Positions 1-64,000 of a stretch of DNA of 64,000 bases are shown one piece after another (positions within the stretch are counted from its first letter, which is position 1; the number at the start of each line of letters is the position of its first letter). This stretch comes from an uncultured Tropicimonas sp. Its GTDB lineage: Bacteria > Pseudomonadota > Alphaproteobacteria > Rhodobacterales > Rhodobacteraceae. The notes beneath the pieces were generated by a model. That model was not told where the DNA came from and made no database searches. It was given only the letters and a program-made list of their open reading frames with translations. The DNA is taken from contig CANMIP010000012.1 of assembly GCA_947497945.1 (NCBI GenBank), positions 1 to 64,000 of the forward strand. Direction: 5' to 3'. The position numbers and the translations under genes are program-made.

Positions 1-7
1 GAAGATC

Positions 8-46
8 CCCGTGCCGCCCCGAGAGAGGGTGGCACGGGCCATTTTC
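8..46 (+). terminator. Rho-independent terminator at left edge
   Basis: CCCGTGCC (8-15) pairs with GGCACGGG (31-38) and is followed by ATTTTC. It presumably ends a gene lying left of the window and isolates the small gene starting at 84. Confidence 0.6.
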
Positions 47-83
47 GGGCACCCGGAGGACGAATTACCGAAGGGAGACCACA

Positions 84-290
84 ATGTCCGACACGACCAA
101 TGAAGACTTCGAGGCCAAGCTTGCCGGCGGGTTCATCTTGCTGAGACCCGTCTCGGCGGCGGCACAAGACTGGGTCAGAGAACACCTGCCCGAGGACACG
201 CCATCGCTGGGACAGCACCTGGCGATCGAAACCCGGCACGCACCTCCGATCTTCGACGGCATCGAAGACGATGGCCTGACCATCGCCTGA
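84..290 (+). CDS. Small orphan protein, 68 aa, unknown function
   Basis: The gene starts at ATG 84 behind a GAAGGGAG ribosome binding site and encodes a 68-residue acidic soluble protein with no signal peptide or membrane segment. The N-terminal part carries a hydrophobic stretch (GGFILLRPVSAAA) followed by a DWVREHLP segment. It is a monocistronic unit: a terminator lies on each side. I do not recognise the family. Short acidic proteins of this type occur on plasmids and in genomic islands, which fits the accessory character of the next 6 kb, but that is inference. Coding status rests on the good ribosome binding site and tight flanking terminators. Confidence 0.6.
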   Translation: MSDTTNEDFEAKLAGGFILLRPVSAAAQDWVREHLPEDTPSLGQHLAIETRHAPPIFDGIEDDGLTIA

Positions 291-297
291 AATCCTG

Positions 298-327
298 CCC
301 GCTGCCCAACCGGGTGGCGGGTCTTTT
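298..327 (+). terminator. Rho-independent terminator
   Basis: CCCGC (298-302) and CCC (305-307) pair with GGG (312-314) and GCGGG (317-321), with a TCTTTTT tail. It sits eight bases past the stop of the gene at 84-290. Confidence 0.75.
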
Positions 328-381
328 TCGGGCGCCCTCGGGGACGGCGATGACCGCCGTCCGAGAAGAGGGAGATACCCC

Positions 382-759
382 ATGAAAGACGAAAGCGACC
401 GGCTGGCGGACACCTTCCGCACAGCCCTCGCGGCGATCCAACAACTCGTGGCGCCGCTCAAGGACGACGACAGCGGAGAAGCCCGCGAGCGCATCCTGGA
501 AGACGCACTCAGTGTCGAGGTCAGGGATCCGTGGTATACCCCCGAGGAGGTCCATGGCGGGCCCTGTGAGTACCGGTTGCTGCTCGCCACCGGCGGGCCA
601 GCAGTTCGCATTATCGGCCGCCTGGACCCCTTCCACGAGCCGGAGACCGCTGTGTTGGAGGTTCAGGACTGGTTCCTGCCTTGGACAGCCTTCGAGACCG
701 ACCAGAAAAATGATGAAGGGCTACTGGCTTATGCTAGGTGCTTCTGGTTCGGCGAATAG
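382..759 (+). CDS. Small orphan protein, 125 aa, unknown function
   Basis: The gene starts at ATG 382 after an AGAGGGAG ribosome binding site. The 125-residue acidic protein has no signal peptide or membrane helix. An N-terminal helical part (residues 1-45) is followed by a region rich in aromatic and beta-forming residues (RIIGRLDPF, VLEVQDWFLPW). Terminators at 298-327 and 766-795 make it an independent transcription unit. I recognise no family. The layout matches the preceding small gene: terminator, leader, GGGAG site, short ORF, terminator. Confidence 0.65.
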   Translation: MKDESDRLADTFRTALAAIQQLVAPLKDDDSGEARERILEDALSVEVRDPWYTPEEVHGGPCEYRLLLATGGPAVRIIGRLDPFHEPETAVLEVQDWFLPWTAFETDQKNDEGLLAYARCFWFGE

Positions 760-765
760 CCAACG

Positions 766-795
766 GCTGCCCCGCTGCGCGGGGCGGCTTTTTCC
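766..795 (+). terminator. Strong Rho-independent terminator
   Basis: GCTGCCCCGC (766-775) pairs over 10 bp with GCGGGGCGGC (779-788) and is followed by a run of T. It ends the transcript of the gene at 382-759. Confidence 0.85.
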
Positions 796-952
796 CTTTT
801 TAATCCTTGGTGATCAACTTCCACGGATCCGTTCGCAGCACCCAGCGCAGGGGCATGGCAGACTTTCAGAAGCCTATCCCGAAGGAGCGTGAACGGCCCT
901 GAGATGCCTTTCGTGAACGCCGCAGAGAACGGCAGCAGGGAGGGCGAAGCGG

Positions 953-1080
953 TCAGTTCGCATTCGCGACGTGGACCGAGCGGAACTCAAACGGGGAAAT
1001 GCCGTAGGCTTGACGGAATGCGCGCGCGAAGTGGCTTGGTGTAGAGTGTCCAGCCCCATTTCTATGTGCCACTTCTTGAT
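953..1080 (-). pseudogene. Remnant of an AraC-family regulator C-terminus
   Basis: The reverse strand reads STPSHFARAFRQAYGISPFE at about 980-1048, which matches the second helix-turn-helix of AraC/XylS regulators (pattern SxSHFxRxFRxxYGxSPxxYR). There is no N-terminal domain: only a few upstream residues (LYQEVAHRNGAG) look related and the reading frame is otherwise unsupported. A full AraC protein is about 300 residues, so about 40 remain. The rest of the 796-1254 gap holds no other supported gene. This is a decayed fragment, consistent with repeated recombination at this edge. Confidence 0.6.
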
Positions 1081-1199
1081 AGAGTTTCAGGCACAGGAGG
1101 CCGCATTCCGAGTGGCATCGGCTCGGCGCAACATACGCGAAAGCCATACTGTCCGAGCTGAGACCGGTTCAAATCCGTCTGACACCGCCAACAAATATC

Positions 1200-1227
1200 C
1201 CCCCTTCGCATCGCCATGCGAAGGGGG
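1200..1227 (-). terminator. Long hairpin terminator after the RTX gene
   Basis: CCCCCTTCGCAT (1200-1211) pairs perfectly with ATGCGAAGGGGG (1216-1227) around a CGCC loop. Reading on the minus strand the hairpin is followed by ATATTTGTTG. It lies 28 bases past the stop codon of the RTX gene and is placed to end its transcript. Confidence 0.75.
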
Positions 1228-1254
1228 GCAAGCCTGGCGCGCAGGCTGTTTGGA

Positions 1255-4200
1255 TCACACGAAGTCGGTTACCTCGGGCAACTCCGGCGCGTCGAAGGTC
1301 AGGATCTCCGCCGCGATCTCGGCCGCGCCGTCGACGAGGCTGCCGACACCCGGCAGGCTCGAACCTGCCTCCTTCAGATTGAGCATCCAGTCTTCGAAGG
1401 CCGCGGCGAAGGCGATCTCGGTGTCGCTGTCCGCAGAGGTTTCGCCGAGATAGCCGTCGAAGTCGACCTTGCCGCTATCGGGATCGTCGAACTTGAACTC
1501 GAAGCTGTCGACATAGTCCATCCCGGTCTCCCCGGCGCGATCCGCCCATGTGGCCGTGAAAAGACCATCCTCGAAGGCCTGGCCAAGGTCGATTTCCTGA
1601 ACGCCGTCGTCGCCGACAATGCGCAGGGTTTCGATCCGTGTGTCGTCGTCATCCATGTTCTTGATCCGGACTTCGCCGCCATCGCCTTCGATCACGAGAT
1701 CCTTGCCGCCCTCGACGAAGAAGCGCAGGTCGCTGCCGTCGAGTGCGCCGGCCTCGCGCAGTTCCAGGACGTCGTTCTCGCCGCCGCCACCGCCGGAAAT
1801 CGCATCAAGCTTGTCGCTTGCGAAGTCCAGGAAATCGCCAAGTTCGCGCGCCGCGTCGAGCCCGGCCTCGTCAATGTCCATCTCGCCCGTCGAGCCGAAG
1901 GTGAAGAGGTAGGTGTCATTGCCCTGACCGCCGACCACGTCGCCGCCGGCATCGGAGACGGAGAGGAAGTCGTCGCCCGCGCCGCCGAAGAACTGGGTGC
2001 TGTCATAGTCGAGCAGAGAACTGATGGTGGCGTGGACATCCGCGACGGCCTCCTTGGCGTCATCGACCAGGTCGCCGACCGCATCGGTGATCTTCTGCAG
2101 CGGGTTCAGGGCGTCGAGCGTCTCCTTGAGGCTCTCGACCTTGTCCGTCACGCCGGTCAGCAGGCCGCTGAAGGGAGTGTCGAAGGGGCTGTCGACCGTT
2201 CCCGCATCCACATCAAGATCGGGGGCGAAGATCGACCAGACGAGGTCCACGAAGGTTCCGCTGTCCATCAGCCAGTCCACGCCATCCTGCCCGAAGGAGA
2301 AATTGGCCTTGTCGCCGGTGGTCAGCATCAGGTCGCCGCCGGTGCCGCCAAAGGCGAAGTTGTAGGAGCCGCTGCCGATGAAGATGTCGCTATCCGCGCC
2401 ACCCATCTGGAAGCCCAGGTCGCCGCCGGTGGAGAAGACATCCGCGCCATCGCCGCCAAATTGCAGGTTGAGCGAGGGGGCGTTGTCGAGGAGCTTTTCC
2501 TTCAGGGACTGCTTCTTGGCATCCGTGTGCGCGTCCGTGTCCGGTTCTGCATCCGTGGCGGTTTCGTCCGTCGCGGGGGCTTCGGTCTCCGTGCTCTCCT
2601 CGGCGCCATCCTTCTGCGAGTCCTGGAATTTCTCCTTCAGATGATCCCAGAGGGCGCCCAGCGGGTCGGCCTCGCCATCGCCGCCACGGCTGAGCATGAA
2701 GTCGCTGCCGTCATTGCCCATCTGGACCTGGATGCCGGCATCCTCGCCGCGCTCCAGCGCGACCATGACATCGGTATCGCCGCCGCCATTCTGGACGTTG
2801 ACGCGCCCGAGACCCACCATCAGGTCGGTGCCTTCGCCGCCGAACTGCACGGTTGCCGTGCCGCCGCCGAGCATCAGGTCCGCGCCTTCGCCGCCCACCT
2901 GCAGGTTGCCCTTGCCGGCACCGATGATGATGTCGGTCTCCGCGCCGCCGATCTGGATATTGGCTTCGCCGCCCGCAAGCATGACGTTGAAACCGTCGGT
3001 GCCGGTCGAGTTGGCATATTCGGCCAGCTTGTCTGCCGCCGCATCCAGATCGAAGTCGCCGAGGCTCACATCCCTGGGAATGGTGGACCAGATCTCGGCG
3101 CCGAATTGCAGGTTGCCCTTGCCGGCGCCGATGAGCCAGTCATTCCCGGTGCCGCCGATCTGGATATTGGCCGCGCCGCCACCGACGAGAATGTCCGCAT
3201 TGTTGCCGCCATACTGGATATTCGCGCTGCCGACGCCAACGGCGAGGTCGTCGCCATCGCCACCGAACTGGACATTGGTGCTGCCCACGGCAAAGAGCTT
3301 GTCGTCCCCGGTGCCGCCGACCTGGACATTGGTGTTGCCAGCGGCCAGCAGCATGTCATTGCCGGCGTCGCCGAATTGCAGGTTGAGATTGCCGACACCG
3401 ACCATGGCGTCATTGCCGTTGCCGCCCGACTGCCAGTTGGCGTTGCTGACGGCGACCATGGTGTCGTCCCCGTCCTGTCCGCTCTGGGTCGTCGCAACGA
3501 CGGCGGCCGCGACCATCTTGTCATTGCCAGTGCCGCCGAACATGACGTTGACGCCGCCGGCGCTGATCATCGTGTCGTCGCCGGCATCGCCGAAGACGGT
3601 ATTGACCCCGCCCACGGCCTTCATCATGTCGTTGCCGTCATTGCCGTGCAGCACGTTCACGCCGCCGATCCCGGTGATGGTATCGTTGCCGGTGCCGCCA
3701 TGGGCGTTGTTGACCGCGCCGATCGCCTCGATGGTGTCGTCGCCGCTATCGCCATACATCTCGTTATAGGCGCCGATACCCTTCATGGTGTCGTTGCCGG
3801 TGCCACCATGCATCTTGTTCCAGAGGCCGCGCCCTTCCATGTGGTCGTTGCCGGAGCCGCCATACATGAGGTTCTTCGCGCCGTATCCATACAGCCCGTC
3901 GTCATGGCTGCCGCCATCCATCTTGTTGTAGCCGCCATAGCCATAAAGCTTGTCGTAGCCGGAGCCGCCATACATGTTGTTGACCGCGCCGTAGCCGTAG
4001 AGCATGTCCTCGTTATTGCCGCCATGCATGTCGTTCTTGGCGCCGTAGCCGTAGAGCCGGTCATTATGGTCGCCGCCATGGAGGTAGTTATAGGCGCCGG
4101 TGCCCTTCAGGTAATCATGACCGGTGCCGCCGTAGAGCTTGTTGGTGGCGCCGGAGCCGTAGAGGCTGTCATTGCCCGAGCCGCCGCTGATGTAGTTGTA

Positions 4201-4470
4201 GATGCCGTAGCCATAGACCTTGTCACTGCCGGAGCCGCCATAGAGATAGTTCGATCCGCCCCAGCCCTTGACGATATCGCTGCCGGAGCCACCTTCGAGC
4301 TTGTTCCAGCCACCATAGCCATAGACGAGGTCGTTGCCGGATCCGCCCTTGAGGTGGTTCTTGGCGGCATAGCCGTACATCTTGTCATTGCCGCTGCCGG
4401 CATCCTTGTAGACGCTGATTCCATAGAGCTTGTAGGTTTTGTGCGGGGATGTGTAAGACGTGCTACCCAT
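1255..4470 (-). CDS. RTX-like beta-roll protein, 18-residue repeats
   Basis: This 1071-residue acidic protein starts at ATG 4470 behind AAAGGAA. Residues 25-457 are 24 near-perfect 18-residue repeats of the form GxGxDxhxGxGxxNxhxG. The first half of each repeat is a canonical calcium-binding RTX nonapeptide (GGSGNDLVY). The second half is degenerate, keeping an Asn (GYGGWNKLE). Early repeats are Tyr/Gly-rich (YGYG); later ones become VNVQFG type. A non-repeat insert (458-505) is followed by about four repeats, an acidic Thr/Glu/Asp/Ala linker near 590-650, a third repeat block near 660-735, and a C-terminal non-repetitive domain. There is no Sec signal, as expected for type I secretion (family knowledge), but no transporter genes are nearby. 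The upstream gene is a HlyC-like acyltransferase. Exact role (adhesin, S-layer, toxin-like) cannot be told. Confidence 0.85.
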   Translation of the reverse strand: MGSTSYTSPHKTYKLYGISVYKDAGSGNDKMYGYAAKNHLKGGSGNDLVYGYGGWNKLEGGSGSDIVKGWGGSNYLYGGSGSDKVYGYGIYNYISGGSGNDSLYGSGATNKLYGGTGHDYLKGTGAYNYLHGGDHNDRLYGYGAKNDMHGGNNEDMLYGYGAVNNMYGGSGYDKLYGYGGYNKMDGGSHDDGLYGYGAKNLMYGGSGNDHMEGRGLWNKMHGGTGNDTMKGIGAYNEMYGDSGDDTIEAIGAVNNAHGGTGNDTITGIGGVNVLHGNDGNDMMKAVGGVNTVFGDAGDDTMISAGGVNVMFGGTGNDKMVAAAVVATTQSGQDGDDTMVAVSNANWQSGGNGNDAMVGVGNLNLQFGDAGNDMLLAAGNTNVQVGGTGDDKLFAVGSTNVQFGGDGDDLAVGVGSANIQYGGNNADILVGGGAANIQIGGTGNDWLIGAGKGNLQFGAEIWSTIPRDVSLGDFDLDAAADKLAEYANSTGTDGFNVMLAGGEANIQIGGAETDIIIGAGKGNLQVGGEGADLMLGGGTATVQFGGEGTDLMVGLGRVNVQNGGGDTDVMVALERGEDAGIQVQMGNDGSDFMLSRGGDGEADPLGALWDHLKEKFQDSQKDGAEESTETEAPATDETATDAEPDTDAHTDAKKQSLKEKLLDNAPSLNLQFGGDGADVFSTGGDLGFQMGGADSDIFIGSGSYNFAFGGTGGDLMLTTGDKANFSFGQDGVDWLMDSGTFVDLVWSIFAPDLDVDAGTVDSPFDTPFSGLLTGVTDKVESLKETLDALNPLQKITDAVGDLVDDAKEAVADVHATISSLLDYDSTQFFGGAGDDFLSVSDAGGDVVGGQGNDTYLFTFGSTGEMDIDEAGLDAARELGDFLDFASDKLDAISGGGGGENDVLELREAGALDGSDLRFFVEGGKDLVIEGDGGEVRIKNMDDDDTRIETLRIVGDDGVQEIDLGQAFEDGLFTATWADRAGETGMDYVDSFEFKFDDPDSGKVDFDGYLGETSADSDTEIAFAAAFEDWMLNLKEAGSSLPGVGSLVDGAAEIAAEILTFDAPELPEVTDFV
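3100..4398 (-). repeat. 54-bp coding repeats (24 tandem 18-residue units)
   Basis: Codons 25-457 of the RTX gene form 24 tandem units of 54 bp, with one 19-residue unit near residues 313-331. The period is twice the usual 27-bp RTX unit because odd and even nonapeptides have diverged into two classes. Such arrays can change length by slippage or unequal recombination. Confidence 0.85.
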
Positions 4471-4509
4471 TGGAGAATTCCTTTCAGATCAAATTGTGGG
4501 AGTTGAAGA

Positions 4510-4989
4510 TCAGGCGGCGGTCGCGGAGCTGGAAGCCCAGCTGCCCTGGGCATCGCGGCCGGGGAACTGGACGATCTTTTTCATTCGGCCGTCGCCGCTT
4601 CGCCGGACAGCCCGAAAGGCGATGCCGGGGAAGATGGTGCGGGTCAGGTCGCGCGCCATTCGGAAGCCATTGCCGAAAGGCGCGACGAAATCCATGACCA
4701 CGGGACGCTGCCCGCAACTCCACGCCTCCGGTGACAGAGGCTGGTCGAGCTCCATGACAGCCTGCTCGGTTTCCGCGTCGAGATAGGCCCAGCTGGCCAT
4801 GCCCACGGGCAAACCGCCCGACCGCCAGATCCGAAGCTGACCGAGCGCGAGGGGCGGCAGGATCAGCTGGCTGAAGCCTTCGAGGCTGCGGCCTGCATAG
4901 AGATCGCTCTGCGCCATGAGCGCCAGTGCCTCGCCAAGCATCGTGAATTCGGAGGTCAGGATTTCGGCCTGGTCGCGTGTGTCAGTCAT
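4510..4989 (-). CDS. HlyC-type toxin-activating acyltransferase, His replaced by Tyr
   Basis: The 159-residue product aligns along its length with HlyC/RtxC lysine acyltransferases, which move a fatty acyl chain from acyl-ACP to internal lysines of RTX proteins. Recognisable blocks are SDLYAGRSL, LPPLALGQLRIWR, PVGMASWAYL, EAWSCGQRPVVMDFVAPFGN and FPGIAFRAVR. The catalytic Asp of HlyC (Asp92) is kept in VVMDFVAPFG. The catalytic His (His23 in the SPLHRNW motif) is Tyr here, and the following Arg is also lost. I chose ATG 4989, which has AAGGAG upstream; a longer in-frame ORF to 5205 lacks support. The gene lies 39 bases before the RTX gene, the usual C-then-A order. It may be inactive, or use another base. 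Confidence 0.8.
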   Translation of the reverse strand: MTDTRDQAEILTSEFTMLGEALALMAQSDLYAGRSLEGFSQLILPPLALGQLRIWRSGGLPVGMASWAYLDAETEQAVMELDQPLSPEAWSCGQRPVVMDFVAPFGNGFRMARDLTRTIFPGIAFRAVRRSGDGRMKKIVQFPGRDAQGSWASSSATAA

Positions 4990-5322
4990 CTCTTGGGTCT
5001 CCTTCCGAAAATGCCTTGTTTGAAGGGGCTTCCCTTGATGGTTCGGGGTGCCCGTCGGGGATTGTTTCGCAAATCCATCGTGCCGCGGATCGACCGAGAC
5101 ATGTGATGTGGTCTGACGGTCAGGTGGGCCGATCTGGTTTTCAGATTGCCTGCTCTCGATCCGCCCGGATGCGTAAACTGCCCCGAAAATGACTGGAGGT
5201 TTCAAAGCCGCGCCATGCCCGAGAAGTTGCGTCCGAAGCTTGCAATATCCAACCCTGCGCCATTACCATCGCTTGGCACGCGACGCCCGAGCGCCCAACT
5301 GGAGACTGTCAGGAGGTCATTC

Positions 5323-5925
5323 TTGGCCGATGAGCTTGAAAAGACCGATCAACTGCCCGCGCCGCAGTTGGTTCACAGGCTTCAGGCTGTCTTGCTCGCG
5401 GAGTCGCGTTTCCTGGCGCGTTTGCGCGAAAGGACAGCCGAAACCTGCAGGATCCGGGACGAGGTCGAGGCGACCCAGCGTGAGCTCGACCACGAGAACG
5501 TCGCCCATATCGCGCGGTTCTTCTTCCTTCTCAAGGCGCTTGATTGCTCGACCCCGGAGGCCATTGAAGCGTTGATAGAGGGGCATAATCGAAAGGTCAG
5601 GAGCCTGATCGAACAGGAAGATTTCCGGATCAGGACACGCAGGGAGCTGGAGAAATCCGTTTTCAAGGACGCCCAGCAATATGTCTGCGTCAAGACGGTC
5701 CGGGAAAAGGGGCGTGCGGTTTTCGCAAAGACGGAGGTGGCTGCCCTCCTGTTCGATCACATGAGCCGGGACAGCGCCGTCAAGACGCTGGACCTCCTGA
5801 TCCGGGCAGGGCTGCTGATCGAAGAAGATTCCGATCCGCTGTCCGGCACCAATCGGAAGCTCATCAAGACGGATGGCGTGCTTGAGGATGCCGTGGCGCA
5901 ATACCTGTCCGAAATCGGGAACTGA
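5323..5925 (+). CDS. Uncharacterised helical protein with winged-helix-like end
   Basis: I favour a TTG start at 5323 because a perfect AGGAGG lies 7 bases upstream, giving 200 residues. An ATG at 5215 (236 aa) has a GGAGG at a poor distance, and its extra residues look non-coding. Residues about 5-110 are charged and helical, with coiled-coil character (RELDHENVAHIARFFFLLKA). The last 80 residues resemble a winged helix (KTEVAALLFDHM, KTLDLLIRAGLL, then NRKLIKTDGVLEDAV). A DNA-binding or regulatory role is possible but unproven. The gene is divergent from the acyltransferase/RTX pair and is followed after 21 bases by an exported-protein gene. Confidence 0.6.
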   Translation: MADELEKTDQLPAPQLVHRLQAVLLAESRFLARLRERTAETCRIRDEVEATQRELDHENVAHIARFFFLLKALDCSTPEAIEALIEGHNRKVRSLIEQEDFRIRTRRELEKSVFKDAQQYVCVKTVREKGRAVFAKTEVAALLFDHMSRDSAVKTLDLLIRAGLLIEEDSDPLSGTNRKLIKTDGVLEDAVAQYLSEIGN

Positions 5926-5946
5926 ACATCAAAGGGAGATTTCATC

Positions 5947-6237
5947 ATGAAATTCATTGCTCCAGCTGTAGTGGCCTACAGCCTTCTTTGCACGCCCGCC
6001 TTTGCCATCAGCGCCGACATCTTCGGCCTGAGCGACAGGGAGCAGGCTTGCTCCTTCCTCCAGGAAGCGGAAGATCTCGCACGGATCGACCAGGGCGAAC
6101 GTTTTCCATGCGGTCCGAGAACGCGAAGCACGCGTGTGGTCAATGAAATACAGCTGCTGCAGGAGGCCTACCGGGCCGATCCTGAGGCCACGCTCGACCT
6201 GATCGAACGTATCCTGAAGGCGGGAAAGACCCACTGA
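5947..6237 (+). CDS. Small exported protein, unknown function
   Basis: ATG 5947 follows an AAGGGAG site. The 96-residue product begins with a Sec signal peptide (MKFIAPAVVAYSLLCTPAFA, cleavage expected after AFA) and continues as a mature protein of about 76 residues with two Cys (CSFLQEAEDLA, FPCGPRT) that could form a disulfide. It lies 21 bases after the preceding gene in the same direction and is probably cotranscribed. I do not recognise a family. Confidence 0.65.
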   Translation: MKFIAPAVVAYSLLCTPAFAISADIFGLSDREQACSFLQEAEDLARIDQGERFPCGPRTRSTRVVNEIQLLQEAYRADPEATLDLIERILKAGKTH

Positions 6238-6341
6238 CCTTCCTCAGGACCGCATGGAGGCTTTGAGCCCCCCGGAAATACGGGCACGGACGTGGGCCAC
6301 GATTTGCGGCCTGCTGATCTTCAGCGAGAAGGAGATCAGGG

Positions 6342-6400
6342 ATGTCGAAAGGGAAGCAACATGCGCCCGAGTTCAAGGCAAAGTGGCGCTGGCATCGTCA
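6342..6400 (+). mobile_element. Fragment of IS3-family orfA start
   Basis: Starting at ATG 6342 the sequence encodes MSKGKQHAPEFKAK, the typical N-terminus of IS3-family OrfA transposases (pattern MSKRKQHxPEFKAKVALEA). One missing base after the last Lys shifts the frame; in the shifted frame VALA follows. The element then stops and runs directly into integrase-like sequence. It has the ATG but no remaining helix-turn-helix, so it is dead. Confidence 0.6.
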
Positions 6401-6404
6401 TGGA

Positions 6405-6725
6405 ACGCGCTTCGGTCATACAGGGCAAGACGAACAGACCTAAGCGGTTCGAAATCTCCGAAGGGAGCCAGACGTCGATGTCGATATGGCTGGGGAATTC
6501 ATTGATGGTCGGATCCAGATACCTTTGGCCGAAGCGGTTCCGCGAGAGGCTGCATGTCTCGACATGCCAGTATGCCCGGCTGGTTCGAGAGTGGGCATGA
6601 CCGATCGGCCCGGCCCCAAGCCGAAGGGGCCCCACTCGATGCGCCGGACCAAGCGCGCCCAGATCTATCGCGAGACGGAAAACCAGCGAGCCGCGCAACG
6701 TCGACTCGGGCACAGCAGGATGCTC
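6405..6725 (+). pseudogene. Truncated, frameshifted tyrosine recombinase (integrase)
   Basis: The plus strand encodes pieces typical of phage/island integrases: GKTNRPKRFEISEG, LWPKRFRERLHVSTCQYARL and, in another frame from about 6600, HSMRRTKRAQIYRETENQRA followed by LGHS. The Arg of HSMRRTK and the LGHS box correspond to two active-site blocks of tyrosine recombinases. The segment carrying the nucleophilic Tyr is missing, because similarity ends where the response-regulator gene stops on the other strand. There is at least one frameshift near 6595 and no N-terminal domain. It marks a former integration boundary between the RTX region and the reductase island. Confidence 0.7.
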
Positions 6726-7434
6726 ACGCCTTTTCCAGGAACACGTATCCGATCCCGTGGACCGTGATGATGAGTTCCGGGTCCTTCGGATCGCGTTCGA
6801 TCTTCTTTCGAAGACGACCGACCAGAACATCCACAGTCCGGTCGAACGGATCTCTCTCCCGGCCGCTCAGCGCATCAAGCAGAGCGTCGCGCTGCATGAC
6901 CCTGCCACGGTGACGTTGCAGAGCCAGCAGGAGCTCGAACTCGCCGCGGGTCAGGTGGACATCGCTCCCGTCAGGCGCGGTGAGTCTCCTTGCAGCGGGT
7001 GCAAGCGTCCAGCCGTTGAATTTGTAGATGTCTTCGGTGCTCTCCGAGGGAGCCTGACCCGAGCGGCTCACGCGCCTCAAGATGTTGTTGGCGCGCGCCA
7101 GTAGCTCGCGCGGGTTGTAGGGCTTGTCGAGGTAATCATCGGCCCCGATTTCCAACGCCACGATCCTGTCGATATCTTCTGTCTTGGAGCTGATCACAAT
7201 GACCGGCAGGTCGGAACTGCGGCGCAGCTCCCGCAAAAGGCTCAACCCGTCTCGTCCCGGCAGGCGGATGTCGAGGCACAGCAGGTCCACATTGGCCTTG
7301 CGCAGCGCAATGTCCATCTCGTCGCCATTGCTTGCCCGGAGTACCCGGAACCCCTCCAGCTCGAAGTAGCCGGCCATGAGTTCGAGGCTGGTTGGGTCAT
7401 CTTCGACAATCAGCACACGCTTGGGCGCATCCAT
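6724..7434 (-). CDS. dorR: OmpR-family response regulator of the DMSO/TMAO system
   Basis: The 236-residue protein has an N-terminal receiver domain (acidic pocket Glu11/Asp12, phospho-acceptor Asp55 in LLCLDIRLPG, Lys in YLDKPYNP) and a C-terminal winged helix (LTRGEFELLLAL to IITVHGIGYVFLEKA). Length and layout match TorR/DorR. ATG 7434 is preferred because GAGGAG precedes it; an upstream ATG at 7455 has no such site. It is divergent from dorC and the shared promoter region contains the motif at 7459-7486, a plausible binding site. The partner kinase is likely the hybrid kinase at 12244-14598 (inference from position). The name is by analogy with Rhodobacter dor; torR would be equally defensible. 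Confidence 0.85.
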   Translation of the reverse strand: MDAPKRVLIVEDDPTSLELMAGYFELEGFRVLRASNGDEMDIALRKANVDLLCLDIRLPGRDGLSLLRELRRSSDLPVIVISSKTEDIDRIVALEIGADDYLDKPYNPRELLARANNILRRVSRSGQAPSESTEDIYKFNGWTLAPAARRLTAPDGSDVHLTRGEFELLLALQRHRGRVMQRDALLDALSGRERDPFDRTVDVLVGRLRKKIERDPKDPELIITVHGIGYVFLEKA

Positions 7435-7458
7435 GTGACTCTCCTCACCGTTCACAAT

Positions 7459-7486
7459 CTGTTTACAATTTTCTACAGCTCATTCA
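7459..7486. promoter_or_regulatory. Putative response-regulator operator before dorC/dorR
   Basis: CTGTTTACAATTTTCTACAG followed by CTCATTCA lies in the divergent dorR-dorC promoter region. The same arrangement recurs at 8876-8903 before dorA. The core CTGTTTACA resembles the known TorR box decamer of enteric bacteria (CTGTTCATAT). Binding is inferred. Confidence 0.6.
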
Positions 7487-7583
7487 AATCAGGAAAACAG
7501 CGGATTTACAGCGACCCTTTATCCAACCCTCGACGCAGGTGCAGGCGGACGGTCCGTTGCGCTGTTTTCAGGAGGATTGCGGC

Positions 7584-8756
7584 ATGAAACGGGTCTGGAA
7601 TTGGCTGAGGACACCCTCCGGGGTGCTGTCGAGCGGCTTTCTGCTCTTCATCGGCGGGCTTCTGGTGGCGATTCTGCTCGTGGGCGGGCATTCTGCCTTG
7701 AAGGCAACCGAGACCACGGAGTTCTGTGTCTCCTGTCACGATCTCGCGCCCGCCTATGAGGAGTACAAGCTCTCGGCGCACTATTCCAACGCCTCCGGGG
7801 TTCAGGCTGGCTGCCCCGATTGCCACGTTCCGAAGGCCTTTGTGCCCTGGGTGGCAGATCACTACCGGGCAATCGGCGAGGCATACAGTTCGTGGACAGG
7901 AAAGATCGACACGCCGGAGAAATACGAGACGCACCGGCTCGAGATGGCGGAGCGTGTCTGGGACGAGATGAAATCCAGCGACTCGCGCGAATGCCGCTCC
8001 TGCCATGTCGACCACGCGATGGATTTCGAGAAACAGACCCCGGAAGCAGCCAAGTCGATGCAAGCCGGCTTCGCGAATGGTGATACCTGCATCGATTGCC
8101 ACAAGGGGATCGCCCACAAGCTGCCGGACATGTCGCAAGGCTACAAGAAGACATTCGAGGACCTGACGGCCAGGGCCGTCGATCAGGGAGCAAAGGCGGA
8201 CGAGCTCTACGTGCTCAGGACCAAGCCGCATTATGGCAGCGCAGAAGATGCGAAGGCTGGCGACAGCGCCTCCGGTCAGATCCTGGCCGCGTCCCATCTG
8301 ACAGTTCTGGAACGCGACGGTGAAACCCTGAAAGTGCGGGTTGATGGCTGGCAGCAGGATGGCGTTGACAAGGTGATCTACGAATTGCGCGGGCATCGGA
8401 TCTTCACCGCGACCGCGAAGAAGAGTGCCGTCGAGCGCATCGAACGGCACGCAACCGAAACCGATCCGGATACCGATCTCGTCTGGCACAAGGTCAGCAT
8501 GGACGTCTGGGTGGACAAGACGGACCTGCTCGACAATCTCGACGACCTCTGGGCTTACGGCGCCGAGATGAACAACGCGAGTTGCGGGGTCTGTCACGGG
8601 GCGGTGCCCGCCGAACACCTGCTCGCCAACCAGTGGATCGGCACGCTCAAGGCGATGGAACGGTTCATCGCCCTCGACAAGGAACAGTACCGGTTCCTGC
8701 AGAAATACCTGCAAATGCATGCCAGCGACACTGGCGGCGCAGGCGCGGGTCACTGA
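7584..8756 (+). CDS. dorC: Membrane-anchored pentaheme cytochrome c (TorC/DorC)
   Basis: This 390-residue NapC/NirT-family cytochrome carries electrons from the quinol pool to the periplasmic reductase. A single N-terminal membrane anchor (residues about 17-38, SGFLLFIGGLLVAILLVGG) is followed by four CxxCH heme sites in the NapC-like domain (CVSCH, CPDCH, CRSCH, CIDCH) and one in the C-terminal domain (CGVCH). Total length and five hemes match TorC/DorC. ATG 7584 has AGGAGG eight bases upstream. The reductase gene follows after a 286-base gap that contains its own copy of the operator-like motif, so the reductase may also be expressed separately. In Rhodobacter a dorD chaperone gene sits between C and A; it is absent here. 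Confidence 0.93.
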   Translation: MKRVWNWLRTPSGVLSSGFLLFIGGLLVAILLVGGHSALKATETTEFCVSCHDLAPAYEEYKLSAHYSNASGVQAGCPDCHVPKAFVPWVADHYRAIGEAYSSWTGKIDTPEKYETHRLEMAERVWDEMKSSDSRECRSCHVDHAMDFEKQTPEAAKSMQAGFANGDTCIDCHKGIAHKLPDMSQGYKKTFEDLTARAVDQGAKADELYVLRTKPHYGSAEDAKAGDSASGQILAASHLTVLERDGETLKVRVDGWQQDGVDKVIYELRGHRIFTATAKKSAVERIERHATETDPDTDLVWHKVSMDVWVDKTDLLDNLDDLWAYGAEMNNASCGVCHGAVPAEHLLANQWIGTLKAMERFIALDKEQYRFLQKYLQMHASDTGGAGAGH

Positions 8757-8865
8757 CCGACCCAAGGGCGGCCCACTTGCAGCCAATGCAAGTGTCCGAC
8801 CGAAGCCGGCCGGCGGAGGCTCCCGCCGGCCGAACTGTCTTTCGAGAGGCGGCACGCGGCCGCGC

Positions 8866-8930
8866 CGTTTACAACCTGTTTGCAAAATTTTACAGCCGGT
8901 TCACCGCCTTCCGGAACCCTGTTTACAGCG
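8866..8930. promoter_or_regulatory. Repeated operator-like motifs before dorA
   Basis: CTGTTTGCAAAATTTTACAG then CCGGTTCA (8876-8903) matches the 7459-7486 element at most positions. A partial CCGTTTACAA starts at 8866 and CTGTTTACAGCG lies at 8919-8930. This gives three CTGTTT-type sites in 65 bases, as expected for cooperative response-regulator binding. It also suggests that dorA has its own promoter. Confidence 0.6.
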
Positions 8931-9042
8931 TCGCAATAGGCTTTGCGCATGCGCGCAGCGCTGGAGACGGACCGCCGGGTTCCAACGGAGGTCCATCGCC
9001 GCTGCGCCGGGAGAGATAAACCGTATCAGCGGAGGGCGGATC

Positions 9043-11502
9043 ATGTCCGGCAAAGACCATAGACAAATCTCAAGACGCAGCGTTCTGAAGGGCGCAACGG
9101 CACTTGGAGCGCTCGGGCTGCTGGCTCCATCGGCCTGGGTGAACCCGGCCCGCGCCGCCGTCGCGGATGGCGAAGTGCTGACGGGCTCGCATTGGGGGGC
9201 CTTCTACGCCAAGGTCGAAGGCGGCAAATGGGTGGATGTGCGCCCGTGGGAAAGCGATCCGCATCCCTCGCACCAGCTTCCGGGCATCATGGACTCCGTC
9301 ATGTCGCCGACGCGGATTCAATATCCGATGGTCCGCCGCGCCTTCCTCGAAGGCGGCCCCGGTGCCGCGCCCGAAACCCGCGGCATGAACGACTTCGTCC
9401 GTGTCAGCTGGGACGATGCGCTCGAACTGGTCTCCGGCGAGTTGAAGCGCGTGTCCGACACCTATGGTCCGACGGGCATTTTCGGCGGATCCTATGGCTG
9501 GAAAAGCTCGGGCAAGCTGCACAATTGCCAGAGCCTGATGCGGCGGATGCTGAATGTCGGCCTGAACGGATCCTTCGTGAACGCGAGCGGAGACTATTCC
9601 ACCGGCGCCAGCCAGATCATCATGCCGCATGTCATGGGCACGCTGGAAGTCTACGAGCAGCAGACCGTCTGGCCGGTGGTCGTGGAATCGACCGATGTTC
9701 TGGTCTTCTGGGGCGCGGACCCGGTCCGCACCAACCAGATCGGCTGGACCGTGGCCGACCATGATGGCTATGTCGGCCTCGAAGAGTTCAAGAAGACCGG
9801 CAAGAAGGTCATCTGCATCGATCCGTGGAAATCGCACACGGCGAAATTCTTCGATGCCGAATGGATCCCGATCCGGCCACATACCGACGTCGCAATGATG
9901 CTCGGCATTGCCCATACGCTTTACTCCGAAGAGCTGCATGACGTCGATTTCCTCGACGAATACACCTCCGGCTTCGACAAGTTCGTGCCTTACCTGATGG
10001 GCGAGACGGACAACACACCGAAGACCGCCGAATGGGCCTCCGAGATCTGTGAAGTGCCCGCCGAGCAGATCAAGGAACTGGCGCGCCTGTTCCAGTCCAA
10101 CCGCACGATGCTGTCGAGCGGCTGGTCGATCCAGCGGCAGCACCATGGCGAGCAATCGCACTGGATGCTGGTCACGCTGGCCTCGATGCTCGGCCAGATC
10201 GGCCTGCCGGGCGGTGGCTTCGGCCTCTCCTACCACTATGCCAATGGCGGCGCGCCCTCGGCCAATTCGATCGTGCTTCCGGGCATCAGCGACGGTGGCG
10301 GAGCTGTGGAAGGGGCTGCCTGGATGACCGATGCCGGCGCGGCGTCGATCCCGGTCTCCCGCGTTGCCGAAATGATCCTGAACCCCGGCAAGGAGTTCAA
10401 CTTCAACGGCAAGACCCAAACCTTCCCGGAAGTGAAGATGGTCTACTGGGTCGGCGGCAACCCCTTTGCCCACCATCCCAGCACGCAGGAGCTTATCGAA
10501 GGCTGGAAACGGCTCGAAACGGTTGTCGTGCAGGACTTCCAGTGGACGCCGACGGCGCGCATGGCCGATATCGTGTTGCCCGCGACCTCGTCCTACGAGC
10601 GCAACGACATCGAGAATGTCGGCGATTACTCGGCCCGCGCCATCGTGGCGATGAAGCAGGTGATCGAGCCAATGTACGAGGCCCGCAACGATTTCGACAT
10701 CTTCGCCGACCTTTCCGAGAAATTCGGCGCGCGGGACAAGTTCACCGAAGGCAAGGACGAGATGGCCTGGATCAAGGGCTTCTACGAGTCCGCCGCCGAA
10801 CAGGCACCGGCACGTGGCATCGAAGTGCCTGGCTTCGACGATTTCTGGGAGGCCGGGGTCATCGAGTTCGAGATCCCTGAAGCCAACAAGCAGTTCGTGC
10901 GCTACGCGGACTTCCGCGAAGATCCGCTGCTTGAACCACTCGGCACGCCGTCCGGCCTGATCGAGATCTTCTCGCGGAATATCGAGAAGATGGGCTATGA
11001 CGACTGCCCGCCGCATCCGATGTGGCTCGAGCCGATCGAACGGTTGGGAACCGGGTCGAAATTCCCGTTCCACCTCGACACCGCCCACCCGGACTCCCGC
11101 CTGCACTCGCAGCTCAACGGCACGAAACTGCGCGAGACCTACGCGGTCGCAGGACGTGAGCCTTGCCTGATCAACCCGGTCGATGCGGAATCGCGCGGGA
11201 TTGCCGATGGCGATATCGTACGGGTCTTTAACGATCGCGGCGCGATCCTCGCCGGTGCCATCGTCACCGACGAGATCCGTCCGAACGTGATCCGGATCTC
11301 CGAAGGCGGCTGGTACAGCCCGGCGGCCGGGGCCGAGGCGGGAACGCTCTGCGAATATGGCGATGTCAACATGCTGACGGTTGGCATCGGCACGTCCAGC
11401 CTTGCGCAAGGCAATTGCGGCCACACGGCGGTGGTGGATGTCGAGAAGTTCACCGGCGACGCGGGCGACCCGGTGGTCTTCACCACGCCGGCCGAAGGCT
11501 GA
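9043..11502 (+). CDS. dorA: Periplasmic DMSO/TMAO reductase (molybdoenzyme)
   Basis: The 819-residue precursor starts with a Tat signal (SRRSVLKG, residues 11-18, then a hydrophobic stretch ending near ARAA). It is a DMSO reductase-family enzyme with the bis-MGD molybdenum cofactor. The Mo-ligand Ser is Ser186 in GDYSTGAS. The GGSYGWKSSG segment has Tyr151, equivalent to Tyr114 of Rhodobacter DMSO reductase, next to the conserved Trp. E. coli-type TMAO reductases lack this Tyr, so activity on DMSO as well as TMAO is expected (inference). Further matches are MPHVMGTLEVYEQQT, SSGWSIQRQHHGEQSHWML and GGGFGLSYHYANGG. ATG 9043 follows GGAGGG. It takes electrons from the pentaheme cytochrome. Confidence 0.93.
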   Translation: MSGKDHRQISRRSVLKGATALGALGLLAPSAWVNPARAAVADGEVLTGSHWGAFYAKVEGGKWVDVRPWESDPHPSHQLPGIMDSVMSPTRIQYPMVRRAFLEGGPGAAPETRGMNDFVRVSWDDALELVSGELKRVSDTYGPTGIFGGSYGWKSSGKLHNCQSLMRRMLNVGLNGSFVNASGDYSTGASQIIMPHVMGTLEVYEQQTVWPVVVESTDVLVFWGADPVRTNQIGWTVADHDGYVGLEEFKKTGKKVICIDPWKSHTAKFFDAEWIPIRPHTDVAMMLGIAHTLYSEELHDVDFLDEYTSGFDKFVPYLMGETDNTPKTAEWASEICEVPAEQIKELARLFQSNRTMLSSGWSIQRQHHGEQSHWMLVTLASMLGQIGLPGGGFGLSYHYANGGAPSANSIVLPGISDGGGAVEGAAWMTDAGAASIPVSRVAEMILNPGKEFNFNGKTQTFPEVKMVYWVGGNPFAHHPSTQELIEGWKRLETVVVQDFQWTPTARMADIVLPATSSYERNDIENVGDYSARAIVAMKQVIEPMYEARNDFDIFADLSEKFGARDKFTEGKDEMAWIKGFYESAAEQAPARGIEVPGFDDFWEAGVIEFEIPEANKQFVRYADFREDPLLEPLGTPSGLIEIFSRNIEKMGYDDCPPHPMWLEPIERLGTGSKFPFHLDTAHPDSRLHSQLNGTKLRETYAVAGREPCLINPVDAESRGIADGDIVRVFNDRGAILAGAIVTDEIRPNVIRISEGGWYSPAAGAEAGTLCEYGDVNMLTVGIGTSSLAQGNCGHTAVVDVEKFTGDAGDPVVFTTPAEG

Positions 11503-11512
11503 CATGAAAAAT

Positions 11513-11538
11513 GGCGAGGGCCTTCATCGGCCCTCGCC
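11513..11538. terminator. Perfect intergenic hairpin after dorA
   Basis: GGCGAGGGCC (11513-11522) pairs over 10 bp with GGCCCTCGCC (11529-11538) around TTCATC. There is no T-run on the plus strand side, but a run of A precedes it. It may therefore act as an mRNA-stabilising or partial-termination element that lowers expression of the two downstream genes. Confidence 0.6.
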
Positions 11539-11553
11539 AACAAGGCGAAAGGC

Positions 11554-12240
11554 ATGAACACGCTTCTGCAATTGGCAACCTCCCCGGGCTTGGTCGCGTT
11601 TCGGCGCGGCCTTGCCTCGATTGCGTTCACTGTGCTTCTGGGAGGGTCCACGGCTATCGCCGACCCTCTCTTTGCGTCCTCTTCAATCGCACTGACGGCA
11701 TCGCCCGCAGAGACCGGTCAGGCCCTCGGCACGGTTGCTGTCGCCGCCAGGATGAAACGCCTGGAAACCCTCGACGGGTTTCATCGCGTAGCGCTGGAAG
11801 GATGGGCGCGCGCCGGGGCAGACCGTGTGCTTTTTGCGCTGCCCGGAAAGCGCATCCTGGTGGCGCAAATCTCAAAGAACCACCTCCAGGCGCTTGAACA
11901 GACGGGAGAAACCGTCGATCCGGATACCGGGATCGCCTGGAACCGGATGAGGATCGAAGGCTGGATCCCCCAGGCGGCGACGGCGCCGGAGCTTGACCCG
12001 CTCTGGACCGCGGCCTGGGACCTCTTCGCAAAACGCTGCACTGTTTGCCATCAACGCCGTGTGCCCGAGCACTACACCGCCAACCAGTGGCGGAGCCTGG
12101 TCAAGGTCATGGGGCCGCGCACCGGGCTGCCCAAGGCCGACCAGATGCTCATTCTTGCCTTCCTCCAGCACCATGCCAGCGATACCATCGACCAGGGTTC
12201 GGATGTCGGCGACGGCCTCGACACGAACACGGGGAGATAG
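11554..12240 (+). CDS. Periplasmic monoheme cytochrome c, TorC C-terminal-like
   Basis: The 228-residue product has an N-terminal export signal (residues about 15-38) and one heme site (CTVCH). Residues about 60-220 resemble the C-terminal domain of TorC/DorC. Both share a VDPDTG- or TDPDTD-type segment, LDxLW, CxxCH, then a TANQW or LANQW stretch and a closing MHASD or HHASD. The multiheme NapC-like part and the membrane anchor are absent. It lies in the dor operon between dorA and the hybrid kinase, three bases before the kinase start. The isolated domain may be a soluble electron carrier to DorA or a periplasmic signal component. In E. coli the C-terminal domain of TorC contacts both TorA and TorS (established). 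The start ATG 11554 has only a weak ribosome binding site. Confidence 0.75.
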   Translation: MNTLLQLATSPGLVAFRRGLASIAFTVLLGGSTAIADPLFASSSIALTASPAETGQALGTVAVAARMKRLETLDGFHRVALEGWARAGADRVLFALPGKRILVAQISKNHLQALEQTGETVDPDTGIAWNRMRIEGWIPQAATAPELDPLWTAAWDLFAKRCTVCHQRRVPEHYTANQWRSLVKVMGPRTGLPKADQMLILAFLQHHASDTIDQGSDVGDGLDTNTGR

Positions 12241-12243
12241 CGC

Positions 12244-14598
12244 ATGAAAACACTCGAAGCCCTGATCGTGGACAACGAGGACTGGCTGGTCGACAGGGTC
12301 GTCTACTACGCGGTCGACCAGGGGTATTCCGAGTACACATCGACACTGCGGGAAGCCTGGCGTGCCTCGATCTGCGGCCTGTCGGATCCCATCCTCGATG
12401 CCATCACCACCGCCGACGCGACCTCGAAGCCCAACGCGGGGTTCGGTCGTGCCCGGGAAGCCATCGTGGCCTTTGGTGTGGATCAGGCGCTCAAACATCG
12501 CGCGCGCGGTGTCCAGTTGACGGGTTTTCTCGGGCTGCTGAAGTTCTACCGGCGGGCCTATCTTGACCTGATCGACGAGAACGAGATGCCCGAAAAGGAT
12601 GCCCGGCGCCTGCGCGGCTATCTTCTGGACTTCTTCGACCAGGTCGAGATCGGCCTGTGCGGCGAATGGAACTCGGCCTCAAATGCCGATCGCTTGCGCG
12701 ACCTCCAGGACCAGACCCGGAGCCTGACAAACGAGAAGAACAAGTACCTGACGATTTTCGAGAGCATCCGGGAGCCGGTCATCCTGCTCGATGCACATCA
12801 TCATCCCACCCATCTCAACCACGCCGCCCACCGGCTGTTCTGTGGCGAAGTCGCTCCGGGCGCGTCCTATTACGGCGCCTCGAACAGCCCACTTCTGAAC
12901 GCCCAGATCACCGCAATGCTCGAAGGCGCTTCCGAAGGCGGCTACGATGCGGTGGTCGAAACGCTCGCGGGACCGCGCGAGTTCAACGTCAACACCCAGA
13001 AGATGCTGGATGTCAGCCACAAGTTCGACGGTACGGTCATCATCCTGAACGATGTCTCGGAATACAAACTGGCATTGCGCCGGGCCGAAGCCGCCGACCA
13101 CGCCAAATCGACCTTCCTGGCGACGATGAGCCACGAGATCCGCACGCCGATTGCCGGTGTGCTCGGGCTTGCGCGTCTGCTCAGGGATACCGGGCTTTCA
13201 ACCGATCAGTCCCGTCACGTGGACGGTATTCTGTCCTCGGGAGAGCTGCTTGCCGGGGTGGTCGGCAACATCCTCGATTTCTCGCAGGGCGAAGTCGGAG
13301 GACGGACGCCCCTACCCGAGAATTACGACGTTGCGGAACTGGTACGCCAGGTATTCATGGTGGTGGATCGGCCGGCGGCCGAGAAACAGCTTCGACTGGT
13401 GACGGAGATCGCCCCTGACATGCCGCTGCAACTGCGCGGCGATTCCACCATGATACGGCAGGTGTTGCTCAACCTGGTCCACAATGCCGTCAAGTTCACC
13501 GAAGAGGGCGAGATTATCGTCCGCGTTGCGCCGCGGCAGCGGGCCGGCGACGATCATCGCGTGCGCTTTGAAGTGATCGACACTGGCGTCGGCCTTCCGG
13601 ACGGCCCGAGCGCCTGGTTGTTCGATCCCTTCACCCAGCATGACCCCGGCGGGGACTCGTTGAAAGGAGGGGTCGGGCTTGGCCTTGCGATCTGCCAAAA
13701 CATCGTTTCGTCCCTTGGCGGCGAGATCCGGTGCTGCGCCAATCGCTCGGGCGGCAGCGTGTTCCAGGTGGATATCCCGTTGGAACTGGCCGTTTCGGTC
13801 GTCGAACAGGCCGCGCCCCAATGCCACCCCGTCGGGGCAAGGGTTCTCGTCGTGGATGACGACGAGGTCAACCGGTCCGTGGCCGAGGGGTTCCTCGAGA
13901 AACTCGGCCATCTCGCAACATCGGTTTCCTCTGCGGCGGATGCCCTCGAACAGCTCCGGTCCGAACCGTTCGACCTCGTGCTCAGTGACAACCGGATGCC
14001 GGGCGTGACCGGGCTGGAACTGCTGACGCAGATCCGTTCGTTGCGGATCGGCTCCAATGGAACGGTTCCCGTTGTTATTGTCACGGCATCGGTTGCAGAT
14101 GTGAAAGCGCGCGCATCTGGCGGGCTGGCACCGGACGGCGTGCTCGGCAAGCCATATGACATAGAGGATCTGTCACGAGAAATCCGCGGCCTGTTGCCCG
14201 ACCATGGACCGGCGGACGTGCCCGGGATGGCTCCCGGAAAATCGACAGTGCCCACGGCGGACAACGATCTCGCCACACTCAGGGAGCACATGTCCCAGCT
14301 CGGCCCGGAACGAGGCCGGCGGATCATTGAGGCTTTCACCGCATCCGCTCCGGCTCGTATCCAGGTCTTGCACGCAGGTGTTGCCACCAATGACTGGCAG
14401 GCGGTCTCCTCTGCCGCACATGCTCTTGCCGGCGCCTCTGGAATCCTTGGATTGAACGAGATATCGAAGTCGGCCCGCGAGATAGAAGCCCGAGCCGACA
14501 ATGGCGATGAAACCCTGTCCCCGGAAGATGTCTCGCGCCTCGAGCACCAACTCCTCGATGTCCAAAGCAAACTTGTCGAGCTGTCTGCAAGGGAATGA
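12244..14598 (+). CDS. Cytoplasmic hybrid histidine kinase (RsbRD_N-PAS-HisKA-HATPase-REC-HPt)
   Basis: This 784-residue phosphorelay kinase has an N-terminal helical domain like the RsbRD/globin-fold sensor module (residues about 5-140), a PAS-like segment (about 165-275), a HisKA domain with His297 in MSHEIRTPI, an HATPase domain (NLVHNAVKFTEEG, DTGVGLPDG, GGVGLGLAIC), a receiver with Asp582 in LSDNRMPG, and a C-terminal HPt domain with His726 in AAHALAGASG. The phosphorelay layout equals that of TorS, but there is no membrane segment or periplasmic sensor domain and no torT neighbour. It therefore senses something inside the cell. It sits at the end of the dor operon and is the obvious partner of the regulator at 6724-7434. 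Confidence 0.85.
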   Translation: MKTLEALIVDNEDWLVDRVVYYAVDQGYSEYTSTLREAWRASICGLSDPILDAITTADATSKPNAGFGRAREAIVAFGVDQALKHRARGVQLTGFLGLLKFYRRAYLDLIDENEMPEKDARRLRGYLLDFFDQVEIGLCGEWNSASNADRLRDLQDQTRSLTNEKNKYLTIFESIREPVILLDAHHHPTHLNHAAHRLFCGEVAPGASYYGASNSPLLNAQITAMLEGASEGGYDAVVETLAGPREFNVNTQKMLDVSHKFDGTVIILNDVSEYKLALRRAEAADHAKSTFLATMSHEIRTPIAGVLGLARLLRDTGLSTDQSRHVDGILSSGELLAGVVGNILDFSQGEVGGRTPLPENYDVAELVRQVFMVVDRPAAEKQLRLVTEIAPDMPLQLRGDSTMIRQVLLNLVHNAVKFTEEGEIIVRVAPRQRAGDDHRVRFEVIDTGVGLPDGPSAWLFDPFTQHDPGGDSLKGGVGLGLAICQNIVSSLGGEIRCCANRSGGSVFQVDIPLELAVSVVEQAAPQCHPVGARVLVVDDDEVNRSVAEGFLEKLGHLATSVSSAADALEQLRSEPFDLVLSDNRMPGVTGLELLTQIRSLRIGSNGTVPVVIVTASVADVKARASGGLAPDGVLGKPYDIEDLSREIRGLLPDHGPADVPGMAPGKSTVPTADNDLATLREHMSQLGPERGRRIIEAFTASAPARIQVLHAGVATNDWQAVSSAAHALAGASGILGLNEISKSAREIEARADNGDETLSPEDVSRLEHQLLDVQSKLVELSARE

Positions 14599-14655
14599 CG
14601 GGCGCTACCCTGACAACGGACACACACGCCGGAAAGACTCATGTGCATGACAAGC

Positions 14656-14748
14656 TTTCGACCCACGGTGGCTGAGACGTTGCGCCAGAACACGGCGTGA
14701 ATACTGCCAGACCGCTTGGGCCACGATATGAGGAATTTCAAAGATGCG
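14656..14748 (-). pseudogene. IS6-family transposase N-terminal scrap
   Basis: The reverse strand encodes FEIPHIVAQAVWQYSRRVLA, which resembles the conserved N-terminus of IS6/IS240 transposases (pattern FPxxIIxxAVWLYxRFxLS). Only about 30 residues can be recognised and the surroundings are out of pattern. The remaining sequence of the gap 14599-15402 shows no supported gene. Confidence 0.45.
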
Positions 14749-15402
14749 GAGAACATCACCAGAGGATTTGACCACGCGGCCATAATCGCTTGGTTGTCGC
14801 CCGATACTGCTTGCCAAGGCTTCGAGTGACGCTGTTTCCGGGGAGAATAGCGCGTCACCGGACATTGGGATGCCAACGCGGAGATCGATCTTCAAGCTGT
14901 GGCGCAGGTCAATGTCGCGCACCTCGCCGCCCTCACCGACAAAGGCCCCCTCGCCTACCTTGGCGAGCGCGCGGTTGATGGCGTTACACTCGACGTGCCA
15001 GCGCGCGAGGCAAGACAGCGGGTTCCATGATCCGCAAGCGCCCCGACACAAAGGGTCGGCAGAGACGCCAAACAGGCAACGGCGGAAACCTTCCACGGGA
15101 AACCTGGGTGGCAGAGCAGCCCAATCACCCCACAAGCGCGGTTTCGGGAATGCCCTGCAAATGCGCGCCTCTCGGCGGCGCAATTCATCCGGTCGCCCCC
15201 CCCTGCCCTCGCCTTTGAACAGGAACGGGTTTTGCCAACCCCTGCTCCGCCTTCTGTGATGTGCGCAGATGCGCAGAACCCTCGGGTTTGCGGCAGTTTT
15301 ACCCCTCGAAGCGCAGACCTATCTGTTTCTCATCGAAGGCGCAGACAGCGTCGCCACCCAAAACCGCATCAACGACCAAACGCATCAAGAAGGACCATCC
15401 TC

Positions 15403-15849
15403 ATGAACCGCATCGCCCTGACCACCGCTCTCCTGCTCTCGCTCTCCGCTCCGGCTTTCGCCTCCGACCAACTCGCCAAGCAGTTGAATGTCGAGCCGGG
15501 CGTTTACACCACCGCCGAGCTTGTCTCCCTGCGCAACGCGCTTGAAAGCGACGATCGCGCCGCCGCCAATGCCATCCTCTCCAATCCCGGTGGCTTCGGC
15601 AGCGTCGACGCCGAAACGGTTCGCGAGATCGCCCTGCGCAGCGCCGAACAGGATCACGAGCAGGCTGCCGCCAATTACCTCCGCAACGGTGGGGAGATCG
15701 GCAATTTCACAGTTTCCACCAAGAGCGGTGTCTCCGCCGGACATGCCCAGCTCGCCGAGTCCCTCGGTGTTGATGCGGCCGACTACTCGCTGGCCGAGTT
15801 GGTCAAGCTGAAGTCCGTGCAGTCCTCGGAGAACGGTCGCGACAGCTGA
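15403..15849 (+). CDS. Small exported protein with duplicated LAxxLGV..YTxAELV motif
   Basis: ATG 15403 begins a 148-residue protein with a Sec signal peptide (MNRIALTTALLLSLSAPAFA). The mature protein holds two copies of a short motif: LAKQLNVEPGVYTTAELVSL (about residues 25-44) and LAESLGVDAADYSLAELVKL (about 113-132). They are separated by an Ala/Glu-rich helical middle. The function is unknown. The duplicated motif points to a small repeat domain. A weak AAGGA ribosome binding site precedes the start and a hairpin follows the stop. Transposase scraps lie on both sides. Confidence 0.75.
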   Translation: MNRIALTTALLLSLSAPAFASDQLAKQLNVEPGVYTTAELVSLRNALESDDRAAANAILSNPGGFGSVDAETVREIALRSAEQDHEQAAANYLRNGGEIGNFTVSTKSGVSAGHAQLAESLGVDAADYSLAELVKLKSVQSSENGRDS

Positions 15850-15880
15850 CCCTTTCCAAAAGACAGGAACCGCTCAAAGG

Positions 15881-15905
15881 CCCGTCCCCAAAAGGGGCGG
15901 GTCAT
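15881..15905 (+). terminator. Hairpin terminator
   Basis: CCCGTCCCC and GGGGCGGG pair around AAAA, with a bulged T, and are followed by TCATTTG. It lies about 30 bases after the exported-protein stop. The tail is weak. Confidence 0.5.
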
Positions 15906-16066
15906 TTGCATTCAAGACCCTTGATTTGAAGGGACCCGAAACCCTGAAGTGACGAGCGAGGGCTACGGTCCTTGAGCTCTCGATCTTGCCAAGCGCCGCG
16001 TCAGGTTGCCCGTTCTCGGTCGAACAGGGTCGCAGGGTTCTGGTTTCAGGGAAAGAGGTCGTCGCC

Positions 16067-16219
16067 CTATCCTGCCAAAAGGTCGAACGCATCATCTCTT
16101 GCGTGGCGACAGGACTTGGCAGACAGGTGATGGCGTTTCGGGCAGAACCATGCGACGGTCTGGTCGTGCAAAGATAAGAACTGCTGTGCCGATCCAGGCG
16201 ACTGGAAACGCCCCCGGCT
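16067..16219 (-). pseudogene. IS6-family transposase C-terminal remnant
   Basis: The reverse strand encodes GRFQSPGSAQQFLSLHDQTV followed by a C-terminal part with KRHHLSAKS and ARDDAF. This matches the end of IS6-family transposases (pattern RFKSxGxAQRFLSxHxxVxNxFxxxRHxLxxxxxRxxRxxAF). The DDE catalytic core is missing. The remainder of 15906-16359 shows no other gene. It appears to be an old, deleted insertion. Confidence 0.6.
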
Positions 16220-16359
16220 TTTTCCGCGCCGCCAGATGTTCCCATGGAAAGCTGCCGCACGGTCGATCATCACCATCCAGCCCCGCGGGGCTGGCGACAT
16301 CGGATGGCGTTGGGTGACGCATGAAGAAATCGACGCCTGCACGGCAGTTTCAGTCGGCA

Positions 16360-16818
16360 CTATTGGTCGAGGATGCCCGGCCAGTTCTTGCGTCCCGCCA
16401 CGATGTTGCCCGGAATGTCCTGAGACCAGAGTTCCCGCGCTCGCAAGGATGCATTCAGGAAAAGCCTGTCCTCATGGATCGTCCATGCCTCCGGAATTGT
16501 CGGTGCGAGATATCCGAGCGAGGCTGCATATGCGCAGTAACCGCCGAACTCAGGAGCAAATCTTTCCGGTTCCGCTTCGAAAGCCATGGCATTTTCGGCA
16601 TTCGCGAATTGCCATTCCGCACCTTTCCACATGAGCTTGTTTTGCGCGGACCCGGGAACGGGCTTGCCATCGCTGAAATATCCAACCGGGTCGGTGCCAT
16701 TGATGGCGATGGGGTTCTGGAACACCTCTGGCTCCTTGGCCAGGGCAAGACCGGGCGTCAGGGCATAGGCGACGGGTGCAGTCGCGAAAAGAGCAAGAGT
16801 TTTTCGACGCGTGAACAT
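16360..16818 (-). CDS. Tat-exported YHS-domain protein
   Basis: The 152-residue protein begins with a twin-arginine signal (MFTRRKTLALFATAPVAYAL). It contains a YHS domain: GTDPVGYFSDGKPVPGS, then WKGAEWQFANAENAMAFEAE and FAPEFGGYCAYAASLG. YHS domains are found in proteins linked to metals, notably copper transport, and several roseobacter copies are exported. No CxxC is present, only a single Cys in GGYCAY. ATG 16818 is preceded by AAGGGGA; an ATG ten codons upstream lacks a site. It stands alone. Confidence 0.8.
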   Translation of the reverse strand: MFTRRKTLALFATAPVAYALTPGLALAKEPEVFQNPIAINGTDPVGYFSDGKPVPGSAQNKLMWKGAEWQFANAENAMAFEAEPERFAPEFGGYCAYAASLGYLAPTIPEAWTIHEDRLFLNASLRARELWSQDIPGNIVAGRKNWPGILDQ

Positions 16819-17287
16819 GGGGGGTCCCCTTTTTGCTGGTCCCTCCACTTATTGCCAAATCGCGCCATCTGTCAGCCGACCTTACCATTGTGTGATCGGT
16901 TCGTGAAAACAGTTCAGAGGTCAGGCATCGGAAGTCAGGGTCGCCCCCCGGAAGCCCGCAGGGGGGAAGAACGATGCTTCTGCCCTATTGCGAAATGGTA
17001 CGGGCGACGCAACCAACGCGGTCACCGGGCGGAGGCGCAGGAAAGTCGCAAATGATTTTCTGTTTGGGTTCAGCAGCTTGGAGACTTCCCTTCGGCCCTT
17101 GCTGTTGAAGCCATTCATCCCTGACAAAACAGAGATTCTAAAGAAAGCCTTCCGGGGCCGCTTTCCTGTTTCGGTCTGGGGGCACATTTGGAGCACAGGT
17201 CCACCCCGGTCCTCGACGGTTTGTCGAACCAAAGACCCCGCACCGCACCGCACTGCGAGACCTTCGCAGGTTCTGGTGGCAACCGTC
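16819..17287. other. Intergenic stretch, nothing recognised
   Basis: No reading frame here has a ribosome binding site or a recognisable family, and no repeat or RNA could be identified. Confidence 0.4.
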
Positions 17288-17512
17288 CTAGAAGTTCTGG
17301 GCCTTCTTTGCTTCTTTCCATCCCTCACGCATGGCTGTATCCGTGCAGTTTGCATTTCTTAGCGAGCCTGGCGTGTAGCCAGCCTCTCCACATTTCTCAC
17401 TGTAATACTGCTGAATCTTTGCAGGAGACGTCGACCGGAACCACTCGTAGCTTTCGGGGGTTGAACAACCGCAAAGCAAACAGGTCGCAACGATCAACAA
17501 CAGATTTTTCAT
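17288..17512 (-). CDS. Small lipoprotein, unknown function
   Basis: ATG 17512 begins a 74-residue protein with a lipoprotein signal (MKNLLLIVATCLLCGCS), where LCGC is an acceptable lipobox with Cys16 as the acylated residue. The mature part contains SYEWFRSTSPAKIQQYYSEK, CGEAGY and CTDTAMREGWKEAK, with two further Cys. An AGAGCTACC leader gives a mediocre ribosome binding site. Related small lipoproteins of this type exist in proteobacteria, but no function is assigned. The base composition is lower in GC than the neighbours, so it may be acquired. Confidence 0.65.
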   Translation of the reverse strand: MKNLLLIVATCLLCGCSTPESYEWFRSTSPAKIQQYYSEKCGEAGYTPGSLRNANCTDTAMREGWKEAKKAQNF

Positions 17513-18022
17513 GGTAGCTCTCCCGCCCAAAGTGGGCTTTTGCGCACGCGCCGTTGTCCATCAGCCACTTCGACCAGTTGATCCAACGTTCGTCAAGCGA
17601 CCACGCCGTTTGCTTGCGCGCCCCCCTCTTGCACGGGAGACACTCAAAGTTTGAGTGGTGATGATCCAGACGCAGGAAGGCGCGCGGGTTTCGTCTTCAA
17701 GGCTGTTGAAATTGCCCCCTCCCCGACACGGCGCGTGCAACTCTCTTTCGGGCGGTTCAGAGAGACCAAGGGAGACGCTCGGTCTTGGCCTGGAACTCCC
17801 CAAGGGTCGAACCCGTCCCGCTTTTTGGCCCTCACCCGCTGTGCAGAGCTTGCGGTAATTCGCTGTGTTTGCAGCGTCCCAGCCCTTGCTCGTCCATAAG
17901 CGGCCCTCTCGCAAGAGACCCTGCCATTCGTTGAAGAATGTACGAGGGTTACAGAATCTACGCCCCTGGATCCGCATTCGGTGCGCGCGTCGGGAGGATC
18001 CCGGCGCGCGGCTGGCACGGGA
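17513..18022. other. Intergenic stretch, nothing recognised
   Basis: Frames on both strands are open, as is common in high-GC DNA, but none shows a family signature, signal peptide or ribosome binding site. Confidence 0.4.
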
Positions 18023-19027
18023 TCACTCGGCCGGGACGAGGTCCGGGAAGGTCCAGCTGCCATCGAGGATCTCTGCGCGCGGTTCGTAAAGCCGGATCAG
18101 GTAGTTCCAGCCCGGCGTGACCGGGATGCAGTTGATCCGACCGTCGTCGCAGCCACCGAAATGGAGCGTGTAGGAACCGTCCGGGTTCGGTGTGGCGGAG
18201 GTGTTGTTGTAGCTGTTGCGGCCAAGATCGTTGGGTTCGAGATAGCCTTCGGCATTGTACACCGTGATCGACCAGAACGCGTCCACCGGCACGTCCTTGA
18301 ACGTGACCGTATGCGGGGTCTGGCCGTCATTGGCGTCAACGCTGTCGACAATGGCGCTCGCAGTCGTGGCGGGCTGTCCTCCCCATCCGGCCATTGCGCC
18401 GACCAGGTGATCGATCGGCATCACCTCGTCCTTGCGTCCGAAGGCATGTTCGACGCTGAAACCGACCGCGCCAGCCAGATCACTCAGGGCTCTGCGGGCC
18501 TCGGCAAGCTCCTCCAACTCCCAGTCCGGAGCCTCGAACGGTCCGCTGCCGCCGCCCGTGAAGGCAAGCCCGTCCTGCGCGGCATGCGCGCGCGGCAGGT
18601 CTTCCGGGTCGCCGGCATCGACGAAGGTCCGGAACAGGATATAGGCAAAGCGCGTGCCCACCTCCTCCTCGGTCAACTCGTAGCTGCCGGGCTGGGACTC
18701 GACGAAGTTATAGTGGTCCTGGCTGATCACCAGCATCGACTGGAAGCGGCCATCGGTTTGCGGAAGGGTGACCGTGGCCGGCTCCGCAAGGTCCAGAATG
18801 ACGGCGGAATAGAGCGTGTCCTGATTGGCGCGGATGATCGGCTGGAAGCCATCGGCTTTCACGGTGTCGCGTTCATGGGCGAACACGCCGGTCCCGATCC
18901 CGTAGCCGTCCAGCGTCGCACGGATCATGGTGTCGGATTCGGCGCGCACGAGGTTTTCCAGTGTGATCTCCTCGGCCTGGGCCTGGAACGGAACCAGGAG
19001 AGTGGTTATCAGCAGCAATTTCTTCAT
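18023..19027 (-). CDS. Exported DUF1254/DUF1214 protein (copy 2)
   Basis: The 334-residue product has a Sec signal (MKKLLLITTLLVPFQAQA), an N-terminal DUF1254-like domain (QPIIRANQDTLYSAVILDLA, FQSMLVISQDHYNF) and a C-terminal DUF1214 domain (VPVDAFWSITVYNAEGYLEP, GSYTLHFGG, PGWNYLIRLYEPR). Such proteins are periplasmic and of unknown biochemical role. ATG 19027 has GGGAG nine bases upstream; an ATG three codons earlier is too close to that site. It lies 20 bases downstream of a paralogue and is surely cotranscribed with it. Two Cys (GGCDDGRINC) are shared with the paralogue and may form a disulfide. Confidence 0.85.
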   Translation of the reverse strand: MKKLLLITTLLVPFQAQAEEITLENLVRAESDTMIRATLDGYGIGTGVFAHERDTVKADGFQPIIRANQDTLYSAVILDLAEPATVTLPQTDGRFQSMLVISQDHYNFVESQPGSYELTEEEVGTRFAYILFRTFVDAGDPEDLPRAHAAQDGLAFTGGGSGPFEAPDWELEELAEARRALSDLAGAVGFSVEHAFGRKDEVMPIDHLVGAMAGWGGQPATTASAIVDSVDANDGQTPHTVTFKDVPVDAFWSITVYNAEGYLEPNDLGRNSYNNTSATPNPDGSYTLHFGGCDDGRINCIPVTPGWNYLIRLYEPRAEILDGSWTFPDLVPAE

Positions 19028-19047
19028 CGTCTTCATCTCCCAAGGGG

Positions 19048-20106
19048 TCAGTTCAGCGGCGTCGCGGTGGGGAAGGTCCAGCTTCCGTCGAGCACGTCCG
19101 AGCCGGGACGGTACAGCCGTACGGTGTAGTTCCAGCCTTCCATGATCGGCAGGCAGTTCACCCGCCCGTCCTCGCAGCCGCCCAGGTGAACGGTCACACC
19201 ACCATCGTCGCTCGGCGTGGCGCCGACCGAGTTGACATTGTAGGCGCCCAGCGGGTTCGGCTCGAAGAAGCCTTCGGCATTGTAGAGGCTGAGCGACCAG
19301 AAGGCGTCCACCGGCACGTCGGCCGGCACGTCGATCCTGTATTCGCCCACCGGCAGCCCCGGATCGACATTGAGATAGAAGGCTTCCGCTTCGGGCAGCC
19401 CGCCCCATCCGACCGCGGTGCCGATAAAGTGGCGCAGCGGCTCGACCTCGTCTCGGGCGCCGAAGACGCGGAAGCTGTCGGGCGCGAAACGGCCGATCTC
19501 GATCGCTGCCCGCAGCAGGCCGTCGAAGCTCTCCTCGTCGTAATCGGGCATGATGAAGGGCCGGCTTGAGGCGGCCTCGATCGTCATTGCGTCCTGGATG
19601 GCGTTCACCTCCGCGACATCCTCTGGATCGGCCGCGTCCACGAGCATACGCAGAAAGACGACCACATAGGGTGTATCGAAACGCTGCATGTCGAGCTGGT
19701 AGGTGCCACCGCCGGAAAACACCTCGTTGATATAGTGGTCCTGGTTCACCACCATCGCGGTCATGTACCGCGTCCCGGCATCCGGAAGGGTCAGAACCGC
19801 GCCCTCGCTGATATCGACGACGACAGTGCTGTAGAGCGTGTCGCGATTCATCCGGATCGTCGGCTGTTGTTCGACCGGGGTCGGTTCGCGGAAATGGAAG
19901 AAGCGGTTCACCCCGCCGGCCAGGCTGACGTATTTGTCCAGTTCGATATCGGTCGCGGCCCGGGTGAAATTGTCGATATTGACCGGAATCTCGCGCGCGT
20001 CGAGCAACGCGGTCAGCGGGTTGCCGGAAATCTCGGCCATGGCCGGCATGCCCGTCACTGCCAAAAGGCAGCTCAGGCAGGAGTGGATGGGCAGGTTTTT
20101 CAGCAT
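19048..20106 (-). CDS. Exported DUF1254/DUF1214 protein (copy 1)
   Basis: The 352-residue product has a Sec signal (MLKNLPIHSCLSCLLAVTGM then PAMAE), a DUF1254-like half (TIRMNRDTLYSTVVVDIS, TAMVVNQDHYINEV) and a DUF1214 half (VPVDAFWSLSLYNAEGFFEP, VTVHLGGCEDGRVNC, EGWNYTVRLYRPGSDVLDGS). It is clearly paralogous to the next gene, from which it has diverged well. ATG 20106 follows GAGGA. Both genes are divergent from an AraC regulator whose gene starts 362 bases away, the likely controller. Confidence 0.85.
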   Translation of the reverse strand: MLKNLPIHSCLSCLLAVTGMPAMAEISGNPLTALLDAREIPVNIDNFTRAATDIELDKYVSLAGGVNRFFHFREPTPVEQQPTIRMNRDTLYSTVVVDISEGAVLTLPDAGTRYMTAMVVNQDHYINEVFSGGGTYQLDMQRFDTPYVVVFLRMLVDAADPEDVAEVNAIQDAMTIEAASSRPFIMPDYDEESFDGLLRAAIEIGRFAPDSFRVFGARDEVEPLRHFIGTAVGWGGLPEAEAFYLNVDPGLPVGEYRIDVPADVPVDAFWSLSLYNAEGFFEPNPLGAYNVNSVGATPSDDGGVTVHLGGCEDGRVNCLPIMEGWNYTVRLYRPGSDVLDGSWTFPTATPLN

Positions 20107-20467
20107 GGGATCCTCGTTTGGTTCTGTCCGGGACGGGGTAATCCGAGGCCCGGCTGGTTCTGTGCCCCGTGGCGAGGCGGTTGCGATTTGAACGGCGTGT
20201 TCAGAAACGGAAGGTCGCGCCGAGATCTTCGAGGACGTCCGCACAGGAAAGGTCTGCATCGACAGGTGCTTATCCGGGGAGGACACCCTGTTCCCCCGCG
20301 AGTCCCGACAGCCAGGCATGGGGCGTGACCTGGGAACGCCAGCCGGAAAGCCCCTGCGCGCTTGCCGCGTCCGAACAGATCAGCGCTATCTCCGAAATCA
20401 CGCAAACACCGTGCCGCATTTCAACCATGCCTCTCCCAGCATTTTCCCGCCCTACGAGTGATTTAAC

Positions 20468-21526
20468 ATGGCCCAACCGGTCATTTTGCGACATAATGGC
20501 GATATGCGCGTTCCGATGACGCATCTTTTCGAACTCACCCACGTGGTCGCACTTCTCGATGACCTGGTGCACCCGTCCGTGGTCGATCGCGCGCTGAGGA
20601 AGGCCGATATCGACCGCGGCTTCCTCAGGACTGCCCCCTGTTTCCTGCCCTATTCCATCGAGGCCGTGGTTCTGGAATCGGTGGCCCGTGACATGGGCGA
20701 GGCCCATCTCGGTGCGATCCTTGGCAACAGGTTCGATTACGGTGCCTACCGGGGCTACAGCACCTATGTTCTCGGTGCGAAGGACCTCGCCTCGGCGCTC
20801 GCACGCGGCAGGCAGGCCCTGCCACTGCTGCATCCCGGCTCTCAGCTGTCCCTCGAACGAGAGGACGGACAGCTTGTACTGGGTTTCCTGTCCGGGCTGT
20901 CCAACGTGGTCGGACACAGGCATCTCGACGAGGCGGCGATCCTCATCATGGCGCAAGTCTGCCGTGCCTTTCTTGGTCCGGGTTGGAGGCCGGAATGGAT
21001 CGAGCTGTCATCGCCGAACCAGGCCAGCCGCTCCGCTCTCGGAGACATGCTGGACACACCGGTGCGGGCGGGCCGGGGCGTAACGGGGTTTGCCCTCCGT
21101 TTCCGGGATATTTTCGTCCGAAACCCCACCCCGCCCAAGGCCAATGACGTCCGAACCCTGGATGATCTGGTGGTCGAGATGGGGGTGGAGCCGCAGAAAC
21201 GGATGGAGCATGTGGTCCGGGATGCGCTCCGGTTCCAGTTCGCGGCTGGCGACATATCGGAAGAGGCGGTTGCACGGCGCCTTGCAATGGGCCCGCGCAC
21301 ACTCCAGCGCGCGCTGCGCAAGGAGGGCACGTCCTTCAGGGAGCTGCGCGCCCGGATTGTCGCGGATCGCGCCAGCATCCTTCTTGTTGAAACGGATCTT
21401 GGCGTCGAGGCGATTGGAACCTCTCTGGGTTACGAGGAGCCCAAGAGCTTTCGCCGCGCCTTCCGTGCGGCAACCGGCCTCTCCCCGAGCGCTTTCCGAG
21501 CCTCCCACGGACGCGCTCCTGCTTGA
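20468..21526 (+). CDS. AraC-family regulator (Arabinose_bd-like N-domain)
   Basis: The 352-residue protein has an N-terminal ligand domain of the OruR/ArgR-like AraC subgroup (FLRTAPCFLPYSIEAVVLES, GKDLASALARGRQALPLLHP-like segment) and a C-terminal pair of helix-turn-helix motifs (EEAVARRLAMGPRTLQRAL, GTSLGYEEPKSFRRAFRAAT then GLSPSAFR). ATG 20468 gives the full length, although in-frame ATGs at 20504 and 20516 are possible and no start has a clear ribosome binding site. Its divergent position suggests control of the DUF1254 pair. Confidence 0.8.
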   Translation: MAQPVILRHNGDMRVPMTHLFELTHVVALLDDLVHPSVVDRALRKADIDRGFLRTAPCFLPYSIEAVVLESVARDMGEAHLGAILGNRFDYGAYRGYSTYVLGAKDLASALARGRQALPLLHPGSQLSLEREDGQLVLGFLSGLSNVVGHRHLDEAAILIMAQVCRAFLGPGWRPEWIELSSPNQASRSALGDMLDTPVRAGRGVTGFALRFRDIFVRNPTPPKANDVRTLDDLVVEMGVEPQKRMEHVVRDALRFQFAAGDISEEAVARRLAMGPRTLQRALRKEGTSFRELRARIVADRASILLVETDLGVEAIGTSLGYEEPKSFRRAFRAATGLSPSAFRASHGRAPA

Positions 21527-22005
21527 GCCGGCCCGGAAAGGACTGCCGGCCGCTGCTTGCTGGCATCCGCAGGCGGCGGGGGACCATGCTGGGGCGACGC
21601 CGCACGTGACGGCGGGGATGGGTCGGCAGGTCCATTGTCGAAAGGCTCCGCGCCGTCCCTCCCTTGAACCAACCCTGGTCGTCCACGCAGCGCGGGTCGG
21701 CTTCCCATCCTTCTTGACGCTTCCTGAAATGCTGCACCGAAGGCACGACGCGAACGCCTGCGTCCACCGCGAACGGCCCGGTGCCGCTCTCTGTTTGCGG
21801 GATCGTCTAGTGCGGGTTTCTCGGTCATTCGGGGACCTGGTTCTCTACGAAGTCGGCGGTTGCCGCTTCCTGATGGCGTCCGGGAGCTGATCGGCCAAAA
21901 TGTCATTCGCGAAGTGAGCACCTGCTCATCCGGCGGCTTTGGATTGGCTTGATCCGCCTCCGTCCCGAAGGACGTCAAACCCGCCCGGGCTCTCCCAGGC
22001 AGGGA
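21527..22005. other. Gap where the RND pump's 3' end is missing
   Basis: None of the reading frames continues the truncated RND transporter or shows a family signature. The sequence is probably junction or decayed DNA left by the deletion that removed the last third of the pump gene. Confidence 0.4.
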
Positions 22006-24210
22006 TCATTTTGGTGTCAGGTGATGGCCTCCTGCGTTGGGTTGAAGACGGTAGCCGTATTCGTTCAGCGTGAGCTTCACCTCCTGGCGGCCACCGTAGA
22101 AATCGGAATAGGCCTCCTTGACATCGATCCGGTCCAGCAGCCGTGACAGGACTTCGGACGCCGCCGCCTCGATCTCTCCGAGATCACTCCCCGAGACATC
22201 GATGTCGATGTCATTGCCACCCGGGCCTGCCTCGTTCTGGGCAAAGCTTACCTGGTGCAGGTCCGGAAGCGCGCCGGATTCCGCGCGCCAGACCTGCAGG
22301 ACCTCGTCGGCACTGACATTGCTCTTCGCGGCTTCCAGCAGGTCGACGGTCACCGTCGCGGTGTTCGAGCCATTGTCGTTGACGCTCGAGTTGGAGCCGT
22401 AGCTGACGAGGACACGTTCGACCAGCGGTGCGCCGCCATCGGTGTCGGGGGTGAATTGCGCATCCACCCGTTCGAGGCCAGCGAGGATCTGCTCGACATT
22501 GGCCGCCGTGCGATCGCGGGCGATCCCGGAAGTCAGCGCGATCTTCGCTTCGATCGTGTCGCCTACCACCTCCGGAAACCCGACCACCTTGACCTGACCG
22601 GAGGCGACCAGCCCGATCGAAAGGATGAGCGCGCCCAGAACGCTGCCGATGGTCAGGTAACGGACCCGCGCCAGCGCTGCGGCAGTGGGAATGACGCCCC
22701 CCTCCTTGAACCGCTCCAGCACCCGCGCAGCGGGGCGTTCCGTGTGCTCGGCAGGTGTCCCGGTCCCGATACGGCTCAGGTGATGCGGCAGGATCAGGAA
22801 GCCTTCAAGCAAGGACAATGCCAGCGTCATCAGCAGCACCATCGGGATGTATTTGAGGACCTGTCCCAAGTCCCCGTCGAGGAACATCAGCGGGCCAAAG
22901 ACGCAGGCCGTGGTCAGAAAGGAAGACAGTACGCCCGGCATGATCTCCTGCCTGCCGCGCCAGGCCGCTTCCTTGCCGCCGACGCGGGTGGGCCACTTGT
23001 CGATATTCTCCGCGATGACGATGGAATCGTCCATGATCAGCCCGACCGCCATCAGCAGCGCAATGAGCGTGAAAATGCTGATGGTCACGCCGAGGGCGTT
23101 CATCAGGAACAGCCCGCCGAGGAAGGACACCGGCAGCGCGGCCGAGATCCAGAGCGCCTCCTTGAGCGTGAAGAACATCCACATCACCGCAAAGACCAGC
23201 GCCACGCCCATCACGATATTGCTGACGATGAGGGAAAGGCGTTCCTCGACGATCTCGGTCATGTTGTTGATGACGGTGATCTCGAACGGCTCCGGCCGGG
23301 CCGCGCGCTCCTCCTCCAGGATCGCCTCGACACGTTCGAAGATGCGGATGGAATCGCCTTCCGACGCCTTCATGATCTGGATTGTCGCCGTCTGCGCGCC
23401 GTTGATGAAGCCTTGCGTGTTCTCGTCGCTGTCGACGATCCGCACAGTCGCGAGATCGTTCAGCCGGACGATGCCGCCATTCTCATTCTGCAGCACGATC
23501 AGGTCTTCGAGATCGGCAATCGAGCGGCGCACATCCGAATAGCGCAGCACAAGGCTCTTCTCGGTGGTCTCGACCTCACCCAGCGGTTGCTGAAGCGAGC
23601 GGGCATCGATCGCATCGACCACGTCCTGGCTCGACAGCCCGTAGCGGCGCAGGTCCTTGTCATCGAAGGTCACGCGCAGCTCGCGGTCGGTCAGCCCCGA
23701 CACGGTCGCTTCGGTCACACCGTCCACGCCCTGGAGCGTGCTGGCCAGCTCGTCGGCATATTCCAGCAGGCCCTGCTTGCCGTCGATCCCGGAGATGGCG
23801 ATCTGGGCGATCATCTCGGTGCGCCCGCCGCGCTCGATGGAGGGGGTCTCGGCATCCTCGGGGAAGTCGTTCACTCCGGAAACGGCGGAGGAGACGTCGT
23901 TGTAGAACTGGATGATATCGCCGCCGGTCTCCAGCTCGGCGGTCGCCGCGGTCCGCCCGTCGACGGAGAGACAGTCGAACGCCTCCAACCCGACGGTGCC
24001 GGAAATCGCATCCTCCAGCCGGGTGCAGATATCCTCGTCCACATCGACGGCCGAGGCGCCGGGACAGGAGATGGACACCAGAACGGTGGAGGCGGTGGTG
24101 TCGGGAAAGGTCTCACGTTCGATATTGCTGACGGTCGCGAGACCGAGAATGCAGATCAGCGCCATCAGCAGGTTGGACGCGACGGGGTGACGGGCGAACC
24201 AGGCAATCAT
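22006..24210 (-). pseudogene. RND efflux pump, C-terminally truncated
   Basis: The ORF encodes 734 residues of a HAE-type RND permease, about 300 short of the usual 1020-1050. The N-terminus (MIAWFARHPVASNLLMALIC), the periplasmic porter domain, TM2-TM6 (VMGVALVFAVMWMF to PMVLLMTLALSLLEGFLILP) and TM7 (SVLGALILSIGLVASG) are present. The acidic relay residues of TM4 are seen in LIALLMAVGLIMDDSIVIAE. After KLTLNEYGYRL the homology stops and an unrelated short tail leads to a stop codon, so the second porter half and TM8-TM12 are missing. The product should be non-functional. The start overlaps the end of the adaptor gene region, the usual operon order. Confidence 0.8.
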
Positions 24211-24211
24211 G

Positions 24212-25554
24212 TTACTGCTCCGCCGTGGGCATGACAGGGTCCAGCGCCATGCCGATCACCGGCGGGGACGGCTCGCTCAGCACCAGCCGTTCGCCACCCT
24301 CCAGCCCGTTCAGGATGATGGCGCCCTCGCCGATGGAGGGGCCGACCTCGACGCGGATTTGGCAAGCCGGTCATGTGCATCCGCGAGGTAGACGAAGGCA
24401 GCGCCATCGTCGCCATAGCGCAAAGCGCTGCGCGGAACGACGATGGTGTTCTCGATCGGTTCCAAGCTGAAGATGACCGAGACAAAAGCCCCGGATTCGA
24501 GCCGTGCGCGTTGCAGGTCTGGCTGCCCGATTGTCGGATCTTCGACCCGGACGACAACGCCCATCGTCGCGGTGTCGGCGTCGAGCGTGCCGCGCATGCG
24601 TTCCAGCTGCGCCGGCCTTGACATGATTCGGTTTCCGAGCGAGACGCGTACCTCGGCCGACACGCCCGTCTCCGTCAGGAACCCCATGACCCGGGAGGGG
24701 TCTATGCCCTCGGCGGGGATTTCGACCTTGCCGCGCGTCGACATGAAGATCGGCGCGAAGGTTGTCGGTTGGACTTCGGCGGTCACTTCGGCGGCCGAAG
24801 TGTCGTCCAACACCAGCAAAATGTCGCCGGTACGGACGAACTGTCCGGCCTCGACGCCAATCTCCGAGACCCGGCCGCGGAATGGCGCCGAAATCGTCGC
24901 CTTCTCGATCGACCGCTCGGCTTCACGCAGCTCGGACATCCGCACCGCGCGTGTCGCCTCCAGGCTTTCGCGCTGAGCGGGATAGAGCGCCAGCGTGTTC
25001 TCGAGGGTGAGTACCGAATTCGACTGTTCCAGCAGGGTTTCCTGCGCGGCATCCAGCGCGGCTTGTGTCGAGGCGCCGCGTTCGACCAGCGAGGCGACGC
25101 GGTTATGTTCGTCCTGCGCCACGGCTTTTGTCCGTTCCTGCAACTCCAGTGTCTTGCGGGTGTATTCTTCCTGCCGTTCGCTCTCGCGCAGCTGGACCTC
25201 GACCGAGGTGATGTTTGCCTGGGCCTTCGGGCGGGCAAGCTCGTAATCCGTCAAGTCGATCGCAAACAGCACATCGCCGGCGTCGACGGCGCTGCCGACG
25301 GCCAGGTTCCCGGGGATCGTGTCGATCCGCCCCTCGACCTCTGAGACGGCCGACCAGTCCCGGACCGGCTCGACCCATCCATAGCCGACGACACTGGCCG
25401 AGACGGGTTGCGGCAGGATATCCATCGCGCGGACCGCGAGCCGGGTTTCTTCGTGACGGGTGACGTCCTCGGGCTGTTCCCGTGTCATCCAGTTGAAGCC
25501 GAGCACGGCAATCACCAGCGGGGGCAGGATCACCCAAGGGCGGAAGTCGATCAA
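24212..25554 (-). pseudogene. RND membrane-fusion (adaptor) protein, frameshifted
   Basis: The reading frame from ATG 25554 gives an N-terminal membrane anchor (PWVILPPLVIAVLGF), a biotinyl-lipoyl/barrel-sandwich region split by a long coiled-coil hairpin (residues about 110-230) and a beta-barrel domain (FRGRVSEIGVEAGQFVRTGD). After RLAK near 24360 the ORF goes out of frame. One lost base in an A-run restores the expected C-terminus, IRVEVGPSIGEGAIILNGLE and a VMPTAEQ end at a TAA (24212-24214), two bases before the pump start. The frameshifted ORF stops at 24310. It is a mutation or a sequencing error; the neighbouring lesions favour real decay. Confidence 0.75.
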
Positions 25555-25679
25555 GCAGCCCCGACCTTGGCTACATCAATTGGGACCTCGGCGCGCCTTG
25601 CCGTTTGACGCTGAACGGGGCAGCGATGGGCGCAGCGCGGGTTCGCAAAGTGGCGCCAGCAGATTTGGCGCAGCAGATG

Positions 25680-26923
25680 TCACTCCCGCGACGGCAGGAA
25701 GCTTATGGTCACGAAACTGAGGACGGCGCAGGTGAGGGAACAGAGGATCAGCGGCAGCGCCGTGCCAATGAAGGCCTGCCCGACAGGGATCGAGATCAGG
25801 ACGGCGAGAATGGTGCTGATCGCTCCCACTGCCGAGGCTGCCAGCCCGGCGAGATGGCCCACAGGCTCCATCGCCAGCGCTGTCGAGTTTCCCGCGATCA
25901 GCCCATTCTGGAAGAAAACCCCGACGGAAAAGACAAGGAAGACGACGAAGCCGGCATTCCCCGAGAGCCCGGCAACGCCAAGGAGCAGCACGGCCAGCGC
26001 GGAGAGGACGATCTGCAGCATCACCATCGCGTTGATCATGAAGCGCATGCCCAGCCTGTTGACCAGCCTGGCATTGATGAAACCAGAGCTGGACGCCAGC
26101 AGGGCGACCCCCGCAAACCAGAAGTGGAAATGCGCTCCATGTCCGTAGGTGATGTCGAAGATCTGCTGGACCGACGAGATCATCGCGAAAAGCGTTCCGA
26201 AGGTCAGCACCTGGACGATGATGGCGACGATCATCACCCGCATCGACAGCAGGTAGCGCGTATTGGCCAGCAGGCTTGCGGGCCGGAGCGGTGTCCGTCT
26301 TTCTATCTGCAGTGTCTCGGGCTGGCGCAACCCGAACCAGATCGCGCCGATCGCCGATACGATCGTGAAAGCGATGAAGATCGCCCGCCAGCCGGCCAGA
26401 TCGATCACCTGCGCCCCGAAGGTGGGCGCAATGGCCGGGACGATGGAAAAGATCATCATGATCAGGGACGAGATCTGCGGCGTCCGGCGTCCCGAGTACA
26501 GGTCCCGCACGATGGCCAGGCAGACTGTCCTCCCTGCCGCGAAACCGAAACCCTGAAGGATCCGCCCGGCCAGCATGACCTCGAGCGACCCGGCCTGCCA
26601 GCATATCATCGCCCCGGCGATATAGACCCGGAACCGCCAAGGATCACCGGCTTGCGCCCCCAGGCATCCGACATCGGCCCGGCAAACAGGGTGCCGACGC
26701 CCAGCCCCAACAGGAAGAAGGCGACGATCAACTGCGCCCGGTTGGGCGAGCCGGTCGAAAGCACGGCGGCTATCTCCGGGAAGGCCGGCAGCGAGGCGTC
26801 GGTGGAGAAGGCGACGATCGCCATCAACACCGCCATCAGCGCGACGAATTCCGTCAGCCGCAGCGCCGGTTTGGGCGTGGTTTCTGCCGGCTCATGGGGT
26901 GCGGCGGCCTGGATGTCTGTCAT
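25680..26923 (-). pseudogene. Bcr/CflA-type MFS drug transporter, frameshifted
   Basis: Two overlapping frames together form one 12-TM MFS protein of the Bcr/CflA family. The first (from ATG 26923) covers TM1-TM2 and the motif-A-like MSDAWGRKPVILGG. The second, open to 25680, covers IAGAMICWQAGSLEVMLAGR, RILQGFGFAAGRTVCLAIVR and the remaining helices to FLPSRE. They are out of phase by one base near 26630. Joined length is about 413 residues, normal for the family. With a restored frame it would be a complete drug:proton antiporter. It is encoded in the same direction as the RND genes. Confidence 0.75.
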
Positions 26924-27524
26924 TGTGCGAATGCCTCTTGCAAGTATCTCGTCGGGCTGGACAGCCGGCGTATCTGCGAGGCGGAATGGGGATTTTCCGC
27001 AAGAAAGGCGCGGGGCGGCGTCCGGGGGCGAGACGGCAGAGGCGGGCGGACAGCCCCAGTGTCCTCCGGGTCAGATGGGCACTTCTTGCGTTGCCTGTTC
27101 GGAGCGGTCCATGACGCATGCGTAGTCGATGTTGTCGAAGCAACTGGCCGGCACTTCCGTGTCGAGGCCGGCGGGAAGCCCGTGTTTCACAACAACGCCA
27201 ATGGCAATGACGAACGCGCGAAGTGCCAGGGGAATCCGGAGTTTCGGTGTCATGGGCGATCTGTTCACGAGCGGTGTGTCAGCCGATTGGCGCGGAAGCG
27301 GGTGCCTGTCCGGAAGGCCATATCGCGATCTCTACCGCGCAAACAGGCACCGGGACGCATGTTGTCCGCGCATGAATGCGACGTATCGTGACGGTGGATG
27401 CCCTGGTGTCATGTACCCCGTTACGAGGTTGAGCCGACACCGCGACCGATACGAAAATCGTGATCTCTCCGACAGGTGCCGCGGAGGGCGGACCTGCAGC
27501 ATCGCCGCAAGGACGCCGTGCGCA
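26924..27524. other. Gap with one possible tiny exported ORF
   Basis: The only candidate is a minus-strand ORF of 60 codons from ATG 27253 to 27071. It starts MTPKLRIPLALRAFVIAIGV, which looks like a signal peptide, and has two Cys further on. There is no ribosome binding site, so I do not call it. Nothing else is seen. Confidence 0.3.
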
Positions 27525-28433
27525 TCAGGGAGCGCTGTCTGGACGTTCCCGGGCAGTTCCAGGGCGCATGGGCAATGCGTCCTTGATGCATTTCAGCATG
27601 GCCTGGACCTTGTCCGTCCGGTTCAGGTCGACATGGGTGACCAACCAGAGCCGGATGAACCAGTCCGGCTGCGACGGCAGAACCTGATGCACGCCCGGAT
27701 ATTCGCGCGCCAGATGTTCCGGCAGAAAGCCGATTGCCGCGCCGGCGAGAATCGCGGCCTGCTTGGTCCGCACATCGGATGTCCGCAGCACAACCCGGTC
27801 CTCGGGTGCGATCCGGGACAGCCAGGCCTCGACCGCGGAGTCGCCCCTGCGGTTCGGAATTCCGATGAATTCATGCGTGCCGAGATCCGTCGCGTCCCGC
27901 GGGAGACCACGGCGCCGGACGTAGCGCTCATGGGCATAGAGGCCGAAACCGACCCGCTCGAAATCCTGGATGACATAGTCGTCCTGGTCCGGTTTTGCTC
28001 CCCCTCGAAGGGCAACATGCGCCTCTCCATATTCGAGTTTGAGCAGCTCTTCTTCCGCCAACAAGGTGACATGCGTCTTGGGGTTCTGTTCGCGGAATTG
28101 CATGATCGGCGACATGAGCCACCCGGCCAGGGGCGGCGACGAGGTGATGATGATTTCGCCGGTCAACTCGGTGTCACGCACTCGGGTGCGGCCGGTAAAA
28201 TCCGCCGCCATCTCGTCGGCGCGCCCCATGACGGAGAGCAGTTCCCGGCCGGTCTCGGTCTGGACATAGCCGCGGCCATGGCGCTGAAAGAGCTTGGTGC
28301 CTAGATGGGCCGCGAGGGCATCGATGTGACCTTTCACGGTCGCGCGGTGCACACCAAGGGTTTCGGCGGCTGCGCTGACCGTTCCCAGCTTTGCCACAAG
28401 ATATGCCGTTCGAATCTCGACCCACTTGTCCAT
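27525..28433 (-). CDS. LysR-family transcriptional regulator
   Basis: The 302-residue protein has an N-terminal winged helix-turn-helix (AYLVAKLGTVSAAAETLGVH, then a dimerisation helix) and a two-lobed substrate-binding domain (ELTGEIIITSSPPLAGWLMS, HVALRGGAKPDQDD, KQAAILAGAAIGFLPEHLAR). Length is typical of LysR. ATG 28433 is chosen because the protein then begins MDKWVEIRTAYLV, directly at the helix-turn-helix; the ORF extends upstream without support. No divergent target gene is adjacent: the 515-base gap to the next gene on the plus strand may hold its operator. The target is unknown. Confidence 0.85.
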   Translation of the reverse strand: MDKWVEIRTAYLVAKLGTVSAAAETLGVHRATVKGHIDALAAHLGTKLFQRHGRGYVQTETGRELLSVMGRADEMAADFTGRTRVRDTELTGEIIITSSPPLAGWLMSPIMQFREQNPKTHVTLLAEEELLKLEYGEAHVALRGGAKPDQDDYVIQDFERVGFGLYAHERYVRRRGLPRDATDLGTHEFIGIPNRRGDSAVEAWLSRIAPEDRVVLRTSDVRTKQAAILAGAAIGFLPEHLAREYPGVHQVLPSQPDWFIRLWLVTHVDLNRTDKVQAMLKCIKDALPMRPGTARERPDSAP

Positions 28434-28948
28434 GGTCAACTCCCGTTGTCCGGCGGAGCCAAACGTCGCATCCATGCGTCAACAATCGGCATATGGCGCA
28501 ACTGCGCGCATCCCTCGCCGTCCGGGCGATGGCGCTGGAGCCCTCGCGCGGTCAGCAACGCCCCGGAGGGTCCCCAGGCTTCGTTGTCCAGCGCGATCCG
28601 CAGCGAAGGTCGTGTGTCCACCCCCGGTGTCGGTTCCCGCGACTGCGAGGAGCGGTTCTCGCATAACCGGAAGTGACCGAGGCGAACGGCCCCAGGGAAA
28701 TGTTCGAATGCCACATCGCGCGCCACAACTCGGCAGCTTGCGGCGACATTGCATGCCGGTCCCGGGGTGGTTCGCATTGGCCGGATTGCCGACGTGGCCG
28801 ACGATTGGAATGCGGGCCATTCACATTGGCGTTGGCGACACTTCCGATTGGGCGAAGTCTGCGATATTGCCATCCCTGACCCAGGGCATGCCGTCTGCGG
28901 TGCCTCCCAGGCAGCGATGCCTAGAGAATCGGAATGAGGAGTTCATCA
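28434..28948. other. Intergenic stretch before the TonB operon
   Basis: No supported gene. It separates divergent transcription units and presumably contains the promoters for the LysR gene and the exbBD-tonB operon. No clear operator or promoter could be assigned by eye. Confidence 0.35.
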
Positions 28949-29383
28949 ATGCTGGTTCGTCGCCTATCCCTTGCGATGCTTCTCACCGCCGGAATGCCGG
29001 CCGTGGCGTGGGCACAATCCGCCCAGGATGACCCACAGGAACTGGTTCTCGAGTTGAACTCGATGCAGGACGTCCCGGGGGCGTGCCGGTTGAGCTTCCT
29101 GGCCCAGAACGGGACCGGGGCAGAGATCGACAAGGCCGTGTTCGAGACGGTGGTATTCGACCGGTCGGGCGCTGTGATGAGCCTGTCCCTCTTCGATTTC
29201 CGCGACCTGCCAACGGATCGGCCGCGCGTGCGGCAGTTCGATCTTCCCGACAGGACGTGTGACTCCATCGGCAAGGCCCTGATAAACGGCGCGAACACCT
29301 GTATCGTCGACGGGGTGGAAAGCGGCGTCTGTGACAAGGCGCTCACGCTTGAAAGCCGCATTTCTGTGGAGTTGCTTGGATGA
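28949..29383 (+). CDS. Exported protein heading the ExbBD-TonB operon
   Basis: ATG 28949 follows GAGGAG, and an ATG five codons upstream overlaps that site. The 144-residue protein has a Sec signal (RRLSLAMLLTAGMPAVAWAQ) and a mature domain with LVLELNSMQDVPGACRLSFL, two conserved-looking Cys pairs and a C-terminal ISVELLG. It overlaps the ExbB gene by 4 bases (ATGA), so translation is coupled. The constant position suggests a periplasmic partner of the ExbB-ExbD-TonB complex. The function is not known. Confidence 0.8.
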   Translation: MLVRRLSLAMLLTAGMPAVAWAQSAQDDPQELVLELNSMQDVPGACRLSFLAQNGTGAEIDKAVFETVVFDRSGAVMSLSLFDFRDLPTDRPRVRQFDLPDRTCDSIGKALINGANTCIVDGVESGVCDKALTLESRISVELLG

Positions 29384-30021
29384 ACGTCCTTGCCGTTTTT
29401 CGCGAAGTTCTCGCCCTTGGCGGTCCGGTGATCGCGATCCTGTTCGTGATCTCGGTGCTGACGCTGGGCGTCACCTTCTACAAGGTCTGGCAATTCTCCG
29501 TTTCCGGGGTGGGCCGCCACAAGGTGCTCTCCGAGGCACTGGCGGCTTGGGATGCGGGAGACCGGCTTTCGGCGCAGGCCCGTCTCGCCGATAGCAGCAG
29601 CTACCTCGCTCCGCTCGTGGGGTCCGCGATGACCGCCTCGAGCCAGCCCGGGCTTGACGAGCGGCTCGATGCCGAAGCCGGGGTCGCGCTCGCTGGGCTC
29701 GAGCGCGGGTTCCGGTTTCTTGACACGGTTGCGCAGATTGCGCCCCTTCTCGGGCTTTTTGGCACCGTCCTTGGCATGATTGACGCGTTTCAGAACCTGC
29801 AGGCAGCCGGTTCCTCGGTCGATCCGTCCCTGTTGGCGGGCGGCATCTGGGTCGCCCTGCTGACCACGGCGGCCGGGTTGGCCGTGGCAATGCCGACCTC
29901 GATGGTGCTTGCCTGGTTCGAAAGCCGTACCGCGCGCGAACGGGTCTTTGCGGACAAGGCGTTGCGAACCATCCTGGTCCCGGGCCGGAGCGATCCCGCG
30001 GCAATATCCCTGCATGCGTAA
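29380..30021 (+). CDS. exbB: ExbB/TolQ/MotA proton-channel protein
   Basis: The 213-residue inner-membrane protein has three membrane segments: PVIAILFVISVLTLGVTFYK near the start, TVAQIAPLLGLFGTVLGMID in the middle, and a third around SLLAGGIWVALLTTAAGLAV. The second and third segments are the MotA/TolQ/ExbB signature. With ExbD it converts the proton gradient into movement of TonB. The 4-base overlap with the previous gene and the 8-base overlap with the next show tight coupling. Confidence 0.9.
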   Translation: MNVLAVFREVLALGGPVIAILFVISVLTLGVTFYKVWQFSVSGVGRHKVLSEALAAWDAGDRLSAQARLADSSSYLAPLVGSAMTASSQPGLDERLDAEAGVALAGLERGFRFLDTVAQIAPLLGLFGTVLGMIDAFQNLQAAGSSVDPSLLAGGIWVALLTTAAGLAVAMPTSMVLAWFESRTARERVFADKALRTILVPGRSDPAAISLHA

Positions 30022-30379
30022 CACCGCTCCCTTCGTCCGGCGCCCGGTGTCGCTGACCCCATTGATCGACGTGATCTTCCTGTTGTTGCTGTTCTTCATG
30101 CTGTCTTCGACCTTTTCGACATTTGGCGAGATCGAGCTGAGTTCGGCAGCAGCCGGGTCGGCGGCCCCGAGCGAGGTCACCGAGCGCGCCTTTGTGCAGC
30201 TTGGCGCCGAGCGGCTGGTCCTGAACGGCACGCCCATGGCGTTGGATGACCTGGCCGCCCAGGTTGAGGCCGGGCAGGTTCTGGTGAGCCTCGACGCCGA
30301 CGCCTCGGCTCAACGGCTGACGGATCTGTTGGTGCGGTTCCGCGGGCGGGACGAGGTCTCGCTCGTGGTGCTGGAGTGA
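30014..30379 (+). CDS. exbD: ExbD/TolR-family protein (first copy)
   Basis: The 121-residue protein has a short cytoplasmic N-terminus, one membrane helix with the essential Asp (VSLTPLIDVIFLLLLFFMLS) and a periplasmic domain. The LIDVIFLLLLFF motif is the proton-path signature of ExbD/TolR. ATG 30014 lies inside the end of exbB. Confidence 0.9.
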   Translation: MRNTAPFVRRPVSLTPLIDVIFLLLLFFMLSSTFSTFGEIELSSAAAGSAAPSEVTERAFVQLGAERLVLNGTPMALDDLAAQVEAGQVLVSLDADASAQRLTDLLVRFRGRDEVSLVVLE

Positions 30380-30383
30380 GCGC

Positions 30384-30761
30384 ATGATCCGCCCTGCCCC
30401 CTCCCGCCGGAAGCGCGACGCGACCATCTCGTTGATCAACGTCGTTTTCCTGATGCTGGTGTTCTTCCTGATCGCGGGAACGGTCGCGCCGCCGCTCGAC
30501 CCCGACCTGGAGCTTGTGGACACGTCCGGCCTCGAAGGCAGCGAGCCGCCGGACGCGCTTGTGCTGCACGCAAACGGGGAACTGAGCTATCGCGGCAGTC
30601 CCAGCGACCCCGCGACCTACATGGCTGGCCATGACACCGGGCCAGTGCGGATCGTTCCCGACCGCAATGCGCTTGCGCCGCGCCTGATCGAGGTCACCGG
30701 CAGCCTTCGTCGCCTTGGCGCCTCTTCCGTCATCCTTGTGACCGAGCAGGCCCTCGAGTGA
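30384..30761 (+). CDS. exbD: ExbD/TolR-family protein (second copy)
   Basis: This 125-residue paralogue has the membrane helix TISLINVVFLMLVFFLIAGT. The position that is Asp in the first copy (LIDV) is Asn here (LINV), so the proton-carrying residue is missing and the two ExbD proteins are not equivalent. It is followed by a periplasmic domain (RIVPDRNALAPRLIEVTGSL). It starts four bases after the first copy and overlaps tonB by four. A heteromeric ExbD complex is inferred. Confidence 0.9.
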   Translation: MIRPAPSRRKRDATISLINVVFLMLVFFLIAGTVAPPLDPDLELVDTSGLEGSEPPDALVLHANGELSYRGSPSDPATYMAGHDTGPVRIVPDRNALAPRLIEVTGSLRRLGASSVILVTEQALE

Positions 30762-31909
30762 TACGGAGATCGGCAGCAATTGCGACGGTGGCCGTTCTGT
30801 TGTCGTTGTTCGTGCATTTTGTCGTTGTGGGCGTCACCTTTCGCGATCCGCCCGAGCGCCCTGCGGAGGCTGCGGCGCCCGACAATGCTGCATTGGGCAA
30901 TACCTTCGACGACGTAGCGGACACCCAGTCCGACCCTGTCGAGCCGGAGCCCGCCTCTGTCCCGGACCCTGCCGTCCAGCCGCCAGCCGAGCCGGAGCGC
31001 GTCGAACCACCGACCTCTTACGCCCTTGTTGCCTCGGACAATCCGCAGGAAACCAACTCGCCCGACACGGGCTCGGCGGAGGTCGTGCAACCGGACATGA
31101 TCGAACCGACCGAACCGCCGTTGGGCGATACCCCTGAGCCGGGAGCGGTGGAACCGTCCGGTGGGGACGACAGGGCGTTGGCAGACACCCCCGTCCTGTC
31201 ATCCGTTGAGCCCGAAACCGCCGAAACGGCCCCGGCTGCGTCGGTCGCTCTCGCGCCGACACCGGAAGCGCCGGAGCCGCTCGCCGCAGAGCCGGATCAG
31301 GTCGCACCCACCCTGCCCGTTGCTTCAGCTTCCACCCCCGAAGCGATCCCGGTCATCCCGGCGACCCGAGAGACGGTCGACCCTGCTGTGCCCGAGACAA
31401 CCGTCGAGCCTGCCCCTGACCCGTCCGAAACCGCGGCGACCGAAACAGGGTCCGGCGAATCCGATCTGGCAGTCACTGCTTCGTTGCGACCAAGGCTTGC
31501 CCCCGAGCGGCCATCAGCACCGCCTGCAGCGCAAACCGGATACCGACGAGATCCAGATCTGGTCATGGAATCGCCGCTGACCGTCTATCAACGCACCGGA
31601 GTCTTCGGAGGCTCGGCCAGTCCCCAAGGTTCGCGTGGCCCGGGAAACTCCAACGTGACGAACTACGCCGGTCAGGTTCTGGTCCACCTCAACCGAACTC
31701 CCAGCGTCCGCGTTCGGACCCCGGGAACCGCCCGGGTTACATTCGAGATCAATCGAGACGGAACGCTGGCCTGGGTCACCGTCAGCAACAGCACCGGAAC
31801 GCACGAGTTCGACAGCCTGGCCAGAGAGCAGGTTCGACGCGCGGTGCCTTTCCCCCGCCCCCCGGAGGGCGCCAACCGAAGGATAAGCTTTTCATTTCGG
31901 AGCAATTGA
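30758..31909 (+). CDS. tonB: TonB-family energy transducer
   Basis: The 383-residue protein starts with GTG at 30758 overlapping the upstream stop (GTGA). It has one N-terminal membrane helix (AAIATVAVLLSLFVHFVVVG), a very long Pro/Glu/Thr/Ala-rich spacer (residues about 30-280) and a C-terminal TonB domain (PGTARVTFEINRDGTLAWVT, REQVRRAVPFPRPPEG). It spans the periplasm to energise outer-membrane receptors. No receptor or heme/siderophore transporter lies nearby. Confidence 0.9.
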   Translation: MIRRSAAIATVAVLLSLFVHFVVVGVTFRDPPERPAEAAAPDNAALGNTFDDVADTQSDPVEPEPASVPDPAVQPPAEPERVEPPTSYALVASDNPQETNSPDTGSAEVVQPDMIEPTEPPLGDTPEPGAVEPSGGDDRALADTPVLSSVEPETAETAPAASVALAPTPEAPEPLAAEPDQVAPTLPVASASTPEAIPVIPATRETVDPAVPETTVEPAPDPSETAATETGSGESDLAVTASLRPRLAPERPSAPPAAQTGYRRDPDLVMESPLTVYQRTGVFGGSASPQGSRGPGNSNVTNYAGQVLVHLNRTPSVRVRTPGTARVTFEINRDGTLAWVTVSNSTGTHEFDSLAREQVRRAVPFPRPPEGANRRISFSFRSN

Positions 31910-32331
31910 CCGGAGACAGCCCGGCTCTCGAAGCCCTTCTGCCCTCCGGGTATTCCGGTCATCAGGATGGTCCCCGGGTCCTTGCGTGCCGCAAAGCCGA
32001 CAAGCGTCAATCGGCGTGTCTGCTTGCCGGCCAGGCGCGCCTTCGGCACGCTCGCGGCAACGGTCGGCGCTCCGCTCTCAATGATTGCGGCTGCGACTGC
32101 GAATTGTGGTGCCCGCCTCCACCGGGGTGAGCGACGCGAACCACCCGAAGCCGGCCTTCAGACCAAGAGTGGCGGAGGTCCGGTTTCCCGCGGCCCGGCA
32201 GGGTGGCGTTCGTGCAGCATATGCTCGGGCAGCTGAAAATAGCGGCGGCCCAATGATCTCGCTCAAGACCAACAAACGCGATTTCTGGTAGGCTCACGGG
32301 CGACCGTTTCGATGAGTTGGAGGGGGCAACG
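31910..32331. other. Intergenic stretch, nothing recognised
   Basis: Open frames exist on both strands but none has a recognisable domain or ribosome binding site. Confidence 0.35.
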
Positions 32332-32622
32332 ATGACACGGACAGAGGAATACGCGCGCGCCAGACAAAGAGCCGAGGCGAAATACGGCTTTTTCGTTCAT
32401 GCGGGGGTCTATGTTGCGGTCATGGTGCTGCTGGTGGCCATCAACGTGTTCACGTCGCCCGGCGCACCCTGGTCCATCTGGCCGATGATGGGTTGGGGGC
32501 TGGCAGTCGCGCTGCATGGTATCCGGGTTTTCCGGTTGGGTGGCAAAAACACCATTGTCGATGCATTGACCGAAGACGAGCTACGGCGCTCGGGAGCTGA
32601 CAGACGCAACGACGGCACGTAG
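32332..32622 (+). CDS. Two-helix (2TM) membrane protein
   Basis: ATG 32332 lies behind GGAGGGGG. The 96-residue protein has a charged N-terminus (ARARQRAEAKYGFFVHAG), two membrane helices (VYVAVMVLLVAINVFTS and SIWPMMGWGLAVALHGIRVF) and an acidic/basic tail. This matches the 2TM-domain family, which also occurs fused to histidine kinases and other proteins. It has no known function alone. It precedes the next gene by 17 bases and may be cotranscribed. Confidence 0.8.
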   Translation: MTRTEEYARARQRAEAKYGFFVHAGVYVAVMVLLVAINVFTSPGAPWSIWPMMGWGLAVALHGIRVFRLGGKNTIVDALTEDELRRSGADRRNDGT

Positions 32623-32639
32623 CGAATGGTCCCGGCGCG

Positions 32640-33890
32640 ATGACCGAGCGTACGTTTGACATCGTTTTATGGGGAGCAACCGGGGCCACGGGCCGCCGTG
32701 CCGCGCATCATTTGGTGAGACGGTGCGGTGACGGCCGCCTCAACCTGGCAATTGGGGGGCGAAACCGGGAAAAACTGGACGCCCTACGCGACGATCTGCC
32801 GAAGGCGGGCGCTCCTCCTGCAATTCTGGTCGGAGACAGCCATGACACCGTATTCATGGGAGCAATGGCTGCCCGGGCGCGGGTGGTTGCGTCGACAGCC
32901 GGGCCATTTGCGCTCCATGGGAGCGAGCTTGTCGCGGCCTGTGTGGAGAACGGCACGCATTATTGTGACCTGACCGCCGAGCCGCAATGGATGCGTGCAA
33001 TGATCGACGCGCATCAAGGAAAGGCACGCGCAACGGGCGCCCGGATCGTGCATGCCTGCGGGCACGACTCGATTCCGTCCGATCTCGGAGTGCAGTTCCT
33101 GCAGGAGGCGGCGCTGGCGCGTTATGGCCAGCCGTGCAAACGCATCGCAACACGGGTGACGCGGATGAAGGGCGGCTTCAGCGGTGGCACTGCCGCGAGT
33201 TTCCTCAACGCCATGAGGCTGCGCGAGACAGACCCGGATTTCGACCGGCTGTCAGCGGACCCCTATGCGCTCTGCCCCGAAGGCGAACGCGAGGGCCCGG
33301 ACGGTCCGGATCGCATGATGCCGCTTGAAGTGGGTTGGGATGGCGACCTGCAAGCCTGGACCAAGCCCTATTTCATGGGGCCGATGAACTCCAAGGTCGT
33401 GCGGCGCAGCAATGCAATCATGGACTACCCCTATGGTCGCGGCTTCAGCTACCAGGAAACCGGCCTGACACGGAGCGGGATTGGCGGCTGGTTGGCCGCG
33501 ATGCGCGATACGGTACTGGGTCGCCTGCTCCTGACCGCCATGGCGATCCCGGTGATGCGGGACCAGCTCGAACGCCATGTGCTGCCAAAATCCGGCGAAG
33601 GGCCGAGCAAGGAGGTCCGCGAGTCCGGCTCGTATGAACTGGTCCTGGTGGGAGAGATGCCCGATGGCGCCATCCTGAAGGCCCGCATCACCGGGAAAGG
33701 CGACCCCGGCGTTCGATCGACCACGTTGATGTTGACCGAAGCCGCGCTCTGCCTTGCCGAGGATGAGAACAGGATAGCGGTCGGCGGCGGTTTCTGGACC
33801 CCGGCAGCCGCCATGGGAGAGGTGCTGCGCGCCCGGATCACCAGCCATGCCGGGCTGACCTTCGAGCTGATTGACGGCAGGGATGCGTGA
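32640..33890 (+). CDS. Saccharopine dehydrogenase-like / trans-acting enoyl reductase
   Basis: The 416-residue protein starts with a Rossmann NAD(P)-binding motif (VLWGATGATGRRAAHHLVRR), followed by ILVGDSHD, VVASTAGPFALHGSELVAAC and a GTHYCDLTAEPQW block. This is the pattern of the saccharopine-dehydrogenase NADP-binding family that includes mycobacterial trans-acting enoyl reductases. The large C-terminal part (about 170-416) is the substrate-side domain. A role in lipid or isoprenoid reduction is suggested by family and by the carotenoid-desaturase-like enzyme nearby. The exact substrate is unknown. Confidence 0.8.
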   Translation: MTERTFDIVLWGATGATGRRAAHHLVRRCGDGRLNLAIGGRNREKLDALRDDLPKAGAPPAILVGDSHDTVFMGAMAARARVVASTAGPFALHGSELVAACVENGTHYCDLTAEPQWMRAMIDAHQGKARATGARIVHACGHDSIPSDLGVQFLQEAALARYGQPCKRIATRVTRMKGGFSGGTAASFLNAMRLRETDPDFDRLSADPYALCPEGEREGPDGPDRMMPLEVGWDGDLQAWTKPYFMGPMNSKVVRRSNAIMDYPYGRGFSYQETGLTRSGIGGWLAAMRDTVLGRLLLTAMAIPVMRDQLERHVLPKSGEGPSKEVRESGSYELVLVGEMPDGAILKARITGKGDPGVRSTTLMLTEAALCLAEDENRIAVGGGFWTPAAAMGEVLRARITSHAGLTFELIDGRDA

Positions 33891-34201
33891 GCGGGCCGCG
33901 CGATCCACCTCGGAAGACTTGACCTCTCATCCGCGCAGCCGAAGAGCGCGCGCCCAATATGCTCACCCCGGCAGGGATCAGGCCCGTTCCGAGACAGGCA
34001 AAGCCGTCGAATGCCTGCCCGAAGGCGACAGCACCAATCAGCCAGCGCCCTCGAAGCCGGGTTTGGCGAAACCGCCCGACAGTTTGAGCGAAGGGATCGC
34101 CAGGATTTCGGTGGCACTCCCCGTTGCGAGGCGCAGCCCGGGCATGGTCCGGTCCCGTCCTTCAGAATCCGGAAATCCACCTGAGGTTGCGGCGCGTGCC
34201 C
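33891..34201. other. Convergent intergenic stretch, nothing recognised
   Basis: This gap lies between two converging genes. No domain or clear terminator hairpin was seen. Confidence 0.35.
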
Positions 34202-35755
34202 TCAACGCCTGATCTTGCCGAGCACCTTTGGATCGACGCTGGCAGCGGCGAGCATTCCGCCCCAGAGTGCTCCGGGAATGCCGGGACTCGCGACATCCTG
34301 CCCGGCGAGGAAGAGGCCCGGGATGGGTGTTTTCGCCCGTAGCCCGTCGCACATCACGCGCTCCGGTGTGACGTCGAGCCCGTAAAACGCTCCCTTGCGA
34401 TGCCCGGTGAAAGAGACCGTGGCCAGCGGGGTGGCCAGATCCCGATGCACAACCAGCTTCGCGAGATCGGGGAAATAGCTCTGGAACTGCGCCATCAGCG
34501 TGTCTTCGGCGCGACGCTTGAACGCCGTGTAGTCGTCGCCGCGCGCGCCGGCCGGCTGATCCGCCCATCGGGCGACGGTCGACCAGTCCGCCCAGACCAG
34601 CAACTCGCCCGTGTGTTTCTGGTCCGGACCGGGGGCATGGGCCGGGTTCTTCAGTGAGCCAAAGGACGCGACCATGCAGGGCGCAGCTTCGTCGGGCGCA
34701 TCTGTCCAGACAACATCGGCATTCCCGGTCGGGAAGAACCAATGGTTCGCCCTGGTGGCCCCCGCGGCTTCGATGTCGCCCTCGAAGCCGAGAAACAGGG
34801 TGAAATGCGCAATGCTGGATGGCAGGGCGCGGATCTCCGCGATCCAGTCAGGGGGGCCGCAGCCTTCGGGCAAGAGCGTGTCGATTGTCTCGCGCGCACC
34901 GATATCGGAGATCACGGATTTCGCCCGGACCTCCGTGCCGTCGTCGAGCTTGACGCCCGTCACGGCGTCGCCATCGAAGAGCAGGGTGTCAACGCGTGCG
35001 CCCGCGCGGGTTTCCCCACCGTTCCGGGCAATGGTCGGAATGATGTGGTCGGCAAAGGCCGCGCCGCCGCCGACCGGGTACCAGGAACCGCTCGGAAGGT
35101 AGGCCCCGGAGATCAGGGCATGCATCGCGAAGCTCGCCTTGCCGGGACGTCCACCGTGATCGCCCCATTGCGCGGCCAGGACGGCGGCAAGCTCGGGATC
35201 GTCGGTGAGGTCGTCGATGACCTCCTTCGTCGTCCGGAGACACCATCTCGAAATCGCGCGCCGGTTCCACCAATCGAGCAGGTCACCCGCAAATTCCGGC
35301 ATCGCGCGGGTCGGAAAGATCTTGTGCATGGCCTCGCGGCCGTCGCGCAGCGCCTGTGTCCAGGCCTCGATCGCCTCGGCGTGATCGGGGAAGCGGTCCT
35401 TCAGATCCCGTTCCTGCGCCTCATAGGGGCGCGAGAGCGGCAAGGGAGCGGCCGATCCGATGTGGATGATGTCATAGACCGAGCCCAGGGGTTCGAAATC
35501 GAGGGGCGTGTCGCAAAGCCAGTCGAGCATATCGCGGGTCTGATCGCCCGGAGCCACGCCGCTCAGGTAATGCAGGCCGACATCCCAGGTGAACCCGTCG
35601 CGGGAGAAGCTGTGCGTCAAGCCGCCGAGCGTATGGTGTTTCTCGAGCAGCAGCACCTTGTTGCCGACGCGGGCCAGCGCCGCGGCGGCTGTCATGCCGC
35701 CAATGCCCGAGCCTATGACGATGACATCCCAAATGTCATGTGCCGCATGTGTCAT
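34202..35755 (-). CDS. FAD-dependent phytoene-desaturase/retinol-saturase-like oxidoreductase
   Basis: The 517-residue protein has an FAD-binding Rossmann motif (VIVIGSGIGGMTAAAALARV then KVLLLEKHHTLGG), a typical HSFSRDGFTWDVGLHY segment and a C-terminal FAD-closing motif (IPGLFLAGQDVASPGIPGAL). These features place it in the CrtI/RetSat superfamily, which desaturates carotenoids or saturates isoprenoid double bonds. There is no crtB or other carotenoid gene nearby, so an isoprenoid or retinoid-like substrate is only a family-level guess. It lies 12 bases after a metallo-hydrolase gene in the same direction. Confidence 0.85.
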   Translation of the reverse strand: MTHAAHDIWDVIVIGSGIGGMTAAAALARVGNKVLLLEKHHTLGGLTHSFSRDGFTWDVGLHYLSGVAPGDQTRDMLDWLCDTPLDFEPLGSVYDIIHIGSAAPLPLSRPYEAQERDLKDRFPDHAEAIEAWTQALRDGREAMHKIFPTRAMPEFAGDLLDWWNRRAISRWCLRTTKEVIDDLTDDPELAAVLAAQWGDHGGRPGKASFAMHALISGAYLPSGSWYPVGGGAAFADHIIPTIARNGGETRAGARVDTLLFDGDAVTGVKLDDGTEVRAKSVISDIGARETIDTLLPEGCGPPDWIAEIRALPSSIAHFTLFLGFEGDIEAAGATRANHWFFPTGNADVVWTDAPDEAAPCMVASFGSLKNPAHAPGPDQKHTGELLVWADWSTVARWADQPAGARGDDYTAFKRRAEDTLMAQFQSYFPDLAKLVVHRDLATPLATVSFTGHRKGAFYGLDVTPERVMCDGLRAKTPIPGLFLAGQDVASPGIPGALWGGMLAAASVDPKVLGKIRR

Positions 35756-35767
35756 TGTTCTACCTCC

Positions 35768-36676
35768 TCAGGTTTCCGATGAGCGGCGCGTGGCCCGCAA
35801 CACGGCCGCCTCGGCGCCAAGATCATGCGATGCCACGATCGCAAGCCCTGGCAGTTTCTCCTTCAGCCGACGGACATTGGCGAAGGAGGCGCCCAGCGTC
35901 TTCCTGTCTCCCGTGCCGGGAAAAACCCCCTGTTCGAACAGGGCGGTTTCATAGGTCAGGTCGCCCACCAGCAGGATCGGGTCCCAGCCGTCCTGGCGGA
36001 TCAGCAGGGAGATGGAACCCGGCGTATGCCCCGGTGTCGGCAGCAGGATCATGGAACCGTCGCCCATCACATCATGGATGCCGTCAAAGCCTTCGAACCG
36101 AGGGTCGTCGCTTGGCGTGAACGAGATCTGCCGCCATTTCGCGGCCGGCAATTCGATATGCTCGCGCAGGATCCATTCACGTTCCGGATGCGGCTCCGAC
36201 AGGATCTTCCATTCCCGCTCGCTCACAAGCAGATCGGCCTGCGGGATCTGCGCGATCCCGCCGACATGATCGAAATGGAGGTGAGAGATGATCGCGGTGC
36301 GAATATCGCTCGCCGCGACCCCAGCATCGGCAAGAACATGGTCGACCCGATCGCGCGCGGTCAGATGCAGGCGAAAGATTCGCGGCAGCAGGAAACGCCC
36401 GATTGCCTGGCGGATATAGCTCTTGTCGGTCGCAATGGCCGGATCGATCCCGGTGTCGAAGAGGATCGGCCCGGTGTGATGCTCGATCAGGAAGAACTGC
36501 AGCGGCAGCGGCACCCAGCTTCGACCGAAAAAGACCCACCAGAGCTGCGGAAGCGCGCTGCCCTGGCGGTGTTCCTTGTGTTGTTCGGCGCGGCCGGAGC
36601 TGAAGACCCTCAGCGCGGTGATCGAGCGTCCGGGAATGGTGGGTGTGCCGGAGAGTCCGGTTTGGTCATCGGCCAT
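35768..36676 (-). CDS. Metallo-beta-lactamase-fold hydrolase (AHL-lactonase-like)
   Basis: The 302-residue protein has the HxHxDH zinc motif (ISHLHFDHVGGIA), a second His in LLPTPGHTPGSIS and an Asp in LLVGDLTYET, followed by a late His (VASHDLG). Layout and length match the N-acyl-homoserine-lactone lactonase (AttM/AiiA) branch, though many relatives cleave other esters. ATG 36676 follows GGGAGGA. It precedes the RetSat-like gene by 12 bases, so it is probably cotranscribed with it. Quorum quenching is possible but untested. Confidence 0.8.
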   Translation of the reverse strand: MADDQTGLSGTPTIPGRSITALRVFSSGRAEQHKEHRQGSALPQLWWVFFGRSWVPLPLQFFLIEHHTGPILFDTGIDPAIATDKSYIRQAIGRFLLPRIFRLHLTARDRVDHVLADAGVAASDIRTAIISHLHFDHVGGIAQIPQADLLVSEREWKILSEPHPEREWILREHIELPAAKWRQISFTPSDDPRFEGFDGIHDVMGDGSMILLPTPGHTPGSISLLIRQDGWDPILLVGDLTYETALFEQGVFPGTGDRKTLGASFANVRRLKEKLPGLAIVASHDLGAEAAVLRATRRSSET

Positions 36677-36757
36677 CTGCAATCCTCCCAAATGCGTCTT
36701 GATGGAAATGTGGAACTGGTGGCCGGCGCGGACGCCCGCGGGAGCCGGGCATGCGTG

Positions 36758-37648
36758 TCAGCTTTCTATTCTGGTCGTGGTCCCCGTCCGCCGGATGGCC
36801 GGGGCGTCGTTCGAGAGCGCGCGGAAGTGATCGGCAAGGCGGTGGGTGCCGCGGGGGGCGCCGACCATGTCCATGGACATCGCGGTGAGGAAAAACTGTG
36901 CGGGCCCATATACGCGCCGCGGCGTGACCCATGGCAGCGCGCGCAATGCGAGGCGGCGCAGGGCGTCCGGCAGGCGGGTGATCTTCGCGGGCCGTTCCAG
37001 GATGTCGAAGGCCAGTTCGGCAATCTCGACATGGCTGAATGTCTCCGGTCCGCCGAGATCGAGCCAGGGCTGGCCGGCCTCGATGGCATCGGCGGCGGCC
37101 GCCGCGAGGTCGGCGCCGTGGATCGGGTTGATCCTGAACCCGCCATCCCCGAAGAGCCAGGCCCGGCCGGACTTCGCCATCGCGAAGAAATCCCCCATGT
37201 CCGAGAAGAATCCCGAGGGGGCAATCACGGTGGAGGCGATGGCGGAGGCCTGGAGCGCGTGCACGAATTCCGCTTTCGCGGCGACAAGCGGGATATCCGA
37301 CATGCGATCCGCGTTCAGCACGTGGACATAGCCGAACCGCGCGACGCCGGATTGCTCCGCTTCCCGGAGCAGGTTCAGATTGGCCCGGTAGTCGACATCG
37401 CGATAGCTCAAACCATCCGTCTGCCGGGTGACGCCAAGCGCCGACACCACCAGGTCGGCTCCGGCCATGACGTCCTTGAGCGTCCCAGGGCGGGTCGCCT
37501 GGGCCTCCACGAGGCTGTCGGCGCAGAGGTCCTGCACGCGGCCCGCATCGCGCACAAGCGCGATGACATAGGCACCGCGCCGACTGAACTCGGCACAGAG
37601 ATGGCGTCCCAGATACCCGGTCGCGCCGGCGACGAAGACGGTTTGCAT
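36758..37648 (-). CDS. NmrA-like NAD(P)-binding SDR-type protein
   Basis: The 296-residue protein starts MQTVFVAGATGYLGRHLCAE, an atypical SDR Rossmann motif (GATGYLG). It continues with VIALVRDAGRV and a DLVVSALGVTRQTDG segment, and lacks the YxxxK catalytic pair of classical SDRs. This is typical of NmrA-like or atypical SDR proteins. ATG 37648 has AAAGGA upstream; an ATG five codons earlier is less likely. It lies 81 bases before the metallo-hydrolase gene on the same strand. Confidence 0.8.
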   Translation of the reverse strand: MQTVFVAGATGYLGRHLCAEFSRRGAYVIALVRDAGRVQDLCADSLVEAQATRPGTLKDVMAGADLVVSALGVTRQTDGLSYRDVDYRANLNLLREAEQSGVARFGYVHVLNADRMSDIPLVAAKAEFVHALQASAIASTVIAPSGFFSDMGDFFAMAKSGRAWLFGDGGFRINPIHGADLAAAAADAIEAGQPWLDLGGPETFSHVEIAELAFDILERPAKITRLPDALRRLALRALPWVTPRRVYGPAQFFLTAMSMDMVGAPRGTHRLADHFRALSNDAPAIRRTGTTTRIES

Positions 37649-37690
37649 GGGCGTTCCTTTCATGCGCGGGACCTCCGGGTCTTGCCGGGG

Positions 37691-37885
37691 TTACCGGCGC
37701 AGCCCGACCAGCGGCGCTTCGAGGCTGAGAGAGGTTTGCCGTTCCGGCGCATCGGGCAGGCCGATATCGCGCCTGACGTGGTTGCTCTCGATGTACTTGT
37801 CCGCGATTTTCTTGCGGAAATCGCCCACCAGAAGCGCATGGAGGGCGTCGAACCGGTGACGACGGAGGCGAAGCAGGTCAGACAT
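37691..37885 (-). CDS. Small conserved-looking protein, 64 aa
   Basis: ATG 37885 follows TTTGGAGA. The 64-residue basic protein (MSDLLRLRRHRFDALHALLV, then DFRKKIADKYIESNHVRRDI) has no signal peptide or membrane helix. The Arg-rich N-terminus could bind nucleic acid or phospholipid, which is a guess. It lies 42 bases upstream of the NmrA-like gene in the same direction and may head this operon. Confidence 0.6.
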   Translation of the reverse strand: MSDLLRLRRHRFDALHALLVGDFRKKIADKYIESNHVRRDIGLPDAPERQTSLSLEAPLVGLRR

Positions 37886-38100
37886 GGTCGTGTCTCCAAA
37901 TGGACGGCTACTGAAGCCGCCGTGGGGATTGTGAAGGCGATATTTCTTGTTCAACGGGGGACGGCGGCACTTCGGCGTTTCGGTTCGACGAACGACTCGC
38001 TTTTCCCCGTGATATGCCCCAAGACTACCGCTTCACGCCGCGCGCCGGGATGACCGCGCGCATCATGGAATTGACACTTCGTGACAATCGGTGGCCGCGA

Positions 38101-39123
38101 CTATGCTTCGTGGGCTTCCCGGTAGGCGGCCGGGCTCAGCCCGGTCCAGCGCTTGAAGGCGCGCACGAAGGAGGACGCCTCGGAGAACCCCAGCAGGTAG
38201 GCCGCCTCGTTGACCGAGATCCTCTTGGCGGTCAGGTAGTCGCGCGCCATTTTCTGGCGCAGGTCGTCATGCACCTCGGCGAAGGTCACGTTCTCGTCCT
38301 TGAGGCGCCGATAGAGCGTCTGACGGCTCATCCCGAGGTCCCGCGCCACGATGTCCATTGAAAGCGAGCCCTTGTGCAGTTCCGACAGGATCTGCGCCTC
38401 GAGCCGCGCGCGCGTCGTCTCCGCGCGTTCGAGCTCTGCCAGCAAGATGTCGGCGTGGCGGGAGAACAGGCCGAAGGCATAGGGCTGCAGAACGAGCGTG
38501 TTTTCCTCCAGCCAGCCCGGGTTCAGGCGGATGGCGTTTCGCCCGGCTTCGAACTGCACCGGTGCCCGGAAGATCTCCTCGAAAAGAGCCCGGTGCGGCG
38601 GCGGGGGGAAACTCACCTGCACCTCCAGGGCAAACTCCCGCCCCGGCGCGGCCTTCCGGAAGCCCACGATCATGTTGGCGAAAGTTTCCTCGATCGCCAC
38701 CGGCGCGACATCGGCGCCGGGGAAATGGTCGATGAGCCAGAGCGCGGCGCCTTCCTGGCGCAGCTCGAAACGGTCCGCGCCGCCAGCGACGGGAAGGTCC
38801 GCGATGATACGGGTATACCGGTTCAGATGCCGGATGGCGGCATCGAGCGGACCCGCCGCCTCGACGATCAAGCCAACGATCGAGACCCTGTCGATGCTCG
38901 TCTCAGCCGCATGGCGCATCGCCAGGCCAGTATCCCCCGTGGCGGCAACCGCGGCGTCGATCAGCGCGAGATAGGCATCCGCCGGAATGCGGCCATCGGG
39001 GTCGCGCAACTCCGCATCGGAAATCCCGCCCGCACGCAGAAGGGATGCCTCGCTCACGCCACGGTTCACGGCGAAATCGACGAAGGACGCCACCAGGCTG
39101 GCGATCAATGTTGGCCCCGGCAT
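38101..39123 (-). CDS. AraC-family regulator (Arabinose_bd-like)
   Basis: The 340-residue protein has an N-terminal Arabinose_bd-type ligand domain (IASLVASFVDFAVNRGVSEA, DTGLAMRHAAETSIDRVSIV) and C-terminal double helix-turn-helix (SMDIVARDLGMSRQTLYRRL, NEAAYLLGFSEASSFVRAFK, WTGLSPAAYR). ATG 39123 gives the correct N-terminus; the ORF runs further upstream without support. It sits in the same direction upstream of the small gene and NmrA-like gene and may control them (inference). Confidence 0.85.
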   Translation of the reverse strand: MPGPTLIASLVASFVDFAVNRGVSEASLLRAGGISDAELRDPDGRIPADAYLALIDAAVAATGDTGLAMRHAAETSIDRVSIVGLIVEAAGPLDAAIRHLNRYTRIIADLPVAGGADRFELRQEGAALWLIDHFPGADVAPVAIEETFANMIVGFRKAAPGREFALEVQVSFPPPPHRALFEEIFRAPVQFEAGRNAIRLNPGWLEENTLVLQPYAFGLFSRHADILLAELERAETTRARLEAQILSELHKGSLSMDIVARDLGMSRQTLYRRLKDENVTFAEVHDDLRQKMARDYLTAKRISVNEAAYLLGFSEASSFVRAFKRWTGLSPAAYREAHEA

Positions 39124-39532
39124 GAAAAACTCCAACCCTTGGGACCGGCTGGACCCGCCTGCCCCCACAATCGACCACGATTGTACCCGCAAAACAGCTT
39201 TCGCGGCCAGTGTTCCCGACAAGACGGCTTTGCCAACGAAGCGGGTGGAAACGGCGTCTGTGGAAGTCGAACCAGACCTCATCATTCGAGAGCATGGGGT
39301 CTCTGCTCTGCATTGCTACGTCCTGCGGGGCGAAATCCTGCAATCGGCGTTTTTGCGTGATTGGTGTGGCTCTCCTTCAAGGGTCCGGATTTGGCTGCGA
39401 AACACCGATGGATGCCGACGCGAAGCTGCAACATGGCAGGTTCGCGTCAGCGCATCGTCGAATGCATTCTTTAGGCGTGGGCTGCGCATGGCCCCGCTGG
39501 ATCGCCGCTTTCCAGCAAGGTTGGTGTCGCGC
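39124..39532. other. Intergenic stretch, nothing recognised
   Basis: A stretch between the AraC gene start and the end of the DMT permease gene. No coding or repeat signal could be supported. Confidence 0.35.
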
Positions 39533-40414
39533 CTATGTTTCCTGGTCAGTCGGCTCGGAGTCGCGCGCCCGGGTCGTAACCCAGACGGCGGCGCCGACGA
39601 CAAGCGATGCGCCAAGGGCGAAGGTCGGGCCCGGTCGTTCCCCGAAGAAGACGAACCCCACCGTGACCGAGAAGACAAGGCTGAGATAGCTCAGAACCGA
39701 CAGGAACCCCGCTGCGCCGTGGTAATGCGCCCTCAGGAAGCAGAGCTGCGCGGTCTGCGCGAAACAGCCAATCAGGATCAATGGGACAAGGTGGCCGGGC
39801 TGAATCGGCGTCCAGGTGAGCGCGGTGAATGGCGCCGAACAGAGCGCCAGGCCAGCGGTATAGAACAGCATCATCACGATCACGGGCGCCTCCCGAAGCC
39901 GCCGCGTGGCGATCACGGCAGCGGACCCGGAGAGCACCACGATCCCCATCGCGGCCAGCCCCCAGCTCCACGCCACTTCCCCCGGGTTCACCGCGATAAG
40001 GATGCCGAGGAAGGCCACGCCCGCGGCGGCCCAGCGGCGGCGGCCGATCACCTCGCGGAGCAGGATCGCGGCCATGACCATGGTGATCAGTGGTCGGGTG
40101 AAACCGATCGCCGTGAAGCTTGCCAGGGGCACGCGCGGGATCGCGAAGAAGCTGGCGGTCAGGGTGATGACGGCGAAGCCAACCCGGATCAAGTGCAGCT
40201 TCAGCTCCGCCACGTGCCGAAAGGCCGCTCGCCGGTGCCACGCGAATGGCAGGATCAGCACCAGCCCGACAAGCGCCCGCAGGAAGACGATCTGCGTGGC
40301 CGGGTAATCCGCGCCGAGCCATTTCACGATCGACAGCGCCCAGATGTTCAGCGACAGGTCCGCCAGCAGCCACGCCCCGCCACGGAGATTGTCGCGCGGC
40401 GGCCCGCTGGTCAT
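39533..40414 (-). CDS. EamA/DMT-family permease
   Basis: The 293-residue membrane protein has about ten hydrophobic segments in two EamA repeats (for example LVGLVLILPFAWHR, FTAIGFTRPLITMVMAAILL, GLAAMGIVVLSGSAAVIATR, LSVLSYLSLVFSVTVGFVFF). Members move metabolites across the inner membrane. The start (40414) overlaps the stop of the deacetylase gene (ATGA), so it is translationally coupled to the deacetylase and repressor genes. It may export or import an intermediate of the same pathway. Confidence 0.85.
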   Translation of the reverse strand: MTSGPPRDNLRGGAWLLADLSLNIWALSIVKWLGADYPATQIVFLRALVGLVLILPFAWHRRAAFRHVAELKLHLIRVGFAVITLTASFFAIPRVPLASFTAIGFTRPLITMVMAAILLREVIGRRRWAAAGVAFLGILIAVNPGEVAWSWGLAAMGIVVLSGSAAVIATRRLREAPVIVMMLFYTAGLALCSAPFTALTWTPIQPGHLVPLILIGCFAQTAQLCFLRAHYHGAAGFLSVLSYLSLVFSVTVGFVFFGERPGPTFALGASLVVGAAVWVTTRARDSEPTDQET

Positions 40415-42774
40415 GGACGCGGCGCGATGAGGTTCGCCATCAGGCGGAAGGCTCCGGGTACGAGATGTTCCATCTGGTGATGCAGGATCAGCGATGTATG
40501 CACGTGCCGCCCCTTGCCGATATCGGCGACCAGAAGCGCGCCGCGATGCGGTGCCTCGCCAGGGTCGGACATCTCAAGGAGGGCACTGTAGCTGCTGTCC
40601 CAGCTCTTGGCGAAATAGAGGCCGCGTTCCTTGACCCAGCCCGTCCAGTCCTCCGGCCCGATGCGGTTCGGGTAGCGGAGCAGGCTGTGCTCGGCGATCT
40701 GGCGCACCTCCGCCGACTGGTCGGTGACACGCCAGCGGATCGAGGGCTGGCCGATCTCCAGCCTGCGCGGCGGGATGCTGTCGGGATCCCAGTTGTCCCA
40801 GGGGCGGTGGTAGAGCGTGACCAGTGTCCCGCCCGCCTCTACCCAGCGGTGGATACGCGGCATGAGCTCGGCGAGCCCGGGCCGAAACCGCATGGCGAAG
40901 ATGCCGATCACGATCGTGTCGAACGCCGCGAGTGTCTCCTCGCTCGCATCCATCTCGTCGGTGAACGCGGTCACATCCGCCCCAAGCGCGGCGAGCCAGT
41001 GATCGACACGGTCATTGCCCGCACCGAAATAGCCGACCTTCACTTCGGGCACCGCCACATCGACCACGCGCAACCGTAGCTCGGCCGGATGGGCTCGCGC
41101 CGTGGGCGCCACGTGAGGATGCTCGATGAGCCGCAGGCTCGACGCCGCCTCACCGTCAAGGCGCAGTGGCAGTTGGTATAGCCCGGGGGCAGCGCTCTCC
41201 GGAACGGTAAGTGTGGCCGCATCCGCCTGCATGGCCAGGTCCCATCCCGGCGGAGGATCAAACGACAGGTCTGCGCCGGCGGGGCTGACATCCTGGAACC
41301 GGACATCCAACTGGCGGTTTCCGGCAGCGAGATTGACCAGCGCCGCCTCGGGCATCACGGACACCGTGCGCGCGGGCAGAACGACCGGTTCCGTTTCGAA
41401 GGGCCGCCGGGTCTCGACCCGCTCGCCCGCGGCCTCGAAACTCAGCCGCAGCGCCGGAGCCGCGGGCGCGGCGGGGTCATAGAAGCTGCGATAGGGATCG
41501 CTGTGTCGGGCTGTGTCGGAGACCGAGAGCACGCCATCCTCGACGCTCCAGCCATCGGGCAGCTCGAAGCTCAGCGCCACCGACCCTGCCGCACCGCTGG
41601 TCGTCTCCACGGCAAGCGCGGTGGTCTGTCCGGGGAGCAGGAACACGTCGTCGGTCCGGCAGCGCGCATCGAAACCGAGTCCCAGGCAGATAACCTGCGA
41701 AAGCTGCCCCTCCTTGGCGTCCAGCCGGTGCCGGATCTCCGTTTTCAGCGCCTCCGGGCAGTGCGCGCGGGCCCGGCGCAGCGCTGCAAGCGCCGCGGCG
41801 GCCTCTTGCGCGATGGTTGCCCCATCGGGAAACGCCGCGACCGCCGCCTCGATCCTCGCCTGCGCGCCGGTGAGATCGTCGGCAATTGGCTCGGCGCCCG
41901 GCAACCCGGCCAATGCGCCAACTGTTCCCGCAAGCCCGGACTCCAGCGCCAAATCGGGCCCTGCCACGTGGCTCTCCGCGAGGTGCAGATCCCAATCGCC
42001 GGACTCGGACAGGCCGACCCAACGCCCCATGCCCTGCGTGCGGTGGAAGGCGCGGGATTGCTGGCCGATGCGATCCCAACTCCAGCCGCTCATCGGATCC
42101 TCGCCCGACCCATCGATGCGGAGCGTGACCGGCGGGGGCGGCTCGTCATCGTCATAGGCCTGCCCGGCGCCGGAGCTTGCCGGCAGGTAGAGCTTGCGGA
42201 CCTGCCAGGGCGGCAAGTTCGACGGAAAGCCGGGATCGGCCGCCGCCGCCATCACCTCATGCGCCGCCTGCGTCATCGCCCGGTGGTGGCCATGCTGGCC
42301 CGGCACATCGAGGAAGGTCGGACAGAGGATATCCGGGCGCTCTGTCCGCACGATTTCCACGAAGCGCGCCAGCGTCCGCGCATGCCCCCAATACCCCAAC
42401 GTCTCGACACCGCTCTTGGAGAACCCGAAATCCGAGATCGGATCGTTGGGGGTCTCGGAATGCCAGTACATCCGCATGCCAAGGATATCGCAGGCCCGCT
42501 CCATCTCGCGCGTTCGCAACGCGCCGAGATCCGCCCCTGCCTCGGTGCCGATATCGTTCTGCCCGCCCTCGCCACGGGTCGAGCAGGCATAGGAGAGATT
42601 CACGCCGTCCCGAAAGGCCAGGGCCGCGAGCATTCCCGACATCTCGTCATCCGGATGTGCTCCCGACTGCATGAAGCGGATCACGGAGGTGAGCGGGCGC
42701 AGCGCCCACCACAGCTCGAGGATCCGTGGGTGCGCACGATCCTCGGCAATGCGGGTCTGATCGGGAGTGGGCAT
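40411..42774 (-). CDS. Large PIG-L (LmbE-like) N-deacetylase
   Basis: The 787-residue protein has an N-terminal PIG-L domain (residues about 30-250). It carries the zinc/catalytic AHPDDE motif (39-44), YACSTRGEGGQNDIG and the second metal box PGQHGHHRAM. These zinc enzymes remove N-acetyl groups from sugars (GlcNAc-PI, GlcNAc-Ins, GlcNAc-malate; established). The middle and C-terminal parts (about 330-787) hold beta-sandwich-like repeats and a ThuA/GATase-like end (TIVIGIFAMRFRPGLAELMP, GGTLVTLYHRPWDNWD). There is no signal peptide, so it should act in the cytoplasm. It lies between the ROK repressor and the DMT permease, divergent from a sugar importer. Confidence 0.85.
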   Translation of the reverse strand: MPTPDQTRIAEDRAHPRILELWWALRPLTSVIRFMQSGAHPDDEMSGMLAALAFRDGVNLSYACSTRGEGGQNDIGTEAGADLGALRTREMERACDILGMRMYWHSETPNDPISDFGFSKSGVETLGYWGHARTLARFVEIVRTERPDILCPTFLDVPGQHGHHRAMTQAAHEVMAAAADPGFPSNLPPWQVRKLYLPASSGAGQAYDDDEPPPPVTLRIDGSGEDPMSGWSWDRIGQQSRAFHRTQGMGRWVGLSESGDWDLHLAESHVAGPDLALESGLAGTVGALAGLPGAEPIADDLTGAQARIEAAVAAFPDGATIAQEAAAALAALRRARAHCPEALKTEIRHRLDAKEGQLSQVICLGLGFDARCRTDDVFLLPGQTTALAVETTSGAAGSVALSFELPDGWSVEDGVLSVSDTARHSDPYRSFYDPAAPAAPALRLSFEAAGERVETRRPFETEPVVLPARTVSVMPEAALVNLAAGNRQLDVRFQDVSPAGADLSFDPPPGWDLAMQADAATLTVPESAAPGLYQLPLRLDGEAASSLRLIEHPHVAPTARAHPAELRLRVVDVAVPEVKVGYFGAGNDRVDHWLAALGADVTAFTDEMDASEETLAAFDTIVIGIFAMRFRPGLAELMPRIHRWVEAGGTLVTLYHRPWDNWDPDSIPPRRLEIGQPSIRWRVTDQSAEVRQIAEHSLLRYPNRIGPEDWTGWVKERGLYFAKSWDSSYSALLEMSDPGEAPHRGALLVADIGKGRHVHTSLILHHQMEHLVPGAFRLMANLIAPRP

Positions 42775-42782
42775 GGGGACTC

Positions 42783-43958
42783 CTATGACTGGGCCGAGAT
42801 CTGGGGGGTGAAAGCCTTGTTGAGAACGAGAGCGGCCGCGCCAAGCGTGGCCGTCATCCGGCCCGACGCCCCGCGCAGGAGCCGCGGATGGGTCCGGTTC
42901 TCCCGAAACGCCACGGACCGTTCCGAAAGGCGCACCGATCCCAGCAAGTGGTCCAGGATCGGGTCCGGCATCGCGCCGCCGAGGATCACCGATTGAGGAT
43001 CGAACAGGTTCTCGACAATCGTGACCGCCGCCGAGAGCGGCTCGATTGCGTAGTCGAGCCAGTTCAGAAGCGCCGTGTTCCCTGCTTCGTAAAGCCGGGC
43101 AAGATCTTCACCACTCCGGGTCTCGATCCCGGCCTCCTGCAGCGCCCGTTGGATCGAAAGACGACTGACAACGCTCTCCAGCGGAACGGAACTGCCAGAG
43201 GCCGGCACCGGAATATGTCCGATCTCACCCGCGTTCCCGAATGCGCCGGCCATCAGCCGCCCCTTCTGAACCGACCCGAGACCAAGGCCGGCGCCGAAAT
43301 AGAGAAAGGCGTAGCTGTCGAGCCCCTGTGCCACGCCGGTGATCCGTTCGGCCATGGCCGCGGCGTTGGCGTCGTTCTCAACCAGCACCGGAAGACCCAA
43401 CGCCTCCGAGAACCACGCCTCGGGCGCGACATCGTCCCAGGTCAGCAGCTCCGAATCATTGCCTCGAATGCCCGTCGTGCCGAATGGTCCCGGCATCACC
43501 ACGCCCGCGCCCAGAACCCGCGCCGTCGGCGCCCCGGACGCGACCAGTACCCGGTCGCAGAGCGCGCTCACCGAGCGGGTAACGGTGCCCCGGTCGGTCG
43601 CCGGCAAGCCGGCGCGCTCCGAGGCGATGGTGGTGCCGCAAAGGTCCAGAACGGCTGCAAAAACCGCGTCGGGGCGGATCTCGACGCCCAGCGCATATCC
43701 ACCCTGCGCATGCAGCGCATACTGGACCGGCGGCTGGCCGCGCCCGGCAACCCGGCGGCCCTGCTCGAGGATGAACCCGTCATTGAGCAGGTCGGCGATG
43801 ATGTTCGAGACCGCCTGGATCGACAGGCCCGAGGCCCGGGCAATCTCGGCGCGCCCGATCTGGCCCGCCCCGCGGATGCGCCCGAGCACCACCTGCCGGT
43901 TGTGGCTGCGGGCGCGCTCGGCATTCGCGCCGACGACAATGTCTGTCCTGGAGATCAT
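42783..43958 (-). CDS. ROK-family transcriptional repressor
   Basis: The 391-residue NagC/XylR-type protein has an N-terminal winged helix (RAEIARASGLSIQAVSNIIA) and a ROK sugar-kinase-like domain (GYALGVEIRPDAVF, VLGAGVVMPGPFGTTG, LVENDANAAAMAE, AFLYFGAGLGLG). The CxCGxxGC zinc motif of many ROK proteins is missing after EIGHIPV. This is consistent with a repressor rather than a kinase. It is first in a three-gene unit and faces the importer operon across a 118-base promoter region, where an inverted repeat is present. Confidence 0.88.
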   Translation of the reverse strand: MISRTDIVVGANAERARSHNRQVVLGRIRGAGQIGRAEIARASGLSIQAVSNIIADLLNDGFILEQGRRVAGRGQPPVQYALHAQGGYALGVEIRPDAVFAAVLDLCGTTIASERAGLPATDRGTVTRSVSALCDRVLVASGAPTARVLGAGVVMPGPFGTTGIRGNDSELLTWDDVAPEAWFSEALGLPVLVENDANAAAMAERITGVAQGLDSYAFLYFGAGLGLGSVQKGRLMAGAFGNAGEIGHIPVPASGSSVPLESVVSRLSIQRALQEAGIETRSGEDLARLYEAGNTALLNWLDYAIEPLSAAVTIVENLFDPQSVILGGAMPDPILDHLLGSVRLSERSVAFRENRTHPRLLRGASGRMTATLGAAALVLNKAFTPQISAQS

Positions 43959-43976
43959 CCTTTCGGATTAGCGCAC

Positions 43977-44003
43977 TTGACTTTAAAGCTCAATACAGTT
44001 GAG
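43977..44003. promoter_or_regulatory. Putative ROK operator between divergent units
   Basis: CTCAA-TACAG-TTGAG (43989-44003) is a perfect inverted repeat, and TTGACTTTAAAGCTCAA (43977-43993) forms an overlapping one. The AT-rich site lies in the divergent promoter region, 19 bases from the ROK start and 74 from the importer start. Its position fits autorepression and importer control. Confidence 0.6.
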
Positions 44004-44076
44004 TTAATCGCATCAACAACGCGGCCCGCCGCGAATGGATCGGCGATGACCGACGAGAAAACCGGGGAGACCAATC

Positions 44077-45336
44077 ATGAAAATCAACAGATTGAAGGCA
44101 CTGGCTCTTGCCTCCGCCACAAGCGTCGCCGCGCTGGTGGGGTCCGTGGCAAACGCGGTCGAGATTGAATACTGGCAGTATTTCTTCGATGCGCGCGTCA
44201 AGGCGATGGAGCAGCTCATCGAGAATTTCGAGGCGGCGAACCCGGATATCACGGTCAAGATGACCCATTTCCCCTATGCCGATTACCGCACCAAGGTCGC
44301 CGCCGCGATTCCCGCGGGCGAGGGGCCGGACGTGGTGCAGCTCTTTTATGGCTGGCTGAACGACTACGTGCAGGCCGAGCTGATCCAGCCCTTGCCGGCG
44401 GATGTTTTCCCGGCCGAGAAGATCGATGCAGAGTTCTTCCCGATGGTGCAGGCGATGAAGGATGGCGACCAGTACTGGGCGCTACCAACCGCCGTGCGTT
44501 CGCTGGCGCTTTTCTACAATGAGCGCCTGCTGGAGGAGGCCGGTGTCGAGCCGCCGACCACGCTGGACGAGCTGATGGCTGCGGCCGCGGCGATGACGAA
44601 GCGCGATGGCGCAGGAAACATCACCCAGGTCGGCATGACCGCCGGCATGACCGCGCAGGACCACCACTGGTGGCGTGAGGGGCTGGTCCGGCAGATGGGC
44701 GGCGAGCCCTACGCGGACGATTACCACACCGTGAACTACAACACCGAGGCCGGGCTGAAGGCGCTGGAATTCTACACCAACATGTTCATGGGCGAGGATC
44801 CGGTCACGGCCATCGGCTTCATGGACGAGCCGCAGGCGGCCTTCAAGGCGGGGCTTGCCGGCATGCATATCGACGGCTCCTTCCGCATCGGCGCGCTCGA
44901 CAAGCAGCGCGGGCTGAAATGGGGCGTGACAGAGCTTCCGGCCACGGCTGACGGCACGCGTTCGAACTATTCCTCCTACTGGGTCAACGCGGTCACGACC
45001 AAGGCCGAGGGCGAGAAATACGACGCCGCCGTGAAGTTCATGGACTACGTCACCTCCGACGAGGCGATGCAGATCTGGCTCGATGTCGTGGGCGAGTTGC
45101 CCGCGAAACCGTCGGTCGGCATGACCGAGGCCAATGCGAGCAACCCGGTCTACGGGCCGTTCATCCGCGGGCTCGAATATGCCAACACGACCAAGTTCGC
45201 CGATGAGAGCGGCCAGCGCCAGCTGATGGTCGAGATGGTCGAGCGCATGCAACTCGAGGGCATGTCTGCCGCCGACAGTCTCGCCGTGGCCGCCGAGGCC
45301 GAGCAGAAGCTGCTCGACGAGTATTACACCAAGTGA
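44077..45336 (+). CDS. Sugar-type ABC solute-binding protein
   Basis: The 419-residue periplasmic protein has a signal peptide (KALALASATSVAALVGSVANA) and an extracellular solute-binding family 1 fold (YWQYFFDARVKAMEQLIENF, NPDITVKMTHFPYADYRTKV, PAGEGPDVVQLFYGWLNDYV, AGLAGMHIDGSFRIGALDKQ). It is the first gene of the importer operon and is followed by a stable hairpin. The ligand cannot be read from the sequence; family members bind mono- to oligosaccharides or derivatives. Confidence 0.9.
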   Translation: MKINRLKALALASATSVAALVGSVANAVEIEYWQYFFDARVKAMEQLIENFEAANPDITVKMTHFPYADYRTKVAAAIPAGEGPDVVQLFYGWLNDYVQAELIQPLPADVFPAEKIDAEFFPMVQAMKDGDQYWALPTAVRSLALFYNERLLEEAGVEPPTTLDELMAAAAAMTKRDGAGNITQVGMTAGMTAQDHHWWREGLVRQMGGEPYADDYHTVNYNTEAGLKALEFYTNMFMGEDPVTAIGFMDEPQAAFKAGLAGMHIDGSFRIGALDKQRGLKWGVTELPATADGTRSNYSSYWVNAVTTKAEGEKYDAAVKFMDYVTSDEAMQIWLDVVGELPAKPSVGMTEANASNPVYGPFIRGLEYANTTKFADESGQRQLMVEMVERMQLEGMSAADSLAVAAEAEQKLLDEYYTK

Positions 45337-45344
45337 TGCGATCC

Positions 45345-45366
45345 GCCCCGGCCTTCGGGCCGGGGC
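45345..45366 (+). terminator. UUCG-loop hairpin after the binding-protein gene
   Basis: GCCCCGGCC (45345-45353) and GGCCGGGGC (45358-45366) form a perfect 9-bp stem closed by TTCG. No T-run follows. Such hairpins behind binding-protein genes commonly protect the 5' mRNA so that the binding protein is made in excess over the permeases. Confidence 0.75.
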
Positions 45367-45385
45367 TTGCCTGACAGGGGGTCCG

Positions 45386-46279
45386 ATGAAGCTCTACCGC
45401 GATCTCACGATCCGCCAGAAACAGATCGCATGGGCCTGGGGCTTCCTGGCGATACCGGTCCTGTTCTACGGGGTTATCCGTTTCTACCCGACCGGAAATG
45501 CCATCCTGATCAGTTTCCAGGACTGGAACCTGCTCGGGGAGCGGACATGGACGGGGCTGGACAATTACACCAAGCTCTTCTCCGATCCGATCTTCTGGAA
45601 AGTCTTCAAGAACACCTTCGTCTACCTGCTGCTGGGCACGCCTGTCAGCCTCGTGATTTCCTTTGTCATCGCCTACCACCTCGACAAGACGCGGTTCATG
45701 CATGGCTTCCTGCGGATGCTCTACTTCCTGCCCTTTATGACCTCCGCCGTCGCGATGGCCTGGGTCTGGCGGTGGTTCTACCAGCCGGTCCCGATCGGGC
45801 TGTTCAACAATTTCCTCGCCTCGCTCGGCATCCCGCAGATCAATTTCCTCAATTCCACCACCAATGCTCTGCCCTCGATCCTGGCGCCGGCGGTCTGGGC
45901 CGGGCTGGGCTTCCAGATCATCATCTTCATGGCCGGGTTGCGGGCGATCCCCAAGAGCTACTACGAGGCCGCGCGCATTGACGGTGTCTCGACCTGGACG
46001 GTGCTCTGGGAGATCACGCTGCCGCTCCTGAAGCCTACCATCGTGTTCATCGTGGTGTTCTCCTCGATCGGCTTCCTGCGCATCTTCGACCACGTTTTCA
46101 ACATGACGACGCAGAACCCGGGCGGGCCGCTCAACTCGACCAAGCCGCTCGTGCTGATGATCTACCAGACCGCGTTCAGCTCCTTCGACATGGGCTATGC
46201 GGCGGCGCAGACGGTTGTGCTCTTCCTCGTGCTGCTCGTGGTGAGCCTGCTGCAACTTCGCATCCTGAAGGACCGCTGA
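45386..46279 (+). CDS. ABC sugar permease (MalF-type)
   Basis: The 297-residue protein has six predicted membrane segments and the permease EAA loop (YYEAARIDGVSTWTVLWEIT, then LPLLKP). ATG 45386 is preceded by AGGGGG. It overlaps the next permease start by one base (TGATGG). It is the MalF-like partner in a heterodimeric importer. Confidence 0.9.
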   Translation: MKLYRDLTIRQKQIAWAWGFLAIPVLFYGVIRFYPTGNAILISFQDWNLLGERTWTGLDNYTKLFSDPIFWKVFKNTFVYLLLGTPVSLVISFVIAYHLDKTRFMHGFLRMLYFLPFMTSAVAMAWVWRWFYQPVPIGLFNNFLASLGIPQINFLNSTTNALPSILAPAVWAGLGFQIIIFMAGLRAIPKSYYEAARIDGVSTWTVLWEITLPLLKPTIVFIVVFSSIGFLRIFDHVFNMTTQNPGGPLNSTKPLVLMIYQTAFSSFDMGYAAAQTVVLFLVLLVVSLLQLRILKDR

Positions 46280-47163
46280 TGGCTGTCACCGAAGACATCA
46301 AGATCAAGCCCAGCTCCGAGGAGCTGCTCAAGACTGGCCCGTCCCGGGCACCACGCAACATGGGCCAGATCATCCGCTTCCTGCTGCTCTTCGCGGGCGG
46401 CATCCTGATGGTGATGCCCATCGCCTTCATGATCTCGACCTCGCTGAAATGGCCGCACGAGGTCTATAACCTGAACTTCATCCCTGACGAGCCGACGATC
46501 GAGAATTACACCTATGTCCTCGAAGACGGGCGGTTCTACTGGTGGTTCCTCAACTCGCTCATCATCGCCGTGATCACCACGATCTGCAGCGTGATCTTCG
46601 ACAGCCTCGTGGGATACACGCTCTGCAAGTTCCGTTTCCCGGGCCGCTACATCATCTTCATCGCGATCCTGTCGACGCTGATGATCCCGACCGAGATGCT
46701 GGTGATCCCCTGGTACCTGATGAGCCAGCAATTCGGGTGGCTCGATACTTATTGGGGCATCATGTTCCCCGGGTTGATGACCGCCTTCGGCACCTTCCTG
46801 ATGAAACAGTTCTTCGAGACCGTGCCGGATGACTTCATCGAGGCTGCGCGGATCGACGGGCTGAACGAGCTTCAGATCTGGTGGACCGTCGCGATGCCGC
46901 TGGTTCGCCCGGCGCTGGCCGCGCTGGCGATCTTCGTCTTCCTTGGCAACTGGACGGCCTTTATCTGGCCGCTGATCGTGACCAACTCGGTCGAGATGTA
47001 CACGCTGCCCGTGGGCCTTTCCTCCTTCGGCGACGAGGCCGACGTGGCCTGGGAACTCATCATGACGGGCGCTGCAATCTCCACCATCCCGACGCTGGTC
47101 GTCTTCCTCATCTTCCAGCGCTTCATCATTCGCGGTGTTGTCATGGCGGGGCTCAAAGGATGA
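46279..47163 (+). CDS. ABC sugar permease (MalG-type)
   Basis: The 294-residue protein has six membrane segments and the EAA loop (DDFIEAARIDGLNELQIWWT, then VAMPLVRPALAALAIF). An extended cytoplasmic N-terminus precedes the first helix (IRFLLLFAGGILMVMPIAFM). It overlaps the next gene (ATGA at 47160), so importer and lyase are translationally coupled. Confidence 0.9.
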   Translation: MAVTEDIKIKPSSEELLKTGPSRAPRNMGQIIRFLLLFAGGILMVMPIAFMISTSLKWPHEVYNLNFIPDEPTIENYTYVLEDGRFYWWFLNSLIIAVITTICSVIFDSLVGYTLCKFRFPGRYIIFIAILSTLMIPTEMLVIPWYLMSQQFGWLDTYWGIMFPGLMTAFGTFLMKQFFETVPDDFIEAARIDGLNELQIWWTVAMPLVRPALAALAIFVFLGNWTAFIWPLIVTNSVEMYTLPVGLSSFGDEADVAWELIMTGAAISTIPTLVVFLIFQRFIIRGVVMAGLKG

Positions 47164-48644
47164 CGGACAACACCATCTTCCCCGACCCTACCTATCGCGA
47201 CACCGTGCTTGCGCCGCTCTTCGAAGGGGTGAAACGCCATTACGCGGCCGATATGGGCGCGCTCAATCAGGCGCATCTGATCATGTTGGCCGAAACCGGT
47301 ATCCTGAAGCAGGCCGAGGCCCGCCAGATTGCCGGGGCGCTCCGGCAGATCGATGCGGAAGTGGACATCGAGGCCCTGAGCTATACCGGTGAGCACGAAG
47401 ACTATTTCTTCCTTGTCGAGGCCGAACTGCGCAATCGCCTCGGCGATCTTGGCGGCGCGCTGCACACGGCGCGGTCCCGCAACGACATGGATCACACGTT
47501 GTTCAAGATGGCGCTGCGCACGCGCGCCGACCGGATGCTGTCGCAGGTCCAGCAACTGGCCACGGCGCTCACCGACAAGGCCGAGGCCGAGGCCTCGACG
47601 CTAATCGTCGCCTACACCCATGGCCAACCCGCGCAGCCATCCACCTTCGGACACTATCTCGGCGCGGCCGTGGAGGTCCTCCTGCGGGACGCCGAGCGCC
47701 TCGATGCCGCCATTGGCGCGCTCGGCCACTGCCCGATGGGAGCGGCCGCGATCACCACGTCGGGCTTCCCGATCGACCGGCCGCGCGTGGCGGGTTTGCT
47801 GGGCTTCGAGGAGCCGCTGCTCAACTCCTATGGCTGTATCGCTTCGGTGGATTATGTCACCGGGCTCTACTCGGCGATCAAGCTGGTCTTCCTGCATCTC
47901 GGACGCCTGATCCAGGACATGCAGTTCTGGTCCGCCTTCGAGGTTGGCCAGCTCTACGTGCCCAACAGCCTGGTGCAGGTCTCCTCGATCATGCCGCAAA
48001 AGCGCAACCCGGTGCCGATTGAGCATATGCGACACCTCTCCAGCGTCACGGTCGGGCGCTGCGACATGGTGGTGAACACGATGCACAACACGCCTTTCAC
48101 CGACATGAATGACAGCGAGGGCGAAGTGCAACAGGCCGGCTATGCTGCCTTCGAAAGCGGCGGGCGGGTGCTGGACCTCCTGGCCACGATGCTACCGGCC
48201 TGTTCGATCAACGCAGACCGCGTGCGGGCAACCACCGAGGCCGCCTGCATCACCATCACCGAGCTTGCCGACACGCTGGTGCGAGACGACGGGCTGAGCT
48301 TCCGCCAGGCGCATGAGATCGCCGCTCGCACCGCCGCCGCCGTGATCGCTCAAGGACAGGCCCTCGGACAGGGCTACGCGGCTTTCGCTGACGCCTTCCG
48401 CGCAGAAACCGGTCGCGAGACCTCGCTCTCGCCGGCAGCCTTCGAGACAGCGACAGCACCGGAGCATTTCGTGGCCTGCCGCGACAGACCCGGAGGCCCC
48501 GCCCCCGAGGCGCTGCGCTCCGCGATAAAGAGCTACCGCGCAACCACCCACGCGCTCGATCAACGCCGGCAACGCCGGATAGCCCGCATTGCCGAAGCCG
48601 ACGCGACCCGCAGCGCCGCCTTTGACACGCTTCTGGAGACCTGA
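47160..48644 (+). CDS. Argininosuccinate-lyase/fumarase-superfamily lyase
   Basis: The 494-residue enzyme belongs to the aspartase/fumarase superfamily. It shows GALHTARSRNDMDHTLFKMA (ASL-like TARSRND), YTHGQPAQPSTFGHYL (ASL-like THxQxAQP) and the catalytic-Ser signature VSSIMPQKRNPVPIEHMRHL. Superfamily members cleave C-N or C-O bonds and usually release fumarate (established). It is not the biosynthetic ASL by context: it lies inside a sugar-importer operon, overlapping the upstream permease by 4 bases and followed by the ATPase. It is therefore likely to act on an imported or processed substrate bearing a succinyl-amino group (inference). Confidence 0.85.
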   Translation: MTDNTIFPDPTYRDTVLAPLFEGVKRHYAADMGALNQAHLIMLAETGILKQAEARQIAGALRQIDAEVDIEALSYTGEHEDYFFLVEAELRNRLGDLGGALHTARSRNDMDHTLFKMALRTRADRMLSQVQQLATALTDKAEAEASTLIVAYTHGQPAQPSTFGHYLGAAVEVLLRDAERLDAAIGALGHCPMGAAAITTSGFPIDRPRVAGLLGFEEPLLNSYGCIASVDYVTGLYSAIKLVFLHLGRLIQDMQFWSAFEVGQLYVPNSLVQVSSIMPQKRNPVPIEHMRHLSSVTVGRCDMVVNTMHNTPFTDMNDSEGEVQQAGYAAFESGGRVLDLLATMLPACSINADRVRATTEAACITITELADTLVRDDGLSFRQAHEIAARTAAAVIAQGQALGQGYAAFADAFRAETGRETSLSPAAFETATAPEHFVACRDRPGGPAPEALRSAIKSYRATTHALDQRRQRRIARIAEADATRSAAFDTLLET

Positions 48645-48647
48645 CCC

Positions 48648-49706
48648 GTGGCCAACCTCGTCATTCGAGACCTCGTGAAGACCTATGACAAGACCGAGGT
48701 GCTCCACAGCATCAACCTCGAGGTCGAAGACGGGGAGTTCGTCGTCTTCGTCGGCCCCTCGGGCTGCGGAAAGTCCACGACGCTGCGCCTCGTGGCCGGC
48801 CTGGAGGAGGTCACCTCCGGCAGCATCGAGATCGCCGGGCGCGTGGTGAACAACCTCGAGCCCAAGGATCGCGACATCGCGATGGTATTCCAGAACTACG
48901 CCATCTACCCGCATATGACCGTGCGCAAGAATATCGGCTTCGGTCTGCGCAGCTCGAAAGCGCCGAAAGCCGAGAAGGAGAAGCGTATCGAGAGCGTCGC
49001 CGAGCTGCTCGGCATGACCGAATATCTTGACCGAAAGCCCAACCAGCTTTCCGGCGGACAGCGACAGCGCGTTGCCATCGGGCGCGCCATGGTGCGCGAC
49101 CCGGCGGTCTTCCTGTTCGACGAGCCGCTCTCGAACCTCGATGCACAATTGCGCACGCAGATGCGGCTCGAGATCAAGAAGCTGCACCAGCGTGTTGGCT
49201 CGACGATCGTGTTCGTCACTCATGACCAGGTCGAAGCGATGACGATGGCCGATCGTATCGTCATCATGAAGGACGGCCATATCCAGCAGGTCGGATCACC
49301 GTCGGAGGTCTATCACCAGCCCGCCAACACCTTCGTCGCCCAGTTCATCGGCGCGCCATCGATGAACATGATCCCGGGCCGCGTCGAGGCCGACAACCGG
49401 ATCGCGCTCTCGACCGGCGGCGAGTTGGCGTTTCAGCGCCCCCTGCCCCAAGGCCGCCCCGTCATCCTCGGGATACGTCCCGAGGACCTTCACCCCGGCG
49501 AAGTGAATAGCGTGATCGAAGGCGCGGTGAATGTACGCGAACCGCTTGGCCACGAGACCCTGATCTATGTCGGCACCTCCGAAGGCGACGTGATCGCCAA
49601 GGCCGATGGGCGCACCCCGCCCGGGATCGGAGAGGTCGTCAAGCTGGGCGCGGCGCTGGAGAACATGCATGTCTTCGACGCCGAGAGCGGCGAGGCGTTG
49701 GCGTGA
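48648..49706 (+). CDS. Sugar ABC importer ATPase (UgpC/MalK type)
   Basis: GTG 48648 opens a 352-residue ATP-binding subunit with Walker A (GPSGCGKSTT), signature (LSGGQRQRVAIGRAMV), Walker B (VFLFDEPLSNLDAQ), the switch His (FVTHDQVEAMTM) and a C-terminal OB/TOBE regulatory domain (PVILGIRPEDLHPGEVNSVI). It energises the permeases at 45386-47163. It overlaps the following gene by four bases (GTGA). Confidence 0.92.
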   Translation: MANLVIRDLVKTYDKTEVLHSINLEVEDGEFVVFVGPSGCGKSTTLRLVAGLEEVTSGSIEIAGRVVNNLEPKDRDIAMVFQNYAIYPHMTVRKNIGFGLRSSKAPKAEKEKRIESVAELLGMTEYLDRKPNQLSGGQRQRVAIGRAMVRDPAVFLFDEPLSNLDAQLRTQMRLEIKKLHQRVGSTIVFVTHDQVEAMTMADRIVIMKDGHIQQVGSPSEVYHQPANTFVAQFIGAPSMNMIPGRVEADNRIALSTGGELAFQRPLPQGRPVILGIRPEDLHPGEVNSVIEGAVNVREPLGHETLIYVGTSEGDVIAKADGRTPPGIGEVVKLGAALENMHVFDAESGEALA

Positions 49707-50551
49707 CCGAAAAACCTGCGACTCTCTGCGTCGGGCGCCTGTATTGCGACCTGATCTTCACGGACCTGCCGCGAATGCCGACCATGGGAACCGAGGTCTA
49801 TGCTGGCGGTTTCGGCGTGCATGTCGGCGGCGGGGCCTTCATCACGGCAGCATATCTGGCAGCGCTCGGTCATGGCTCGGCGCTTTCCGCGATGCTGCCG
49901 CCGCGCCCCTTCGCGGACATCGTCTCGGATGATCTCGAGACGGCCAGGATCGACCTGCAGCTGTGCCACACACTTCCGGCGGGGAGCGACCCGCAGGTGA
50001 CCGTGGCACTGGCCGGACAGGGCGACCGCGCCTTTGTCACCCGCCGGTCCGGTCCGGCTTGTCCGCCGCTGGATGCCAGCGATTTGCGCAAGATCGGCGC
50101 GACCCATGTTCATATCGGCGAAATGGCCACGCTGATCGAACGCCCGGACCTCATCGAGATTGCCCGGAGCGTCGGCGCGACGGTCTCGCTTGATTGCAGT
50201 TGGGATGACGACCTCAAGACTTCGGCAATTTCCGACGTCCTTGCGAAGGTCGACCTCTTCCTGCCCAACGACACGGAGATGCAGCATCTGCTCGAAATCG
50301 GTGTGCCGCAGTCTCGGTTCCCGCTCACCGTGATCAAGCAGGGAGCGGCTGGGTCGACGGCCGTGGTTGAAGGAGAGCGGATCCACGAGCCTGCCAGGCT
50401 GGTCCAGGCGGTGGACACAACCGGCGCGGGGGACGCCTTCAACGCCGGCTTCGTGAGCGCCTGGCTGGCAAGGGACAGCTTGCGCGCCTGCCTGAAGTTC
50501 GGGAACGCGCAGGGCGCCAAGGCCGTTTCCCAACGCGGCGGGTATCATTAG
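49703..50551 (+). CDS. PfkB-family sugar kinase
   Basis: GTG 49703 opens a 282-residue ribokinase-like protein with the N-terminal substrate segment (LCVGRLYCDLIFTDLPRMPT, VYAGGFGVHVGGGAFITAAY) and the PfkB signature 2 with the catalytic Asp (AVDTTGAGDAFNAGFVSAWL). The typical activity is ATP-dependent phosphorylation of a sugar or amino sugar hydroxyl. As the last gene of the importer operon it probably traps the product after deacetylation and/or lyase action. Confidence 0.88.
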   Translation: MTEKPATLCVGRLYCDLIFTDLPRMPTMGTEVYAGGFGVHVGGGAFITAAYLAALGHGSALSAMLPPRPFADIVSDDLETARIDLQLCHTLPAGSDPQVTVALAGQGDRAFVTRRSGPACPPLDASDLRKIGATHVHIGEMATLIERPDLIEIARSVGATVSLDCSWDDDLKTSAISDVLAKVDLFLPNDTEMQHLLEIGVPQSRFPLTVIKQGAAGSTAVVEGERIHEPARLVQAVDTTGAGDAFNAGFVSAWLARDSLRACLKFGNAQGAKAVSQRGGYH

Positions 50552-50842
50552 ACAGCCATCTGCAAGACCTGGACTGTCATGCCCGGCGCTTCGTGTTCTC
50601 CCCGCCCGTCTGATCCATTCTCCAATCGCTGGACAATTTCCGAGAGGACGTGACCTGCGCTCCCTGGTCGGAGGTCCTGCTCTCCCGCCGAGTCCGGCCG
50701 GAGCCGTGCGCGGCAAGGTGACGGCCGATGATCCGGAGACCGCCCCGATGCCGATCACCGGATTGCAGTGTCACCGTGCCCGGAGCAAGCCTTCCGACCG
50801 GCGCCCGCAACGCGCGCGCCGGCTTCGCTATCGCAGTGGCGC

Positions 50843-51880
50843 CTACTGTTTCAGGGCGGTCCAGATGCGGTCATAGATGGCCTGGGTTTCCGCGTCGCAG
50901 GCCTCGATGAAGACGCCGGGTCCGGCATCTGCGGGTGGGTTGGCCTCGGGAAGGGTGCGCAGCTCCTCGTCGAGAAGCGGGGTCACGCCCTCGACGCCCG
51001 CGGAATACTGCGTCCAGTTGGTCAGGATCGCGACATTTTCCGGCTCCAGCAGGAAGTCCATGAGCTTGAGCGCGTTTGCGCGGTTCGGCGCGTCCTGGAG
51101 CAGCGCCATGTTGTCCATCCAGACGATATAGCCCTGCTTCGGATAGGCGTATTCGGTGTTGGCCCCCTCGGCGCGCGCCTTGGCGTTGAAGCCGTTCCAG
51201 ATCATGCCGGCGGCGGCATCGCCGGAGACCAGGACCTCCTTGGCGGTGTCGGAGTTGAACGAGACCCAGTTCGGCTTGGCGGCCTGCAGCATGTCGTTGA
51301 GCGCCTTGAGCTGGTCACGGTCGGTGCTGCATTGCTCGATGCCCATATGGATGGCGGCCATGGCCATCACCTCACCCTGCGTGTCGAGCATGTTGACCTT
51401 GCCGGCAAGCTCGGCGGGGCTGTCGAAGAGAATGTCCGTGGTGGCGATATCGCCCTGGTAGACATCGCGGTTCACCGCAAAGCTGGTCGAGCCCCACTGA
51501 TAGGGGATGGAATATTTGCGGCCCGCATCGAAGGCCACATCGAGCCATTGCGGCTCGATATTGCCCTTGTTGGCCAGCTCGCCGTCCTTGATCTCGTCGA
51601 GCATGCCCTCGCCGGCCATGATCTTGACCATGTAATCGGCCGGCACCGAGACATCATAGGTGCCCATGCCGCCCGCCTTGAGCGTTGCCAACATCGCCTC
51701 GTTGGAATCGTAGGTATCCATGACGATCTCGATGCCGGTCTCGGCGGTGAACTTGTCGATCAACGCCTGCGGCATGTATTCGAAGAAGTGGAACACAACC
51801 ACTTTCTCTTCGGCTGCGGCAGCCGTCGCTACCAGGGCAAGGGCCGTCGTCGCGGCCAGCCTTGCAAACGTGTTCTTCAT
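50843..51880 (-). CDS. Polyamine-type ABC solute-binding protein (PotD/PotF-like)
   Basis: The 345-residue protein has a signal peptide (MKNTFARLAATTALALVATA) and the PotD-like pattern (VVVFHFFEYMPQALIDKFTA, GIEIVMDTYDSNEAMLATLK, YDVSVPADYMVKIMAGEGML). ATG 51880 follows GAGGAG. The large ORF extends upstream to 53389, but that extension is antisense or out of frame to permease genes. It is last in the pot-like operon. The substrate could be spermidine, putrescine or another cation. Confidence 0.9.
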   Translation of the reverse strand: MKNTFARLAATTALALVATAAAAEEKVVVFHFFEYMPQALIDKFTAETGIEIVMDTYDSNEAMLATLKAGGMGTYDVSVPADYMVKIMAGEGMLDEIKDGELANKGNIEPQWLDVAFDAGRKYSIPYQWGSTSFAVNRDVYQGDIATTDILFDSPAELAGKVNMLDTQGEVMAMAAIHMGIEQCSTDRDQLKALNDMLQAAKPNWVSFNSDTAKEVLVSGDAAAGMIWNGFNAKARAEGANTEYAYPKQGYIVWMDNMALLQDAPNRANALKLMDFLLEPENVAILTNWTQYSAGVEGVTPLLDEELRTLPEANPPADAGPGVFIEACDAETQAIYDRIWTALKQ

Positions 51881-51900
51881 GACAGGTCTCCTCTGTTGGA

Positions 51901-52707
51901 TCATTTCGTGGTGTCGGATTTGCTCACCAGCCAGGACAGCGTGACCAGAAGGATGGACAGTCCCAGAAGCAGGGTCGAAATCGCCATTATGTTGGGCTGG
52001 ATGCCGCGCTTGACAGCGCCGAAGATCGCCGTGGGCAGGGTCTCCACGCCCGCGCCCTTGACGAAATTGGTGATGATGAAGTCGTCGAGACTGACAATGA
52101 AGGCCAGCAGGTAGCCCGACACGATTCCGGGCGCCATCAGCGGCAGCAGGATGCGCGTGAAGGTCTGCCGTTTCGTGGCGTAGAGATCGAGCGCGGCCTC
52201 CTCGTAGGCGGGCCCGATCCCCTGCATCCGCGCGGAGATCGGCAGATAGGCGAAGGGGATGCAGAAGACGACATGCGCGATCAGGATGGAGAGGAGGCCG
52301 CGTTCGAGCGCGATGGCGTTGAAGAAGATCAGCGTCGCCACGGCGGTGACGATCTCGGGCACCATGAGCGGCAACGAGATCAGGCCGAAGGAGAGCGAAC
52401 GCGCCCGGAATCGCCCGGTTCGGATCATGCCGGTTGCGGCCAGCGTGGCGATGGTGGTCGAAATCGTGGCCGCCGAGATGGCGATGAGAAAGCTGTTGGC
52501 CGCGGCGGTCTTGAACTTGCCGCTTTCGGGGCCGGTGAAGACATCCCAGTACCAGCGCAGGCTCAGCCCTTCCCAACTGGTGATCGAGGCGGAGGCGTTG
52601 AAGCTGTAGATTGTGACGACGATCAGCGGGGCATAGAGAACGAACAGGCAGAGCAGCGTCAATGCGCGAAAGCCCGGAATGGCGCGAAGATCGCTGCGTC
52701 GTGCCAT
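51901..52707 (-). CDS. potC: Polyamine-type ABC permease (PotC-like)
   Basis: The 268-residue protein has six membrane helices ([60 protein letters not shown]) and an EAA loop ([20 protein letters not shown]). It follows the PotB-like gene by three bases. Confidence 0.88.
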
Positions 52708-52710
52708 CGG

Positions 52711-53637
52711 TCAGGACCGCCTTTCCGCGCGTGCCTGTTGGCGCGCGAAGGCGAGCAGCAACAGCAGCACGAGCGTGAGCAGGATCATCGAGGCGGCAGC
52801 GCCGAAGGGCCAGTTGCCGGCATTGCCCTTGAACTGCTCTTCGATCAGCGAGCCGATCATGAAATTCCGCGCCCCGCCGAGCAGGTCGGGCGCAAGGAAG
52901 GAACCGAGCGAGGGCACGAAGACGAGGATGCAGCCGGCGACAACGCCCGGCTTCACCGCCGGCAGGAGAATGCGCCGAAGCGTCGTCCATTTCGACGCGT
53001 AGAGATCCGCCGCCGCTTCCGAGAGCGCGAAATCGTAGCGTTCCACGGCGGCGTAGATCGGCAGGACCATGAAGGGGAGGTAGGAATAGAACAGGCCGAG
53101 CTGGACGGCGAGATTGGTGTTCACGATCTGCAACGGGCTGTCGATTGCGCCGGTCCAGAGCAGGAAATCGTTCAGCGGCCCCTGTTCCCGCAGCAGGAAT
53201 TTCATCGAGACGGTGCGGATCAGCAGGTTCACCCAGTAGGGGATCGTGATCAGGAACACCCAGAGCGGGCGCGCCTTCGCCGGGCGCGTGGCGATGAAAT
53301 AGGCGGTGGGAAAGCCGACGGCCAGGCTCATGAGCGTCGCAGCGCCCGCCTGCCAGATGGAGCGCCAGAAGATGGCGATATAGGTCCACTGGATGCGCGG
53401 GGGCTCGTCGCCGAACAACCCGCGATCGAGGAAGAACTGGTCATAGGCGGCGAGCGAGAACTCCCAGATCACGCCGCCGCGATGCTCCTTGGTGAGGAAG
53501 GAATAGACCAGCATCATGATGACCGGCGCCAGCGAGAAGAAGAGCAGGACCGACCAGGCCGGCAGAAGCAGCCAGCCGCGCGCCTCCCTGTATGTGCTGC
53601 TCGCGCTGCTGCCGCCCACTGCGCCCGCCGCCATCAA
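52711..53637 (-). CDS. potB: Polyamine-type ABC permease (PotB-like)
   Basis: The 308-residue protein has a long N-terminus, six membrane helices (WSVLLFFSLAPVIMMLVYSF, LGLFYSYLPFMVLPIYAAVE) and an EAA-like loop (SEAAADLYASKWTTLRRILL). It overlaps the ATPase gene by 4 bases (ATGA). Confidence 0.88.
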   Translation of the reverse strand: MMAAGAVGGSSASSTYREARGWLLLPAWSVLLFFSLAPVIMMLVYSFLTKEHRGGVIWEFSLAAYDQFFLDRGLFGDEPPRIQWTYIAIFWRSIWQAGAATLMSLAVGFPTAYFIATRPAKARPLWVFLITIPYWVNLLIRTVSMKFLLREQGPLNDFLLWTGAIDSPLQIVNTNLAVQLGLFYSYLPFMVLPIYAAVERYDFALSEAAADLYASKWTTLRRILLPAVKPGVVAGCILVFVPSLGSFLAPDLLGGARNFMIGSLIEEQFKGNAGNWPFGAAASMILLTLVLLLLLAFARQQARAERRS

Positions 53638-54740
53638 TCGATCAGGAGCCGACCGGCCCCCGCCTCCATATTGACGAAACAGGCGGCGCCCTGCTCGAAG
53701 ACCCGCCGGTTGCCGCGCTCCGAGTTCGAGCTGCGCAGGGTCAGGCGCGGGCCCTGCTCCAGCTCGACGATGCTGGTGATGCCGGTGCCGGTGAAGACCG
53801 TCTCAACCACCCGCGCCGCCAGCGCCTCCGGCCCGGCCGGTTCGGCGGTGGCAAAGAGCCGCTCCGGGCGCACCGACAGATGCACCCTCGCGCCCTCGCG
53901 CACCCCGTCCACCGCCTCGCAGCTCAGCGCATGGCCGCCGCCGAGGTGACAGGTCGCGCGCGCGCCCTCGATGCGGTCCACGGTGACCTCCAGCAGGTTG
54001 GTGTCGCCGATAAAATTGGCGACGAAGCGATTGCGCGGCCGCTCGTAGATCTCGCGCGCCGCACCGACCTGCTGAAGCTCGCCTTCCGACATCACGGCGA
54101 TGCGGTCGGACATGGTGAGCGCTTCTTCCTGATCGTGAGTGACGAAGATGAAGGTGATGCCGGTTTCCCGCTGCAAATGCTTGAGCTCGATGCGCATCGC
54201 CTTGCGCAGCTTCAGGTCGAGCGCGGACAGGGGCTCGTCAAGCAACAGCAATTTCGGCTGCGGCGCAAGCGCGCGCGCAAGGGCGACCCGCTGCTGCTGG
54301 CCGCCGGACAGCTGGCCGGGGCGACGGTCCGCGAATTGCGAAAGCTGCACCAGCTCCAGCATCCGACCCGCACACTCACGCGCCTCCGTCGATGATGAGC
54401 CGAGCATTTCAAGGCCGAATCCGACATTCTGCAACACGCTCATATGCGGAAACAGCGCATAGCTCTGGAACACCGTGTTCACGGGGCGGCGATTGGGCGG
54501 CAGCGCGCCCAGATCCTCGCCATAGAGCCGGACCGACCCTTCGGTGACCTCGTCGAAACCGGCGATGATGCGAAGCAGCGTCGTCTTCCCGCAGCCCGAT
54601 GGTCCCAGCAGCGTGAAGAACTCGTTGTCGGCGATCGCCAGGGATATCTGCTTGAGTGCCGTGAAATTGCCGAACCGCTTCACAGCATTCTGCACGTCGA
54701 TCGCGTTTTGACTGCTTGTTTCTGGCATTTTCGTCTGCAT
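53634..54740 (-). CDS. potA: Polyamine-type ABC ATPase (PotA-like)
   Basis: The 368-residue protein has Walker A (GPSGCGKTTLLRIIAGFDEV), signature (LSGGQQQRVALARALAPQPK), Walker B (LLLLDEPLSALD), switch His (FVTHDQEEALTM) and a C-terminal TOBE domain. ATG 54740 is my choice; ATG 54728, four codons later, is equally possible since neither has a clear ribosome binding site. Order A-B-C-D matches the classical pot operon. Confidence 0.88.
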   Translation of the reverse strand: MQTKMPETSSQNAIDVQNAVKRFGNFTALKQISLAIADNEFFTLLGPSGCGKTTLLRIIAGFDEVTEGSVRLYGEDLGALPPNRRPVNTVFQSYALFPHMSVLQNVGFGLEMLGSSSTEARECAGRMLELVQLSQFADRRPGQLSGGQQQRVALARALAPQPKLLLLDEPLSALDLKLRKAMRIELKHLQRETGITFIFVTHDQEEALTMSDRIAVMSEGELQQVGAAREIYERPRNRFVANFIGDTNLLEVTVDRIEGARATCHLGGGHALSCEAVDGVREGARVHLSVRPERLFATAEPAGPEALAARVVETVFTGTGITSIVELEQGPRLTLRSSNSERGNRRVFEQGAACFVNMEAGAGRLLID

Positions 54741-55312
54741 GACGCCGGACTCGGCGGGTTCGGGGTATCGATCTGGGCTTCGCGCGCAGGCAGCCCGATC
54801 TCCCGCCATTGGAACGGCGAGCGGACAGGGTACTTCTGCGCCCTGTGATCAATCAGGTTTTCACGGGCGTGTCACGCGTTCAAAAGGGCGCAGCCTGATC
54901 GGGCGGAGGTCACAAGAGAAGGCGCAAGCAAAGGGGGCAAGGACCGCCGGGCCTGACTTCGGCGGTGGCACCGCTTCGTTGCAATCGCGTGGCGGAAAGC
55001 GCGTGCCCGGCAACGAACATCCGCTGTCGCCCCCCTGCCCCGGCGACACCGCTTGCGCAGGGAAAGACGGCCCCCTCCTTCGCGGAGGTCTCGCGCCGCC
55101 AGACAGGGGCGCGTTCGCATTCGGAGACGCCGACGAAAGGCCCAAACCCGCCCGTTCCTCAAGGCGAGCCCGATGGCTGCCGCGCAATGAATACGCCGAA
55201 AATGAGGGAGCGGGGCCCTCCCTGAAGCCGCGGGAGTGGCGTGTGATCTTGATTGAGCCCCGCATCCTCCAAGCTGTCCGGGTATTGGCACCCGGAAGGC
55301 ACCGAATGCCTG
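54741..55312. other. Intergenic stretch, nothing recognised
   Basis: This separates the pot-like operon promoter from the end of the epimerase gene. No family, hairpin terminator or repeat could be supported. Confidence 0.35.

Positions 55313-64000: not shown

Follow-up and report, generated by a model that had tools for sequence, protein, structure and literature searches.

Two divergent transcription units occupy positions 39,533 to 50,551 of the window, the 64,000-nucleotide stretch of an uncultured Tropicimonas sp. genome (Rhodobacteraceae) analysed here (Table 1). The first carries genes for a DMT permease, a large PIG-L protein and a ROK-family repressor, and the second those for a solute-binding protein, two permeases, a lyase, an ATPase and a PfkB kinase. 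All nine genes are open, and for nine of nine the family, order, strand and divergent layout given in a preliminary description of this DNA are confirmed. The Pfam families are EamA, PIG-L, ROK, SBP_bac_8/1, BPD_transp_1 (twice), Lyase_1 with ASL_C2, ABC_tran with OB_MalK/TOBE_2, and PfkB. The repressor scores below the cut-offs of the NagC and Mlc models, and the closest PDB sequences to the binding protein are those of GacH and other sugar-binding proteins.

Table 1 Features of the locus, in window coordinates
Feature	Position	Strand	Supporting match or sequence
EamA/DMT-family permease	39533..40414	-	PF00892 3e-21
Large PIG-L (LmbE-like) N-deacylase	40411..42774	-	PF02585, residues 38-174
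ROK-family repressor, HTH + ROK domain (NagC/Mlc-like)	42783..43958	-	PF00480 8e-32, HTH_24
Palindromic operator (putative), divergent promoter region	43988..44007, core 43989-44003	.	CTCAA-N5-TTGAG
Solute-binding protein, CUT1-type sugar ABC importer	44077..45336	+	PF13416 1.1e-37, PF01547 1.6e-35
ABC permease 1 (UgpA/MalF-like)	45386..46279	+	PF00528; top model UgpA, below cut-off
ABC permease 2 (UgpE/MalG-like)	46279..47163	+	PF00528; top model UgpE, below cut-off
Lyase, argininosuccinate-lyase superfamily, separate clade	47160..48644	+	PF00206 5.6e-43, PF14698
ABC ATPase (UgpC/MalK type)	48648..49706	+	NF008653 above cut-off, 489 bits
PfkB-family sugar kinase	49703..50551	+	PF00294 1.6e-30

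The ATG of the lyase gene overlaps the stop codon of permease 2 by four bases, three bases separate the lyase and ATPase genes, and the ATPase and kinase genes overlap by four bases. The four-base coupling of lyase and permease, emphasized in the preliminary description, is real in the window but not universal: a VOC-family gene separates the two in 11 of the 95 relatives measured (L011, L013, L017, L028, L037, L039, L043, L049, L080, L081 and L141), with two more ambiguous (L052 and L057). The inserted gene is a Glyoxalase by Pfam in the two loci tested (L017 and L080) and was recognized by eye in the others; perhaps it provides an epimerase or glyoxalase-type step. Directly downstream of the locus and convergent with the kinase gene lies a second ABC importer (window 50843-54809, minus strand), composed of a binding protein, two permeases and an ATPase, which by eye is polyamine-like.

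Conservation of the gene set and its operator

A scan for relatives found 291 among 316 candidates, and the best 80 of the 291 were kept. All nine genes, in the same order and on the same strands, were recovered by tblastn from 49 of these 80 loci, and the eight genes other than DMT from 70. The DMT gene was detected in 53 of the 80; its product might, at a guess, export a released acyl or amino-acid part. PIG-L lies beside the lyase in 76 of the kept loci, and in the other four (L012, L031, L044 and L059) the contigs run out no more than about 1.4 kb upstream of the lyase.

Plasmid and genome loci brought the number examined to 104 (L142, on the same contig as L021, is counted among them), and 89 of these have at least 7 kb of upstream and 4 kb of downstream flank. 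At the BLAST thresholds used, these 89 contain the binding protein in 88 cases, the large PIG-L in 80, ROK in 78, PfkB in 72 and DMT in 42; five of the 89 are Deinococcus loci, in which the same thresholds detect neither kinase nor ROK genes, and the large PIG-L in L150 alone. No PIG-L was seen nearby in at least six loci of the lyase clade (L088, L089, L090, L134, L138 and L163). PIG-L and lyase stand together in L130 and L131 with what look by eye like peptide-type ABC genes instead of the sugar importer, and L129, a short contig, has a binding-protein gene like those of L130 and L131. HutU- and HutH-like genes (by eye) lie a few kilobases from the PIG-L/lyase pair in L131 (870-4087), and L129 has a HutU-like gene (3387-5075).

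Deinococcus plasmids offer the strongest independent test of the linkage. Seven plasmid records were found and all seven inspected; four (D. deserti, D. actinosclerus, D. wulumuqiensis and D. ficus) encode the lyase, PIG-L, a sugar kinase, ROK and parts of a sugar importer, in a different gene order. Pfam identifies the D. ficus kinase as PfkB, NCBIfam marks those of D. deserti and D. wulumuqiensis as PfkB-like, and in D. actinosclerus the annotation alone names a carbohydrate kinase; the three species other than D. deserti each have two PIG-L proteins, one small and one large. Nothing of the set beyond the lyase and importer parts is present in the remaining three records (D. aetherius, D. 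psychrotolerans and Deinococcus sp. KNUC1210). The possibility that homologous loci never carry lyase and deacylase together is thus contradicted both in the scanned relatives and on the Deinococcus plasmids, and we consider the pathway logic and the co-conservation well supported.

The inverted repeat reported earlier in the divergent promoter is present as CTCAA-N5-TTGAG, and a related form, YTCAA-N5-TTGAR, occurs in 59 of 80 intergenic regions between the ROK and binding-protein genes, counting that of the window, whereas 200 mononucleotide shuffles gave a mean of 0.12 and at most 2. The pattern was allowed spacers of 4 to 6, and all first matches have a spacer of 5. Across the whole genome, the 20-base form of the operator has one exact match, that of the window itself, and a further four sites differ from it at two positions; the control, the pattern reversed, gives one. 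This fits a dedicated ROK repressor, for which TTAACTCAA-N5-TTGAGTTAA-like sequences are the putative operator.

A lyase outside ArgH and a large PIG-L protein

Pfam, Foldseek and shared serine-loop residues all place the lyase in the ASL/fumarase superfamily. It exceeds the curated cut-off of the argH model (295.9 versus 279.5 bits), but the canonical ArgH of the same genome, on another contig, scores 598 bits with that model; the top NCBIfam model for the window lyase is NF005218 (PRK06705), at 311 bits and a cut-off of 883. Members of its clade are 47–85% identical to it. Among 385 alphaproteobacterial genomes there are 12 matches at 52-100% identity (own included), and the other matches listed at E<=1e-60, which are ArgH-like, reach at most 37%. 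In the window's own family, 60 of 394 sampled genomes (own included) carry the lyase, the 59 relatives being 57-77% identical except for one at 47%; it is thus an accessory trait. In a maximum-likelihood tree, a supported branch divides 30 clade members from nine ArgH proteins. The clade is joined with five Deinococcus lyases in a smaller tree (support 99/96); the larger tree has 100/92, with a long-branch warning.

We aligned 99 clade rows (L142 among them), five Deinococcus rows and 18 ArgH rows. Every row has the catalytic and fumarate-site residues S106, R107, N108, H154, S275, S276, K281 and N283, and a single row, from Deinococcus, lacks T153. A ten-residue signature (F83, F84, D111, Y166, V285, H289, N310, D315, N317 and Q324) is found in 95-99 of the 99 clade rows and in five of five Deinococcus rows, but in none of the 18 ArgH rows. 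At the positions of ArgH Y320, Q325 and K328, which we take to be arginine contacts, the window lyase has D315, E320 and Q324; of the 99 clade rows, all have D315 and 95 have Q324, and none of the 18 ArgH rows has either. These new acidic side chains might bind an ammonium group. ArgH shares the fold and the Ser-Ser-x-Met-Pro-Gln-Lys, Thr-His and Ser-Arg-Asn elements but falls in another clade and differs in residues on the arginine side, and the gene of the window lyase stands in a sugar operon. By these features the lyase is a member of its own clade outside ArgH, and the view that it is no stray arg gene stands; the clade is wrongly named argH in public records, even if the compound that we propose below is wrong.

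To our knowledge, EDDS lyase has no sugar pathway. The structure model of the window lyase (pLDDT 92.1) lies closest to EDDS lyase of Chelativorans sp. BNC1 (TM 0.85-0.86, 27-28% identity) and then to ASL. EDDS lyase forms N-substituted aspartates from amines and fumarate, the reverse of a fumarate-releasing cut (PMC12363623). In a phmmer alignment, EDDS Asp290, which with Tyr320 marks the amine pocket of that enzyme, falls at V285 of the window lyase, and the stretch HNTPFTDMND of the latter lacks a counterpart in the EDDS row. We infer that the window lyase releases fumarate. S-(2-succino) lyase, from the breakdown of S-(2-succino)cysteine, likewise degrades a succinated compound, although that substrate is an amino acid and not a sugar (PMC9706529). 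Another ASL-like lyase lies in an ABC importer operon of the coral-associated Geminicoccaceae bacterium SCSIO 64248 (L161), followed by two CoA transferases and with an adenylosuccinate-lyase-family gene close by.

The PIG-L protein, the sole PIG-L match in the genome, has 787 amino acids, in which a PIG-L domain is followed by helical, beta-sandwich and GATase-like parts; the tail matches the GATase parts of GMP synthase weakly. H40-P-D42-D43, R87, H161 and H164 are invariant across 26 PIG-L rows, and H40, D42, D43 and H164 form the H-x-D-D plus distal His metal site, the H-x-D-D...H motif described for LmbE proteins (PMC4101496). Its model (pLDDT 90.0) is closest in fold to MshB, diacetylchitobiose deacetylase and BshB. 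As of 2014, the known members of the LmbE/PIG-L family were hydrolases acting on N-acylglucosamine cores, and BshB converts GlcNAc-Mal to GlcN-Mal (PMC4101496). The bacillithiol deacetylase and conjugate amidase (BshB and Bca) share with the window protein the metal motif and a conserved Arg and His; however, the window protein has the added parts and scores far below the cut-offs of the BshB2 (25.3 versus 195.25 bits), MshB and Mca models. At the place of BshB Arg109, which assists GlcNAc-Mal binding, it has Q160 by our own reading of the motif.

A candidate route from an amino-sugar conjugate

A ROK kinase replaces PfkB behind the ATPase in L088, L092, L133 and L163. NagB or NagB-II (glucosamine-6-phosphate deaminase) lies near the lyase in 17 of 88 loci, mostly directly behind the kinase, as judged with profiles built partly from loci on which they were then used; in the DNA examined around the other 71, that of the window included, neither was found. 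NagB-II-like genes from three tested loci score 228-313 bits (model cut-off 430), and a classical nagB above its cut-off occurs in Loktanella. Of 16 NagB-II genes, 12 stand behind PfkB in the same orientation; 10 of these 12 either overlap it or begin within 70 bases. The order is ATPase, ROK kinase, NagB-II in Roseomonas (L088) and ATPase, ROK kinase, nagB in Paroceanicella (L163), where nagB and the kinase gene overlap by four bases; PIG-L is absent nearby in both (by BLAST and annotation in L088, by annotation in L163). A 16-kb stretch would contain a NagB-II-like gene by chance in about 0.3% of cases (about one gene per 5.8 Mb), compared with the 13 of 80 observed. On the tree of the 88 loci, from which L142 and ten short-flank loci were left out, the NagB label takes 14 parsimony changes, at least nine of them forced by supported branches, and it clusters no more than shuffled labels do (mean 15.7; 63 of 500 shuffles as low), a pattern expected from repeated gain or loss.

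The window genome has one NagB-II-like gene on a different contig (G000:C1:53425; 279 bits, cut-off 430) and a further, weaker match (125 bits). The former (L158 3286-10436, contig C1) lies behind another sugar ABC importer, near an oxidoreductase and a CutC-like gene. NagB requires a free 2-amino group, and the position of NagB or NagB-II beside the kinase points to glucosamine as the sugar product; the PfkB kinase presumably acts on glucosamine or its conjugate. The Nag pathway (NagK, NagA and NagB/NagB-II) has the same final sequence of kinase and glucosamine-6-phosphate deaminase as some relatives of the window, but the route considered here would differ from it in PIG-L deacylation and an additional fumarate-releasing step.

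We tentatively hypothesize, at a little less than even confidence, that the locus serves the ROK-repressed import and breakdown of an N-acyl-glucosamine bearing a four-carbon dicarboxylate on oxygen. The gene set, its conservation, the separate lyase clade, the catalytic residues and the NagB association can be read from the sequences; the route predicted from them, in its reactions, their order, the C–O bond and the compound alike, would run as follows. The CUT1 importer would take up the N-acyl-glucosamine conjugate, PIG-L would remove the N-acyl group, and the lyase would expel fumarate by beta-elimination and leave glucosamine. The PfkB kinase, or the ROK kinase in some relatives, would then form glucosamine-6-phosphate, which NagB or NagB-II, whose gene some relatives carry in the operon and the window genome at another place, would convert to fructose-6-phosphate and ammonia. 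The general frame, with fumarate and glucosamine-6-phosphate as products, appears rather likely, and the frame with a malate glycoside as substrate is plausible but falls short of probable.

Because PIG-L would free, and NagB use, the 2-amino group, the dicarboxylate should be elsewhere, most simply on oxygen, and the fumarate unit is probably attached there as in glucosaminyl-malate. The preliminary description, which envisaged an N-acetylated sugar bearing a succinyl-amino or amino-acid group, is therefore partly supported: its gene set, its logic and an amino-sugar product stand, whereas an O-malyl linkage fits better than the succinyl-amino one. The only natural compounds of such form known to us are GlcNAc-malate and bacillithiol, and we infer that glucosaminyl- or N-acylglucosaminyl-malate, which is the core of the widespread bacterial antioxidant bacillithiol and would arise by its breakdown, is the likeliest compound. 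Polaribacter MED152 is a marine strain. N-methyl-bacillithiol is reported from this member of the Bacteroidetes, and bacillithiol from Deinococcus-Thermus (PMC6282198); the BshB product GlcN-Mal (PMC4101496) would itself be the lyase substrate. Against a bacillithiol-type substrate stand Q160 at the Arg109 place, the C–N bonds cut by the enzymes of closest structure to the lyase, the clade loci lacking PIG-L, and the fact that no thiol-specific gene was noticed in the loci inspected. Among other candidates, GlcNAc-asparagine was rejected on the reasoning that its amide-linked sugar does not match the chemistry, mycothiol because it is not known to carry a dicarboxylate, and succinyl-adenosine or other nucleosides because no nucleoside genes were noticed.

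Alternative readings and significance

The C–N chemistry of the preliminary description could still apply if the substrate were an N-acetylated amino sugar with a succinyl-amino group, which an EDDS-lyase-like enzyme would split into fumarate and the amino sugar. Both closest folds, EDDS lyase and ASL, are C–N lyases, and many primary amines serve EDDS lyase as substrates for addition to fumarate (PMC12363623). We regard this reading as unlikely, however, as a succinyl group on the 2-amino group would leave PIG-L idle unless the sugar were a diamino sugar; moreover, no abundant natural N-succino-glucosamine is known to us. An adduct of sugar and aspartate (an Amadori compound such as fructosyl-aspartate, or a glycosylamine), from which the lyase, as a deglycase alternative, would remove fumarate and leave the amine on the sugar, is improbable. 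Such a substrate is suggested by a Cereibacter plasmid that pairs an ASL-like lyase with an SIS deglycase-like gene, a fructoselysine-6-kinase-like PfkB and an asparaginase, but that lyase falls outside the window clade, PIG-L is not annotated in the stretch examined, and the window clade is accompanied by NagB-II-like rather than FrlB-like proteins. The plasmid locus itself (L152, Cereibacter sphaeroides plasmid d, 2224-17549), where the SIS gene is fructoselysine-6-phosphate-deglycase-like and sugar and amino-acid importers are also present, has the look of a gene cluster for Amadori compounds that includes a fumarate lyase.

It is likewise improbable that the operon combines two unrelated tasks, with the lyase acting on a small N-succinyl amine and PIG-L and the kinase on an amino sugar; the three Deinococcus loci in which lyase and importer parts occur but PIG-L and kinase do not would suit such a division, but the linkage holds across two phyla and two importer types. 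A second argininosuccinate lyase of arginine metabolism, placed here by chance, is scarcely credible: the narrow margin over the argH cut-off speaks for it, but the true ArgH is encoded elsewhere in the genome, the window lyase lies in a separate clade with changed residues at the presumed arginine contacts (D315, E320 and Q324), and its gene context is constant and unrelated to arginine.

In the open-access literature searched, we found no description of this gene set, nor of a route for bacillithiol breakdown beyond the conjugate amidase step, which is known (PMC4101496). The parts are of known kinds, but neither the lyase clade nor their combination appears to have been described there. Among low-molecular-weight thiols, bacillithiol and its derivatives have been described as the most broadly distributed in biology (PMC6282198). 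The fumarate-eliminating route on an O-linked conjugate might, though we hold this with rather low confidence, be the first full catabolic pathway for compounds of the bacillithiol family (GlcNAc-malate, GlcN-malate or bacillithiol conjugates), in which the lyase would open the glycosidic linkage from the aglycone side by eliminating fumarate, without hydrolysis. If so, the ASL superfamily would gain a new reaction type, and a clade named argH, in a cluster common to many marine bacteria and distant Deinococcus, would represent a food pathway in those 60 of 394 genomes of the family as well as in Deinococcus.
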